Origin: a virus
Strand: one strand, 5' to 3'
Length of the DNA stretch: 39,772 nt
Virus record (IMG/VR): IMGVR_UViG_3300017917_001531
Coordinates: 1 to 39,772 of that record
The notes under the pieces were generated by a model. It made no database searches, was not told where the DNA came from, and saw only the letters and a list, made by a program, of their open reading frames with translations. Positions within the stretch are counted from its first letter, which is position 1. Every line of letters starts with the position of its first letter. Below, one piece after another: positions 1-39,772 of this stretch. The translations under genes and the position numbers were made by a program.

Positions 1-1329
1 AGCATTGGCACGATAAGGTTCAATGCTAGGACTAGTATTGCCCATGAGAATGGAAGAAGAAGCATTGGGAGCAATAGCCATAAGATGACTAAAGCGATTC
101 CCAGTACCCACTGCATCAGGAGCCTCACCACGCTCCAATCCCAACTGTTTGTTAGCTTCATCAAGAGTTTCCCTTACATACTTGAAGATTGTTTTATTCA
201 ATCCTACTGCCATGGAAGATTCCCATGGGATGTTCTTTTTCTGTAGCAAAGCATGCCAACCAAGAGCACCTATACCAATAGAACGCTCCATAGAAGCCGA
301 GAACCTAGCACGAGAAATAGCATCAGGAGCATTATCAATAAAATATTGTAGAACATTGTCCAACATTTCCGCAACATCACGGAGAAATAGCGGTTCGTTT
401 TTCCACTCATCATAATACTCCAAGTTCAGTGATGACAAGCAGCATACTGCAGTACGTTTTTCATTTGTTGGCAGAATAATCTCTGAGCACAAGTTTGATT
501 GATTAACTTTCAATCCCTTGTCCTTGAGCCACTGTGGTAGTTTACGATTAGATTCATCAATAAAATGTAAGTATGGCTCACCAGTAGTCATACGCATTTC
601 TAGAATCTTTTGCCACAGTTCTTTGGCAGAAACAACTTCACGAATATCATGTGATGCTGGATCAATTAGTTCCCATGAATCATCTGCTTCAGGATCAACC
701 ATGCATCGCTCGATAATTTCCATAAATGCATCAGGGATATTAATACCATGGTGCATGTTCAATGTTCGTAGATTTTGATCGCCTGTTGGTTTTCTCATCT
801 CAAGAAAGGGAATAATATCTGGATGGGAAATATCGAGATAAGCAGCATAGCTCCCACGACGAGTGCGACCTTGACGATACGCCAAAGAAGAGGCATCGTA
901 AATTTTGAGGTGCGGCATAACTCCAGTAGATTTATCATCCGACGAACGAATACCAAAGCCAATCCCCACACCGCCACCAAGCATACTAAGCCAATTAGTT
1001 TCACTAAGATTATCAACTAGTCCCTCCGCTGTATCTTCAATATAATTTAAAAAGCAACTGATAGGCAAACCCCTTTTGCTGCGCCCAAAGGATAAAATTG
1101 GTGTTGAATATGACAACCAATGCTTGGACGAATAGTCGTACAGCCGTTGAGCATGGCCAGGATTACTACCAAACTTAGACGAGACATATGCGAATCTTTC
1201 TTGTGGAGAAGTTTCTTCTTCCCTCATGTAACTTTCTTTTAGTCTTATTTTACCCAATTCATCAAACAACTCATCTCGAGAATAATCTACCTTTATGCCA
1301 TGCACAATATTTTGCATATACAACTCCAT
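1..1329 (-). CDS. nrdA: Class I ribonucleotide reductase large (alpha) subunit, 3' end cut by window edge
   Basis: Reduces ribonucleoside diphosphates to deoxyribonucleotides for phage DNA synthesis. The open frame starts at ATG 1329 and runs off the left edge; about 443 residues are visible. Class I alpha-subunit landmarks are seen: an LPISCFL segment holding the first redox cysteine, the active-site NLCSE motif (Asn-x-Cys-x-Glu) near residue 285, CCLSSLNL with the partner cysteine, and NASSSILMGNTSPSIEP. The N-terminus reaches the catalytic domain after about 40 residues, so the usual 90-100 residue ATP-cone appears to be missing. The start overlaps the stop of the upstream oxygenase gene by one base (TAATG), indicating translational coupling. 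Last visible gene of the primase-thyX-oxygenase-nrdA operon. Confidence 0.93.
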   Translation of the reverse strand, partial: MELYMQNIVHGIKVDYSRDELFDELGKIRLKESYMREEETSPQERFAYVSSKFGSNPGHAQRLYDYSSKHWLSYSTPILSFGRSKRGLPISCFLNYIEDTAEGLVDNLSETNWLSMLGGGVGIGFGIRSSDDKSTGVMPHLKIYDASSLAYRQGRTRRGSYAAYLDISHPDIIPFLEMRKPTGDQNLRTLNMHHGINIPDAFMEIIERCMVDPEADDSWELIDPASHDIREVVSAKELWQKILEMRMTTGEPYLHFIDESNRKLPQWLKDKGLKVNQSNLCSEIILPTNEKRTAVCCLSSLNLEYYDEWKNEPLFLRDVAEMLDNVLQYFIDNAPDAISRARFSASMERSIGIGALGWHALLQKKNIPWESSMAVGLNKTIFKYVRETLDEANKQLGLERGEAPDAVGTGNRFSHLMAIAPNASSSILMGNTSPSIEPYRANA

Positions 1330-2339
1330 TATTGTTCTGTTTTTAATAATTCTTTATGAATTCTATCAATTTCAAAATCATATTTTCTGCTATTATTTTG
1401 TTCGATCAAATTAGCATACTCCATGAAAAGAAGATCTCTTCTAAAAGAAGGATCATAATTGTTTTTATTTGTAACTAATATTTCTAATCTATTATGTAAT
1501 TGACAAAATTCATAAACTAGTGACTCAGCATATTCACCAATCAATTCTTTGATTTTTTCTCTGCTAATGTTCTCACTACCTTCATAATTATAAAACTCTG
1601 TTCCGTATATAGAATGATACATTCCAGCAGCACATACATCTTTACTTTGTTCGAAGTTTTCCAACACTAAACCAACTCGATATAAATGCTCAAAAAATGT
1701 TTTTCCAGAGTGTTTCATATCAATAGTATTTTTGAAAATATAGTCTGCTTCTTTACTAAGACAAGAAACATCAATTGTTTTGAACACTAGAACACTTCTC
1801 AATTCTGGACAGATTCTACTTAGTGGTCTTGCTGAATGAAATTTATTAGAATCAAACACTAAAACCCTATTAGATTTTGGCAAAACAGAGTATTCAATAT
1901 CATTATCACTATTAATGATAGAAGTTTCTCCACCCCAATCTTTATCCCACGTATCATTTAAATATACGATAATAGTTTCTGTTAAAACATTTGGACCATA
2001 CTTATCAATAATCCATTTATCATCGATATGATAAAATGCATCTGTACCAAATGTGTATCCATTAACGTACGCACGCAGTAAACATCTCTTGCCGATTTTA
2101 GACTGAATTACTGACCATAGCTGTTCGATCTCTTTATGAGCACCGAGAAATGGCATAACGCTATGATCGTAATAGTGATGTTTACTATTTTCTAATATCT
2201 TTTTATTCCAATGTCCAAAGTCATATGACTTATCGACATTAGATTTCCATCCAAATTGTAAACCAGTATTGATATATCTTTCTCTAATTATTCGAATCAA
2301 ATCTTGACATTCATTTACATCAAATAAAATTGTTTTCAT
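1329..2339 (-). CDS. Fusion of 2OG-Fe(II) oxygenase domain with C-terminal HD-like (DUF6817-type) domain
   Basis: 336 residues. The N-terminal half looks like a prolyl-4-hydroxylase-type double-stranded beta helix: HID at residues 104-106 supplies the metal-binding His and Asp, NKFHSARPL gives the distal His at 168, and R171 or R181 could bind 2-oxoglutarate. The C-terminal part (about 213-335) carries FFEHLYRVG and AGMYHSIYGTE, with His 218, His 242 and Glu 248, resembling the DUF6817 family of HD-like helical proteins. The substrate is unknown. It lies between thyX and nrdA, two nucleotide-metabolism genes, so a nucleotide-related role is possible but only inferred. Its sequence looks more AT-rich than its neighbours, which may indicate separate acquisition. 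Confidence 0.7.
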   Translation of the reverse strand: MKTILFDVNECQDLIRIIRERYINTGLQFGWKSNVDKSYDFGHWNKKILENSKHHYYDHSVMPFLGAHKEIEQLWSVIQSKIGKRCLLRAYVNGYTFGTDAFYHIDDKWIIDKYGPNVLTETIIVYLNDTWDKDWGGETSIINSDNDIEYSVLPKSNRVLVFDSNKFHSARPLSRICPELRSVLVFKTIDVSCLSKEADYIFKNTIDMKHSGKTFFEHLYRVGLVLENFEQSKDVCAAGMYHSIYGTEFYNYEGSENISREKIKELIGEYAESLVYEFCQLHNRLEILVTNKNNYDPSFRRDLLFMEYANLIEQNNSRKYDFEIDRIHKELLKTEQ

Positions 2340-2341
2340 AA

Positions 2342-3025
2342 TTATCCTGCAACAAAATCATTCGCCATAGGGAATACCTCGGCGATAACTCTAGCGCACT
2401 CACGTGCAACTGCCATGTGTTCTTTCTGTGTGCCGTGTCCACTACGCAGTTCAATAAAATGAATCCATGAACGCAGTGTGCCATTCATATACATACGTGA
2501 CGTAGTTAAACCTTCTGGTAAAACTGCACGTGCTTGTTCTTTAGCAATTCCATTGCTGACTGCCCACTCATACGTTTCTTTTGCCATTCTAATAATGGCT
2601 TGTTGCTTTGCGTTCCAAAGATTATTTAAATCTCTGTTGTCTTGAATGGTTAAATCCAACTCAACTGAGTTTTGTCTATTTTTGGTATCTTGCAGGCGTG
2701 TTTCTCTTACTTCAAAACTCAAATCCTTTGTTGGATCTGCGTAACGTTGGGAGAATTCTTGGAATGAAAAAGAACGATGACGTAATATCTGTCTTGCGAT
2801 ATCACGTGTTGTTTCAATTTCTAGACAAGCACTAACCATCTCAAGTGGTGACCAGTGTTTGTTTCGAATCAAATAACGAATTAACTTGTCTGCTGTATCT
2901 GTATTAAACTGGTTACTTGGATTACTAACTCGGGCACAAAAAGCGATTAGCTCCTGTGCATCTGTAAGTCCCTCATCATACATCTCACGAGATGGTTTGC
3001 TATAACTAATAAGTTTCACGTTCAC
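2342..3025 (-). CDS. thyX: Flavin-dependent thymidylate synthase ThyX
   Basis: Makes dTMP from dUMP using FAD, NADPH and methylenetetrahydrofolate. The ThyX signature RHR-x7-S is intact (RHRSFSFQEFSQRY, about residues 82-95 from the start used here), and the length (227 residues) suits the family. I prefer the GTG at 3025: GGAG lies six bases upstream, and the codon overlaps the primase stop as GTGA, the same stop-start overlap used by many genes here. An ATG at 3037 would add four residues (MEKK). T4 itself uses the unrelated ThyA-type enzyme; ThyX is typical of aquatic T4-like phages. The gene follows primase and precedes the oxygenase fusion and nrdA. Confidence 0.92.
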   Translation of the reverse strand: MNVKLISYSKPSREMYDEGLTDAQELIAFCARVSNPSNQFNTDTADKLIRYLIRNKHWSPLEMVSACLEIETTRDIARQILRHRSFSFQEFSQRYADPTKDLSFEVRETRLQDTKNRQNSVELDLTIQDNRDLNNLWNAKQQAIIRMAKETYEWAVSNGIAKEQARAVLPEGLTTSRMYMNGTLRSWIHFIELRSGHGTQKEHMAVARECARVIAEVFPMANDFVAG

Positions 3026-4053
3026 TTTTTTCTCCATGTGCTAAAATTCAATTTTGCTTGTATACCAGTATGGGTGTTTGTATTTATTAGTTCTACGATT
3101 TCATCTGGTGTCATTCCGCCATGTAAAACCATTTCATTAATATCTTTCTGTTGTATGGTAGAGGGCATCATACAAACAGAATAACCCAAATCAATATACT
3201 TTTCTAGTTGTTTAATAATATCTTTATTTCTAGGTTCATTATCCATAACAATAGTGGCATTAGCAAGCAACTTCCGAATAGTCGGTGTGTCAAAGCTAGA
3301 ACCAGATACTGCTATGGCATTTGGTAAGAATAAACTATCAATTGGTCCTTCTACTACATAAATTCTTTTGCCATAATCAACTCGATCAAGACCATAAATC
3401 TTTTCTTCTGTGACATCCACCTTGATGGTATAATACTTAGGCTCTTCTCGACCATAAGCTCTGGCTTGAAAAGCAAAACACTTACCAGCTGTAGTAAAAT
3501 AAGGAATAATCATCCTTGGATGTTCATCTACAATCGGCTCTTGAAACTTTGGTGAAACACTATTCGTGAATGCCTTAAACTTAGGTGCAAAATACAAAAG
3601 ATACCATTTGTCACGTGGTATCTTTCTGCTTTCCAGATATTTAATTGCTGGATGTGTTGGGTTGCTTATTGAAAGTTTATCAAGTCTCTGTAGCCCAGAT
3701 AGAAAATCATCCTCTAATAATTCTTCTTTTGGTTCGAGTAGTAATGATGCGATATCTTTGTGAGAGTTATACTTACTGGCACCACCTTTGTATCTTTCCA
3801 TAACATATTGATCATATAAATTTGAGTCAACGTGTTTGATTAAATTACCAATGTTGCTACCATATCCACAGTTGTGACACTTCACAAACAAGTCTTGCTT
3901 AGCACGGTAGATATACCCACGTGCCTTTAACTTATTTTTAGATGAATCACCACACACTGGACATGAATAGTTCCAGAGATATTCATCTTTTTGTTTGAAA
4001 TTTCGCAACCTACTGCCCAGTATTTGGGCATACTTTGCATCAATGTATAACAT
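3022..4053 (-). CDS. 61: DNA primase, T4 gp61 type
   Basis: Synthesises RNA primers on the lagging strand together with helicase gp41. 343 residues, close to T4 gp61. The N-terminal zinc ribbon shows CPVC (Cys 31, 34) and CHNC (Cys 59, 62). The central region carries a TOPRIM-like strand with YVVEGPIDSLFLPNA, where Glu and Asp would bind metal, and later an IVMDNEPRN stretch that could be the second TOPRIM acidic motif. First gene after the 4109-4501 gene, with its own candidate promoter at 4077-4105. Its stop overlaps the thyX start. The helicase partner is encoded far away at 22440-23831. Confidence 0.9.
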   Translation of the reverse strand: MLYIDAKYAQILGSRLRNFKQKDEYLWNYSCPVCGDSSKNKLKARGYIYRAKQDLFVKCHNCGYGSNIGNLIKHVDSNLYDQYVMERYKGGASKYNSHKDIASLLLEPKEELLEDDFLSGLQRLDKLSISNPTHPAIKYLESRKIPRDKWYLLYFAPKFKAFTNSVSPKFQEPIVDEHPRMIIPYFTTAGKCFAFQARAYGREEPKYYTIKVDVTEEKIYGLDRVDYGKRIYVVEGPIDSLFLPNAIAVSGSSFDTPTIRKLLANATIVMDNEPRNKDIIKQLEKYIDLGYSVCMMPSTIQQKDINEMVLHGGMTPDEIVELINTNTHTGIQAKLNFSTWRKK

Positions 4054-4076
4054 AATAACTCCAATGATAGAGTTCT

Positions 4077-4105
4077 ATTTTACTCTATCTTACATTACAA
4101 AGCAA
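4077..4105 (-). promoter_or_regulatory. Candidate sigma70-type promoter for the primase-thyX-nrdA operon
   Basis: On the minus strand TTGCTT (4105-4100), a 17-base spacer and TAAAAT (4082-4077) precede the primase start at 4053. The -35 is weak and the -10 matches five of six consensus positions. An inverted repeat, GATAGAGT with ACTCTATC, overlaps the -10 and could be an operator or mRNA hairpin. The 17-base spacer matches the other promoters in this window. Confidence 0.4.
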
Positions 4106-4108
4106 GTT

Positions 4109-4501
4109 TTATTTGATTCCAAAAATTTTTGAAAATAATTCTAAGTGTCCAACAATGTAACCAAAAACAATTGCACCACCAACAATCATCCAACGCCATC
4201 TTTCTAAAATATCAACACGTTTTGTAACTTCTTTAATATCAGTATCTAATGTTTCTGCAACTTTTTGAATGTCTGCTTGAACCGCTCTTTGGATTGATTC
4301 GTGTTGCGCTGTTGCAGCCATAGTACTGGCTTGCATCTTGTGCTCAATACGTGTTTGAAAGTCATCAATCTTTTCTACGATCTCTCTTGTCTGCGTAGTG
4401 ATTCGTGAATGTAACTCTTTAATGTCTTCACGAACTTCTTTAACGTCCTCTTGGATTGATTCTACCTTGGTTTCCAATTTAGCGATTCTTTCTTGATCCA
4501 T
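4109..4501 (-). CDS. Coiled-coil protein with C-terminal membrane anchor, unknown function
   Basis: 130 residues. Residues 1-100 are almost entirely charged heptad-like sequence (ETKVESIQEDVKEVREDIK and onward), consistent with a long coiled coil. One hydrophobic segment (WRWMIVGGAIVFGYIVGHL, about 102-120) follows, with a short tail. This makes a C-terminally anchored membrane protein. It lies directly after the spanin pair, separated from the outer spanin by one base, so a part in lysis or lysis timing is plausible by position. The sequence gives no catalytic motif, and with a single membrane segment it is not a convincing holin. Confidence 0.75.
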   Translation of the reverse strand: MDQERIAKLETKVESIQEDVKEVREDIKELHSRITTQTREIVEKIDDFQTRIEHKMQASTMAATAQHESIQRAVQADIQKVAETLDTDIKEVTKRVDILERWRWMIVGGAIVFGYIVGHLELFSKIFGIK

Positions 4502-4502
4502 T

Positions 4503-4772
4503 TTACTTCACACTATTGAAAATTTGTTTCTGAGATTTATACCACTCAATCCAAGTATCAGCTTTAATACGACATTCGTGATACTGTGCATAATTATCAG
4601 TAACAACTTTTAAAACTTCTGAAAGTTTTTCTGTTGGTTCTACAAGTTTTAATTGCGGACACGCTTCCATCAATTCAAGTGGCGCATCAGGAAAGTTTCT
4701 TTTAACAGGAGCGGTACCAAAAAAGCATCCGCTCAATAGAACTGCAAAGGGAATAAGAAACAATATTCTCAT
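4503..4772 (-). CDS. Probable outer-membrane spanin lipoprotein (Rz1-like)
   Basis: 89 residues. A lipoprotein signal (MRILFLIPFAVLLSGC) with lipobox LLSGC puts the acylated Cys at position 16. The mature part is short, begins FFGTAPVKRNFPDAP and has two more cysteines (near 38 and 67). The start overlaps the upstream membrane/coiled-coil gene by four bases (ATGA), the arrangement expected of an inner/outer spanin pair that fuses the two membranes of a Gram-negative host at the end of infection. A CTAAATA late-promoter-like motif lies at 4796-4802 just upstream. Assignment is by architecture and context. Confidence 0.7.
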   Translation of the reverse strand: MRILFLIPFAVLLSGCFFGTAPVKRNFPDAPLELMEACPQLKLVEPTEKLSEVLKVVTDNYAQYHECRIKADTWIEWYKSQKQIFNSVK

Positions 4773-5224
4773 TTCTGTAATCCCTTTGCAGAATTATTTA
4801 GTATGTCGATTGTGTCCGCTGTGATTTTACACTGGGCATCAATAGTAACTTCAACTTGTTTTATCTTTTCTTGTATTACAACTTGTTGTTCTTTAACAAC
4901 TTTAACTCTGTCTTTATAGACAGTTACGATTTTTTCATTAGTTACTTTTGATTGTGCTTCTGCTGCAGCAACTTTTTCTTCTAAGTCTCTTACCTTTGCT
5001 CGCCATTCCATCTCAACACCGATGCCACCTTTGTAGTAAACACCAACAACAAGCAACAATACACTAACAACTTGTAATATTGTTCTATAAGGTATAAACC
5101 AAGGTATGTATCTTATGACTAGCTTAAATAAGGTTGATGCAAGTGTACCAACCACCCCTGCTATTAGGATGGAATTCACAACTAGTGTAAGGAATGCGTC
5201 AGGTATAAAGTTAAGTAGAAACAT
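4769..5224 (-). CDS. Probable inner-membrane spanin with coiled coil (Rz-like)
   Basis: 151 residues. Two hydrophobic segments (about 12-32 and 44-63) are followed by a charged coiled-coil region (about 70-130, rich in K, E, V and A) and a short C-terminus with one Cys near 132. Together with the overlapping downstream lipoprotein this resembles an i-spanin/o-spanin pair. Classical Rz proteins have a single N-terminal anchor, so two membrane segments are atypical. It overlaps the preceding gene by 14 bases. An alternative is a structural membrane protein of unknown role. Confidence 0.6.
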   Translation of the reverse strand: MFLLNFIPDAFLTLVVNSILIAGVVGTLASTLFKLVIRYIPWFIPYRTILQVVSVLLLVVGVYYKGGIGVEMEWRAKVRDLEEKVAAAEAQSKVTNEKIVTVYKDRVKVVKEQQVVIQEKIKQVEVTIDAQCKITADTIDILNNSAKGLQK

Positions 5225-5720
5225 TTACAGGTTTTCTCCTCGCCAGAACCTGATATTTCTTAATATCTTTCTTTTGAATTTTAGGTTCACTTACTGCTGC
5301 ACCAGCAGTAGAGTTAACAGGTGCATCTTCAGACAGAAATTTCTTAACAAGAATCTCTTCCTCAACAAGCGACACTCTATTATCCAACATTTCAATTAAG
5401 CTGTCAAATTTTTCTTCCATACCTGATATAGAACGACTACCAGAAGCATACTGCTCTTTAACTAACCACAATGCAGCCACTAAAGATTTTAATTTATTCT
5501 CACCACCAATTTTATTAACAATCTTTTTCATGTTAAAAGACAAGCGATGTAAATACGTGTAAGCATCCTTCTCCTCAGAAGTTTTAAGAGTACTAGATTT
5601 TTTTAGATTTTTACCATTCTTATCGATGATACCTAATTTAAATGCTTTCGTGTCTTCAAAGTTAGTCACAAGCATCGTTAGAATTCGATAAGCAATGAGG
5701 TTGTCAATAATACGACTCAT
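5211..5720 (-). CDS. Conserved T4-like phage protein of unknown function
   Basis: 169 residues, beginning MSRIIDNLIAYRILTMLVTNFEDT. I recognise the N-terminal style as a family seen in aquatic T4-like phages, but no function is known to me. The protein is mostly helical and basic; about 111-130 (MLDNRVSLVEEEILVKKFL) could form a coiled coil, and the tail is Ala/Ser/Lys-rich and probably disordered. Its start overlaps the upstream stop by four bases. It shares a transcription unit with 5717-6097 and the spanin genes, suggesting late expression. Confidence 0.7.
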   Translation of the reverse strand: MSRIIDNLIAYRILTMLVTNFEDTKAFKLGIIDKNGKNLKKSSTLKTSEEKDAYTYLHRLSFNMKKIVNKIGGENKLKSLVAALWLVKEQYASGSRSISGMEEKFDSLIEMLDNRVSLVEEEILVKKFLSEDAPVNSTAGAAVSEPKIQKKDIKKYQVLARRKPVNVST

Positions 5721-6097
5721 ATCTTCCTTAAGGTAGAAATAATATTTTCGTCAAGAATAACATTTGATGTTACTATATTATACTCTGGTATTTCTTCTGG
5801 CATTCTATTAAGATAGACCAAGAAAGTCACTAAAGCACCCCAACAATGTTCTTCTATTTTATGAAAAAGCATTTTAGTTGTTGAATCACCAAAGATGTTA
5901 TACAAAACAATAATGTGATTAAGAATCAAACGTTCTCTCAACTCACCATTATTTTTATATCTTGAGAGTAACTTTTTAAGATAAAGAAACTTTTTTAAAT
6001 CCTCTTCAAACTCTGCTAAACTATGGCACTGCGGATTATCGTAGTGGTGCATAGCATAGACTAAAAAGTTATTCTCATTTAATTTTTCACTAACCAT
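5717..6097 (-). CDS. Conserved T4-like phage protein of unknown function (DUF7207-like)
   Basis: 126 residues, with the recognisable opening NNFLVYAMHHYDNPQCHSLAEFEEDL followed by RERLILNHIIVLYNIFG. This looks like a family common in aquatic T4-like phages, probably DUF7207; the label is from memory. The sequence suggests a small all-helical soluble protein, with no catalytic motif visible. It is the first gene after the terminator at 6113-6131, and a TAATAAATA late-promoter-like sequence lies just upstream of that hairpin. Confidence 0.7.
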   Translation of the reverse strand: MVSEKLNENNFLVYAMHHYDNPQCHSLAEFEEDLKKFLYLKKLLSRYKNNGELRERLILNHIIVLYNIFGDSTTKMLFHKIEEHCWGALVTFLVYLNRMPEEIPEYNIVTSNVILDENIISTLRKI

Positions 6098-6112
6098 ACT
6101 TTCTCACAAAAT

Positions 6113-6131
6113 GGGAGGATAAACTCCTCCC
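6113..6131 (-). terminator. Intrinsic terminator after the Ig-domain head protein gene
   Basis: Read on the minus strand, GGGAGGA and TCCTCCC form a seven-pair GC-rich stem with a short loop, followed by ATTTTGTG. It lies 16 bases beyond the stop of the 6147-6689 gene and before the start at 6097, ending the head-protein gene block. Confidence 0.7.
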
Positions 6132-6146
6132 TTCATTATGTATTTA

Positions 6147-6689
6147 TTATGCTATAGTTAATGTTACTGCGTTAGAAGTAACAGATGTTGCTCCTGGCGC
6201 ATCAACGATAACACGGAACTGGTTAGTTGTAACATACCATGATTCAGTAGAAACAACAGTTAACGATGCAGAAGTTGCACCATTAATGTCTATAAATGTT
6301 GCGCCAGCATCAGGAGAGTAAGACCACTGATATGTTGGTGTTGCACCACGTGTCGCAGTTGCCGCAACAGTAAATGTAGCAGATGCTGGGCTAGTTACGC
6401 TTGCTGCTAATGGCTGTGTGCCAATAGTGACAACTGGATCTGGATCAATAGTGTCATTGTCACCACCCATAGATCCAGCAGCAACCAGTACTTCTGCTTT
6501 GTGGCGAGTTGCACCTTGTGCATCAGTATATGTTGTATATTTAACCCATCCTGGTGTGTTAATACCCTTTGCTTTGTTTGCTGTAACAGCAGCTTCTGTA
6601 GCATCGATACCGAATGTTACTGCTTTTTCAGCGCTAGAAAGATTCTTTGGCTTTCCAGCAGCTGAATCAGTCATTGTCCATAGTCCCAT
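6147..6689 (-). CDS. Small head/decoration-type protein with C-terminal Ig-like domain
   Basis: 180 residues from ATG 6689, chosen because AGGAG lies at normal distance; a longer frame to 6773 has no ribosome site and overlaps the upstream gene. Residues 1-80 (MGLWTMTDSAAGKPKNL, then HKAEVLVAAGSMGGDND) resemble short virion proteins of aquatic T4-like phages. Residues 90-180 look like one bacterial Ig-like domain: Thr/Ser/Val-rich strands, TPTYQWSYSPDAG with the core Trp, and SLTVVSTESWYVTTNQFRVIV. Ig-like domains on phage heads and tails often bind surfaces weakly. Expected on the capsid or tail exterior, translated late. Confidence 0.7.
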   Translation of the reverse strand: MGLWTMTDSAAGKPKNLSSAEKAVTFGIDATEAAVTANKAKGINTPGWVKYTTYTDAQGATRHKAEVLVAAGSMGGDNDTIDPDPVVTIGTQPLAASVTSPASATFTVAATATRGATPTYQWSYSPDAGATFIDINGATSASLTVVSTESWYVTTNQFRVIVDAPGATSVTSNAVTLTIA

Positions 6690-6699
6690 TTTATTCTCC

Positions 6700-9093
6700 T
6701 TATTTGTATAATTTTGATGTGCCAGTAATTTTACGAGCACCTGATTTTGCCCCAGCAGGACGACCACGACCACGTTTTACATTTTGTGGTTGTTTTGGTT
6801 TTTTATCATCAGCATCGTCAGCACCTTCTGGGTCAACATAGCTTCCACCGTAAGTACCTTTGTGCTTATAAACACCATCTTTAGATTCATACTCAAGCAT
6901 CAACATAAAATCTCTATATGAAACACCAGTCTGTTCTTTTACATTAGTTGGATGTCCATTGATAGGTTTCTTAGTTGCTTTGTATGCTTTGTGCTCTGGA
7001 GTGCCTTTGATATACTTGCGATCTAGAGTCGGAGCAACAGGTGCTTGTTCACCAAATTGTTTCCTAAACTTTTCTTCATCCTTGACTGCTTGTGCGTGAT
7101 GTTGAGAAATAGCAAACTTTAGATCTTTACCTTCACGATTCTTAGCGCTCACTGGACCAGCGTGCACGTCAGTATGTTTTACATTAGTACCAAAAATGTG
7201 ATTTGCAGTTGAAAGGTTAGCGTGAGTGTGAAGTTCCCACTTGCCATCGTACTTGTCGTGAACAGTAACTAGTGGATCTTCGTGAGTAGTTTTCATACCT
7301 TCAGTAATCTGTTCCACTTCTTCATTACTCATCTGACGAATAGCACGACCAATTGCTTTATTGTGCGCTTGAGCAGTTTTGTGTTGTGGTTCTGCATCTG
7401 GGACATAATTACCTTGCGCTTTAAAGCGAGCACCACGAGAAGCATCCATCATTTTACGCTTAGTAGCATTTTCTTTGTTGCGTTCTTCTAATTCTTCTAC
7501 TTCTTCTCTGCGAAGTTTCTTTTCATTTTCTTTTTGCTTCACTAACTTCTTAGCATTGTTAGCGCCTTGCTGAAGTTTGTGTCCAAGATATGCTCCAGCA
7601 ACTGCACCTAGTGGACCACCAGCCATACCGCCCATGATACCACCAGCAACTGCACCAGTAACACCTTCTTCAACATTCTCAGTTTCTTCTTTTGTTACTT
7701 TTTTCATTCCACGTTTTGCTAGATGTTTAGCAATAGACATTGGTGTATGTTTTGCACCAGATTTATCTGTCACAGTACCACTTGTTTTCTTATATGGTCC
7801 ATCAAATGGAACATCATCAGATTTTTCTTTATTAGGATATTTAACTTCAGCTTGTTCTTTTTTCATAGTTCCATCTGCGTTCTTGTGACTTTTTGCACCT
7901 TTGTTCTTAAGATACCATGCCAATGCATAAGGATTATCAATCTCTTTGTGCTTCTTCATTGCTTTAACAGTACCTTCAAATCCTGGTGGAGCAACTTCTT
8001 GAATAGATGCCTTTTTGTCTTCTTCACCGTGTTTGAATACGATCTCTTTATGAGACTTGCGACCAGATGGACTAACTTTATAATCAGAACGTGACATACG
8101 TTCTTCTTGGTCTGCTTCTTCCTTATTGAAAGTGTGTGTCGCACCAACATTTTTACGGTATTGGAAACGATCAGACACTTTATTTTCAGCGCCTTTATCT
8201 GGACCATATCCATGCATACGACTTACAGCACCTATGATGCCTTTGGCAACTTTAGCATCACGATTACTTGTTTCAGGCGCATTCATGTTAGGCTTATGTT
8301 GTGGCTCTCTTTTATTCAAATAACTGGTTGCAAGACCTGAAGAAATTTCATCAATCTGCTCAACTTCTTCTTTAAGGTCAGAATGTTTAACTTTAGTGGT
8401 ACCACCATTATTAGCACCCTGAAAGTGAACATCGTCACCCATACGCTTGGCAGTCCAGTGACGACCAGTTTCATCTTTGAAATTATGTTCTTGATTGTCT
8501 TTTAATTTTGAGATCGCTTGGTGGTGCTCTGGGTGTAGCGGAATAGAAAAGTCTGCACCATGGTGTACTGTCTTCATAGTACCCCAAGAATACTTTTGTG
8601 TCTTAACAGTAGCTTCAGTAAGATCTTCTTTTAATCTACTGTCGGCTGCCAAATGAGTGTCCATTGCTTTTCTAGCATATGCTGGGTCTTTGTCAGCTTT
8701 CTTAGAAAGCAATCTCTCTACTGCTCTTTTGTTGACCTTCTGTAGAAGTTTTTGACCTTTAGCAGTATCACCGTATTCTAGGATCTGTTCTGCTTCTTCT
8801 TTAACTGGTTTGCGCCACTCTTTGTTACCATGATGGCGATCTAAATGCTTAGCTAGGTACTCTTTATCACTGGCAGAAGTGCTCTTGTGATAGTATGCCT
8901 TTTTAACTGTGGCAGCATCGTACATTTTTGGGTTGCTGGCAACTTCAGATGGATCTAAACCTTCTTCAAGTTGTTCAGCTTCTTCTTTACGTAGAAGTTT
9001 AAAGTCGTGGGCATCGATCTTACCGTTTTTATTCTTGTCGATCTTATGCTGTTTACCTTTTAATGCCTCTGCAATTTCTTTATAAGATTTCAT
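6700..9093 (-). CDS. Large multi-repeat internal/virion protein with EF-hand, glycine zipper and AT-hook
   Basis: 797 residues. It opens MKSYKEIAEALKG, close to the T4 internal-protein capsid-targeting sequence. An EF-hand-like loop, DKNKNGKIDAHD, is at 19-30. Linkers of the form KEE-A/V-EQ-hydrophobic-x-E recur near 36, 98, 241, 468, 529 and 590 and separate dissimilar segments; they resemble prohead-protease (I/L-x-E) sites. Residues 478-510 form a glycine zipper (GAVAGGIMGGMAGG), and the C-terminus holds an AT-hook-like RGRGRPAG (about 774-781). The whole protein is very Lys/His-rich. I infer a packaged, protease-processed DNA-associated protein; no enzyme domain is recognised. AAGGG precedes the start, two bases after the Dps stop. 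Confidence 0.75.
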   Translation of the reverse strand: MKSYKEIAEALKGKQHKIDKNKNGKIDAHDFKLLRKEEAEQLEEGLDPSEVASNPKMYDAATVKKAYYHKSTSASDKEYLAKHLDRHHGNKEWRKPVKEEAEQILEYGDTAKGQKLLQKVNKRAVERLLSKKADKDPAYARKAMDTHLAADSRLKEDLTEATVKTQKYSWGTMKTVHHGADFSIPLHPEHHQAISKLKDNQEHNFKDETGRHWTAKRMGDDVHFQGANNGGTTKVKHSDLKEEVEQIDEISSGLATSYLNKREPQHKPNMNAPETSNRDAKVAKGIIGAVSRMHGYGPDKGAENKVSDRFQYRKNVGATHTFNKEEADQEERMSRSDYKVSPSGRKSHKEIVFKHGEEDKKASIQEVAPPGFEGTVKAMKKHKEIDNPYALAWYLKNKGAKSHKNADGTMKKEQAEVKYPNKEKSDDVPFDGPYKKTSGTVTDKSGAKHTPMSIAKHLAKRGMKKVTKEETENVEEGVTGAVAGGIMGGMAGGPLGAVAGAYLGHKLQQGANNAKKLVKQKENEKKLRREEVEELEERNKENATKRKMMDASRGARFKAQGNYVPDAEPQHKTAQAHNKAIGRAIRQMSNEEVEQITEGMKTTHEDPLVTVHDKYDGKWELHTHANLSTANHIFGTNVKHTDVHAGPVSAKNREGKDLKFAISQHHAQAVKDEEKFRKQFGEQAPVAPTLDRKYIKGTPEHKAYKATKKPINGHPTNVKEQTGVSYRDFMLMLEYESKDGVYKHKGTYGGSYVDPEGADDADDKKPKQPQNVKRGRGRPAGAKSGARKITGTSKLYK

Positions 9094-9094
9094 T

Positions 9095-9535
9095 TTATTC
9101 GCCCTTCATGAAGGATCTTAACATCCATCCGTGTTTTTTGTGAGTATCTATTCTACCAGCCGCAAAATCTGCCAACCCTTGTTCATTTGCATCTGAAGCA
9201 GACTTGAATAATTTATTTAGGGATTCCAAGACTTCGTTATTTGCAGAAAGTAGATTACCTAACATTCCAGCGCAAGTGTCTGGTATTGATGTATCTTCTT
9301 CAATTGTTTTCATTCTGTACAAGTCACTCATACTAAATGGTGCATAATCTTGACATGCTCTGATCTCTTCAGCAATACCATCAATTGCTATATGTAGTTC
9401 TTGATATAAATTTCCAAAGAAATCATGATACTGGGCAAAATCTGAACCCTCGACATTCCAATGATACGAGTGCGCTTTAAAATACATAACAAACGTATTT
9501 CCCAGAACAACTTTTAATGCTGCAATATATTCCAT
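9095..9535 (-). CDS. Dps/ferritin-like protein
   Basis: 146 residues. Dps proteins form 12-subunit shells that oxidise Fe(II) with peroxide, and many coat DNA. The ferroxidase residues are complete and correctly spaced: His 25 (in YHWNVEG), His 37, Asp 52 and Glu 56, giving 12-, 15- and 4-residue intervals identical to those of E. coli Dps (His51, His63, Asp78, Glu82). No Lys-rich N-terminal DNA-binding tail is present. It sits inside the virion-protein block, between an unknown structural-type gene and the large repeat protein, so it is probably expressed late. It could protect packaged or newly made DNA from oxidative damage; that use is inferred. Confidence 0.9.
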   Translation of the reverse strand: MEYIAALKVVLGNTFVMYFKAHSYHWNVEGSDFAQYHDFFGNLYQELHIAIDGIAEEIRACQDYAPFSMSDLYRMKTIEEDTSIPDTCAGMLGNLLSANNEVLESLNKLFKSASDANEQGLADFAAGRIDTHKKHGWMLRSFMKGE

Positions 9536-9536
9536 T

Positions 9537-10013
9537 TTAACTTCCTACCACAGATTCGTTATCATATGAACCAAATACAGCAGTTTCAACTTTTGGTAGC
9601 CATCCTATCTTGCGCAGCTTTAGTATGCAATGTCCTGGTCCATCAAATGTTAATCTGAGATCTCTGTCAGCATAAATTCTATCAGCAAATCCGTGATGAT
9701 CAAACTCATATTGTCCTGCATTTATTAAATAATAGTGGCTGTGTACAGTTGCACCAACTATTCTAGTTACGTCTAACTGTTTATCTTTTTTCAATCCCCA
9801 CCATATACCTGTAATGAATACATGAGATCCTGTATAATGTGCAAAGTGTCCATCAGTTTCTGGCGAGTCATTAGCACCAGTAACATAAGTTTGTTTTGAT
9901 GTGGTCAACCATGTTTGTAAACTGATATCGATAGACTCTCCAGCAGATTCAACTGTATAAACTTTAATAACTGCTTCAGTCTCTGAGTTTTTTAATACAT
10001 GTATCTTAGACAT
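9537..10013 (-). CDS. Beta-rich probable virion protein, unknown function
   Basis: 158 residues, no signal peptide or membrane segment. The sequence alternates polar and hydrophobic residues (IKVYTVES, ISLQTWL, HVFITGIWWGL, LRLTFDGPGHCILKL), suggesting a compact all-beta fold. It carries many aromatic and His residues (HFAHYTGSHVF, VHSHYYLI). I recognise no family function. Position between the Dps gene and capsid-targeted genes points to a virion component. It begins MSKIHVLKN, without the capsid-targeting-like N-terminus of its neighbours. Confidence 0.65.
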   Translation of the reverse strand: MSKIHVLKNSETEAVIKVYTVESAGESIDISLQTWLTTSKQTYVTGANDSPETDGHFAHYTGSHVFITGIWWGLKKDKQLDVTRIVGATVHSHYYLINAGQYEFDHHGFADRIYADRDLRLTFDGPGHCILKLRKIGWLPKVETAVFGSYDNESVVGS

Positions 10014-10559
10014 TTAGCAGTTCCATTTTCTTAGTGCCAACGCTTTACGAGTTGGTTCACCATTTGGTTTTTTCATTGGACCTTCCATACCACCCATACG
10101 AGCACAGAAAGACTTACGACGTTTTGCTGCTTTACTATCAGGGTTTAACTTTGATGGTGGAGTAGTCACTGGTGCTTTTAGATTAGCACCTTTAGCGTTA
10201 TAAGCATCACGACCCTTTTGTGTCAATCCACCTGTAGAAGACTTATGCCCTTTTGCATCAACTGCATATTCAAACAACTTTTCATCTTCAACACCATCAA
10301 ACTTTTCCCAAATACTTTCTGGATCAATATTATATTCATGTGCCATATCCATAACCATCTCTTCGATTAAATCGAACTGCTGGTCAGCAGACAGTTGTTC
10401 ATTTTGTGATGCTTTAAAAGCTGCGTCTGTTGGAGCACCTTTGCTTCCAGGTTTACGCATACGTTCACCAGAACCAGCTTTGATTCTTTTGCGCTTGGCG
10501 TGGATATTGTCCCACAACCCACGCTCACCTTCCTCTAGATATTTTTTAAATGTTAGCAT
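10014..10559 (-). CDS. Candidate capsid-targeted internal protein, unknown function
   Basis: 181 residues from ATG 10559. A start at 10571 (MGLN-) is possible, but 10559 leaves GGGA in the leader and begins MLTFKKYLEEGE, which fits the capsid-targeting pattern shared by nearby genes (E at position 10, L-x-E cleavage-like site). The body has a basic segment (AKRKRIKAGSGERMRKPGS), an acidic helix (QFDLIEEMVMDMAHEY) and a C-terminal SKAAKRRKSFCARMGGMEGPMKK block recognisable from many phage structural proteins. It is probably packaged with the DNA. It starts one base after the upstream stop. Confidence 0.65.
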   Translation of the reverse strand: MLTFKKYLEEGERGLWDNIHAKRKRIKAGSGERMRKPGSKGAPTDAAFKASQNEQLSADQQFDLIEEMVMDMAHEYNIDPESIWEKFDGVEDEKLFEYAVDAKGHKSSTGGLTQKGRDAYNAKGANLKAPVTTPPSKLNPDSKAAKRRKSFCARMGGMEGPMKKPNGEPTRKALALRKWNC

Positions 10560-10560
10560 A

Positions 10561-10875
10561 TTAAGTCCCATAAGTGTCGTCTATAGCACCAGAACGGAAA
10601 CCAGTTTTAGCTGGCACATGGTGTGGTGCTGATGGTGGATTCTTCTTGCGTTCTTGTGCACGCTTCTTTATAAGTTCAGCTGTTTCTTTTTTCTTTTGGT
10701 CAGAAGTTACAATACGTGCATTCTTATAACCTTTTTCATGAGCCATCTTTAGAAAGTCATCTGCCAAACCCTCTTTAACACAAGAATCTTCAGCACATGG
10801 TGCTGTTCCAGGTTTACGTTTGTAACCTTTCCAGCAGTTACACGCTTCATTTAACCACTGTTTAAAAAGCAACAT
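10561..10875 (-). CDS. Small basic candidate capsid-targeted protein
   Basis: 104 residues from ATG 10875, chosen because AAGGA precedes it at good spacing and the protein then begins MLLFKQWLNEACN, the shared capsid-targeting-like pattern. A frame to 10935 exists without a ribosome site. Four cysteines (NACNCWKGY and CAEDSC) in the first 35 residues could bind a metal or form disulfides. The rest is helical and Lys-rich, with a Pro/Gly tail; CVKEGLADDFLKMAHEKGYKNARIV suggests a small folded segment. It overlaps the upstream gene by 14 bases. Function unknown; packaging is inferred. Confidence 0.6.
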   Translation of the reverse strand: MLLFKQWLNEACNCWKGYKRKPGTAPCAEDSCVKEGLADDFLKMAHEKGYKNARIVTSDQKKKETAELIKKRAQERKKNPPSAPHHVPAKTGFRSGAIDDTYGT

Positions 10876-13030
10876 TTTGAGATCCTTGTGTGTATTTTGA
10901 ATGTGATAATCTAGCCTTTTCCATCTTGCGAACACGTGGTGCCAATCTCATAGCAATTCTGCCGATAGCTGCTTTACGTGTTTCGATCATTCTTTCGATA
11001 CGTTCTTTTTCGCCAACAGAAAGTTTTGATGGATCTCTACCACGTAGCAATCTTTTCTTCATTAACTTAACAGCTAAACGACGTGAACGTTTGTTAATAG
11101 TTTTTGTATCTGAATAACGTTTAATTGCAATCTGTGCTGCACGTTCACGTTTGGCTTTCGTGCGACGAATTCTGCTAACTGCTTTCATACGTTCTGCACG
11201 AGAAAGAACTTCTAATAATGCAGACTCTTGTATTTTCTTTTCTTCTTCTTCGTCTGGTTCTAGTTCTTCGCCAGTTTCAGAATCAACTATACCCAACTCA
11301 TTTTCATCATATGTATCGATATAGTCATCATCTGATAACTGATCTGCATACATTTCAATTTCGTCATCACTCATTTCTGGAATATCGTAATCTTCTTTTT
11401 CTACTTCTTCTTTGGTTAAGTTTTCTTTTTCTTTTTTGTGCTGATCTGCTAATGCTTGTTTTTCTTTACCTTGCTGCAACATTAGACGAGCACGTTCTTC
11501 TGATGCTTTACGCTTCTCGCCTTCTTTACGTAGGGCATCAGCTAGCTTTAAGCTAGCAGAAACTGCCTCTGTCATACCGCTCATTTTATCAATAAATGAC
11601 TTGGCTAATTTTTTCTGTTTGGTTGTATGTTCTGGGCTAGTTTGAATATGCTGGGCTGTGTTCTCATGACCAGCCTCATCGCCATATGATGTCATATCTA
11701 AGTGTGGTGGTTTCTTTTGTTCACCAAGATGATATTTAACTTTGCGACGACGTAGGTTATCTTGTTTACCTGGGGCAACTAAAGTATGACCAACTTCTGA
11801 ATGATCTTTTTGTTTTGTATTGTGGTCATGATCATGATCTGATTCTGTATCTTTTTTATTGTCATTATCAGATTCTTGATGCTCACACATTTTATTTAAT
11901 TTTTTATAGTCATTAAAACGAAGAACATCTTTAGCAATATTATATTTACTAGATTTATTAACCTTGTCTTCTTTTAATTTTGTTGGCTTTAATGTAGCAT
12001 CATAGTTAATTCCTACATTTGTAGCAAGAGCCAACATCTTGTCTAAGATAGACAACGCTTCAGGATTTAATGCCTTTGTACGAACTTTACGTAGTGCCTG
12101 ATTGACTAGATTCTCTGCATTAGATGATGCTTCGGCATTATCAATACCAAGCATAGTTGCTATCATTCTAGCTACTTTAATCTTGTCATTGACCTTTAAC
12201 GTCTTGTCTGTTAATTCTTCGTTCATATTTTCTTTTTCTTCTGTAGGAATAACATCATGAATCCACTTAGATGTCAATTGGTTATTTGAATGCTCTTTTA
12301 GTAAAAGATGATTTGAACCACGTTTTATAATAGTAAATCTTTCGCCGTTGCTTTCTACTATATCACCTTCGTTGAAAATTTCTCCACGAAAATACTGTTC
12401 ACGCAATTCATCCTTTACTAAAACAACTTGTTCTTTAATAGGTTCTAATCCCATTCCCTCACGAATATCATTCATTAAACGACGACCATCTATTTCACGA
12501 ACAGCAGATGGCAATCCTTTTTTAAATTCTGCGTAGTTACCTTTGACTGCGAGTGCTCTCATCTTAGATGCAGACATACCTGTAGCATCATCAGCGTCGG
12601 GGTCACGCTCTCCTGCAGAAATAACATCAATAGTATCAAAATTAAATTCTTTACCATTATACTGGTTTAATAATCGTTTAAATTCTGGCACACGATCACT
12701 GCCAGCAACCATAATAATGTTTTTATATTTCTTGTTTAGTTCTTTAGCTGCTTCTATAAAAGTTCGAACATGATCGTTTGCGGCAGCAAAGTGAGTACCC
12801 TTAAACATCAAGTTAAGATACTTGACTTTCTTGTCTACACTTAATGGGTTCTTTTTAGCGTCTTGTGAGCGAGATGCATAGATGACGTGATCTGCAGATC
12901 TCTGCTTGGCTAATTTTTTGACAGCTTTGACCAGTAACTCATGTCCTGTAGTCGGAGGATTAAATCTTCCGAATGCCATTACTACAGATTTAGCTGGTAG
13001 CTCTTTGATTAGTTGTTTATAGCGTTTCAT
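10862..13030 (-). CDS. HIGH-family nucleotidyltransferase fused to a long charged tail and basic C-terminal domain
   Basis: About 722 residues from ATG 13030; ATG 13039 adds MGQ, and neither has a clear ribosome site. After MKRYKQLIKELP, residues about 17-180 form a cytidylyltransferase/NMN-adenylyltransferase-like domain: GRFNPPTTGH contains the T/HxGH nucleotide-binding motif, and GMSASKMR matches the ISSTxxR-type C-terminal motif. The middle is Lys/Glu/Asp-rich and low in complexity. The last 110 residues are a strongly basic helical domain (LSRAERMKAVSRIRRTKAKRER onward) known to me as a separate small protein in related phages, so this is probably a fusion. The substrate is not determinable by eye; NMN or a sugar/lipid phosphate is possible. 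Confidence 0.75.
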   Translation of the reverse strand: MKRYKQLIKELPAKSVVMAFGRFNPPTTGHELLVKAVKKLAKQRSADHVIYASRSQDAKKNPLSVDKKVKYLNLMFKGTHFAAANDHVRTFIEAAKELNKKYKNIIMVAGSDRVPEFKRLLNQYNGKEFNFDTIDVISAGERDPDADDATGMSASKMRALAVKGNYAEFKKGLPSAVREIDGRRLMNDIREGMGLEPIKEQVVLVKDELREQYFRGEIFNEGDIVESNGERFTIIKRGSNHLLLKEHSNNQLTSKWIHDVIPTEEKENMNEELTDKTLKVNDKIKVARMIATMLGIDNAEASSNAENLVNQALRKVRTKALNPEALSILDKMLALATNVGINYDATLKPTKLKEDKVNKSSKYNIAKDVLRFNDYKKLNKMCEHQESDNDNKKDTESDHDHDHNTKQKDHSEVGHTLVAPGKQDNLRRRKVKYHLGEQKKPPHLDMTSYGDEAGHENTAQHIQTSPEHTTKQKKLAKSFIDKMSGMTEAVSASLKLADALRKEGEKRKASEERARLMLQQGKEKQALADQHKKEKENLTKEEVEKEDYDIPEMSDDEIEMYADQLSDDDYIDTYDENELGIVDSETGEELEPDEEEEKKIQESALLEVLSRAERMKAVSRIRRTKAKRERAAQIAIKRYSDTKTINKRSRRLAVKLMKKRLLRGRDPSKLSVGEKERIERMIETRKAAIGRIAMRLAPRVRKMEKARLSHSKYTQGSQNVAF

Positions 13031-13060
13031 TTGACCCATTAATTTATGTTATTGCATTGT

Positions 13061-13068
13061 TATTTAGG
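13061..13068 (-). promoter_or_regulatory. Late-promoter-like motif CCTAAATA
   Basis: CCTAAATA on the minus strand, 30 bases upstream of the nucleotidyltransferase start at 13030, overlapping the end region of the preceding gene. T4 late promoters use TATAAATA as their only core element. The same octamer precedes genes at three other sites in this window. Confidence 0.45.
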
Positions 13069-13070
13069 AA

Positions 13071-13307
13071 TTACGCAATGCTCAACATAGCCTCAGCAGC
13101 AGCGCAAATCCATCGACATGCAATCTCGTCGGAAGCTAACTCTTGCTGGGCACGAACAGTAGCAATTTCAGACAATAAAAATTCGTATTCTTCTCTGGTA
13201 AGGTGTCCTGACGAATATTCATCACGGATATTAATTAGCTCTTGCGCAAGTACCCCAGCTGGACCACCCATACCTGCTTGTTGTCTTAACTCTTCGAATA
13301 AACTCAT
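13071..13307 (-). CDS. Small conserved phage protein, unknown function
   Basis: 78 residues from ATG 13307, which overlaps the upstream stop as ATGA and has GGAGG five bases upstream; the ATG at 13319 is less favoured. Sequence MSLFEELRQQAGMGGPAGVLAQELINIRDEY, then REEYEFLLSEI and a C-terminal ACRWICAAAEAMLSIA helix. It is probably a small helical soluble protein. No motif indicates function. It is translationally coupled to the lipoprotein gene before it. Confidence 0.65.
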   Translation of the reverse strand: MSLFEELRQQAGMGGPAGVLAQELINIRDEYSSGHLTREEYEFLLSEIATVRAQQELASDEIACRWICAAAEAMLSIA

Positions 13308-13645
13308 CTTCCCCTCCATGCGTCGGTTATAACATCTACTCTTGCTCGATTAATTTTAACTACGGATTCACAGAACTTTTCATTATTAGATGCTTGCGCT
13401 TTCTTAAGAGCAACTTCTAGATCTTCTACAGCCTTAGCTTGTGGATCTTTTCTCAAGGAAGTGTAAACTTTTAGACGTTCTATTTTAGTGAAAGTATCTT
13501 GCCATTGTTTATTCTTACAGTCTAAATTATCGACTGCAATTTTAATGTCAACCACATCTCTGAACATAACTGGATCATGTGGTTTGGGTAATATAAAAGA
13601 ACACCCTGATAAAACAAGCGATACTGCTACTAATATTAATTTCAT
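13304..13645 (-). CDS. Small lipoprotein, unknown function
   Basis: 113 residues from ATG 13645, chosen because it overlaps the upstream TGA as ATGA and has AGGA at workable distance. A lipoprotein signal MKLILVAVSLVLSGC puts the acylated cysteine at 15 (lipobox VLSGC). The mature part is charged and helical (QDTFTKIERLKVYTSLRKD, EDLEVALKKAQASNNEKF) with cysteines near 48 and 95. It would sit in the periplasm or outer membrane. It could be a second outer spanin or a superinfection-exclusion lipoprotein, but no inner-membrane partner lies next to it, so the role is open. Confidence 0.65.
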   Translation of the reverse strand: MKLILVAVSLVLSGCSFILPKPHDPVMFRDVVDIKIAVDNLDCKNKQWQDTFTKIERLKVYTSLRKDPQAKAVEDLEVALKKAQASNNEKFCESVVKINRARVDVITDAWRGR

Positions 13646-14871
13646 CGTTGCCATCCTTTAATAATATCTGGTGAGAAATTAGACTTACTAAACTCTAGTC
13701 TGTCTACAATTTTTACAGCACCACCAGTTAGATGATCAATAGCCACGAACCCTTCGACTCCAGTGACTTTATATCCTGTGGTAGTTTTTAAGAATGTGCT
13801 AATATGTCCTGCTTCATTCATTTTATTTACAATCATTAACTTTGCTTTAGCCAATAGATTGACCATGTCAAAAATCTTAACAATGTCAGCTTTGTCGTGA
13901 TTGGCAAAAAATGATAGAACAGCACTACGTTTTTGTTCTTGTGCTTGCTTACCTTTTTCTGTTTTTTTAGTTTCTATTTCTTTCTGGTACTTATCATGTA
14001 TGTAATTGAATAATCCAACCACGTGCGCATGTGTATCAGTTATTTGTTCTCCAGCACGAACCTTAGAATTATTGTAAGTATTTACTGCCATGTTTAAATC
14101 ATCATTATCTTTGATGGCATTAAGAGTAGCTGCAGGAATTTGTCCAAACAACTTACCAGCTGCAGAAAGAATAGATGTTAGTTCAGCAGTCTCTGATTGA
14201 GTGAATGTAGCAGTGCCAGAATAATCTTTATAGTTAGCATCATCCATCCAAACCGATGTGCTTTGAGACATTTTATTTACAATTGATTGGCCAAAAGATG
14301 CACTCATAGTTTCGAAAGTCGAACCAGTATATGTGGTGTGCCATACGACACCAATTTTGGCTTTCATTATCTTGTTGGCTAATTCGCTACCAACAGGTAC
14401 TGCATATACAATAGTGTTTGGGTGGAATGTTACATACTTTTGACCATCGATAGTAACAACTTGCTTGTCATTAGTAAACATCAAGTCACCCTGATAAACA
14501 CCAGACTTAATACCAAGTTTTTTAAACTCTGCTAAAGCAACTTTTAGTTTAGCATTCAGATCACCTTGCGTGTCTGCATCAATGTCAGCATTTGTTTTGT
14601 AGACTTTAGGGTCTTTGTTAAATACACCCTTCTTTGCTACGAAGAATTTTTTGTCACGTGGATCGATACCAGCAAACACAGCTGGAGCACCATCCCATTT
14701 AACTGTAGCTGTTACTTTACTCTTAGAATTTCCAGCCAACATATCACGTAGATCTTGTAAAAAGTTTATCGCTTTGCGAGTACCTTCTACACCACCATCG
14801 AACACCAAATCCTCCACGTGTGTCATGTGGGTATTCTTTTGTTCGACTATGAAACTCTTTAGACTCTTCAT
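13642..14871 (-). CDS. Divergent ligase-fold (covalent nucleotidyltransferase-like) protein, candidate capsid-targeted
   Basis: 409 residues. It begins MKSLKSFIVEQKN (capsid-targeting-like, I-V-E). The core shows the motif order of the DNA/RNA ligase and capping-enzyme superfamily: motif I KWDG (Lys 58), FFVAKKGVF (about 76-84), motif III-like YQGDLMF (126-132), motif IV-like EGFVAI (373-378) and motif V-like VKIVDR (386-391). A long helical insert separates III from IV. It resembles a phage family I know as DUF6267; ligase-type chemistry is my inference, and Asp replaces the usual motif III Glu. The gene has a consensus promoter directly upstream (14881-14909) whose start site leaves almost no leader. 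Confidence 0.65.
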   Translation of the reverse strand: MKSLKSFIVEQKNTHMTHVEDLVFDGGVEGTRKAINFLQDLRDMLAGNSKSKVTATVKWDGAPAVFAGIDPRDKKFFVAKKGVFNKDPKVYKTNADIDADTQGDLNAKLKVALAEFKKLGIKSGVYQGDLMFTNDKQVVTIDGQKYVTFHPNTIVYAVPVGSELANKIMKAKIGVVWHTTYTGSTFETMSASFGQSIVNKMSQSTSVWMDDANYKDYSGTATFTQSETAELTSILSAAGKLFGQIPAATLNAIKDNDDLNMAVNTYNNSKVRAGEQITDTHAHVVGLFNYIHDKYQKEIETKKTEKGKQAQEQKRSAVLSFFANHDKADIVKIFDMVNLLAKAKLMIVNKMNEAGHISTFLKTTTGYKVTGVEGFVAIDHLTGGAVKIVDRLEFSKSNFSPDIIKGWQR

Positions 14872-14880
14872 TCTTTTCCT

Positions 14881-14909
14881 ATTATACTACAAGTTGCAAT
14901 TATTGTCAA
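14881..14909 (-). promoter_or_regulatory. Consensus sigma70-type promoter upstream of the ligase-fold gene
   Basis: On the minus strand TTGACA (14909-14904), 17 bases and TATAAT (14886-14881): a perfect match at the optimal spacing. The -10 ends 10 bases before the ATG at 14871, so the transcript would be nearly leaderless. The spacer starts ATAATTGC, similar to the TTAATTGC in the promoters at 31842 and 32475. Confidence 0.8.
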
Positions 14910-14914
14910 TTAAT

Positions 14915-14935
14915 AACCCTACAGGATGTAAGGTT
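14915..14935 (-). terminator. Hairpin terminator overlapping the stop of the nuclease-like gene
   Basis: On the minus strand AACCTTACA and TGTAGGGTT pair over nine positions (one G-U) around a three-base loop, followed by ATTAATT. The hairpin overlaps the stop codon at 14934 and is followed at once by the promoter at 14909. The U-tract is poor, so it may be a weak terminator. Its stem resembles the perfect hairpin at 32518-32538. Confidence 0.5.
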
Positions 14936-16145
14936 ATTTCAACCCGAAAGCACCGACTAGCCCCTTGTGTGGACCACTAGAACTCTTGACTGTGAAAGTA
15001 GCAGCGTTACCGATCTTCCCTGTTTCTTTATTCTTACCTTTAATAACTACAGTAGTACCACCATTATGAACAGCATGTAACCCTTCAAATTTATCTAAAT
15101 GATTATCTGCTAAACTATGAGATGGTTTTACTACGGATTCTGCAGACCCATCATTTTTAACTTTACTATGAGCAACAGAATGCGGGATATGAGTTTTAGC
15201 AGACACGTGGTCACGAACAACATCACGAAGTTTTGCGTCATCATACTTAGTTAAACCAGAAGCAAAATGTTTTGCTACTGCTTTCTTTGATTCTAATGAA
15301 GAAGACTCTGCTTGTGCCGCACGTGTAGATGCTTGGTGTAAAAATACTTCTGGGTGTTTGTGTGTATCGTGGGCTTTGATGAACGTGGATAAGTGATCGT
15401 GCATTATCTTATTTTTCTTGCTCAATGTTTTACCAGTATCAACCAAAGACTGTAAACGAGAGTGTTCTTGTTTAGCTTTTTCAATACCCATCTTATCAAT
15501 TTTATATTGTATATTTTTCTGATCAGCGCTGCCATTATATCCTAGTCTATCCATACTTTCATGGTGACTATCAGTTAATCTCTTTAAAGAACCAGATTCT
15601 ATGTTTGCTGTCTTTTCCATAGAATCTAATCCTGGATTGCGATAGTTTGGTTCCTGAGAACCATACTTAGCAGACACGCCATGATGACCAACAACTTTGC
15701 CATCTTTGTGTAATGTAAGTATTAAGTCAGCGTTAGAGTTAACATCTCTAACACCAGTTGTCTTTTCATGATCACCAGCTTTAGTTGGTTTATCTGGATT
15801 AGAAGTCCAGTGGACATTACCAATACTAGTACCTTTACCAAGATGTCCTTGATCATGTAAATGTTTCACTAGTGCTGCCGCAGTTTGCTTAGCATGAGAG
15901 TCAATTTCAGCATATGCAGCATCGCCAATTTTCTTTTTTAATCTATCATGAACTTGAATTGGTGTTCCAGCGTGTTCATCGTTTTCAGATTCAGAACGGT
16001 GGTGATCTGGTAGACGAGTTTCTGGGTGCAGATATTTAGAAAGAAGTAGTTCGTGTAACTTACCTTTATCATCAGATTCTACTTCTGACGATAATGCTTT
16101 CTCGATTAATAATTCTTCTTTTAAAAATGTCTTAAATTTTAACAT
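14934..16145 (-). CDS. Candidate capsid-targeted protein with a nuclease-like core
   Basis: 403 residues from ATG 16145, with GAGG five bases upstream. It begins MLKFKTFLKEELL, the best match here to the capsid-targeting pattern. The central segment NADLILTLHKDGK...GVSAKYG (Asp 140, Ser 158, Lys 160) with an upstream Glu 32 in KGKLHELLLSKYL recalls the PD-(D/E)xK restriction-endonuclease core, although the usual Asp/Glu before the Lys is Ser. The remainder is His/Lys-rich and helical. The gene next to it encodes a clearer PD-(D/E)xK protein, which supports but does not prove nuclease function. Alternatively this is a DNA-binding internal protein. Confidence 0.6.
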   Translation of the reverse strand: MLKFKTFLKEELLIEKALSSEVESDDKGKLHELLLSKYLHPETRLPDHHRSESENDEHAGTPIQVHDRLKKKIGDAAYAEIDSHAKQTAAALVKHLHDQGHLGKGTSIGNVHWTSNPDKPTKAGDHEKTTGVRDVNSNADLILTLHKDGKVVGHHGVSAKYGSQEPNYRNPGLDSMEKTANIESGSLKRLTDSHHESMDRLGYNGSADQKNIQYKIDKMGIEKAKQEHSRLQSLVDTGKTLSKKNKIMHDHLSTFIKAHDTHKHPEVFLHQASTRAAQAESSSLESKKAVAKHFASGLTKYDDAKLRDVVRDHVSAKTHIPHSVAHSKVKNDGSAESVVKPSHSLADNHLDKFEGLHAVHNGGTTVVIKGKNKETGKIGNAATFTVKSSSGPHKGLVGAFGLK

Positions 16146-16147
16146 AC

Positions 16148-16876
16148 TTACCTCAAAAATGGATTGTCTTTTTTCGTTCCAGGTTTCAATGAGTATTTAC
16201 TTTCTGGCATTTTAGTTATCTTAATCTCTGCTTGTACTTCGTAGAAGTCTGAACGTGTTGCAACACGAACTTTAAAATCACCAAAGCCACTTAACAATGG
16301 AATGTTAGCACCCTTTGCTAATTGTAGTGGGTCTGCTTTGGATATTAAATAAAAATCATCACCAGCTTGCATATAGTATGCTGGTTCTTTTTTACCTTGA
16401 GTGTAATGATCTGTTACCAATTGTCCAAGATTGTAATTTTGTTGATTAGCAATATAACGATTTACATTTGGCTGAGAGAAATATTGCTTCATTACATCCA
16501 ACGGAACAGCACCATCTTCTTTTAACCCACCTTTTGTGGTTGGTATTTTTATCTTGTATGGTGGAATACCAGAATATGCGGCAATTTTATTGATAAACTC
16601 TCTAGAAAACGCTGATGCGTTTAGTATGTTAACAGCTTGTTTTGCAGCTGGAGTTGTATAGGTAGTTTTCCACTTACCATTAGAGAAATATACACGTGGA
16701 TTTGACAAGTTGTCTGTGTGGCTCATCTTGACTTCGAACCATGTATTAACTTGTTTGTACGATACTTTAACGTCAGCATACTCTGTGCTGACTGCTGGTC
16801 TAGTAGCAGTCACTCCAGGTATCGAATTTATATACTTAGCAACATCGTGCTCGTATTTGTCTGATGCAGCGCTCAT
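16148..16876 (-). CDS. PD-(D/E)xK-type nuclease-like protein
   Basis: 242 residues. Near the N-terminus Glu 9 (KYEHDVAKYI), Asp 35 (STEYADVKV) and Glu 48-Val-Lys 50 (TWFEVKMS) reproduce the E...D...ExK catalytic pattern of restriction-endonuclease-fold enzymes, with the expected beta strands around them. The C-terminal half (about 110-242) is not recognised and might recognise DNA or a partner. It is followed two bases later by the capsid-targeted nuclease-like gene. The substrate is unknown; roles could be host DNA breakdown, packaging or attack on competing phage DNA. A late-type motif precedes it at 16907-16914. Confidence 0.65.
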   Translation of the reverse strand: MSAASDKYEHDVAKYINSIPGVTATRPAVSTEYADVKVSYKQVNTWFEVKMSHTDNLSNPRVYFSNGKWKTTYTTPAAKQAVNILNASAFSREFINKIAAYSGIPPYKIKIPTTKGGLKEDGAVPLDVMKQYFSQPNVNRYIANQQNYNLGQLVTDHYTQGKKEPAYYMQAGDDFYLISKADPLQLAKGANIPLLSGFGDFKVRVATRSDFYEVQAEIKITKMPESKYSLKPGTKKDNPFLR

Positions 16877-16905
16877 TCACTTGCCCTATTAGTAAAAATT
16901 ACTAA

Positions 16906-17622
16906 TTATTTAGGACGTCGTGATGCTCTGATTAGTTTAGAATACTTACGATCCCACTTCATTACCTGATGTAGAAGTTTAGGTATAGCGTGGTTGTTTC
17001 TATAATCGTAGTTAAATGTACGAAGAATATAGTGTAAGGTTTTTGAGTCACGGCAGTATCTAGATCTTGCGATAAGATCTGATACTGGGATAGATGGTTT
17101 GTTTATTTTATAGTCGAGGTAAACACAATGAGCGTATGCTTGTATCTCATCGAACTCGGAAAGATAACGTCTTTCGGCGTCTTTTTTAGCAGACCCTACC
17201 TTTTTGTAAGGCATAACATAACGACTAGACTCGTCATATCTTCTGTCATATTGCATAAAGTGGATCAATTCATGCATCTCAACTTGGATTAGTTTAAATT
17301 TAAATCTTTCCCAAGTATCTCTGTCAAAGGAGAATGATTGAAAGTTATCTGTATAAATCTGCAAAATACACTGACGTGTTTCTGCGTTATATTCTCCACC
17401 AATTGCTATGTACTTCTGATAGACTTTGGCTTTAGACTTTTCTTTATGCCACTCTATCTTAGTACGCCATTTTTTAAAGTAATTAGCAAGACCGACCTCG
17501 TCATTAACATAATTGTCTAGGTCTCGCCATACTTTTGCTGGGATGAATGTGGCTCTAAATGGACGCTCTTTAAAATTAAGCATATCCATCCAGTCGAAAT
17601 TAGCGTTTTCTAGGAACTGCAT
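16906..17622 (-). CDS. HExxH zinc metallopeptidase-like protein
   Basis: 238 residues. HELIH at 117-121 is a zinc metallopeptidase signature, and SEFDEIQAYAH (Glu 156/159) lies about 36 residues downstream, where gluzincins place their third zinc ligand. The surroundings are charged and aromatic (RFKFKLIQVEMHELIHFMQYDRRYD). There is no signal peptide, so it should act in the cytoplasm or in the virion. A processing, host-directed or tail-associated role is possible; substrate unknown. It begins 24 bases after the P-loop kinase gene. The basic C-terminus (KWDRKYSKLIRASRRPK) may bind nucleic acid. Confidence 0.7.
   Translation of the reverse strand: MQFLENANFDWMDMLNFKERPFRATFIPAKVWRDLDNYVNDEVGLANYFKKWRTKIEWHKEKSKAKVYQKYIAIGGEYNAETRQCILQIYTDNFQSFSFDRDTWERFKFKLIQVEMHELIHFMQYDRRYDESSRYVMPYKKVGSAKKDAERRYLSEFDEIQAYAHCVYLDYKINKPSIPVSDLIARSRYCRDSKTLHYILRTFNYDYRNNHAIPKLLHQVMKWDRKYSKLIRASRRPK
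16907..16914 (-). promoter_or_regulatory. Late-promoter-like motif CCTAAATA
   Basis: CCTAAATA on the minus strand, 31 bases upstream of the start at 16876 and overlapping the last codons of the metallopeptidase gene. An AT-rich inverted repeat (ATTAGTAA with TTACTAAT, 16888-16906) lies between the motif and the start and would form a leader hairpin. Confidence 0.4.
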
Positions 17623-17646
17623 TTTACATCCCAGAAAATTCTAGCA

Positions 17647-18270
17647 TCACTGGACTAGCTGCTTCTCCAGAAATGCAAGAACTTTCCCCTGCTCCTCTAA
17701 GTTAGTATTATTAAACTCAGTAATATAGGGCATCAGTTCAAAATTTGATAGTAAGTTACTATATTTAGTTTCTCTACCTTTTAGGAAGGTCTCAGACTGG
17801 TCTGAGCCACGATCCTTGTAACGCTGCTCGAGGATAGATTTCGGAGCCTTTAGGAAGATTACATGTAAGTCCGTATTCTCTAACCCCATAACGAACTCTA
17901 AGAAAGACTGATTAAAGATTCTGTCTCCTTCGAACAGGATATTAGACTGGCATTCTTTAACAAATTCTTGGGCGATTGGCTGGACTGCCATAGAAAGACG
18001 ATCGGTTCCAGCAAAGGTTTCACCGTCTTCATACTTACCCAAGATGTACAAGTCTAGCTCTTTACAATACAGTGCGGGTAACATTTTCTTTGGTTCTACT
18101 TTTTCCCATGTATGGTTCTCCATAAACTTACGGAAAAGAGTAGTCTTACCTGTTCCTGGACTACCACCAACAGCTACAATCTTTTTGATAGTAGGGATAA
18201 CTGCTTTCTGCTGATCTGCTTTAATAACCTTAATAAAGATTTGATCTTGCACACCAAACGTATCATGCAT
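17647..18270 (-). CDS. P-loop kinase-like protein
   Basis: 207 residues from ATG 18270, chosen for AAGGA upstream; a frame to 18360 overlaps the preceding gene heavily. Walker A is GGSPGTGKTT (about 35-44). NILFEGDRIF acts like a Walker B/Asp region, and KAPKSILEQRYKDRG resembles the Arg-rich LID of small-molecule and nucleotide kinases. The length suits a nucleoside/nucleotide kinase-like enzyme. The substrate cannot be fixed by eye. It lies downstream of the hypermodification cluster, so a modified-base kinase is conceivable but unsupported. It overlaps the upstream stop by eight bases. Confidence 0.7.
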   Translation of the reverse strand: MHDTFGVQDQIFIKVIKADQQKAVIPTIKKIVAVGGSPGTGKTTLFRKFMENHTWEKVEPKKMLPALYCKELDLYILGKYEDGETFAGTDRLSMAVQPIAQEFVKECQSNILFEGDRIFNQSFLEFVMGLENTDLHVIFLKAPKSILEQRYKDRGSDQSETFLKGRETKYSNLLSNFELMPYITEFNNTNLEEQGKVLAFLEKQLVQ

Positions 18271-18718
18271 TTTTAATTTCCTTAATAAATTCTTTAAGTT
18301 CTTGCTCAGTAAAACACCAGACTCTTCCAATGAAATGATGCACATCTGTATCTTTGTCATGCTTTTTAGTGAAGGTAGTTTTCTTCACTATATCTCTTGC
18401 AACATTTTTAGCCAAATTTTCTTTAATCTCATTAGCGTAGTCTGGAGCAACTTCTTTTAACTTCATTAACTCTTGCTCTTGAACTTTGTGATCTACTGTA
18501 ACACGATTCATAATCCATTTCTCAAGCAAGTCTTCAATACTATCATTACTTAAAGTATCAATACTTGAAATACCGCTAGTGGTTATTGTGTTTAGTGTGC
18601 CATACATAGTTGATCCAGTAGAAACAGTGACAGCACCAGATGCCGTCATGATTTTCAACTCTTCGTCTTGCATAGTAAATTCTCCAATAGGCATATCTAA
18701 AATATCATCAGGGTTCAT
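18263..18718 (-). CDS. Conserved T4-like phage protein, unknown function
   Basis: 151 residues. The N-terminal part is acidic (MNPDDILDMPIGEFTMQDEE), followed by a Ser/Thr-rich stretch (ASGAVTVSTGSTMYGTLNTIT) and a helical C-terminal half (MKLKEVAPDYANEIKENL, FTEQELKEFIKEI). I recognise no function. It overlaps the amino:DNA-transferase-like gene upstream by four bases (ATGA) and the kinase gene downstream, so it is translated with them and may be a small partner protein. Confidence 0.65.
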   Translation of the reverse strand: MNPDDILDMPIGEFTMQDEELKIMTASGAVTVSTGSTMYGTLNTITTSGISSIDTLSNDSIEDLLEKWIMNRVTVDHKVQEQELMKLKEVAPDYANEIKENLAKNVARDIVKKTTFTKKHDKDTDVHHFIGRVWCFTEQELKEFIKEIKNA

Positions 18719-19734
18719 GTAAACATCTCCAATCCCATTAGGGGTTTTTCTTCATCATCAAACATCCATTCTAAATTCTCTATCTTACCAGTGTTAACAA
18801 AAGAAGAAAATCTATCTTTGTCTATACCCCTATCATGATCTAGTCGCAAGTCGATTGTTTCGTTTCTGGCTTGCCACAGCACATCCCAATCAATACCGTA
18901 CCATCCATCACTCTGAGCCATTTTAATTTCTTCAGCCTGACGATCGAGGTAGTAACCAAGATAGCGACCATGATGTTCTCTAAATATTTTTTTATAAGAA
19001 CACAAACATGTTTCCATAGTAAAGAAATCAACTTGATCTTTTAGTCTGGGAAACCTGTCTTTTGTTTCTTCCAAAATGGCGCTTGCTTCTCGCTCAAGAT
19101 CCAAATACTCTCTTGTACTAAGTTTTCTATCATAATCGTCATCTTTGCCGAGGGCAAGAAGTAATCCATTACGATGAGAACGGGAACCATCAAAATCGCT
19201 AAGCATGAGAGAAGTAGGTTCAACCCGAATGCCAGCAGTATGGCGCAGATGCTGAATATAAAACCAAGTGGAGTAACGACCAAATTTATGAAGGCTAGTT
19301 TTAATGCTCGTCCACAGATTGTCAAAGTTCTCTTTTTCGTTGGTTCCATAATAACTCTCCAAAGTTTCACGTTGTGATCTATTTCCAATAAATTTTTGGT
19401 ATGATTCAAACATAGCAGGCAGATGCCCCTTGTTCCATTTTGTATCTGTTTGATAACGAAGACGTTTGTAGTTAGTAGCATTCCACTGCGTAGTTCTATC
19501 TACTGTAGCCAATTCAAAGTCTGGAAATTCATTCATAAGAACCCAAGCTGTTGGTAACTGATACGTATTACCATAAAGCCAAGCTAACCAAAGACGTTGT
19601 TCATCATTGTGCTCATATCTTTTATGCAGATAGTTGGTACACCAAACTGCTGGATCACAATCATCATATTGTAACGACCATGCATACCAACGAATAAATG
19701 CTTCTCTGCGATTTTGTTTTAAACGATAATCCAT
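18715..19734 (-). CDS. Amino:DNA-transferase / thymine-pyrophosphorylase-like protein of DNA hypermodification
   Basis: 339 residues. The sequence, with RWYAWSLQYDDCDPAVWCTNYL, RLWLAWLYGNTYQLPTAWV, KFGRYSTWFYIQHLRHTAG and GSRSHRNGLLLALGKDD, resembles the helical family described bioinformatically as amino:DNA transferases or alpha-glutamyl/putrescinyl-thymine pyrophosphorylases. These are thought to replace an activated group on a 5-hydroxymethylated pyrimidine with an amine or amino acid. The assignment is from memory of the motif pattern. It ends EKPLMGLEMFT, possibly a clamp-binding tail. Its start overlaps the upstream GNAT-like stop by one base, within an unbroken run with the amidotransferase and TET/JBP-like genes. 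Confidence 0.6.
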   Translation of the reverse strand: MDYRLKQNRREAFIRWYAWSLQYDDCDPAVWCTNYLHKRYEHNDEQRLWLAWLYGNTYQLPTAWVLMNEFPDFELATVDRTTQWNATNYKRLRYQTDTKWNKGHLPAMFESYQKFIGNRSQRETLESYYGTNEKENFDNLWTSIKTSLHKFGRYSTWFYIQHLRHTAGIRVEPTSLMLSDFDGSRSHRNGLLLALGKDDDYDRKLSTREYLDLEREASAILEETKDRFPRLKDQVDFFTMETCLCSYKKIFREHHGRYLGYYLDRQAEEIKMAQSDGWYGIDWDVLWQARNETIDLRLDHDRGIDKDRFSSFVNTGKIENLEWMFDDEEKPLMGLEMFT

Positions 19735-20375
19735 TATACTAAAAATTCTTCAAGTGATGGTTGTTCCATCAGTGCGTCACGTAACCATGCAGAACCAACT
19801 GCATCAATAGCAGCTTGGGTCTTAGCTTTCTTTTTAGCACCCCACTTGTATGATTCAAGAGATTCAGTACGGAATTGCTCACGTGCTTTGTAAGGTGGTA
19901 ATGCTTGCAGTGGATTTACGATGGCGTTGTTTCTGTAGGCAATTTGCTCGGCTCTCGTAGGAAATAGTGGTTGGTCACTTCTAAGAGAGCCTGTTGGATC
20001 GACTGCCCAGAAGATGAGACCATTTTTATTGTGCCACGTAACGGAAGTTGGAGTACATGAGATTTTAAGTCGTTGAGACTTTCTTTCTTCGACTGCGTAT
20101 TTGATCCATGCATCCCAGCATTTACTTGCATATCCATTTCCTTCTTTACCTTCAAGTGTAACAATTTCATATAGGTTAGCATAACCATCACGATTATGTG
20201 TCGCAAAGATTAGCGAAACAATCTCACCATTATCTTCATAAGCCATTGGTGGTGCTTTGTCATAGTTGTGAAAGCGATACCACAATGAATGTGCAGCCGA
20301 CAAGAACTTTGTGTTCTTGCCAGCTGGACTGTTTTTAATTAACTCTTCAACTCTTGTTGAATTAACGAATAGCAT
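19734..20375 (-). CDS. GNAT-like acyltransferase in the DNA hypermodification cluster
   Basis: 213 residues from ATG 20375; an ATG at 20399 is possible, and the ribosome site is weak for both. ANLYEIVTLEGKEGNGYASKCWDAWIKYAVEE carries the beta4/alpha3 pattern of GNAT enzymes, in which a Gly-x-Gly-x-Ala/Ser loop binds the acyl-CoA pyrophosphate; SVTWHNKNGLIFW would be the following strand and helix. GNATs transfer acyl groups to amines. Next to genes predicted to place an amine on DNA, it may acylate the modified base. The C-terminus MEQPSLEEFLV resembles the polymerase and dioxygenase tails. It overlaps the amidotransferase stop by 14 bases. Confidence 0.65.
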   Translation of the reverse strand: MLFVNSTRVEELIKNSPAGKNTKFLSAAHSLWYRFHNYDKAPPMAYEDNGEIVSLIFATHNRDGYANLYEIVTLEGKEGNGYASKCWDAWIKYAVEERKSQRLKISCTPTSVTWHNKNGLIFWAVDPTGSLRSDQPLFPTRAEQIAYRNNAIVNPLQALPPYKAREQFRTESLESYKWGAKKKAKTQAAIDAVGSAWLRDALMEQPSLEEFLV

Positions 20376-21066
20376 GCTGATAATCCACGGCATCTGCAAC
20401 TTCGACTTTCTCGATCATCATTGAGAGATACTCATCAAATGTTACATAGTGATTCATAACAACTTCAATAGGCATACCACCAACGTGTGCACGACTAGCA
20501 ATATCCCCAGTAGAAGTAATTATACACCCATTTAGGATGGAAGACAAATATAATGGTCGTTTTCCATTACGATAGAAACGAATCTTGCGATCTCTATGCA
20601 ACTCTACCACGCCCATGGACATATGAGCGAACTCACGTAGTGGGTCATTAGAATGTAAGACTAACTCGCTATCATTCTTTGTAATGCAATCATAACCATA
20701 TTTGTCTTTCCAATTCTCTGGCAGTTCTTGTGTGATCACTCCATTATGTACTATTGATTTTTCAGTACGATTCATTGGCTGATTATACTCAAGATCGCTG
20801 GTTGAATAACGACAGTGTCCGATTAAATAAAGATTACCATCATCAGCAACCATACTTGATAGGTTGTCATCGTGTAGATGTTTATCAACAAACTGGTCAG
20901 CTGGAATTGGCTCTTTGATAGTTTCAATACCAGATGACCATTTCGGTAAGAATGATATACCTGTAGCATGCATACCACGAATCTTAGACTCGTGGAATAC
21001 ACGACGGATCATAGCAAAGTCCTGCTTAGATGGTTGTTGCAGGATAGAACCAATTACGGCGCACAT
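20362..21066 (-). CDS. Class II glutamine amidotransferase domain protein
   Basis: 234 residues. Class II (Ntn-type) amidotransferases release ammonia from glutamine with an N-terminal cysteine; here Cys 2 follows the start Met (MCAVIGSILQ), as required. Other family residues are present: GMHATGISF (31-39), HCRYST with Arg 86 for the glutamine carboxylate, and HNG (107-109) forming the oxyanion hole. No synthetase domain is fused, so the ammonia must go to a separate protein. The next genes (GNAT-like and amino:DNA-transferase-like) make a DNA-base amidation or amination role likely. It overlaps the dioxygenase stop by one base. Confidence 0.8.
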   Translation of the reverse strand: MCAVIGSILQQPSKQDFAMIRRVFHESKIRGMHATGISFLPKWSSGIETIKEPIPADQFVDKHLHDDNLSSMVADDGNLYLIGHCRYSTSDLEYNQPMNRTEKSIVHNGVITQELPENWKDKYGYDCITKNDSELVLHSNDPLREFAHMSMGVVELHRDRKIRFYRNGKRPLYLSSILNGCIITSTGDIASRAHVGGMPIEVVMNHYVTFDEYLSMMIEKVEVADAVDYQHAIR

Positions 21067-22430
21067 TATCCAAAAAATTCCTCTAGTGAAGTATTGGCTG
21101 CTTCTGGATGCATCTTTAGTAATTCTTCACGACCAACTTTTGCCTCACAGTAATCATACCACTCTTGTTCATCCCACATCCCAGGACTTACGCCATTCCA
21201 CAGATGACGATCTGTACCATCTTCATGTTTATGTCCTGGATGGTTCTTATTAAGTCTACGTGACTCAACATATTCACGACGGCAGTCTTCGTATGCTTTG
21301 CTACCAAGCTGTAACATGTTCTCACGGAAATAACAAACCAAGGACACACGCTCTGCTTCTTCGTCAAGAAGTTCGATCGGAGTATTACCGTGCATAACTT
21401 CGTGATTGTTAATCAACAGCAAGTCTCCAGGACGTACATTAACAGCAACACGATACTCTGGTGCGATCAGATAACCACCCTTGTAGTTACCATTGTTAGA
21501 TAGAACTAACAAGTTAGACAAACCAGTGTCCAAGTCACCAGCATCGTAGTGTGCTGCAGTACGGAATGTTTTATTCACAGTGATTGTAGTGAATGGGGTT
21601 CCAGGAACTAGGAATGCTGGATCAAGTTTCTTTGCAGCTTCCATCTGATTGTTAAAACGCCATGGAAGTAATTGTTTAAAACCTTTAGCCAAGTGTTGTA
21701 AGAATGGATAAGCCATCTTGAACTTGTCTGGGTTGTTAGCCGTATAAGATGTCGCACGACCATAAGGAATACGTGGATAACGATCGTACCAACCAGCGAT
21801 ACCTGACATGACACCATTTGCGTATGTAGTTTGGCAGATGTATTTCTGAACCATACGACGTGTTTCTTCTCGCTGATCTTCTGGTGACATACTTTTTGTT
21901 CGAGCAACCCAACGTTCGAAGTCGAACTCATCTTCTTTAACAGCCTGAATCGACCAGACGTTGTTCTTGTTAGATGGTTGTGCAGGTTTGTTCTTATGCG
22001 CAGCTTTGATCTCTTCAATAGGATCTGCACCGAATAGGTTTGACTTAGGATTGCTGAAGTAGTCAATCACATCAAACTCATAGTCTGTAACCCACTCACG
22101 ATTACCAAGTTTACCTTCACGTGGACCAGCAGCAATACCACGATTCTGTGTTTCAGTTGCTGCTTCTCTTAGCCCGAGGTATGCTTGCTCTTGCATTTCT
22201 TTTGAGAAGAAGTTCTTACGAAACTTAAAGATAATTTTCTTTTCGTCCATCCCCTTTTCGCAGGTATTACATTCATTAGTGCAAGCAACCTGAGTACCCA
22301 GATCACAATCTGGTGGTGCATATACATCGCAGTCTTCTTCAACTAGGATATCATAGTGTCTCTCATCAACAAACTGCCCCAATAAATGCGAAGCATCATA
22401 TTTTTGTTTTGCTACAATTACCTTTACCAT
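21066..22430 (-). CDS. TET/JBP-type 2OG-Fe(II) dioxygenase, probable DNA base hydroxylase
   Basis: 454 residues. The C-terminal catalytic part shows TFRTAAHYDAGD (Fe ligands His 294, Asp 296), a GNYKGGYLI strand, VRPGDLLLINNHEVMHGNT (distal His 347) and ERVSLVCYFREN (Arg 361 or 369 for 2-oxoglutarate). The long AHxDxGD...GL...GG pattern fits TET/JBP enzymes, which hydroxylate the 5-methyl group of thymine or 5-methylcytosine in DNA. Residues 34-57 hold five cysteines (Cys 34, 42, 50, 54, 57), a possible metal site. The protein ends ANTSLEEFFG, almost the polymerase tail. It lies ten bases after helicase gp41 and starts the modification cluster. Confidence 0.75.
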   Translation of the reverse strand: MVKVIVAKQKYDASHLLGQFVDERHYDILVEEDCDVYAPPDCDLGTQVACTNECNTCEKGMDEKKIIFKFRKNFFSKEMQEQAYLGLREAATETQNRGIAAGPREGKLGNREWVTDYEFDVIDYFSNPKSNLFGADPIEEIKAAHKNKPAQPSNKNNVWSIQAVKEDEFDFERWVARTKSMSPEDQREETRRMVQKYICQTTYANGVMSGIAGWYDRYPRIPYGRATSYTANNPDKFKMAYPFLQHLAKGFKQLLPWRFNNQMEAAKKLDPAFLVPGTPFTTITVNKTFRTAAHYDAGDLDTGLSNLLVLSNNGNYKGGYLIAPEYRVAVNVRPGDLLLINNHEVMHGNTPIELLDEEAERVSLVCYFRENMLQLGSKAYEDCRREYVESRRLNKNHPGHKHEDGTDRHLWNGVSPGMWDEQEWYDYCEAKVGREELLKMHPEAANTSLEEFFG

Positions 22431-22439
22431 ACAATCTCC

Positions 22440-23831
22440 TTAAAACTTAAACCCATCAAACGACTCTGTCTTTTGTCTGCGCCCAAATGTAGTCTTGTCG
22501 AACATAGGTTCATCGTCGTCTCTTCCTGCATCAGCTAATCCATCTTGTGCGGATGCTTCTGTGTCATATAATTTCATCTTTGCTCTATCAATTCCAATAA
22601 CGAATCTCTTGTAAAAACTTGGATCATTATATCGGTTCTTCAATTGCTTAACGATAATCTGATTCAATGCTTCTAGTTCTTCATTACTGACTAGCGCAAA
22701 CATAAAGTCAGCTGTCGCAGGTAATCCAAATGATTCTGAAGTGTCCTCAAGTCCTGGGTCTGAGTTTGTATATCCAGATCTAGTTGTTTGAGTTGCACTA
22801 ACAATAGGCACATTATGTTCAACTGCCAATCCCCTTAATTCCTCTGCGATTGCCTTAACATATGTATAAGAATTAATATTTGACCCTTGCTTAAGTCTTT
22901 GGCTTGCACAGATATTCAAGTAATCAATAAAGATAATGTCTGGTTTAAAGTCACGCTTTAGTTTCAATTCTTCAAGCAAAGCACGGAAATGACCAGAGTG
23001 TGCGCCAGCTGTTGGGTATTCTTTAATAATAAGTTTACCTTGGGTCTTTTTAGAGATCTTATCAATCCTAGTTTCATAAATGTCTCTGTCGATAACTTTC
23101 AGTTCATCCATGGTCAGGTTCAAGAGGTTCGCATCGATACGTTCAGCGATACGTTCTTCAGCCATCTCCATTGTTATGTATAATACATTTTTACCCTGAT
23201 TCAAAACAGAGCCAGCAACGTGACACATAAACAGCGATTTACCAACACCAGTACCAGCCAGTGCGATGTTTAGAGTTTTCTTACTCAACCCACCTTTGGT
23301 GATTTTGTTGAACATCTCCAGATCGAAAGGAATCTTCTCCTCGACACGATGGTAGAATTCATATCGTTCTGTGTGGTCTGCGAGGTAGTCGTGACCAACA
23401 TGACTATCAAAAGAAACGGCAAGAGCATCAGATAGAATAGAAGGAATAGCATCTTGTGTGTGAACCTTATCTTTACCATCAATAATTTTAATGGAAGCCA
23501 GAATGGCATTATAAACAGCACGATCTTTACAAAATTTTTCTGTGCTTTGAAGCAACCAGTCCTCGTTGACTGGCTCGTGGTCTAATTTTTGAATGTACTC
23601 AGTTAGTTCAGAAAGTTCTTTGTCTGTTAAATCTTTTCTATTGCTAACTTCAATAGCTAAAACATCTTTGCTTGCTGGTTTGTTGTACTTATTAAAAAAC
23701 TCAATCACTTCATACGCTACAATAGATTCTTTTCTATCTGCAAAGTAATCTCTTTTTATAAATGGAATAACTTTCCTACAGTAATGTTCATCATAAATCA
23801 GATTGGTTAAAATCTTTTGTTCTATTCTCAT
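22440..23831 (-). CDS. 41: Replicative DNA helicase, T4 gp41 type
   Basis: 463 residues from ATG 23831; a GTG at 23840 would add MGL. DnaB-like hexameric 5'-3' helicase that unwinds the fork and works with primase gp61. The RecA-like domain has Walker A AGTGVGKS (about 192-199) and Walker B KPDIIFIDYLNI, then SATQTTRSGY and the C-terminal QLKNRYNDPSFYKRF region typical of the DnaB family. The length matches T4 gp41 (about 475). The start overlaps the preceding small gene by about 40 bases. It is directly followed by the dioxygenase gene. Confidence 0.92.
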   Translation of the reverse strand: MRIEQKILTNLIYDEHYCRKVIPFIKRDYFADRKESIVAYEVIEFFNKYNKPASKDVLAIEVSNRKDLTDKELSELTEYIQKLDHEPVNEDWLLQSTEKFCKDRAVYNAILASIKIIDGKDKVHTQDAIPSILSDALAVSFDSHVGHDYLADHTERYEFYHRVEEKIPFDLEMFNKITKGGLSKKTLNIALAGTGVGKSLFMCHVAGSVLNQGKNVLYITMEMAEERIAERIDANLLNLTMDELKVIDRDIYETRIDKISKKTQGKLIIKEYPTAGAHSGHFRALLEELKLKRDFKPDIIFIDYLNICASQRLKQGSNINSYTYVKAIAEELRGLAVEHNVPIVSATQTTRSGYTNSDPGLEDTSESFGLPATADFMFALVSNEELEALNQIIVKQLKNRYNDPSFYKRFVIGIDRAKMKLYDTEASAQDGLADAGRDDDEPMFDKTTFGRRQKTESFDGFKF

Positions 23832-24105
23832 CAACCCCACCAGTGTAAACTAAGTTGTTTTTTAAAAGACCTTCTTCCAACATATCAATAAGGATATCAC
23901 CGATATGTTGCCTAAACTCTGCGGCATTTACTTGGCCACCAGGATTATCTTCTATGTTATATTCAAACTGCACTCGAAGAACATTATCTTCTTCAAGTAA
24001 ACGGACTCTACCGTAAGTATAAATTATACCCTTATACTTACCATCTGTCAATAATATCTTGTAAAGTCCATCTACATCGTCATCTAACAATGTGTAATTC
24101 TTCAT
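23791..24105 (-). CDS. Small conserved protein between uvsX and gp41, unknown function
   Basis: 104 residues, acidic, with beta-type alternation (GLYKILLTDGKYKGIIYTYGRVRLLEED, LRVQFEYNI) and a helix (RQHIGDILIDMLEEGLLKN). Small genes at this position are familiar in aquatic T4-like phages, but their function is not known to me. It overlaps the uvsX stop by four bases and extends into the gp41 start, so it is translationally coupled to both and may act in recombination or helicase loading; that is inference from position. Confidence 0.65.
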   Translation of the reverse strand: MKNYTLLDDDVDGLYKILLTDGKYKGIIYTYGRVRLLEEDNVLRVQFEYNIEDNPGGQVNAAEFRQHIGDILIDMLEEGLLKNNLVYTGGVDENRTKDFNQSDL

Positions 24106-25154
24106 TCCTCGAATTCCAAGTTGTTAAGTGCAGCATCCAAGTCGTCAGCCTTAATCATATCGCTAACTCCAATTGAATACTTGTTTTTAACAAAATCGTA
24201 AAAAGACTTGTCCATTAAAATTGGCATCCAAAACTCTTTTGTTTCTGTGTCTTTTTCTCTGTAGTTCTTTTCTTCACCAGCCTTTGCATACCAACCATTC
24301 TTTGGTTTGATTACGTGACCGCTTTCGAGAGCAAGATCAAGCAGACCGCTCCACTTGCTAATACCACCATCAAAAGATACGCTAACAGGTATCTTAGATT
24401 TTTCTTTAACATATCTACTTTTCTCTACGTTGATAATAAAATTGTAACCAGTTACTTCAGTGCCATCTTTTTCTTGCTGGCGACCAAGAATAAAGATGTT
24501 GTCAGCAGAGTAGTAAGAACCAGTACCACCACCAACGATATCTTTGGGGAACATTCCAATCTCTTTATATGTATGATTCACTACAACCATAGGAATGTCT
24601 TTCATGGTCAAGTGTGGTGTGACCATACGGAACAATGACTTTAATTGCTTGGCACGAGTCATGTCAGCAGCAGACTTACCTTCTAACGCATCCTCAACTT
24701 CTTTCTTTGATGCAAGGTTACCAATAGAGTCAATGACAATCATCAGCTTGTCACCACGATCTACATTCTGCATTTGCTGCATGATGTCGAACTTTAATTG
24801 CTCGATGTCAGTGATTGGAGTATGAACAACTCTATCGGTATCAATACCAAACGAATCGAAATAAGACTGCGGAGTACCAAACTCGCTATCGTAGAAAAGG
24901 AGTGCTGCATCTTCGTATTTGTCCAAGTAAGATTTTGCCATCAGTAAGCTGAATGCCGTCTTAAAATGTTTTGATGGACCAGCCCACATTGTAAGACCTG
25001 GAGTTAAACCACCATCTAAGCGACCAGACAATGCCACGTTAATGACAGGAATGGAAGTAGGAATCATATCCTTCTTAGTGAAGAATTTAGACTCAGAAAG
25101 AATCGCAGATTCTTTAATTGTGCTGTTCTTTTTAATTTTGTCTAGTATGCTCAT
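24102..25154 (-). CDS. uvsX: RecA-like recombinase UvsX
   Basis: 350 residues. Strand-exchange protein for recombination-dependent replication and repair. The Walker A segment WAGPSKHFKTAFS (about 57-69) has the distinctive UvsX form GPSKxFK(T/S); Walker B is KLMIVIDSIG, and DIVGGGTGSYYSADNIFILG contains the L2/DNA-binding region. The length is near T4 UvsX (391), somewhat shorter at the C-terminus. The C-terminal tail is acidic (DDLDAALNNLEFEE), as in RecA-type regulators. It lies after the thioredoxin gene and before the unknown gene and gp41. Confidence 0.93.
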   Translation of the reverse strand: MSILDKIKKNSTIKESAILSESKFFTKKDMIPTSIPVINVALSGRLDGGLTPGLTMWAGPSKHFKTAFSLLMAKSYLDKYEDAALLFYDSEFGTPQSYFDSFGIDTDRVVHTPITDIEQLKFDIMQQMQNVDRGDKLMIVIDSIGNLASKKEVEDALEGKSAADMTRAKQLKSLFRMVTPHLTMKDIPMVVVNHTYKEIGMFPKDIVGGGTGSYYSADNIFILGRQQEKDGTEVTGYNFIINVEKSRYVKEKSKIPVSVSFDGGISKWSGLLDLALESGHVIKPKNGWYAKAGEEKNYREKDTETKEFWMPILMDKSFYDFVKNKYSIGVSDMIKADDLDAALNNLEFEE

Positions 25155-25165
25155 ATCAGGTTCCT

Positions 25166-25417
25166 TTATTCACTTAGAAATTTAATCAGTTTAGTTTCGT
25201 CCATAGTCCCGACGTGTCGTTTAATTTCGTTTTCGTTGTCGTCAACAATGACGATTGTTGGCACAGATCTAACTTTAAAGTTTTGAGCCATGAAAATATT
25301 TTCATCAATGTTGACACTCTCTACCGTCATTGGCAGTTTGTCTTTGGCATTATTAATAACTGTTGTCAGTGCCTTACATGGTCCACACCACTCAGCATAA
25401 AATTTAATCGCTTTCAT
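25166..25417 (-). CDS. Small thioredoxin
   Basis: 83 residues from ATG 25417, chosen because AGGAA precedes it at six bases; the frame extends to 25489 without a ribosome site and would overlap gp43. The CGPC redox motif (Cys 11, Cys 14) is in FYAEWCGPCKAL, and the cis-proline loop is VRSVPTIVIV. The protein is shorter than bacterial thioredoxins (about 105), lacking the first strand and helix, as in several phage thioredoxin/glutaredoxin-like proteins. It probably serves as a reductant for ribonucleotide reductase, and could also reduce the AhpC-type peroxiredoxin encoded at 38429. Confidence 0.88.
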   Translation of the reverse strand: MKAIKFYAEWCGPCKALTTVINNAKDKLPMTVESVNIDENIFMAQNFKVRSVPTIVIVDDNENEIKRHVGTMDETKLIKFLSE

Positions 25418-25430
25418 CGTATTCCTTTCT

Positions 25431-27920
25431 TTATCCAAAGAAATCTTCCAGAGAAGTTTCTTCTTTTGTTTTCCATCCAAGAGGTTCAATTACAATCTGT
25501 AGGGCATCTTCGAATACCTTTTCAAATTGTTTATCATAATCTATGTATGCTTCTAATTTAAGTTCTTTTGGAAGATGCTGAGCGAATGCTATAACATCTT
25601 CTTGGATAGGATTAGGTGTCAGTAAATAGACAAACTTAATCTTATCACCATCACGAATTGCCTGATACTTTTTATCTAACCCAAGACGTTTTAGGTGGTG
25701 GTTATATAGCAAAGCACCACGAACATGAATCGGTGTTCCCTTTGCATAGATGGGAGAACCAGCGTACTGCTTCATACCGTTAACACCACGAGGGAATGCG
25801 ATATCATGAACAGGCATACTATCAAACTCACGTTTGAAGTCTAGAACATATTTGTGCAAATCCTTTTCAGTGCCATGCAAAATCACCTGTAAAGAGTCAT
25901 GAAGTTTGTCACGAATGACTGCAGGTGTAGATGACTTGACCATCTCAAGACCCATCACCTTTACCTTAGGTTTGGCAAACTGTACACCCTCAGAGTTGTG
26001 CACGTTGATAATGTATCGTTTCTTGGCAGTCCAAATTGCTTTGTCAGCCAACACCTCACGCTTCATCTGCATCTTTTGACTATATGCATTCATATAGTCT
26101 GCTAGTTCCTGATAACCTTGGTCAATAAATGGTTGGAAAACTTCCTCGCACATCTTGTCCATAGTTTTGATCTTTTGTTCTGTAGTTTTTCCTACACAAA
26201 CTTTTTCGATCAATTCTTCTAGCGTCAAGTAGATTGAATCTGTATCAATAGCAACTACAAAGTCTTTGTCTTCAGACTTAAGAGTTTTGTTTAACATGGC
26301 ATTCAATTTGTTTGCCATCCAACGAATTGACAGTTGTCCCGAAAGTGTAATTCCTTCAGCCATACGGATATCAAAGTAACGGAAATATTGGTTACCCATC
26401 GCACCATAAGCAGAGTTTAATGCAATCTTCATAGCCATCTGCAAGTTGTTGAGACGAGAGATATCTTTCAACAAGTGTTTTTGTGACTTGTCGTGTTCAT
26501 ATTGCTGCTGAATCTTAAGCATCTGTTTCTTAAACTTAGAACGATTAGCATACATCTGTTCCATCAACTCAGGCATGAATCCTTTGACATCTCTACGATA
26601 ACACCAACCATTTGCAGATAGACAAAGGTCTCTGCGTTTAGCATATGTTGTATCAATCTCTTTGTTTAATAATTTATCAACAGTACAAGAAATCTTCTCG
26701 TGTGTCAATGTTTCTGGGGAAATATTGTACTGCATAATCAAGTGGGGATATAGCGAGTTCAAGTCAAACGATGCCATCCACTTGTGCTGTCCAACCAATG
26801 GGTCTTTAACGAACGCACCTTCAAATTGTGCATCTTTACCACCATTGGATACCTTCATTGGAATCACAATACCCTTTTTACGCAGGTGGTTGTAGATAAT
26901 AGTATCCCACATACGAACCTGCGAGTATACATCTTCAAAGTTAATCTTAGCATTGTATGCCATAGTAAGATGCAGTTCAATCAAACGCATCTTATCTTCT
27001 AACTTGTCAACCAGTTCAACGTCATGAATGTTATACTCAACAAAATTGTCCCAGTAATTGGTATAGAAATCTTTAAAGTCAGTTCCTGGATTATCTTTCT
27101 TTTTGTCGCCTAGTTCCTGCTCAGCGATATAGTCCAGTCTGTAGGATTCTTGTTTGGTGTAAGTATACTTTTTGTACAACTCAAGATAGTCAAGCTGACT
27201 AATACCAGAAATATCATAGTGGAGTTCTTCATTACCTTTAATGAATGTATTACGTTCGTTGATTAAACCCCATGGACTAATCTTTTTAGCAAATGATTCG
27301 CCAAGTTCACGTGACAGCCTCTTGATAAGATAGGGCATGTCAAAGAAGTCAGTGTTCCAACCAGTGATAACATCTGGATAGTTTTGCTGCCACCAAATGA
27401 TAAACTCTTTCAACAGCTGTTGTTCATCACGACAGTTGACGTATGTAACATCATCACGTTGGGTGTCATATGGTTTAACACCCCAAGTGATAACCCTTTT
27501 ACTCTGTAAATCTTTGACAGTGATCAGTAGAATCTCTTCGTTGGCGCTACGAATATCTGGGAAACCATACTCAGTTGAAGTTTCGATGTCAATAGTAAAC
27601 ACACGGATCTGTTCCATGTCCCAGTTTACATCGTCTTCATAGGTGTCACTGATGTATTGATATGCGTAATTGGTGTTACCGTAAATAGCAAACCCAGAAA
27701 CATCCTCGTACTTTTTAACAAACTCACGAGTCTCTTTAATAGTTCCAGGTTTCATCTCGTCAACATACGTACCTTCCAAAGTCTGCCATTTAGATTGAGA
27801 CTTAGAAGTGACAAAAAGCGTAGGGTAGAAATCTACCTTACGCATATATCGTCTACCGTTTTCGTAACCGATGACGAACATCTTGTCGCCATATGGTGCT
27901 ACACTAGTATAAAATTCCAT
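25431..27920 (-). CDS. 43: Family B DNA polymerase, T4 gp43 type
   Basis: 829 residues. Replicative polymerase with 3'-5' proofreading. Exonuclease motif I is FTIDIETSTEYG (about 108-119), with later exonuclease residues in GWNTDFFDMPYL and YNIHDVELV. Polymerase motif A is FDLNSLYPHL, motif B KIALNSAYGAMG and motif C AIDTDSIYL. The thumb ends in KEETSLEDFFG, a hydrophobic/acidic C-terminus of the type that binds sliding clamp gp45. It is a single uninterrupted frame, without the intein or split seen in some T4-like polymerases. It overlaps the exonuclease gene by one base. Confidence 0.96.
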   Translation of the reverse strand: MEFYTSVAPYGDKMFVIGYENGRRYMRKVDFYPTLFVTSKSQSKWQTLEGTYVDEMKPGTIKETREFVKKYEDVSGFAIYGNTNYAYQYISDTYEDDVNWDMEQIRVFTIDIETSTEYGFPDIRSANEEILLITVKDLQSKRVITWGVKPYDTQRDDVTYVNCRDEQQLLKEFIIWWQQNYPDVITGWNTDFFDMPYLIKRLSRELGESFAKKISPWGLINERNTFIKGNEELHYDISGISQLDYLELYKKYTYTKQESYRLDYIAEQELGDKKKDNPGTDFKDFYTNYWDNFVEYNIHDVELVDKLEDKMRLIELHLTMAYNAKINFEDVYSQVRMWDTIIYNHLRKKGIVIPMKVSNGGKDAQFEGAFVKDPLVGQHKWMASFDLNSLYPHLIMQYNISPETLTHEKISCTVDKLLNKEIDTTYAKRRDLCLSANGWCYRRDVKGFMPELMEQMYANRSKFKKQMLKIQQQYEHDKSQKHLLKDISRLNNLQMAMKIALNSAYGAMGNQYFRYFDIRMAEGITLSGQLSIRWMANKLNAMLNKTLKSEDKDFVVAIDTDSIYLTLEELIEKVCVGKTTEQKIKTMDKMCEEVFQPFIDQGYQELADYMNAYSQKMQMKREVLADKAIWTAKKRYIINVHNSEGVQFAKPKVKVMGLEMVKSSTPAVIRDKLHDSLQVILHGTEKDLHKYVLDFKREFDSMPVHDIAFPRGVNGMKQYAGSPIYAKGTPIHVRGALLYNHHLKRLGLDKKYQAIRDGDKIKFVYLLTPNPIQEDVIAFAQHLPKELKLEAYIDYDKQFEKVFEDALQIVIEPLGWKTKEETSLEDFFG

Positions 27921-28489
27921 TAAGTTGTTTTTCCGTACATTAGTTGCATAGCGTCCAGTGCGCAGTCGTGAACAGGATGGTGCTTAATAACTTCGTGTCG
28001 TTTAAAGAGGGGATGGTCTACATCTACATATCCGTTGGTAGTTCCATACAAAACATCAACAGCGGTTCGAACATCACGCCACATATTATACCCTGTGATT
28101 TCTTGCAAGCCAAATTTAACTGCCAAAGAATCGATCACAAGTTGATCCAGTGAACCACGTGCCCACATAGTTTGTTTACTTGCGTTTGGAAATTTTGCCA
28201 TGTAGTCATACAACTTTTGCATTCCATTTTCTACAGTCATGTCTTCACGACTAGGTGTTAGGCTAACTTGCTTAACATAATCGTGTTGTTCTTTCCACCA
28301 CTCGAGAGTAGACTTAGAAACAGTACGACCAATGTCCATCTGTTCCTTTGCATTAAACTTCACAAAGCATGCGTCATCAAGCATGTCTTGATATGTTGGT
28401 CGTTTTTCTGGATCAAAATGAACCAATGCTGCCGATAAAACGACAGCATTAGATTCTACGCCAAGAGTTTCTACATCGAAGATAAACAT
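27920..28489 (-). CDS. DEDD-family 3'-5' exonuclease
   Basis: 189 residues. DnaQ-like fold with motif I FDVETLG (Asp 5, Glu 7), a middle Asp in ARGSLDQLVID, and motif III HPVHDCALDA with His 171 and Asp 175, giving the DEDDh pattern. The size and the WWKEQ segment recall stand-alone phage exonucleases and Rv2179c-like exoribonucleases. It could trim DNA or RNA ends; T4 DexA is a possible analogue. It is encoded directly before the DNA polymerase, with one-base overlap at each end, so it belongs to the replication operon. Confidence 0.8.
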   Translation of the reverse strand: MFIFDVETLGVESNAVVLSAALVHFDPEKRPTYQDMLDDACFVKFNAKEQMDIGRTVSKSTLEWWKEQHDYVKQVSLTPSREDMTVENGMQKLYDYMAKFPNASKQTMWARGSLDQLVIDSLAVKFGLQEITGYNMWRDVRTAVDVLYGTTNGYVDVDHPLFKRHEVIKHHPVHDCALDAMQLMYGKTT

Positions 28490-28821
28490 TATCTGTCCTT
28501 GTTCACATACCCAATTTCTGTCACAAACGCTTCTATCTTTTTATCATCTGACCATGGTGTTCCATACTTTCCATTACAATAGTCATTGTCTTCAGCAACA
28601 AGTTTAAGAATTTCTTCTCGTGTAACTTCTCTGGAACCAATGATTGTTTCGCCGAGCCACTTCTGAGAAAATTCTTTCATCTCTTCCATTGTAACAGTAT
28701 CTTCTGCCCACTGAATGGCAGTACACGGAACTTCACGATCGTTATGATCGTCAGGAACTTCAATCACATAACGCATGCGATATTGAGAGATTGTTTCAAC
28801 CAATACAAATTTACTCACCAC
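28489..28821 (-). CDS. Conserved small phage protein, unknown function
   Basis: 110 residues, acidic. The opening SKFVLVETISQYRMRYVIEVPDD with a later DTVTMEEMKEFSQKWLGETI looks like a small alpha/beta protein family repeatedly seen in T4-like phages. No catalytic residue pattern is evident. It overlaps the upstream zinc-ribbon-like gene by 11 bases and the exonuclease gene by one. Early replication-operon context; possibly a regulator or host-interaction protein. Confidence 0.65.
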   Translation of the reverse strand: MVSKFVLVETISQYRMRYVIEVPDDHNDREVPCTAIQWAEDTVTMEEMKEFSQKWLGETIIGSREVTREEILKLVAEDNDYCNGKYGTPWSDDKKIEAFVTEIGYVNKDR

Positions 28822-29356
28822 TTATCTCCTTGAATTTAAGTTGATGTTCTGCTTCGTGTTCATCACAAAGAGTACGGATCCAACCACCACTACGGCGCAC
28901 ACCTTTGTTACCACACTTTTCGCAAGTGCGATCTGCCCAAGTCTCAGCCATTGTTACCATACCAGCAATGTGCTCATCACCACCATGATAATAGAAACGT
29001 AGTCCACCAAACTTTTCTTTGATCTGATCAACTACAATCCACTCAACACGTGGAATGATTTCGTGCGGGGTTGACATGATATCATCTGCACGATCCATAT
29101 CCCAATCACTTGGTGCTTTACCTTTACAGATAAACTGCAGTACAGCATCACGACCCCTATCACGTGCACGATCTAGTCGTAGTTGATATGTGCGAGTGCT
29201 ACGCTTCCACTTGGTGTAATGATCAATCTGACTAACCAATGCTTCAATGATAGGATACCATCCTTCACTAATTGCGAATCCACCATACTGTTTACCCTCG
29301 CCAAAGTAGCGAGGATATTTTTCAGTCATATGTTTTTCAAATTCATCGTAGTTCAT
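28811..29356 (-). CDS. Conserved phage protein with C-terminal zinc-finger-like motif
   Basis: 181 residues from ATG 29356, chosen for GGAG six bases upstream; an earlier in-frame start at 29374 overlaps the kinase-like gene. The N-terminal part (FEKHMTEKYPRYFGEGKQYGGFAISEGWY) and the middle KEKFGGLRFYYHGGDEHI are typical of a family in T4-like phages and other phages. The C-terminus has CEKCGNKGVRRSGGWIRTLC followed by DEHEAEH, a probable zinc site from three Cys and a His. Function unknown; nucleic-acid binding is a reasonable guess. Confidence 0.65.
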   Translation of the reverse strand: MNYDEFEKHMTEKYPRYFGEGKQYGGFAISEGWYPIIEALVSQIDHYTKWKRSTRTYQLRLDRARDRGRDAVLQFICKGKAPSDWDMDRADDIMSTPHEIIPRVEWIVVDQIKEKFGGLRFYYHGGDEHIAGMVTMAETWADRTCEKCGNKGVRRSGGWIRTLCDEHEAEHQLKFKEISGE

Positions 29357-29358
29357 GC

Positions 29359-29829
29359 TCACTCCGCATACCAAATTTCATTAAAACCTTCTTGTTCAGT
29401 AGGTGGTTCTGTTTCCAGTTGAGAAGCCATACTTGAAACAACTTCCCAAGGAATAATCTTACCAGGACGTGACGCTAATCGTTGTTGTAGCTCTACAGCT
29501 GGTGGTGTCTTCATCACAACTGCGATCTTATAATAGTCTGGCAACATACGAATCTTCTTCGCACGAGTAGCAACAGTAGTGCTAGTTTGATCCCAGATAA
29601 TATCTACTTTATGCTCTCTGTAGAATACAACTTGTGCTGCCATCTTTTCTACTGCAGTCGGCATGTATTCTTGAAATACATCAGAATATGTTTTGCCTTG
29701 CTGCTTGGCATAGTCTTCTACAAATTGATCTGTACTAACAACTGGCAAACCAAGAGCCCATATCTGATTCTTAATCCATGTACTCTTGCCAGATCCAGGC
29801 ACACCAACCATTACGTACAACTTATTCAT
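29359..29829 (-). CDS. P-loop polynucleotide-kinase-like protein
   Basis: 156 residues. Walker A GVPGSGKST lies at 9-17, after a short strand (NKLYVMV). VVSTDQFVEDY and IIWDQTSTTVATRAKKI follow the pattern of the T4 PseT kinase domain, where a DxxR/T-type motif contacts the 5' end, and KTPPAVELQQRLASRPGKIIP is the Arg-bearing lid region. No C-terminal phosphatase domain is present. The stop of the ligase gene overlaps its start by four bases, so kinase and ligase are made together, which suggests end-healing followed by sealing. A small-molecule kinase is the alternative. Confidence 0.75.
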   Translation of the reverse strand: MNKLYVMVGVPGSGKSTWIKNQIWALGLPVVSTDQFVEDYAKQQGKTYSDVFQEYMPTAVEKMAAQVVFYREHKVDIIWDQTSTTVATRAKKIRMLPDYYKIAVVMKTPPAVELQQRLASRPGKIIPWEVVSSMASQLETEPPTEQEGFNEIWYAE

Positions 29830-31118
29830 TTGATATCTTTATCTTTGTCTGCAATATTTTTGTCTTCACGAATCTCTACAAAAATCGGCAAGAACAAAGA
29901 TTCTTCTCCAGCTTTGTTTTTGATTCTAGAATTATACTTCACTGCAACGATTTTGTCAATTAGTTTTTCTTTCCAAAGAGTTTTGCGATGATCATCGTTG
30001 AAACCAGATCCAACATTAACTTTAACTACACCATCTGCAGACTCGCAAATAATTGCACCTAGCATACCTGCATACTTGCCAGTACCTTCTTCAACTGCAA
30101 CAATCTTCAAGTCGCATTCTAGTTCACCTTTGAATTTGATCTGATGTTTAGCACGTTTGTCTTCCCAGATACCACGTTTGTCCTTAAGGATAATACCTTC
30201 TTCACCTCGCTGCAGGAATTCCTCGAACAGTGCCTTCGCTGTGTCATAGTTTTCTACTTCCCAGCTTCTCACAATAGAAACTTTCTCAGGTGAGTGTTTT
30301 TCAATTAGTGCAGTTAGAGAATCGAAACGCTTACCATAAGCTACAGGACATTCACCATCTTCAAAATAAATGTATGGAATAATGTCCCAGATGGTGGCAC
30401 GAACCTTACGTGCTTCCAAGTCAGAGATTGTACCCTTGTTGGCTTTGTTCAGAATACCGTTACCAGTCTGACGATCGAGCACAACACCCTTGTCGTTGAC
30501 CAGCAACTCTCCATCAAACACACAATCTACATCTCCAGCCATCTTGATAAAGTCAGCATCAAGATTTCCTAGCAGTTGGATTTCTTTGCCATTGCGAGAG
30601 CGGTATTCCACTTTGCCATTCCGAACGATGGCGTTGAACCGCATTCCATCCATTTTGAGTTGCACTAGTGCTGGGAATTGTACTTTGTCTACTAGTTTCT
30701 GTTCGAAGCCACTGCACAGCATCACTGGATACTCTCGGATCAAACCAGACCAAACCACGTTTGCGGTGCTTACCTGTACTCCACATTTCAAATCTTTCTG
30801 GACAACACGTTCAATAACTTTTGCGTCGTCAATCGATAGAGATGACAAAAGCATTCGAAGATATTCGATTGCTGCATTACCTGTAACAGTACGAGAGGAT
30901 AGATCATATAATCCATTTAGCGCATTCTCCAATGATGTAGTATGTTTGTCTTGAGTATAAGACGGGATTTTACGAATGTAAAAGTTCGTAAATGGGTCGA
31001 GAGCCAACCGCACAACTTCCCGTAGGGTTTCGTTATCGCTATGACTAGAAAGTTGCTCGATTTTGAAATTACGAGATGCGTTTGCGGCAAGACTCTCGAA
31101 AAACTTATTGATGTTCAT
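29826..31118 (-). CDS. 30: ATP-dependent DNA ligase, T4 gp30 type
   Basis: 430 residues; seals nicks in replication and repair. Motif I is LVQLKMDGMR with the adenylated Lys at 155. Further motifs: YRSRNGKEI, CVFDGELLV (motif III), EEGIILKD (IV) and HQIKFKGELECDLKIV (V). The N-terminal helical domain (1-140) and the C-terminal OB region (about 345-430, KYAGMLGAIICES...VGSGFNDDHRKTLW) are present. It is slightly shorter than T4 gp30 (487). It sits between the SWIM-finger gene and the kinase-like gene, overlapping both. Confidence 0.93.
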   Translation of the reverse strand: MNINKFFESLAANASRNFKIEQLSSHSDNETLREVVRLALDPFTNFYIRKIPSYTQDKHTTSLENALNGLYDLSSRTVTGNAAIEYLRMLLSSLSIDDAKVIERVVQKDLKCGVQVSTANVVWSGLIREYPVMLCSGFEQKLVDKVQFPALVQLKMDGMRFNAIVRNGKVEYRSRNGKEIQLLGNLDADFIKMAGDVDCVFDGELLVNDKGVVLDRQTGNGILNKANKGTISDLEARKVRATIWDIIPYIYFEDGECPVAYGKRFDSLTALIEKHSPEKVSIVRSWEVENYDTAKALFEEFLQRGEEGIILKDKRGIWEDKRAKHQIKFKGELECDLKIVAVEEGTGKYAGMLGAIICESADGVVKVNVGSGFNDDHRKTLWKEKLIDKIVAVKYNSRIKNKAGEESLFLPIFVEIREDKNIADKDKDIK

Positions 31119-31455
31119 TCTTCACCTGTTCAATGTGTTTACATTTTGCATGAAATTTAAAACCGATGCATGTGCAAGACATACCATTGTCTGTTTCTTC
31201 TACATAATATACATGGTCTTTGCTACCTGGAATCTTCCATCGTTTGCTATTTGTTTTATCTTCGTAGCGTTGCAAGATTTTGAATTTGCGATATCGAGTA
31301 TTAAACCCGATTGGGTTTTTGAATTTTTGAAAATCGTTTGGATTGTGCCACTTGAAGTATCCTATAATCTTAGTCATTGAGTCATTCATAAGATATGTAT
31401 GGTTAGGTTGTCGATGTTCGACTTTCCATACAGTAATTTCTTTAGCAAGAATCAT
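31105..31455 (-). CDS. Small SWIM-type zinc-finger protein
   Basis: 116 residues, basic. The C-terminal MSCTCIGFKFHAKCKHIEQV matches the SWIM pattern CxC...CxH (cysteines near 93, 95 and 104, His 106), a zinc-binding fold that contacts DNA or proteins. The N-terminal part is rich in Lys and aromatics (GYFKWHNPNDFQKFKNPIG). AGGAA precedes the start, which overlaps the upstream stop as ATGA. It is followed by DNA ligase with a 14-base overlap, suggesting a role with ligase or replication, though none is shown. Confidence 0.75.
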   Translation of the reverse strand: MILAKEITVWKVEHRQPNHTYLMNDSMTKIIGYFKWHNPNDFQKFKNPIGFNTRYRKFKILQRYEDKTNSKRWKIPGSKDHVYYVEETDNGMSCTCIGFKFHAKCKHIEQVKNEHQ

Positions 31456-31817
31456 GCTGCTTTCCTAAAGTAACCGTAAGGCAAACTGATCAAGTAGCAA
31501 AGATACTCATCGTCGCCATCGCTGCCTTCTGCTTCATGAATCCAACGGAGTGCTTGTTCACGACTTTTCGCACCACATTGGATAAGACTCAGCATACGCA
31601 TCTCAAAGTCATGCATTGCACGTGACTCATCTTCCTTGCGCTGGATCTCGTCCTGCTCGATCGTTCGGCAGCAATACTCAAGTTGTTCCTTGAGTTCTTC
31701 GAGAGTCATCGTCTTCATGTTCATGAAACGAGGACGCACGCCATGAGCATCTTTGTAAGCATCCCAGAGAGTACACTGCAACTGCTCATGTTCACTCATA
31801 TCATTCCAAGATTTCAT
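31452..31817 (-). CDS. Small conserved early protein, unknown function
   Basis: 121 residues from ATG 31817. This start is set by GGAGA six bases upstream and by the promoter at 31842-31870; an upstream ATG at 31883 would lie before the promoter. QCTLWDAYKDAHGVRPRFMNMKTMTLEELKEQLEYC matches my memory of a small helical family in aquatic T4-like phages. Residues 55-90 are strongly helical and charged. Function unknown. It leads the long operon that continues through ligase and polymerase. Confidence 0.7.
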   Translation of the reverse strand: MKSWNDMSEHEQLQCTLWDAYKDAHGVRPRFMNMKTMTLEELKEQLEYCCRTIEQDEIQRKEDESRAMHDFEMRMLSLIQCGAKSREQALRWIHEAEGSDGDDEYLCYLISLPYGYFRKAA

Positions 31818-31841
31818 CGCATTCTCCATCATAATAAGATT

Positions 31842-31870
31842 ATTATACCCCAATCTGCAATTAAAGACAA
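31842..31870 (-). promoter_or_regulatory. Strong sigma70-type promoter for the replication operon
   Basis: On the minus strand TTGTCT (31870-31865), 17 bases and TATAAT (31847-31842). The spacer begins TTAATTGC. Transcription would start near 31835 and give an 18-base leader containing GGAGA before ATG 31817. It shares 14 contiguous bases (TTGTCTTTAATTGC) with the promoter at 32475-32503. Confidence 0.8.
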
Positions 31871-31875
31871 GTCTT

Positions 31876-32124
31876 TTATGCACCTATCGTACGACGAGGA
31901 AACCCATTTGCAAAGCCACTAGTACCAGATACAAACCCACGAGAAGACTTTGCAGCCATTTTAGTTTTCTTAGCACGAGCAGGACGACCCACTTCGATAA
32001 CTCCACCCTTACGCAAAAATGCTTTCATTGCTTTTTCAGATTCAGCACGAATCTCTGCTTTTGTTTGAACAGAACGATTGTAAATCGTTGCAACCTTAAC
32101 TTGTTTCTTTTGACTCATTTTCAT
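31876..32124 (-). CDS. Small basic protein, unknown function
   Basis: 82 residues, highly basic (KKQVKVATIYNRSVQTKAE, KGGVIEVGRPARAKKTKMAAK). RKGGVIEVGRPARAKKTK and SRGFVSGTSGFANGFPRRTIG are familiar from small proteins of aquatic T4-like phages, but no function is known to me. The charge suggests nucleic-acid or ribosome binding. It overlaps the upstream stop by one base and is the last gene of the short unit driven by the 32475-32503 promoter, just before the next promoter. Confidence 0.65.
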   Translation of the reverse strand: MKMSQKKQVKVATIYNRSVQTKAEIRAESEKAMKAFLRKGGVIEVGRPARAKKTKMAAKSSRGFVSGTSGFANGFPRRTIGA

Positions 32125-32444
32125 TATACAGACTCCTTCATTTCAATTTTCTTCCAACCATAATTAGCACACACGAAAGATTCATCAGTGTCTAGATTCA
32201 CAACAATGTCACCAACAGACAGACTATGCATCTTACCAACAACTTCAATCAAACTAGAATCTTCTTCGCACACAAAGTTTGCGATACGAAAGACTTCATC
32301 CATCGATCGAGCATCAACCCTCGCAACAAGTTCGAATTGATCAGAGATTTCTTCGATCTGTTTTTCGGTCATGAAAGACAGTTCACGACTGTTTTCATTT
32401 TCGAAGGGGAGTTGATAAACCAGGTAAGTAGACATCTTGCTCAT
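32124..32444 (-). CDS. YodL-like small protein
   Basis: 106 residues from ATG 32444, chosen because AGGAA lies six bases upstream; an in-frame ATG at 32486 overlaps the promoter -10 region. HSLSVGDIVVNLDTDESFVCANYGWKKIE resembles the YodL domain (S-SVGDVV...GW/F pattern) common in phages and mobile elements. The N-terminal half YLVYQLPFENENSRELSF with FELVARVDARSMDEVFRIANF is typical of small early proteins in T4-like phages. Function unknown. It is the first gene after the 32475-32503 promoter. Confidence 0.65.
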   Translation of the reverse strand: MSKMSTYLVYQLPFENENSRELSFMTEKQIEEISDQFELVARVDARSMDEVFRIANFVCEEDSSLIEVVGKMHSLSVGDIVVNLDTDESFVCANYGWKKIEMKESV

Positions 32445-32474
32445 TTCGTTTCCTTTCTCATTCACTATGTAATT

Positions 32475-32503
32475 ATTATCGCTCAAAACGCAATTAAAGA
32501 CAA
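32475..32503 (-). promoter_or_regulatory. Sigma70-type promoter, near copy of the 31842 promoter
   Basis: On the minus strand TTGTCT (32503-32498), 17 bases and GATAAT (32480-32475), with spacer start TTAATTGC. It lies just after the terminator at 32511-32538, forming a compact terminator-promoter junction. Confidence 0.75.
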
Positions 32504-32510
32504 CAACTAA

Positions 32511-32538
32511 ATGAGAAAACCCTACCGATGGTAGGGTT
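32511..32538 (-). terminator. Intrinsic terminator, perfect nine-pair hairpin with U-tract
   Basis: On the minus strand AACCCTACC and GGTAGGGTT form a perfect nine-pair stem with a three-base loop (32518-32538), followed directly by TTTTCTCAT. It ends the transcript of the genes at 34353-32590. Confidence 0.85.
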
Positions 32539-32573
32539 ATTTTAAGCCCGAATCTACAGGGTTCGGAGGGGTA

Positions 32574-32593
32574 GTAAGTAAGTACTTACTTAC
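32574..32593. repeat. Perfect 20-bp palindrome after the 32590-32892 gene
   Basis: GTAAGTAAGTACTTACTTAC is self-complementary over all 20 bases and overlaps the TAA stop of the minus-strand gene at 32590. It could be a protein-binding site or fold as an eight-pair hairpin with a GTAC loop. A second small hairpin (CCGAA with TTCGG) and the terminator at 32511-32538 follow within 60 bases. Confidence 0.8.
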
Positions 32594-32892
32594 CTAAGTC
32601 CAGCTAGAGCCGATGCAGGTGCGATCTGAATACCTGATCCAAAGATTCTATTGTATTCATTTGCCATCTGCTGGTTTGGAATTCCATCTGCTAGAATAGC
32701 ACTGCGACTTAAATTAAGATTTCCTTCTACATATGGCATGTAAGGTGCTAGACCTACACCCATACCCTGCTCTGTTCTTTGTAAGATAATCTGTGCAGGA
32801 TTTTTAAGTTCGATGAAAGAATCATATCGGTTGAACACTTCACCAATAAGTTCTTCACCTGTTACCATTTTATATACTACAATGTTTTCCAT
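32590..32892 (-). CDS. Small beta-rich conserved phage protein, Sm-like possibility
   Basis: 100 residues from ATG 32892, which has GAGG six bases upstream. ENIVVYKMVTGEELIGEVFNRYDSFIELKNPAQIIL looks like the first strands of an Sm/LSm-type barrel, a small family common in aquatic T4-like phages. The rest (GVGLAPYMPYVEGNLNLSRSAILADG) is also beta-rich, with a helical tail (PNQQMANEYNRIFGSGIQIA). RNA binding would fit an LSm-like fold but is only inferred. It overlaps the upstream stop and precedes a cluster of hairpins. Confidence 0.65.
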   Translation of the reverse strand: MENIVVYKMVTGEELIGEVFNRYDSFIELKNPAQIILQRTEQGMGVGLAPYMPYVEGNLNLSRSAILADGIPNQQMANEYNRIFGSGIQIAPASALAGLR

Positions 32893-32893
32893 A

Positions 32894-33094
32894 TTATTCC
32901 TCAACTAGTGTTTCAATAAAATCTGCTGCATGATGTTGGTTGCTAAAGAATCGTACAATAGTATTTTCCATTTCATAACAATGCTGCGCCACAATCATTA
33001 TCGTTTTATTTTTAAATACAGATACCTTGAGAAGCCATTCTCCTCTACGAACAAGAACAAACGAAATAAGGTTTTCTGATATTTTTGCTTTCAT
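32894..33094 (-). CDS. Small unknown protein
   Basis: 66 residues: KISENLISFVLVRRGEWLLKVSVFKNKTIMIVAQHCYEM then FFSNQHHAADFIETLVEE. It looks like a small alpha/beta protein without recognisable motif. There is no Shine-Dalgarno sequence; the ATG follows directly after a strong hairpin (33095-33131), and a CCTAAATA late-type motif lies inside that hairpin. It is coupled to the next gene by overlap. It could be a genuine small early/late protein; confidence is limited by its size. Confidence 0.5.
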   Translation of the reverse strand: MKAKISENLISFVLVRRGEWLLKVSVFKNKTIMIVAQHCYEMENTIVRFFSNQHHAADFIETLVEE

Positions 33095-33131
33095 AACAAG
33101 TATTTAGGGGATCCGAAGATCCCCACTTGTT
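33095..33131 (-). terminator. Strong two-part hairpin with UUCG loop between small genes
   Basis: On the minus strand GGGGATC-TTCG-GATCCCC forms a perfect seven-pair stem closed by the very stable UUCG loop (33107-33124). It is extended by AACAAGT pairing with ACTTGTT across a TAAAT bulge. It begins at the stop of the 27-residue gene and ends at the ATG of the 32894 gene. There is no U-tract, so it may be a processing or translation-control element rather than a full terminator. CCTAAATA (33101-33108) overlaps it. Confidence 0.6.
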
Positions 33132-33213
33132 ATACCTTTGGATAAGGGTTTGCTGGTACTTTACCGTTTACCCAATCCCAATCATCATCTGTCATAGGGA
33201 TCCAGTTAAGCAT
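33130..33213 (-). CDS. 27-residue acidic/aromatic microprotein
   Basis: A very short gene encoding 27 residues, beginning MLNWIPMTDDDWDWVNGK and ending VPANPYPKV. AAGGA lies eight bases before the ATG, at normal spacing, and the frame fills the gap between Hsp20 and the UUCG hairpin exactly, with its TAA overlapping the hairpin base. Three Trp, four Asp and a Pro-rich tail make it unlike random sequence. Function unknown; co-expression with Hsp20 suggests a small adaptor or inhibitor peptide. Confidence 0.55.
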   Translation of the reverse strand: MLNWIPMTDDDWDWVNGKVPANPYPKV

Positions 33214-33214
33214 T

Positions 33215-33712
33215 TTATTTTCCTTCGTTAAGAAGTTGTTTTGCTTTACCAGATTTGACAGGAATCTTCTTTGCTTTCTTCTCTTCAGGAATGATACGCT
33301 CAAGAGCAATCTTTAACATACCATTAAAGAGTTCAGCATTGTTGACTTCTACTTGATCATTCAGTGCGAATGTACGAGTGAACGCACGAGTAGCGATACC
33401 TTTGAACAAGTAATCATTATCAGTATTGTCAGTAGAAACGTTACCCTTAACTACAAGTTTCCCACCATCGATCTCGATCTCGATTTCTGATTCACCGAAA
33501 CCAGCAACAGCCATTTCGATAACATAGTGAGTGTCATCTATTTTACGGATATTGTATGGTGGGTAGTTAGGTACGTTCTTAGCGAAGTCATCATGAAACT
33601 TCTGCATCTTTGCAACTTGGTCTTCGAAACCAACAAAGAATTTGTCGAAGTCTTTTAGAAATGCTTGTGGGGACAAAATAACGTCAGGTGTGAATTTAGT
33701 CATATTTAACAT
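33215..33712 (-). CDS. hsp20: Small heat-shock protein, Hsp20/alpha-crystallin family
   Basis: 165 residues. The alpha-crystallin domain runs from about 52 to 145: YNIRKIDDTHYVIEMAVAGF, EIEIEIDGGKLVVKG, RAFTRTFALNDQVEV and the signature G-x-L-x-I/L (NGMLKIAL), then a Lys-rich tail. The N-terminal region (SPQAFLKDFDKFFVGF) is typical of IbpA-like proteins. AAGGAG precedes the ATG at 33712; a second ATG at 33703 is possible. These chaperones hold unfolding proteins; phage Hsp20 is common in aquatic T4-like phages. It lies after the phasin-like gene, downstream of the structured RNA. Confidence 0.92.
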   Translation of the reverse strand: MLNMTKFTPDVILSPQAFLKDFDKFFVGFEDQVAKMQKFHDDFAKNVPNYPPYNIRKIDDTHYVIEMAVAGFGESEIEIEIDGGKLVVKGNVSTDNTDNDYLFKGIATRAFTRTFALNDQVEVNNAELFNGMLKIALERIIPEEKKAKKIPVKSGKAKQLLNEGK

Positions 33713-33723
33713 TCTCCATCTCC

Positions 33724-33948
33724 TTACTTAGAAGCAAATACTTTTTTAACATCGAAAGATGCAGCTGAAGAACCTACTGTAGTGAAAAAATCTACAGTGG
33801 ATTTAGCAACAGTCTTAGCGAATGCTTGCTGTGCGTCAACGTAAGTTTGGAGTTGTTTTGCGACTGCCTCGTTTTGAACGAATGTTTTAACGAATTGAGT
33901 CTTTGCGCCAGAGATGGCGTCGATTGATGTATTGATTGCTGATAACAT
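33724..33948 (-). CDS. Small phasin-like helical protein
   Basis: 74 residues: MLSAINTSIDAISGAKTQFVKTFVQ, then QTYVDAQQAFAKTVAKSTVDFFTTVG. Amphipathic helices rich in Ala, Thr, Val and Phe recall phasins, which coat polyhydroxyalkanoate granules, but at this length the similarity may only reflect helix composition. AGGAG precedes the ATG at 33948, close behind the terminator at 33977-34003, so expression could depend on readthrough of the upstream structured RNA. Co-transcribed with hsp20. Confidence 0.55.
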   Translation of the reverse strand: MLSAINTSIDAISGAKTQFVKTFVQNEAVAKQLQTYVDAQQAFAKTVAKSTVDFFTTVGSSAASFDVKKVFASK

Positions 33949-33976
33949 ATTGTTCTCCTTTTCAGCGAGTTAAATT

Positions 33977-34003
33977 AAAAAATTGATACCCCGAAGGCAT
34001 ATC
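33977..34003 (-). terminator. Intrinsic terminator at the end of the structured RNA
   Basis: On the minus strand GATATGCC-TTCG-GGGTATC pairs with one bulged G and a UUCG loop, followed by AATTTTTTAATTT. It lies 28 bases upstream of the phasin-like ATG, so it can act as an attenuator for phasin-like and hsp20 genes. Confidence 0.75.
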
Positions 34004-34170
34004 ATCCAGCTTACCTTATACTGGATCGAAGTTTCGTCTCGATGGTGTAATTACACGGACGCCTTATGCCGTAGCAACGAACGGATCCTAAGGTGGATTC
34101 TTAAATTCGGCACCTGTGGATATTTAACCAGCCTTCACAGGTATGCTGGTTCCCATCCCGAGGGATGCTA
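33977..34170 (-). ncRNA. Structured RNA with H-type pseudoknot and terminator; candidate riboswitch, attenuator or sRNA
   Basis: No gene fits this roughly 195-base stretch, but on the minus strand it is dense with complementary segments. A CATCC/GGATG hairpin comes first (34167-34154). Then AACCAGC (34151-34145) pairs with GCTGGTT (34132-34126), while the loop segment ACCTGTG (34142-34136) can pair with CACAGGT (34118-34112): two perfect seven-pair helices in crossing order, i.e. an H-type pseudoknot. Next come CCGT/ACGG (34084-34081 with 34072-34069), a self-complementary GTGTAATTACAC, ATCCAG/CTGGAT (34026-34021 with 34009-34004) and finally the terminator. The order aptamer-terminator-ribosome site-gene fits a cis-regulatory leader. 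T4-like aquatic phages are known to carry RNA motifs such as manA and wcaG; I cannot confirm a match. Confidence 0.65.
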
Positions 34171-34173
34171 ATC

Positions 34174-34181
34174 TATTTAGG
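34174..34181 (-). promoter_or_regulatory. Late-promoter-like motif CCTAAATA before the structured RNA
   Basis: CCTAAATA on the minus strand overlaps the stop of the 58-residue gene. A start site 8-10 bases downstream would put the 5' end of the transcript at the first hairpin of the structured RNA. Confidence 0.45.
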
Positions 34182-34353
34182 CAGCAGGTGCTTGCTGATT
34201 AACTGCTTCCAATTGTTTTTGGATCTCAGCAACTTGTGGCTCGCCTTGCTGTTTGATCTTGTTGATAAGCAATACCACTTCTTCAAATGGATGCTTACCT
34301 AATGTACGAAGAATCATATTTACTTCTTCAATAGTCAATTCAAGTTTGATCAT
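34177..34353 (-). CDS. 58-residue conserved helical protein
   Basis: 58 residues, MIKLELTIEEVNMILRTLG, then KHPFEEVVLLINKIKQQGE and a Gln/Ala tail. The pattern is a small two-helix protein I associate with aquatic T4-like phages. Its ATG overlaps the regA TGA as ATGA, and AGGAAAG lies upstream within regA, so it is translated by coupling. Function unknown. Its stop overlaps the late-type motif at 34174-34181. Confidence 0.7.
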   Translation of the reverse strand: MIKLELTIEEVNMILRTLGKHPFEEVVLLINKIKQQGEPQVAEIQKQLEAVNQQAPAA

Positions 34354-34769
34354 TTTGTTTTCTTTCCTATGTTATATTTTGGAACAAGTTCCCACTGGTC
34401 TTTTTCTTTGTAAGAGACCACCTTAATTTGTGATAACGATGCTTTATGTTCTGCTTGTCCAGGATTAATAATCTTTAGCAGATCCCAGTCTTGAAGTAGT
34501 TTAGTGATAGCATTACGTCTTTCAACATCTCCACTAGTAATGTTCGACTCTTTGCCATCAAGAGCAAACAACTCTTTAAAGTGAACGATGAAATACCTAC
34601 CCTGCTTATGCAAGATATGGCAGGATTGATACAGTTTATTTTCTTTTCTGGATGCAATGCCAATACGAGTCAGTGTTTCTCTTATCTTTAAGAAGTTATC
34701 TGGCTCTGGAAGACTCACTTCAAGCATCGACTCTGGTGTCCAGTCGTAGTAAATCATTTCTACAGTCAT
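34350..34769 (-). CDS. regA: RegA translational repressor
   Basis: 139 residues. T4 RegA binds ribosome-binding sites of many early mRNAs and blocks their translation. The family-typical RYFIVHFKELFALDGK (about 57-73) followed by RRNAITKLLQDWDLL is clear. Its place after gp62 in the order gp45-gp44-gp62-regA matches T4 exactly. The start overlaps the gp62 stop by one base; a second ATG lies four codons in (MIYYDW). Confidence 0.9.
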   Translation of the reverse strand: MTVEMIYYDWTPESMLEVSLPEPDNFLKIRETLTRIGIASRKENKLYQSCHILHKQGRYFIVHFKELFALDGKESNITSGDVERRNAITKLLQDWDLLKIINPGQAEHKASLSQIKVVSYKEKDQWELVPKYNIGKKTK

Positions 34770-35149
34770 TATTTTCCACCTTTATATAATTTTTCTTTTA
34801 TCATGGCGATCTGTTCTTCACTAAGGACACTCAGGGCTTCCTTAGCTCTATTCGAGGAATACCCATAGTACTCCTTAACAAGACTAAGAGATTCAGTAAC
34901 GGAGTCTTTCTTAGCCCATTTGCTGAATCTCTTCTTCTTAGATATACTATTTAGTAAAAAGAAAAACTGCCAATCTTCATCGATGTGACTGCGAGAGTTC
35001 ATCTCGTTGGCATAAAGGATTGTATCTGGAAACTGAGAAAGACCCATATTGACAATGAATGCCTTATAGTCCTTCTTAGCTGTAGGATCGTCTTGAAACA
35101 GATTTTGTTTAGTAGAATTTATTGCATTAATAAAATCAAATGGAGTCAT
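34769..35149 (-). CDS. 62: Clamp loader small subunit, T4 gp62 type
   Basis: 126 residues. One copy of gp62 with four of gp44 loads the sliding clamp in T4. TPFDFINAINSTKQNLFQD and YGYSSNRAKEALSVLSEEQIAMI match the phage gp62 pattern, and position between gp44 and regA supports it. It is shorter than T4 gp62 (187), as is usual in aquatic relatives. It has no nucleotide-binding motif, as expected. Confidence 0.85.
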   Translation of the reverse strand: MTPFDFINAINSTKQNLFQDDPTAKKDYKAFIVNMGLSQFPDTILYANEMNSRSHIDEDWQFFFLLNSISKKKRFSKWAKKDSVTESLSLVKEYYGYSSNRAKEALSVLSEEQIAMIKEKLYKGGK

Positions 35150-35457
35150 CGCATAAACCCAACTTCTCTTAGATTGTCCTTTTTACAAGCAAAATTTCTG
35201 CCAGGAAAAAGATCTCCAAGTTTCTTTTCTATTTCTTCTCTCGTCAGACCTTGTGCTAAAAAGTTAGAGTCTTTATCATAAACAAAAAACTGACCATTAT
35301 ACTTTTCTATAGAGATGAATATCATTCCATCTTCTTCATCTTGTTTTACTTCTTGCTCAAGTTGCTTGGCAAATTGTCCAAGTTTCCAAATAGCTACTGC
35401 TTGTCTTAAAGTCCAACCAATCCAGAATGCAAAAATAGCAACCAATAAGTAGTCCAT
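35146..35457 (-). CDS. Small membrane-anchored protein between gp44 and gp62
   Basis: 103 residues. One N-terminal hydrophobic segment (MDYLLVAIFAFWIGWTLRQAVAIW, about 3-24) is followed by an acidic coiled stretch (KQLEQEVKQDEEDG) and a small folded part (ISIEKYNGQFFVYDKDSNFLAQGLTREEIEKKL). It probably faces the cytoplasm. Function unknown; insertion between clamp-loader genes in the same operon is its only context. It overlaps gp62 by four bases. Confidence 0.7.
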   Translation of the reverse strand: MDYLLVAIFAFWIGWTLRQAVAIWKLGQFAKQLEQEVKQDEEDGMIFISIEKYNGQFFVYDKDSNFLAQGLTREEIEKKLGDLFPGRNFACKKDNLREVGFMR

Positions 35458-35467
35458 AAGTTTTCCC

Positions 35468-36427
35468 TTACTTGAATTGACATTGTGCCATAATCTCAGT
35501 CAATGCTGCCATTATATTTAGTTCTTGGTCAGCCACGAATGCTGCTTTATACTGATAGTCAGCCAAGAACAAAATTAGCTGTGGAATACTAGTAGGTTGG
35601 ACAGATGTATTAGCATGCTCATAGAATTGTCTAAACAACGTAGCAGCATCAGCATCAGAGTTTTTAGCGACCCAAGAACGAACACCAGAAAAGTCTTTGT
35701 CTTTCATCAGCTTCATAAGACTTTTAAAAGATTCTTCTGACATGTTGACAAGAATACCAGAGTCGATCTTACCACTAACGGAATATCTCTGAAGTTCGTT
35801 TAGGATGCGACGATAGTCTGGAAAGTGTTTGGTGATAAGTTCTGCTACAACTTTAGAATCAAACTCAATACCTTCTGCAGTCAGAATATCTACAGCACGA
35901 CGATAGAATGAAGCAGCGATCTTAGGTTTATTAGAAACATCAATCTTAAAGTCGATGTTAGCGCAACGACTACGAAGTGGTTCAAGAATCTTGTTTTTGA
36001 AATTACATGTAAAGATAAATCTACAGTTAGCAGAAAAGTCTTCCATGAATGCACGAAGGGCAGGTTGCACTGACTCAGCATTCATATAGTCTGCCTCATC
36101 AATAATAACAACCTTTTTTGCATCAGTAAGAGAAACAGTTGATGCAAAAGAAGTGATTAGAGTTCGGAGAGTTTCGATCTTACGACCTTCATCCGATCCG
36201 TTAATTACTAGAAACTCTGCACCAATTTCATTGCACAGTGCTTTAGCTACTGTTGTTTTACCAACACCAGCAGTACCAGAAAGCAAGAAGTGGGGTAGTT
36301 CTCCTTGTGCCACATATTGTTTAAATACTTGCTTTACACTTTCTGGTAGCACACAGTCATCGATAGTTTTTGGGCGATACTTTTCTACCCAAAGAAATTG
36401 GTCATCACGTGATTCAATCATTTTCAT
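35468..36427 (-). CDS. 44: Clamp loader large subunit, T4 gp44 type AAA+ ATPase
   Basis: 319 residues, identical in length to T4 gp44. Opens and loads gp45 using ATP. Walker A GTAGVGKTT is at 51-59, Walker B IIDEAD near 108-113, sensor 1 RFIFTCNFKNK, and the SRC motif with the arginine finger in LEPLRSRC. WVEKYRPKTIDDCVLP is the standard clamp-loader opening. Its start overlaps the stop of the preceding gene as ATGA. Confidence 0.96.
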   Translation of the reverse strand: MKMIESRDDQFLWVEKYRPKTIDDCVLPESVKQVFKQYVAQGELPHFLLSGTAGVGKTTVAKALCNEIGAEFLVINGSDEGRKIETLRTLITSFASTVSLTDAKKVVIIDEADYMNAESVQPALRAFMEDFSANCRFIFTCNFKNKILEPLRSRCANIDFKIDVSNKPKIAASFYRRAVDILTAEGIEFDSKVVAELITKHFPDYRRILNELQRYSVSGKIDSGILVNMSEESFKSLMKLMKDKDFSGVRSWVAKNSDADAATLFRQFYEHANTSVQPTSIPQLILFLADYQYKAAFVADQELNIMAALTEIMAQCQFK

Positions 36428-36735
36428 TCCTCAAAAAATTGTAGTAATGTAGATGTTACTTCTGGCTTTGGTCGTTTCACAGTTGGTCCATTAGAGATCT
36501 TACCTTCAGTAATATCCCAACCTTCGATGCACATATTTCTTACATCATTTGAGTGTCTGGCTTTTGCTTTACTTTCTAAATAAAAGTCAGCGATCCACTC
36601 CCACCTATGATGGAAGTCGCACCATACCATTTTCTTAATCTGTCTACCTTCCTCTACATTTGTAGTGTAAAGTTCAACAGCAGGCAGAACCTCCCTAAAA
36701 ACTCTAGGGAATGCTACATCACTTCGTTTTGTCAT
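36424..36735 (-). CDS. Small protein between gp45 and gp44; candidate gp33-like late-transcription coactivator
   Basis: 103 residues from ATG 36735; a TTG at 36765 is a less likely start. It begins MTKRSDVAFPRVFREVLPAVELYTT, with an aromatic middle (KKMVWCDFHHRWEWIADFYLESKAKARH), and ends VTSTLLQFFEE. In T4, gp33 (112 residues) bridges RNA polymerase and the clamp through a hydrophobic/acidic C-terminal motif; size, C-terminus and adjacency to gp45 make gp33 a reasonable guess. No sequence family is recognised with certainty, so treat function as open. Confidence 0.6.
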   Translation of the reverse strand: MTKRSDVAFPRVFREVLPAVELYTTNVEEGRQIKKMVWCDFHHRWEWIADFYLESKAKARHSNDVRNMCIEGWDITEGKISNGPTVKRPKPEVTSTLLQFFEE

Positions 36736-36777
36736 AATATACCCATAATAAACAAAAGGGAACAAGTCCCCTATGAT

Positions 36778-37437
36778 TTAAAACTCAAAAGTAGAGTCAG
36801 CTTCAACTGCTACATAATAAACCAAATCACTGGCTGTTGATTTAAAACGAGAGATTTTCTTACTAGAGATACTAACATCGTAGTCTCCAGGAAGCATTTT
36901 TAGGTTTTCAACTTTCAAGTTGACTTTGAATGTCTTGTCAGTCGCTCCAACTGGTTCGCTAAAAGAATTACCAGTGGCATTCTTTTTATCACCAACAACT
37001 GCAGTGATAGTCTTACCATCACCTACGATGGAAACATCTGGACTACGTAGCACAGAAGCAGTCTTTTGAATCATGTTCAACATTTGAGAGGTAATATTGA
37101 AATTCACCTCAGCTTCTGGGAATGTGATTGCTTTTTGGGGTGCAGTGAGGACAGATGCGTCTGCAGCGAAGAATTTAATCTTCATACTACCCTGACTAAT
37201 ACTGACAAATTTATCTTGGAATTCTAACTCTGGATCTTCAAACAGAGACATAGCACCAAGAAATTCGTTTAGATCATAGATACCAAAGTCAGGGAATGTT
37301 TCGCTAACAGTGGCATCAGACATTACGTTTTTCTGTGCGCTAATGGTTGAGAGTTTGTTGCCAGATTTAAGTAGCAAGTTGGAATTGATTCCAGCAAAAT
37401 TCTTAAAAAGTGCAACAGTTTCTTTACTAAGTTTCAT
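36778..37437 (-). CDS. 45: Sliding clamp, T4 gp45 type
   Basis: 219 residues, close to T4 gp45 (228). The trimeric clamp holds polymerase on DNA and is needed for late transcription. MKLSKETVALFKNFAGINSNLLLKSG is the characteristic opening, and FGIYDLNEFLGAMSLF and the C-terminal VYYVAVEADSTFEF fit the family. AAGGAG precedes the ATG, and a TTGTCT-N17-CATAAT promoter lies 40 bases upstream. It starts the clamp-clamp loader-regA operon. Confidence 0.93.
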   Translation of the reverse strand: MKLSKETVALFKNFAGINSNLLLKSGNKLSTISAQKNVMSDATVSETFPDFGIYDLNEFLGAMSLFEDPELEFQDKFVSISQGSMKIKFFAADASVLTAPQKAITFPEAEVNFNITSQMLNMIQKTASVLRSPDVSIVGDGKTITAVVGDKKNATGNSFSEPVGATDKTFKVNLKVENLKMLPGDYDVSISSKKISRFKSTASDLVYYVAVEADSTFEF

Positions 37438-37476
37438 TATTTCTCCTTATCAAATGAATACATACTATGTATAATA

Positions 37477-37505
37477 ATTATGCCTGAAAAATAGGATTTA
37501 GACAA
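37477..37505 (-). promoter_or_regulatory. Sigma70-type promoter for the clamp/clamp-loader operon
   Basis: On the minus strand TTGTCT (37505-37500), 17 bases and CATAAT (37482-37477), 40 bases before the gp45 ATG. The -35 is identical to those at 31865 and 32498; the spacer sequence differs. Confidence 0.7.
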
Positions 37506-37512
37506 ATTATTT

Positions 37513-38019
37513 TTAAGAATTTAATACTTTTGCACATGCGTTCATCACGGAAGCGATTCGCCCAATATCACGCAATTGTCCAACAGTATAACCCATCTTC
37601 TTCAATCCATCGTAGTGCGCCTTCACACAGAAGTGGCACTTTCCGACGATAGATGCAGCAAGAGAGTAGGCTTCGAATCTCTCTTTGGTAGTTCCACCAG
37701 CGTCTGCAATAGCGTTCATACGCAACCCTGCAGGCAACCCTTTTAGGTTAGCATCATCAGCCATCTCAACATAGGGATACCATACGTTGTTTTGTGCCAT
37801 TAAACTTGCAGCAGTCATTGCAGCACTTGCTTCAACAGGATTATCTGCGAGCATAACGCTCAACAGTTTACCATTACCAGTTGCAGCCAATGCAGCCACG
37901 GCACAACCCATAGCTGTATCGACATCAAGAGAACTACGCAAAAGGACAGCTTCCAAGTTTAGCTTGGTGTCTTTTGCGTAGTCTGGTAATGCTGTTTTCA
38001 CTGAATCAATGAAACTCAT
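37513..38019 (-). CDS. AhpD-like alkylhydroperoxidase (carboxymuconolactone decarboxylase family)
   Basis: 168 residues. The all-helical AhpD fold is signalled by KCHFCVKAHYDGLKKMG, with redox Cys 128 and Cys 131 and His 135; Glu 116 stands where the AhpD proton-relay Glu would be. In actinobacteria AhpD reduces the peroxiredoxin AhpC. A peroxiredoxin is encoded two genes upstream in the same unit, so an AhpC/AhpD peroxide-detoxifying pair is likely. Its start overlaps the SGNH gene stop by four bases. Confidence 0.85.
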   Translation of the reverse strand: MSFIDSVKTALPDYAKDTKLNLEAVLLRSSLDVDTAMGCAVAALAATGNGKLLSVMLADNPVEASAAMTAASLMAQNNVWYPYVEMADDANLKGLPAGLRMNAIADAGGTTKERFEAYSLAASIVGKCHFCVKAHYDGLKKMGYTVGQLRDIGRIASVMNACAKVLNS

Positions 38020-38429
38020 TTTGTTTGTTCTCCAATAACTTTATATCCTCGCCCTGTTGGGTGGATACCATCAGCACTCATATGGTTTTCAGGTCTTGGA
38101 AGAACTACGTCTCCATATTCCTTGGCAATACGATCGATAGCATCCTGAGCAATAGGTTTTCTTATTGCTCCAGGACTAATCCAAAAGACACGATCCGCCT
38201 TCACAGCAGATCGCATTTTTCTTAGTTCGTGTTCAGTCTTAACACCAGCATGATCATTAGCTCCAAGACTAATAATAAGGGTCTTTGGAGTACGAGTAGA
38301 AGCAACTGACAAATAATCTTTGTTCCATTGCCAACTGTTCCAGCCACCACGAGAATAACTAACACATTCTGGTCTAGCTGTTGCTACACCAACTGCGATG
38401 CTATCACCAACGATCATACATTCTAGCAT
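38016..38429 (-). CDS. Small SGNH/GDSL-family hydrolase
   Basis: 137 residues. The catalytic blocks are all present: GDS (Ser 10) in MIVGDSIAVGVA, block III SLGANDH (Asn 58), and block V DGIHPTGRGY (Asp 120, His 123). There is no signal peptide, so it is cytoplasmic or virion-borne. SGNH enzymes cleave esters, acetyl groups or thioesters; the substrate is unknown. It is shorter than most members (about 200). It lies between peroxiredoxin and AhpD-like genes, overlapping both, so it might act on lipid or sugar esters during infection. Confidence 0.8.
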   Translation of the reverse strand: MLECMIVGDSIAVGVATARPECVSYSRGGWNSWQWNKDYLSVASTRTPKTLIISLGANDHAGVKTEHELRKMRSAVKADRVFWISPGAIRKPIAQDAIDRIAKEYGDVVLPRPENHMSADGIHPTGRGYKVIGEQTK

Positions 38430-38965
38430 TACAGGGTTTCTCCACCAACAGTACGATTACATGCGCACAACTCACCAGTCTGAAGTGCGTCGAGGATACG
38501 CAAGGTTTCTTCTGGGCTACGACCAACGTTCAAGTTGTTAACAGTAACGTGTTGAATAACGTTTTCTGGATCAACAATGAAGGTGGCACGAAGTGCTGCA
38601 CCAGCAGGATTGTAGAAAACACCAAGCTGGTCGATCAGGGATGTATCCCAATTGCGCTGAGTGTCAGCAAACTGAATGTGTTTGATCTTAGCCAGATCAG
38701 GATGGGCTTTCTGCCATGCCAGCTTACAGAACTCATTGTCGGTAGAACCAGTCAGCAAAACTGCGTCACGATCTGCAAAGTCTTGAAAGAGTTTGTCGTA
38801 AGCAACAATCTCAGTAGGACATACAAATGTAAAGTCTTTAGGGTAGTAAACAATAATCTTCCACTTACCTTCAAAAGACTTTTCTGTAATATCAAAGAAC
38901 TGGTCGCTTCCTGGGTTTACGCCAGTAACAACAAACTTCTCAATTTTATCTCCAACTGTCAACAT
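38429..38965 (-). CDS. AhpC/Prx-type peroxiredoxin
   Basis: 178 residues. YYPKDFTFVCPTE holds the peroxidatic Cys 49 with the Pro-Thr/x-x-Cys active-site frame; an Arg in DPENVIQHVTVNN-type context and the C-terminal GELCACNR (Cys 167, Cys 169) provide a resolving cysteine. This is a typical 2-Cys AhpC-like enzyme reducing hydrogen peroxide and alkyl hydroperoxides. In a phage it may protect host metabolism or phage DNA from oxidative stress. The reductant could be the AhpD-like protein (37513) or the thioredoxin (25166). Confidence 0.93.
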   Translation of the reverse strand: MLTVGDKIEKFVVTGVNPGSDQFFDITEKSFEGKWKIIVYYPKDFTFVCPTEIVAYDKLFQDFADRDAVLLTGSTDNEFCKLAWQKAHPDLAKIKHIQFADTQRNWDTSLIDQLGVFYNPAGAALRATFIVDPENVIQHVTVNNLNVGRSPEETLRILDALQTGELCACNRTVGGETL

Positions 38966-38982
38966 ATTTTTTTCCTTTTAAA

Positions 38983-39772
38983 TTATTTTCCAATCATGAG
39001 TCCAGTCATGTTGCTGGGAACAACAATTGTCTGAACCTTACCATTCTTAATACCTTCAGAGATATTCAAAGATGCTTGCGCATTCATAAATGCGATAGAA
39101 CTAGCAGAGTTATTTGCTAGAGCAGCCATACGCTCTGCTTCTTTCTTGGCGGTCTGCACTTCAACTTCTTTTTGCTTGTATTCGTTCTTGGCACGAACAA
39201 GAGCATTAGCAGATTCAACAACGCTATCAGCAGGAACAACGTTACGAATCAGCACTTGAGAGATGGTGATAGTACCATCAAGTTTTTCTTCAGCAAGATT
39301 GCGGGTGATTTCCTCACGAATCTGGTTTTCCATATTCTCACGATTGTCTGCCATGTCAAGTGCTTCATACTTGCGTGCTGCTTTGTAGATGGCATTACGT
39401 GCGTTCTGAACGATGTAGTTATACATCACATACGTGTCACCCTTAAAGTCGGCGTGGAAACTACGATTCTTGGTGCTGTACAACTCAGCAACTTGCTGGG
39501 GGTTGATGTTATAAACAACCACAGCATCCAAGTCTTTCATAGTGCTGTTGTCTTTAGCAACTGGGGTTATGTCATTCAAGACAACGTTAACATCCTTAAC
39601 AGGGAATGTAAGAACATCACCAATCAGTGTTTGATTGAACGTTCCAGGCAGCAACTCTCCAGGTTTAACTTGTTTGTCGAAACCGACACGCACACCAACT
39701 TCACCAGTTTCAATACGAGTACAACCAGTGGCGAAAACAGCCAACATAGCAATAGCAATAACGCTTTTCTTC
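38983..39772 (-). CDS. SPFH/band-7 (prohibitin-like) lipoprotein, 5' end cut by window edge
   Basis: At least 262 residues are visible. The frame stays open to the window edge, and the first codons read KKSVIAIAMLAVFATGC, a lipoprotein signal with lipobox FATGC, so the true start is probably just outside; an internal ATG at 39747 would cut the signal. TRIETGEVGVRVGFDKQVKPGELLPG and later KAARKYEALDMADNRENMENQIREEITRNLA are typical of SPFH domains, followed by an Ala/Glu-rich coiled coil (EYKQKEVEVQTAKKEAERMAAL). SPFH proteins form membrane-bound cage assemblies. Phage members are known in aquatic T4-like phages; function unknown. Confidence 0.88.
   Translation of the reverse strand, partial: KKSVIAIAMLAVFATGCTRIETGEVGVRVGFDKQVKPGELLPGTFNQTLIGDVLTFPVKDVNVVLNDITPVAKDNSTMKDLDAVVVYNINPQQVAELYSTKNRSFHADFKGDTYVMYNYIVQNARNAIYKAARKYEALDMADNRENMENQIREEITRNLAEEKLDGTITISQVLIRNVVPADSVVESANALVRAKNEYKQKEVEVQTAKKEAERMAALANNSASSIAFMNAQASLNISEGIKNGKVQTIVVPSNMTGLMIGK

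Follow-up and report, generated by a model that had tools for sequence, protein, structure and literature searches.

Six genes of a viral DNA fragment with T4-like replication genes (39,772 bases in full, hereafter the window) probably encode virion cargo, in which a T4-type capsid-targeting sequence (CTS) would be cut off after (I/L)xE and the mature proteins would be injected with the DNA. All six predicted N-termini were found, each on the minus strand. Five of them stand in the exact register of the T4 CTS (positions 4, 7, 8 and 10) and can be written as M-x-x-(F/Y/L)-x-x-(F/Y/W/L)-(I/L)-x-E, which aligns position by position with MKTYQEFIAE of T4 IPII/IPIII. The sixth, MKSYKEIAE/A (a slash marks the predicted cut), is one residue shorter and thereby puts I7-A8-E9 and A10 off register, so the single pattern originally drawn for all six was slightly loose. 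Positions 4 and 7 are hydrophobic and in register in five of the six tips, both being aromatic in three, and the sixth tip is offset by one. The tip ends in I/L8-x-E10 in five proteins and in I7-A8-E9 in one. The genes, first described as neighbours, do share a cluster but are not contiguous, with untagged genes between them (Table 1). Three tips (MLTFKKYLEE, MLLFKQWLNE and MKRYKQLIKE) start inside the longest open reading frame, at distances of 3, 4 or 20 codons. The MLLFKQWLNE start, 20 codons in, has a good Shine-Dalgarno-like AAGGA upstream, and the other two have upstream GGG-type stretches only.

Table 1. Features of the window that bear on the targeting tip and its gene island.
Feature	Position	Strand	Basis or remark
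gp61-like primase, one island border	3022..4053	-	Similarity to T4 gp61
797-aa bead polyprotein	6700..9093	-	6 EExExxxE linkers; EF-hand-like loop near N-terminus
C-terminal KRGRGRPAGAKSGAR, AT-hook-like DNA-binding tail of polyprotein (putative)	6703..6777	-	RGRGRP motif in relatives
9-residue targeting/cleavage tip MKSYKEIAE/A of polyprotein (predicted)	9067..9093	-	9-mer form recurs in L058, L196 and L056
Untagged interspersed gene, Dps-like	9095-9535
Untagged interspersed gene	9537-10013
CTS MLTFKKYLEE; gene 10014-10559, DUF6321 C-terminal domain	10530..10559	-	20 of 21 family relatives tagged
CTS MLLFKQWLNE; gene 10561-10875	10846..10875	-	Motif match; AAGGA upstream of internal ATG
CTS MKRYKQLIKE; gene 10862-13030, NMNAT-like cytidylyltransferase, basic tail	13001..13030	-	PF01467, PHROG, orthologues in virions
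Untagged interspersed gene	13071-13319
Untagged interspersed gene	13304-13654
CTS MKSLKSFIVE; gene 13642-14871, DUF6267	14842..14871	-	PF19782, 6.1e-105; E10 invariant in 16 relatives
CTS MLKFKTFLKE; gene 14934-16145, 403 aa	16116..16145	-	Motif match; L090 without 13 residues exactly after E10
gp41-like helicase, other island border	22440..23840	-	Gene order shared with Melnitz and other phages

Mutagenesis in T4 has shown that residues 4 and 7 serve targeting and residues 8 and 10 processing (PMC9026906), and our regular expression was built on these four positions. Applied to T4 as a control, it picks up IPII, IPIII, 61.1 and, loosely, gp24. IPII, IPIII and gp24 are known substrates of the gp21 protease. 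In the window, 5 of the 109 tested starts match strictly, as against 0.083 expected from the background of the 10-residue motif at internal methionines (6 of 7,878; Poisson P about 3×10−8), with position 4 having been opened to L after the window had been seen. An aromatic-only expression (F/Y/W at positions 4 and 7) gives 3 matches in the window versus 0 at 280 internal methionines, and 21 starts versus 4 of 10,471 internal methionines across 13 genomes. The motif search in this genome and in related phages, proposed with the original prediction, came out positive: 196 of the 1,193 genes in 80 related viral loci are tagged, versus 6 of 6,886 internal methionines (about 190-fold enrichment); the loci were gathered via DUF6267 and centred on a tagged gene, which makes the tagged fraction high by design but leaves the contrast with internal methionines unaffected. 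Every strict match in the three full-length relatives (G001, G002 and G003) lies inside the island between gp41 and gp61, and no strict 10-residue tip was found by the regular expression in HTVC008M and S-PM2. On its own, the 9-residue motif has little specificity (13 of 6,886 internal methionines); MSLFDELRE was discarded as a false match of it, the window copy being without the E. It could be argued that the similarity of the tips arose by chance or is driven by translation, AT-rich phages favouring lysine-rich, hydrophobic starts. Lysine is indeed common at positions 2 and 5, which could stem from A-rich codons near the start, but the spacing of F4, F7, I/L8 and E10 is left unexplained, and the enrichment, the confinement to one island in close relatives and the out-of-sample counts contradict this explanation, to which we give practically no weight.

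The gene order gp41-cluster-gp61 is common to Melnitz, S-PM2, S-SZBM1, S-SCSM1 and S-CRM01. The closest homologues are found in the islands of C48C1 and Melnitz. Megablast of the 6-17 kb region against phages gave no match, nor did the 797-aa polyprotein match anything in the phage collection, and viral contigs were therefore used. The window, a 39.8-kb fragment, contains no head genes, and no TATAAATA late promoter was found in it, which is uninformative either way.

Mature domains come with and without the tip, the two being joined exactly at (I/L)xE. Among the tagged families, the strict expression matches 77 of 88 DUF6267 proteins, several of the others being near-misses (e.g., MITSQNYITE). 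The tip is also carried by 25 of 27 proteins in a family with the HAD-like motif FDIDDTLF, by 20 of 21 DUF6321 proteins and by all 10 members of an 88-aa family, as well as by the cytidylyltransferase, the 403-aa protein and singletons. One protein starts at MTANTVLSDINEIYTG without a tip in L056, L058 and G001, and its tagged version reads MKTFREFILE/MATANTVLSDINEIYTG in L077 and MKTFKEYITE/MATANTVLSDINEIYTG in L078. Likewise, DUF6267 has no leader in S-PM2 and S-SZBM1, where it begins at a conserved KNxHLEHLED-type core, and in HTVC008M, Melnitz, C48C1, DLP_6 and the window it is preceded by a leader whose last residues are (I/L)xE; E10 is invariant in 16 relatives and position 9 is free. 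In the 403-aa family, L090 is without the 13 residues that follow exactly after E10. The remainder of each tagged protein is unrelated to the others, as had been predicted. Common descent had been dismissed on this ground, which holds for the mature parts; the 10-codon tip itself could still be of common descent. Synonymous codons of the tip differ between the window genes, and recent DNA copying was thus rejected; these differences are compatible with convergence or with an old shuffling event.

The comparison with gp21 specificity agrees with the predicted cut, which equals the LxE inferred for gp23 of the relatives. The presumed gp23 sites, which by analogy with T4 we place before the presumed mature arm, read FLTE, FLSE, FLGE, MLNE and LLGE in relatives. 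The closest relatives have LFE or LNE there, without an aromatic residue at P4 (ALFE, ALNE). Each of the 15 records searched, from relatives and from T4, has a gp21-family protease (Peptidase_S77); in the phage of the window, its gene would lie outside the fragment.

The claim that the tagged proteins are packaged draws its support from relatives, in whose published virion proteomes orthologues and other tip-bearing proteins are found. Orthologues of the cytidylyltransferase occur in virions of S-CREM2 (PMC10665884), S-SZBM1 (PMC9146016) and, as a cytidylyltransferase/NMNAT, S-SCSM1 (PMC9602691). Their N-termini are MKNFSSFLTE/A in S-CREM2 gp154, MKSFLQFLKE/A in S-SCSM1 ORF91 and, one residue shorter, MRFRQFIIE/A in S-SZBM1 gp140. 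In S-CREM2, five annotated genes carry the strict tip (gp6, a SAM hydrolase; gp13; gp14, a kinase; gp154; and gp175), and four of these five (gp6, gp13, gp14 and gp154) are in the virion list, compared with 52 of about 219 genes overall (P = 0.012, a modest value from a small test); gp175 is absent from the published list. A kinase of S-CRM01 reported in virions starts with MISFDQFLSE and sits in the gp41-gp61 island. For S-SCSM1, a virion-protein label is given to ORFs 89, 90, 91, 92, 93, 95 and 97 of the island. ORF90 among them is without a canonical tip, so the tip is not the sole route into the virion. In S-SZBM1, the tagged gp191 and gp192 are absent from the published list, which leaves one of three tagged proteins supported, and the untagged DUF6267 is likewise absent. 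Virion lists may hold contaminants according to their authors, two papers leaving this open. The accessible portions of these cyanophage virion papers mention neither a targeting sequence nor a packaging route. As a separate observation, the Cas9-annotated gp12 of S-CREM2 has LRFASFMAE/A about 17 residues in, at a position kept in relatives.

These data also bear on the idea that the tip is a docking helix which ties the enzymes together or to another phage machine, with neither packaging nor cutting. AF2 models the tip of the 403-aa protein as a helix (at low confidence there), and the genes adjoin replication genes. We nevertheless regard docking as improbable, since it leaves unexplained the invariant E10 next to a free position 9, the LxE match with gp23 and the exact junction with tagless homologues, and since tagged proteins have been detected in virions. 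Somewhat less improbable, though still unlikely, is that the proteins are packaged as in T4 but stay untrimmed or partly trimmed and are not injected, acting in prohead assembly or remaining in the capsid. A T4 variant with D10 is indeed targeted yet not processed (PMC9026906). Against this stand the conservation of I/L8 and E10 together with positions 4 and 7 across families (which the regular expression itself selects for), enzymatic domains without an obvious assembly role, and the known injection of T4 IPI (PMC3012670).

Under the reading that we prefer, targeting followed by cleavage and injection, the hydrophobic tip face (positions 4 and 7) would bind the scaffold core during prohead assembly. 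After closure of the prohead, the gp21-family protease would cut after (I/L)xE, that is, after residue 10, or residue 9 in the polyprotein. The mature cargo, which would comprise the cytidylyltransferase, DUF6267, the 403-aa protein, two small proteins and the polyprotein beads, may then stay in the head with the DNA and enter the host, where a possible early role would be in NAD/nucleotide metabolism or counter-defence. The NMNAT-like enzyme, the kinases and SAM hydrolase of relatives and a position matching that of a proposed anti-TA island in T4 (PMC9391042) together suggest such an early takeover or counter-defence.

The identities first proposed for the tagged enzymes fared unevenly. The nucleotidyltransferase is well founded (PF01467, 6.8e-6; PHROG cytidyltransferase, 2.9e-66; motif GRFNPPTTGH). 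For the DUF6267 protein, the sole trace of a ligase fold is the KWDGAP motif, invariant in close relatives; neither an AF2 model (pLDDT 70) with Foldseek nor a PDB profile search and a comparison with T4 RnlB supported a ligase. Structure prediction and fold search did not confirm the 403-aa protein as nuclease-like (PD-(D/E)XK), the best Foldseek match being MspI at a non-significant E of 0.78.

The bead polyprotein is the most unusual part of the system. It contains six EExExxxE linkers, mostly of the form KEE(V/A)EQ(I/L)xE, compared with 0.0065 expected in shuffles, and 46 distinct relatives contain 100 such linkers compared with 0.32 expected. Cuts are predicted after residues 44, 106, 249, about 463, 537 and 598. 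The beads recur in about 40 differing arrangements among relatives. Immediately ahead of a bead, the sequence matches [ILVM]xE at 111 of 195 junctions versus 4 of 1,145 interior positions. The match reaches 68 of 75 for beads 2, 3, 6, 8 and 10, and beads 5 and 12 are exceptions to it. RGRGRP is found in 33 of the 46 distinct relatives, mostly no more than 45 residues from the C-terminus, and many of these proteins end in KRGRGRPxG; by its motif, this tail would be AT-hook-like. The S-SCSM1 virion proteins ORF89 and ORF92 contain KEEVENVDE and KEEVELDE, respectively. From its sequence, the 797-aa protein is probably a precursor whose cleavage yields numerous small internal peptides, most of them basic. 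A minority chance, about which we are doubtful, is that it stays uncut, the KEEVEQIDE segments serving as flexible acidic spacers of a structural virion protein. Low-complexity linkers are common among phage structural proteins, but here each spacer terminates in the protease signature (I/L)xE, directly after which the beads recombine.

For T4 the CTS is established knowledge, and its possible general use in T4-like phages has been suggested in a review (PMC9026906). That review was the only paper found with "capsid targeting" and "cyanophage", and no mention of DUF6267 was found, in a literature search that lay mostly outside subscription journals. It seems reasonably likely that, in T4-like phages other than the T-even group, an exchangeable, cleavable head-address tag and a protease-cut string of interchangeable beads supply the head with a variable set of enzymes and peptides, a large part of which is encoded between gp41 and gp61. 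Proteins delivered by the virion act before any phage gene expression, yet are hard to recognise. If the proposal is true, one rule would cover several unexplained "non-structural" proteins of cyanophage virions, and the kinases, NMNAT-like enzymes and SAM hydrolases found there would gain a testable packaging mechanism. If it is true beyond T4, candidate injected effectors could be read from sequence in marine and freshwater T4-like phages.

Several known systems resemble this one in part. The virion NMNAT-like proteins and kinases of S-CREM2, S-SCSM1, S-SZBM1 and S-CRM01 include the orthologous cytidylyltransferase, carry the tip on the detected proteins and, in S-SCSM1, S-SZBM1 and S-CRM01, come from the same island as in the window, whereas DUF6267 of the cyanophages checked is without the tip, unlike that of the window. 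T4 gp61.1 (MKTFKEFIKE...) resembles the window genes in its tip and its place beside the gp61 primase, near genes (61.2, 61.5 dmd, tifA) that PMC9391042 describes as possibly forming an anti-TA island, but it is a 54-aa protein and not an enzyme, unlike the cargo here, and no virion presence was found for it in the accessible literature. T4 gp67, an internal-peptide precursor, and the multi-site propeptides of phiKZ and SPN3US have several prohead-protease sites per head protein, as is predicted for the polyprotein; unlike them, the window protein strings together many distinct, shuffled small domains and has an AT-hook-like tail. T4 IPI, IPII and IPIII come closest in the tip itself, with ten residues, hydrophobic positions 4 and 7, I/L8, E10 and unrelated mature parts, and a gp21-type protease is found in T4 and in the relatives of the window alike. 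In contrast to the T4 internal proteins, the cargo of the window includes large enzymes and a polyprotein, shows 9-residue tip variants, has mature parts unrelated to the internal proteins and is encoded between gp41 and gp61.

Besides its N-terminal tip, the roughly ten-residue putative capsid-targeting sequence ending in (I/L)xE, the linker-rich 797-residue polyprotein has a further tip-like stretch, SYRDFMLMLE, close to its C-terminus. Relatives among the viral loci L078, L100 and L109 carry C-terminal SFKEFLSQLDE and SFKAFLEE, and phage S-SCSM1 ORF93 ends in RTFKEFLEYIE. These stretches hint that targeting might also be C-terminal. In the S-CREM2 virion protein annotated as Cas9, which has no Pfam match, and in its relatives, a basic lead precedes SF(L/I/M)xE↓A (arrow, presumed cut) at about residues 17–25.

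Coordinates of the proteins and genes discussed
Feature	Record	Positions
T4 gene 61.1	AF158101	18966-19130
S-SCSM1 ORF97, virion protein	MK867354	93082-93306
S-PM2 DUF6267-cytidylyltransferase fusion	LN828717	93485-95260
S-CREM2 virion protein annotated Cas9	OR473000	7704-10313
Protein with KKFLSE	window	5211-5720
Polyprotein	window	6700-9093 (-)
Dps/ferritin-like protein	window	9095-9535
Peroxiredoxin/AhpD/SGNH-like genes	window	37513-38965

DUF6267 and the cytidylyltransferase form one fused protein in S-PM2, which points to a common function. The Dps/ferritin-like protein (PF00210, 1.1e-19) lies within the cargo island and lacks a tip. Elsewhere, judged by reading the sequence, a candidate phage-encoded peroxiredoxin and AhpD-like protein adjoin an SGNH-like hydrolase, an unusual set.

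Beyond its tip, T4 gp61.1 is similar to the mature N-arm of the T4 capsid protein gp23, GDxGxNxxNIxxGxTSGAVxxxGP (score 69; next best 40). S-SCSM1 ORF97 is similar to its own gp23 arm too (80 versus 42); the likeness is fainter in Melnitz and HTVC008M, and none was seen in C48C1, DLP_6 or S-PM2. Such proteins could possibly mimic the capsid protein arm. Close to its C-terminus, one window protein reads KKFLSE↓DAPVNSTAGAAV; Melnitz gp23 has a similar presumed cut and arm, FLSE↓AAPTNSTGSAV.

Follow-up and report, generated by a model that had tools for sequence, protein, structure and literature searches.

Introduction

Which base in the DNA of an uncultivated virus might a run of overlapping genes modify, by what chemistry, and when in relation to replication? 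The genes lie in IMG/VR record IMGVR_UViG_3300017917_001531 (positions 1 to 39,772), and this whole 39,772-nucleotide stretch is referred to here as the window. A sequence-only reading had described a four-gene base-hypermodification cluster at 18715–22430, encoding a TET/JBP dioxygenase, an amidotransferase, a GNAT protein and a protein like amino:DNA transferases. We propose that the window belongs to a T4-related phage, a virus of bacteria, and that the cluster would hypermodify thymine after replication using enzymes tethered to the sliding clamp. Chemistry and binding are predicted, and we put the probability of this proposal as a whole at roughly 0.72.

Organization of the cassette

All four ORFs were found at their described positions on the minus strand, with overlaps of 1–38 nt. 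They encode a TET/JBP-family Fe(II)/2OG dioxygenase (TET; 454 aa, 21066..22430), a putative thymine hydroxylase acting on DNA; a stand-alone class II (Ntn, Cys2) glutamine amidotransferase domain (GAT; 234 aa, 20362..21066), a putative ammonia donor; a GNAT N-acyltransferase (213 aa, 19734..20375), which may tailor the new amine; and an amino acid:DNA transferase of the aGPT-Pplase-like type (ADDT; 339 aa, 18715..19734). The GNAT start was corrected from TTG at 20399 to ATG at 20375. The cluster is longer than first described and reaches 17647, adding two minus-strand genes. One encodes a conserved 151-aa protein (18263..18718), an optional member found in many cassettes and absent from others, which matched no PHROG and no Pfam family above its cut-off. 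The other encodes a P-loop kinase (KIN; 17647..18270, with ATG at 18270 the likeliest start). The minus strand also carries a family B DNA polymerase (25431..27920), a gp45-type sliding clamp (36778..37437; PF09116, 37.4 bits against a cut-off of 25) and the large subunit of a gp44-type clamp loader (35468..36427; PF21328 Gp44_lid, 55.3 bits).

TET, kinase and ADDT

The TET/JBP assignment was confirmed by PF12851 (Tet_JBP; 94.4 bits against a curated cut-off of 34.9), and the closest PDB sequence match in a profile search was human TET2. The residues behind the HxD...H...R iron/2OG motifs, H294, D296 and H347 (metal triad) and R361 (2OG-binding), were invariant in 27 sequences. In a Foldseek search of the PDB, the top 26 matches were all TET-family DNA dioxygenases (E about 1e-9 to 1e-7; next match 1.9e-5), with no protein or small-molecule hydroxylase among them. 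Profile and fold support grouping the enzyme with TET/JBP DNA dioxygenases, and activity on T or 5mC is predicted. No TET was found in bacterial genome contigs.

The helical protein resembling amino:DNA transferases proved to be an ADDT (PF18724, 83.6 bits against a curated cut-off of 26.2). This family also occurs in ViI, M6 and phiW-14, phages with experimentally hypermodified DNA; a search of the PDB with the ADDT profile gave nothing meaningful. The window had been thought to lack a 5hmU kinase, but KIN, two genes downstream, is a putative one and kin of the M6 5-hmdU DNA kinase. It shares phrog_800 with M6 gp054, a PF18748 5-hmdU DNA kinase, aligns with it by hhalign (E 2.4e-7, probability 93%) and has an intact Walker A motif. 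KIN falls outside the Pfam families that bear the name 5-hmdU DNA kinase (PF18748, PF18747); its best family is PF18751 (P-loop Nucleotide Kinase3), found in 19/19 members of the kinase family and without a match in ViI, M6 or phiW-14.

These assignments suggest a route in three steps. TET, judging by its family and by genome content, would oxidize the 5-methyl group of thymine in new DNA to give 5-hydroxymethyluracil. The PF18751 kinase, by homology to the M6 enzyme, would phosphorylate the hydroxyl and create a leaving group, and ADDT, as expected of its family, would replace the phosphate with a nitrogen nucleophile. The earlier expectation of chemistry unlike the characterized pathways holds for the TET first step and for the amidotransferase, but not for kinase and ADDT, which follow the known route.

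Comparison with known systems sharpens this difference. For modification of the ViI, M6 and phiW-14 type, the reported or presumed starting point is 5hmdU synthesized ahead of replication (PMC6449724, PMC5977210). These phages share the ADDT Pfam family with the window, and M6 gp054 shares the PHROG of KIN; in the window lineage, TET would replace the pre-replicative 5hmdU step. Actinophage clusters are closer in content: mycobacteriophage Hydro gp1–4 have the order ParB-TET-ADDT-KIN, and Rhodococcus phage Tonitrus has a cluster of the ParB-TET-ADDT-kinase type (PMC11955845). As in the window, a TET-family oxygenase, an ADDT/aGPT-Pplase2 protein and a P-loop kinase adjoin, whereas an amidotransferase and a GNAT are absent from these clusters as annotated. 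The combination of TET, ADDT and kinase is already known from actinophages; what is new here is the amidotransferase/GNAT stage and the predicted replisome tether discussed below.

A proposed glutamine-dependent stage

The class II amidotransferase assignment stood (GATase_6, 35.9 bits against a cut-off of 27), as did the intact active site: Cys2, R86, H107-N108-G109 and D132 were invariant in 15 sequences. The GAT profile had no match in the PDB at E 0.01. The GNAT-like segment scored 23.0 bits for Acetyltransf_1 (cut-off 20.7), and its predicted fold matched the GNATs Ard1, PA4794 and SpeG (E about 6e-6); mean pLDDT of the best AF2 model was 89.2 and the other four models reached 58–66. No GNAT was found by tblastn in the named phages.

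The roles of GAT as ammonia donor and GNAT as acylase are speculative and drawn by analogy. In PurF, ammonia displaces pyrophosphate. A carboxyl-activating enzyme is absent from the window version of the cassette, and GAT supplying ammonia as a nucleophile therefore fits the cassette better than GAT amidating a carboxyl. Most likely, we speculate, GAT provides the nitrogen for ADDT as glutamine-derived ammonia in a PurF-like manner, and GNAT might then acylate the new amine to yield something like 5-(acylaminomethyl)uracil.

A serious competitor, to which we give about one chance in three, is that the group installed by ADDT is an entire amino acid, namely glutamine, glutamate or glycine. GNAT would then cap the amino-acid nitrogen, and GAT would be an Ntn glutaminase or gamma-glutamyl hydrolase, or feed ammonia elsewhere. 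The ADDTs of characterized phages reportedly install amino acids, as Lee and colleagues are said to have found in 2018 and 2022, and stand-alone class II amidotransferase domains can be hydrolases, as in EgtC. A variant, cassette B, also points this way: it keeps GAT alongside a further protein of Amidoligase_2 type, an assignment that exceeds the family cut-off only in L011. Against this, the window cassette contains no PLP or radical SAM tailoring enzyme to process an amino acid, radical SAM having been identified only in a relative. We continue to prefer ammonia as the nucleophile.

Polymerase-like C-terminal peptides

The window polymerase, 35–49% identical over the matched stretches to the polymerases of ViI, phiW-14, DLP6, Cr30, C48C1 and Melnitz, ends in TSLEDFFG (25434..25457, minus strand), which served as the reference peptide of the clamp-binding type. 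On the same strand, TET ends in TSLEEFFG (21069..21092) and GNAT in PSLEEFLV (19737..19760), both putative clamp tethers, and ADDT in LMGLEMFT (18718..18741), a putative weaker one. Peptides of this type terminate 127/128 TET, 79/82 GNAT and 80/82 ADDT sequences; none was found in amidotransferases (0/109) or kinases (0/64).

We ranked all proteins of a genome by C-terminal similarity to the genome's own polymerase. In four large relatives (224–265 proteins), TET came first and GNAT second, with ADDT and its weaker peptide at ranks 7–27. Base-modifying enzymes were at or near the top in six other phages: ADDT was second in ViI and phiW-14, a TAGT-like protein first in Cr30, and TET first in DLP6, second in Melnitz and third in C48C1. 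The DLP6 TET falls in the subfamily of the window enzyme (46.7% identity), and both it and the DLP6 TAGT end in polymerase-like peptides; unlike the window, DLP6-type phages carry a TET-associated glycosyltransferase (TAGT), and no PF18751 kinase or ADDT was found in them. As a control, the T4 ranking placed gp55 and gp33 first and second, the two proteins with documented clamp-binding C-termini (PMC2988020). The use of gp55 as a second control within the window lineage was dropped, as the gp55 C-termini of most relatives do not end in the motif, and T4 was used instead. The DnaB C-terminus SFDGFKF was set aside for its poor motif fit and low rank.

The sequence evidence is strong that the TET, GNAT and ADDT peptides are putative sliding-clamp tethers copying the polymerase peptide. 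They may instead bind a common partner other than the clamp or have arisen by convergence in composition, which we judge improbable. In favour of this view, some modifying enzymes lack a polymerase-like peptide (TET and ADDT of Cr30), and T4 alpha-glucosyltransferase (alpha-GT) binds gp45 (PMC13216743) without one, ranking 36th; the peptide is thus not required for clamp binding. Yet the T4 ranking recovered exactly the two documented binders, and the peptide changes along with each phage's own polymerase: LEDFFG in the window lineage, LGAFF/LGSFF in phiW-14, NLLSMM/NLMSLL in ViI and DLSSLF/DLSKLF in Cr30. A rough combined p for the peptide similarity, computed post hoc, was 2.5e-7.

Among known systems, ViI and phiW-14 resemble the window in that ADDT bears the C-terminal peptide of its own polymerase, while TET and ADDT of Hydro have no LExFF-type peptide. 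Coupling of T4 alpha-GT to gp45 places a DNA-modifying enzyme on the replicative clamp (PMC13216743, PMC6024577), which is likewise clamp-linked modification of the putative kind seen here, although the enzyme class differs and the polymerase-like peptide is lacking. Under the clamp-tether proposal, C-terminal mimics of the polymerase's clamp-binding peptide would keep TET, GNAT and ADDT at the fork, and kinase and amidotransferase, which lack the peptide, may ride on the other enzymes. The tail shared with the polymerase suggests that base modification takes place immediately behind the fork.

Thymine or cytosine as substrate

ThyX was present in 5/5 large relatives. The same five, which may be incomplete, contained neither PF00303 (thymidylate-synthase-type dUMP hydroxymethylase) nor the cytosine-C5 methyltransferase family PF00145, and the window is itself a fragment. 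Because the large relatives have ThyX and lack both other families, TET probably acts on thymine in DNA.

We consider it rather unlikely that TET oxidizes 5mC made by the host or by an unseen phage enzyme, with kinase and ADDT elaborating 5hmC. Most TETs of known structure do act on 5mC, and Melnitz phages pair a C5-methyltransferase, encoded beside TET, with TET and a related kinase. Conversely, PF00145 was found neither in the large relatives nor in DLP6, Cr30 or C48C1, and the ADDT family belongs to 5hmdU-based phages. In Melnitz, a 427-aa protein encoded between TET and the kinase was considered as a hidden ADDT and rejected; it is not an ADDT, which also counts against the cytosine version.

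Co-inheritance of the cassette

TET and kinase occur together on 90/160 metagenomic viral contigs, and 89 of these 90 also carry GAT and ADDT. The gene order is TET-GAT-GNAT-ADDT-KIN on 71 contigs and GAT-GNAT-ADDT-TET-KIN on 6. Conservation over about 160 contigs puts the gene set far beyond chance. Since TET, KIN, GAT and ADDT co-occur in re-ordered cassettes as well, the cassette behaves as a pathway unit, and the earlier idea of a single pathway is backed by co-inheritance and re-ordering across lineages. That amidotransferase and GNAT are metabolic neighbours with no part in DNA modification is very unlikely: neither has a family assignment specific to DNA modification, but both stay with TET, ADDT and KIN in re-ordered cassettes and varied genomic neighbourhoods, and 79/82 GNATs bear the polymerase-like peptide.

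Implications

At about even odds, we extend the proposal to phage base-modifying enzymes in general, which may be sliding-clamp clients: TET, ADDT, GNAT, glycosyltransferase, N6-adenine methyltransferase, Mom and 5-hmdU kinase genes of various T4-clamp phages would each have gained the peptide of their own polymerase. In the window lineage, a route started by TET and using glutamine ammonia and an acyltransferase would in addition lead to an undescribed thymine derivative. In T4-like phage genomes that lack annotation, a polymerase-matching C-terminus offers a cheap screen for proteins that modify DNA or are otherwise coupled to the replisome.

If the proposed pathway is correct, the starting material of a hypermodified thymine would be ordinary T in DNA and not a pool of modified nucleotides, and the route would include a step dependent on glutamine that is missing from the actinophage clusters examined. 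A clamp tether would account for base alteration soon after replication, and the likely benefit would be a phage genome shielded from restriction.

The modification cassette and its oxygenase

The window, an IMG/VR fragment of 39.8 kb, derives from a T4-related phage. Its replication genes include those for a family B polymerase, for DnaB and RecA/UvsX-like proteins, and for a sliding clamp and clamp loader of the gp45 and gp44 types, respectively. The four minus-strand genes that the sequence-only reading had assigned to DNA base hypermodification lie at the positions given there, and the four proposed families held as well: a TET/JBP dioxygenase (TET; 21066-22430; Tet_JBP, 94.4 bits), a class II glutamine amidotransferase (20362-21066; GATase_6, 35.9 bits), a GNAT protein (19734-20375, starting at 20375; Acetyltransf_1, 23.0 bits) and an amino acid:DNA transferase (ADDT; 18715-19734; 83.6 bits). 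The catalytic residues H294, D296, H347 and R361 of TET are intact and unvaried across its alignment (n=27 sequences), as are C2, R86, N108-G109 and D132 of the amidotransferase (n=15).

A profile of the 27 TET sequences had human TET2 as its top match in the PDB (E=1.1×10−6). With the AlphaFold model (mean pLDDT 80.5), the first 26 structure matches were NgTet1, CcTet, CMD1 and TET2. AlkB-type and other hydroxylases appeared only below these, so the enzyme does not group with protein or small-molecule hydroxylases. TET/JBP-like oxygenases also occur in PHROG 6059, labelled queuine tRNA-ribosyltransferase, and TETs of named phages carry the annotation 'SNF2 DNA repair protein'. Elsewhere, the window encodes a protein of 725 aa whose N-terminal domain resembles cytidylyltransferases (10862-13039) and an SPFH/Band 7 protein (38983-39747).

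A 5hmU kinase homologue

A 5hmU kinase had been thought absent from the window, but the second ORF downstream of ADDT (17647-18270, minus strand, probably starting at 18270) belongs to PF18751 (P-loop Nucleotide Kinase3), as do 19/19 members of its alignment. It is homologous to M6 gp054, a 5-hmdU DNA kinase by Pfam name (PF18748): profile alignment of the two gave E=2.4×10−7, and both fall in PHROG 800. That group contains 5-hmdU DNA kinases under the label 'terminase small subunit', an apparent annotation error. Downstream of the kinase, in the window (16906-17622) and in many relatives, lies a conserved protein (P238) with a HELIH zinc-peptidase-like motif and no Pfam match above cut-off.

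Conservation and variants of the cassette

Two TET scans and one amidotransferase scan yielded 160 distinct viral contigs. The core order TET-amidotransferase-GNAT-ADDT-kinase was found on 71 of them; TET and kinase occurred together on 90, 89 of which also carried amidotransferase and ADDT. Six contigs had the order amidotransferase-GNAT-ADDT-TET-kinase, and four (L133, L134, L138 and L140, the last without a labelled kinase) kept the usual order among different flanking genes. In a variant cassette, GNAT is exchanged for an Amidoligase_2-type protein (above the Pfam cut-off in contig L011 only) and a second GNAT, mostly with a ParB-like protein (weak ParB_N match). Insertions in some relatives add either a radical SAM enzyme or a protein of the 2OG-FeII_Oxy_5 family. 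On three contigs (L042, 3532-4200; L049, 4072-5079; L081, 4380-5387), a 335-aa protein follows a TET of the window subfamily and replaces the amidotransferase/ADDT set; a Pfam search with it gave no match, and, judging by eye, we take it for a glycosyltransferase. In contig L139 the TET ORF (4621-5918) is in two pieces, through frameshift or sequencing error, and the remaining cassette is intact.

Substrate and proposed chemistry

ThyX is present in all five large relatives (98-171 kb); neither a PF00303 enzyme nor a C5-cytosine methyltransferase was found in these possibly incomplete contigs, so that the two absences carry little weight. In contrast, in Methylophilales phage Melnitz a C5-methyltransferase, TET and a related kinase adjoin. 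The ADDT family occurs in ViI, M6 and phiW-14, whose thymidine hypermodifications are established (PMC6449724). Thymine is the best-supported candidate substrate of the window pathway.

The enzyme families, folds and co-inheritance of the cassette are observed directly; by homology, TET would convert T to 5hmdU, the kinase would phosphorylate it, and a nitrogen nucleophile would displace the phosphate at ADDT. More speculatively, the amidotransferase may feed glutamine-derived ammonia into the ADDT step, since the window cassette has no carboxylate-activating enzyme for amidation and, as in PurF, displacement of phosphate by ammonia requires no such activation. GNAT might then acylate the resulting amine; Lee and colleagues reportedly described acetyltransferases among thymidine tailoring enzymes in 2022. 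We conclude that these genes form a genuine pathway, probably a novel version of thymidine hypermodification in phages.

Polymerase-like C-termini

TET (TSLEEFFG), GNAT (PSLEEFLV) and ADDT (LMGLEMFT) end like the phage's own DNA polymerase (TSLEDFFG). Across relatives, nearly all polymerases (64/66), TETs (127/128), GNATs (79/82) and ADDTs (80/82) carried this motif within their nine C-terminal residues, but none of 109 amidotransferases, 64 kinases, 50 homologues of the 151-aa protein (window 18263-18718) and 48 downstream proteins did; shuffled C-termini gave at most eight occurrences per family. When all predicted proteins of a genome were ranked by last-12-residue similarity to their own polymerase, TET and GNAT came first and second in the window and in four large relatives (224-265 proteins), where ADDT ranked 7-27.

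As a control, gp55 and gp33 of T4, whose C-termini are documented to bind the clamp and resemble that of gp43 (PMC2988020, PMC7892883), ranked 1 and 2 of 256. In ViI (polymerase end RVNLLSMMGKKG), ADDT (STSVNLMSLLKR) ranked 2 and 5-hmdU DNA kinase 2 (PF18747) ranked 3. Two unlabelled ViI ORFs (NC_015296, 30355-30567 and 87432-88676) have similar ends, SDKVNLLSLMRK and SVNLLDRLKKPE, and are candidate clamp clients. ADDT of phiW-14 ranked 2, and a TAGT-like protein of Cr30 and TET of DLP6 each ranked 1. A Mom-family protein (69571-70380) and TET ranked 1 and 2 in Melnitz (MZ577098), and a D12 N6-adenine methyltransferase (33480-34364) and TET ranked 1 and 3 in C48C1 (OQ984149). The combined p of 2.5×10−7 is only rough, because the enzymes were picked after the pattern was noticed.

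The rule is not universal, since T4 alpha-GT, which binds gp45 (PMC13216743), has no polymerase-like tail (rank 36), nor do TET and ADDT of Cr30. The ends of M6 ADDT and of Hydro ADDT and TET also differ from the motif; both phages presumably lack a T4-type clamp. No description of the rule was found in the non-subscription literature that was searched. Tethering of the modifying enzymes to the replisome, as their C-termini suggest, is a testable prediction that would reach several experimentally studied phages.
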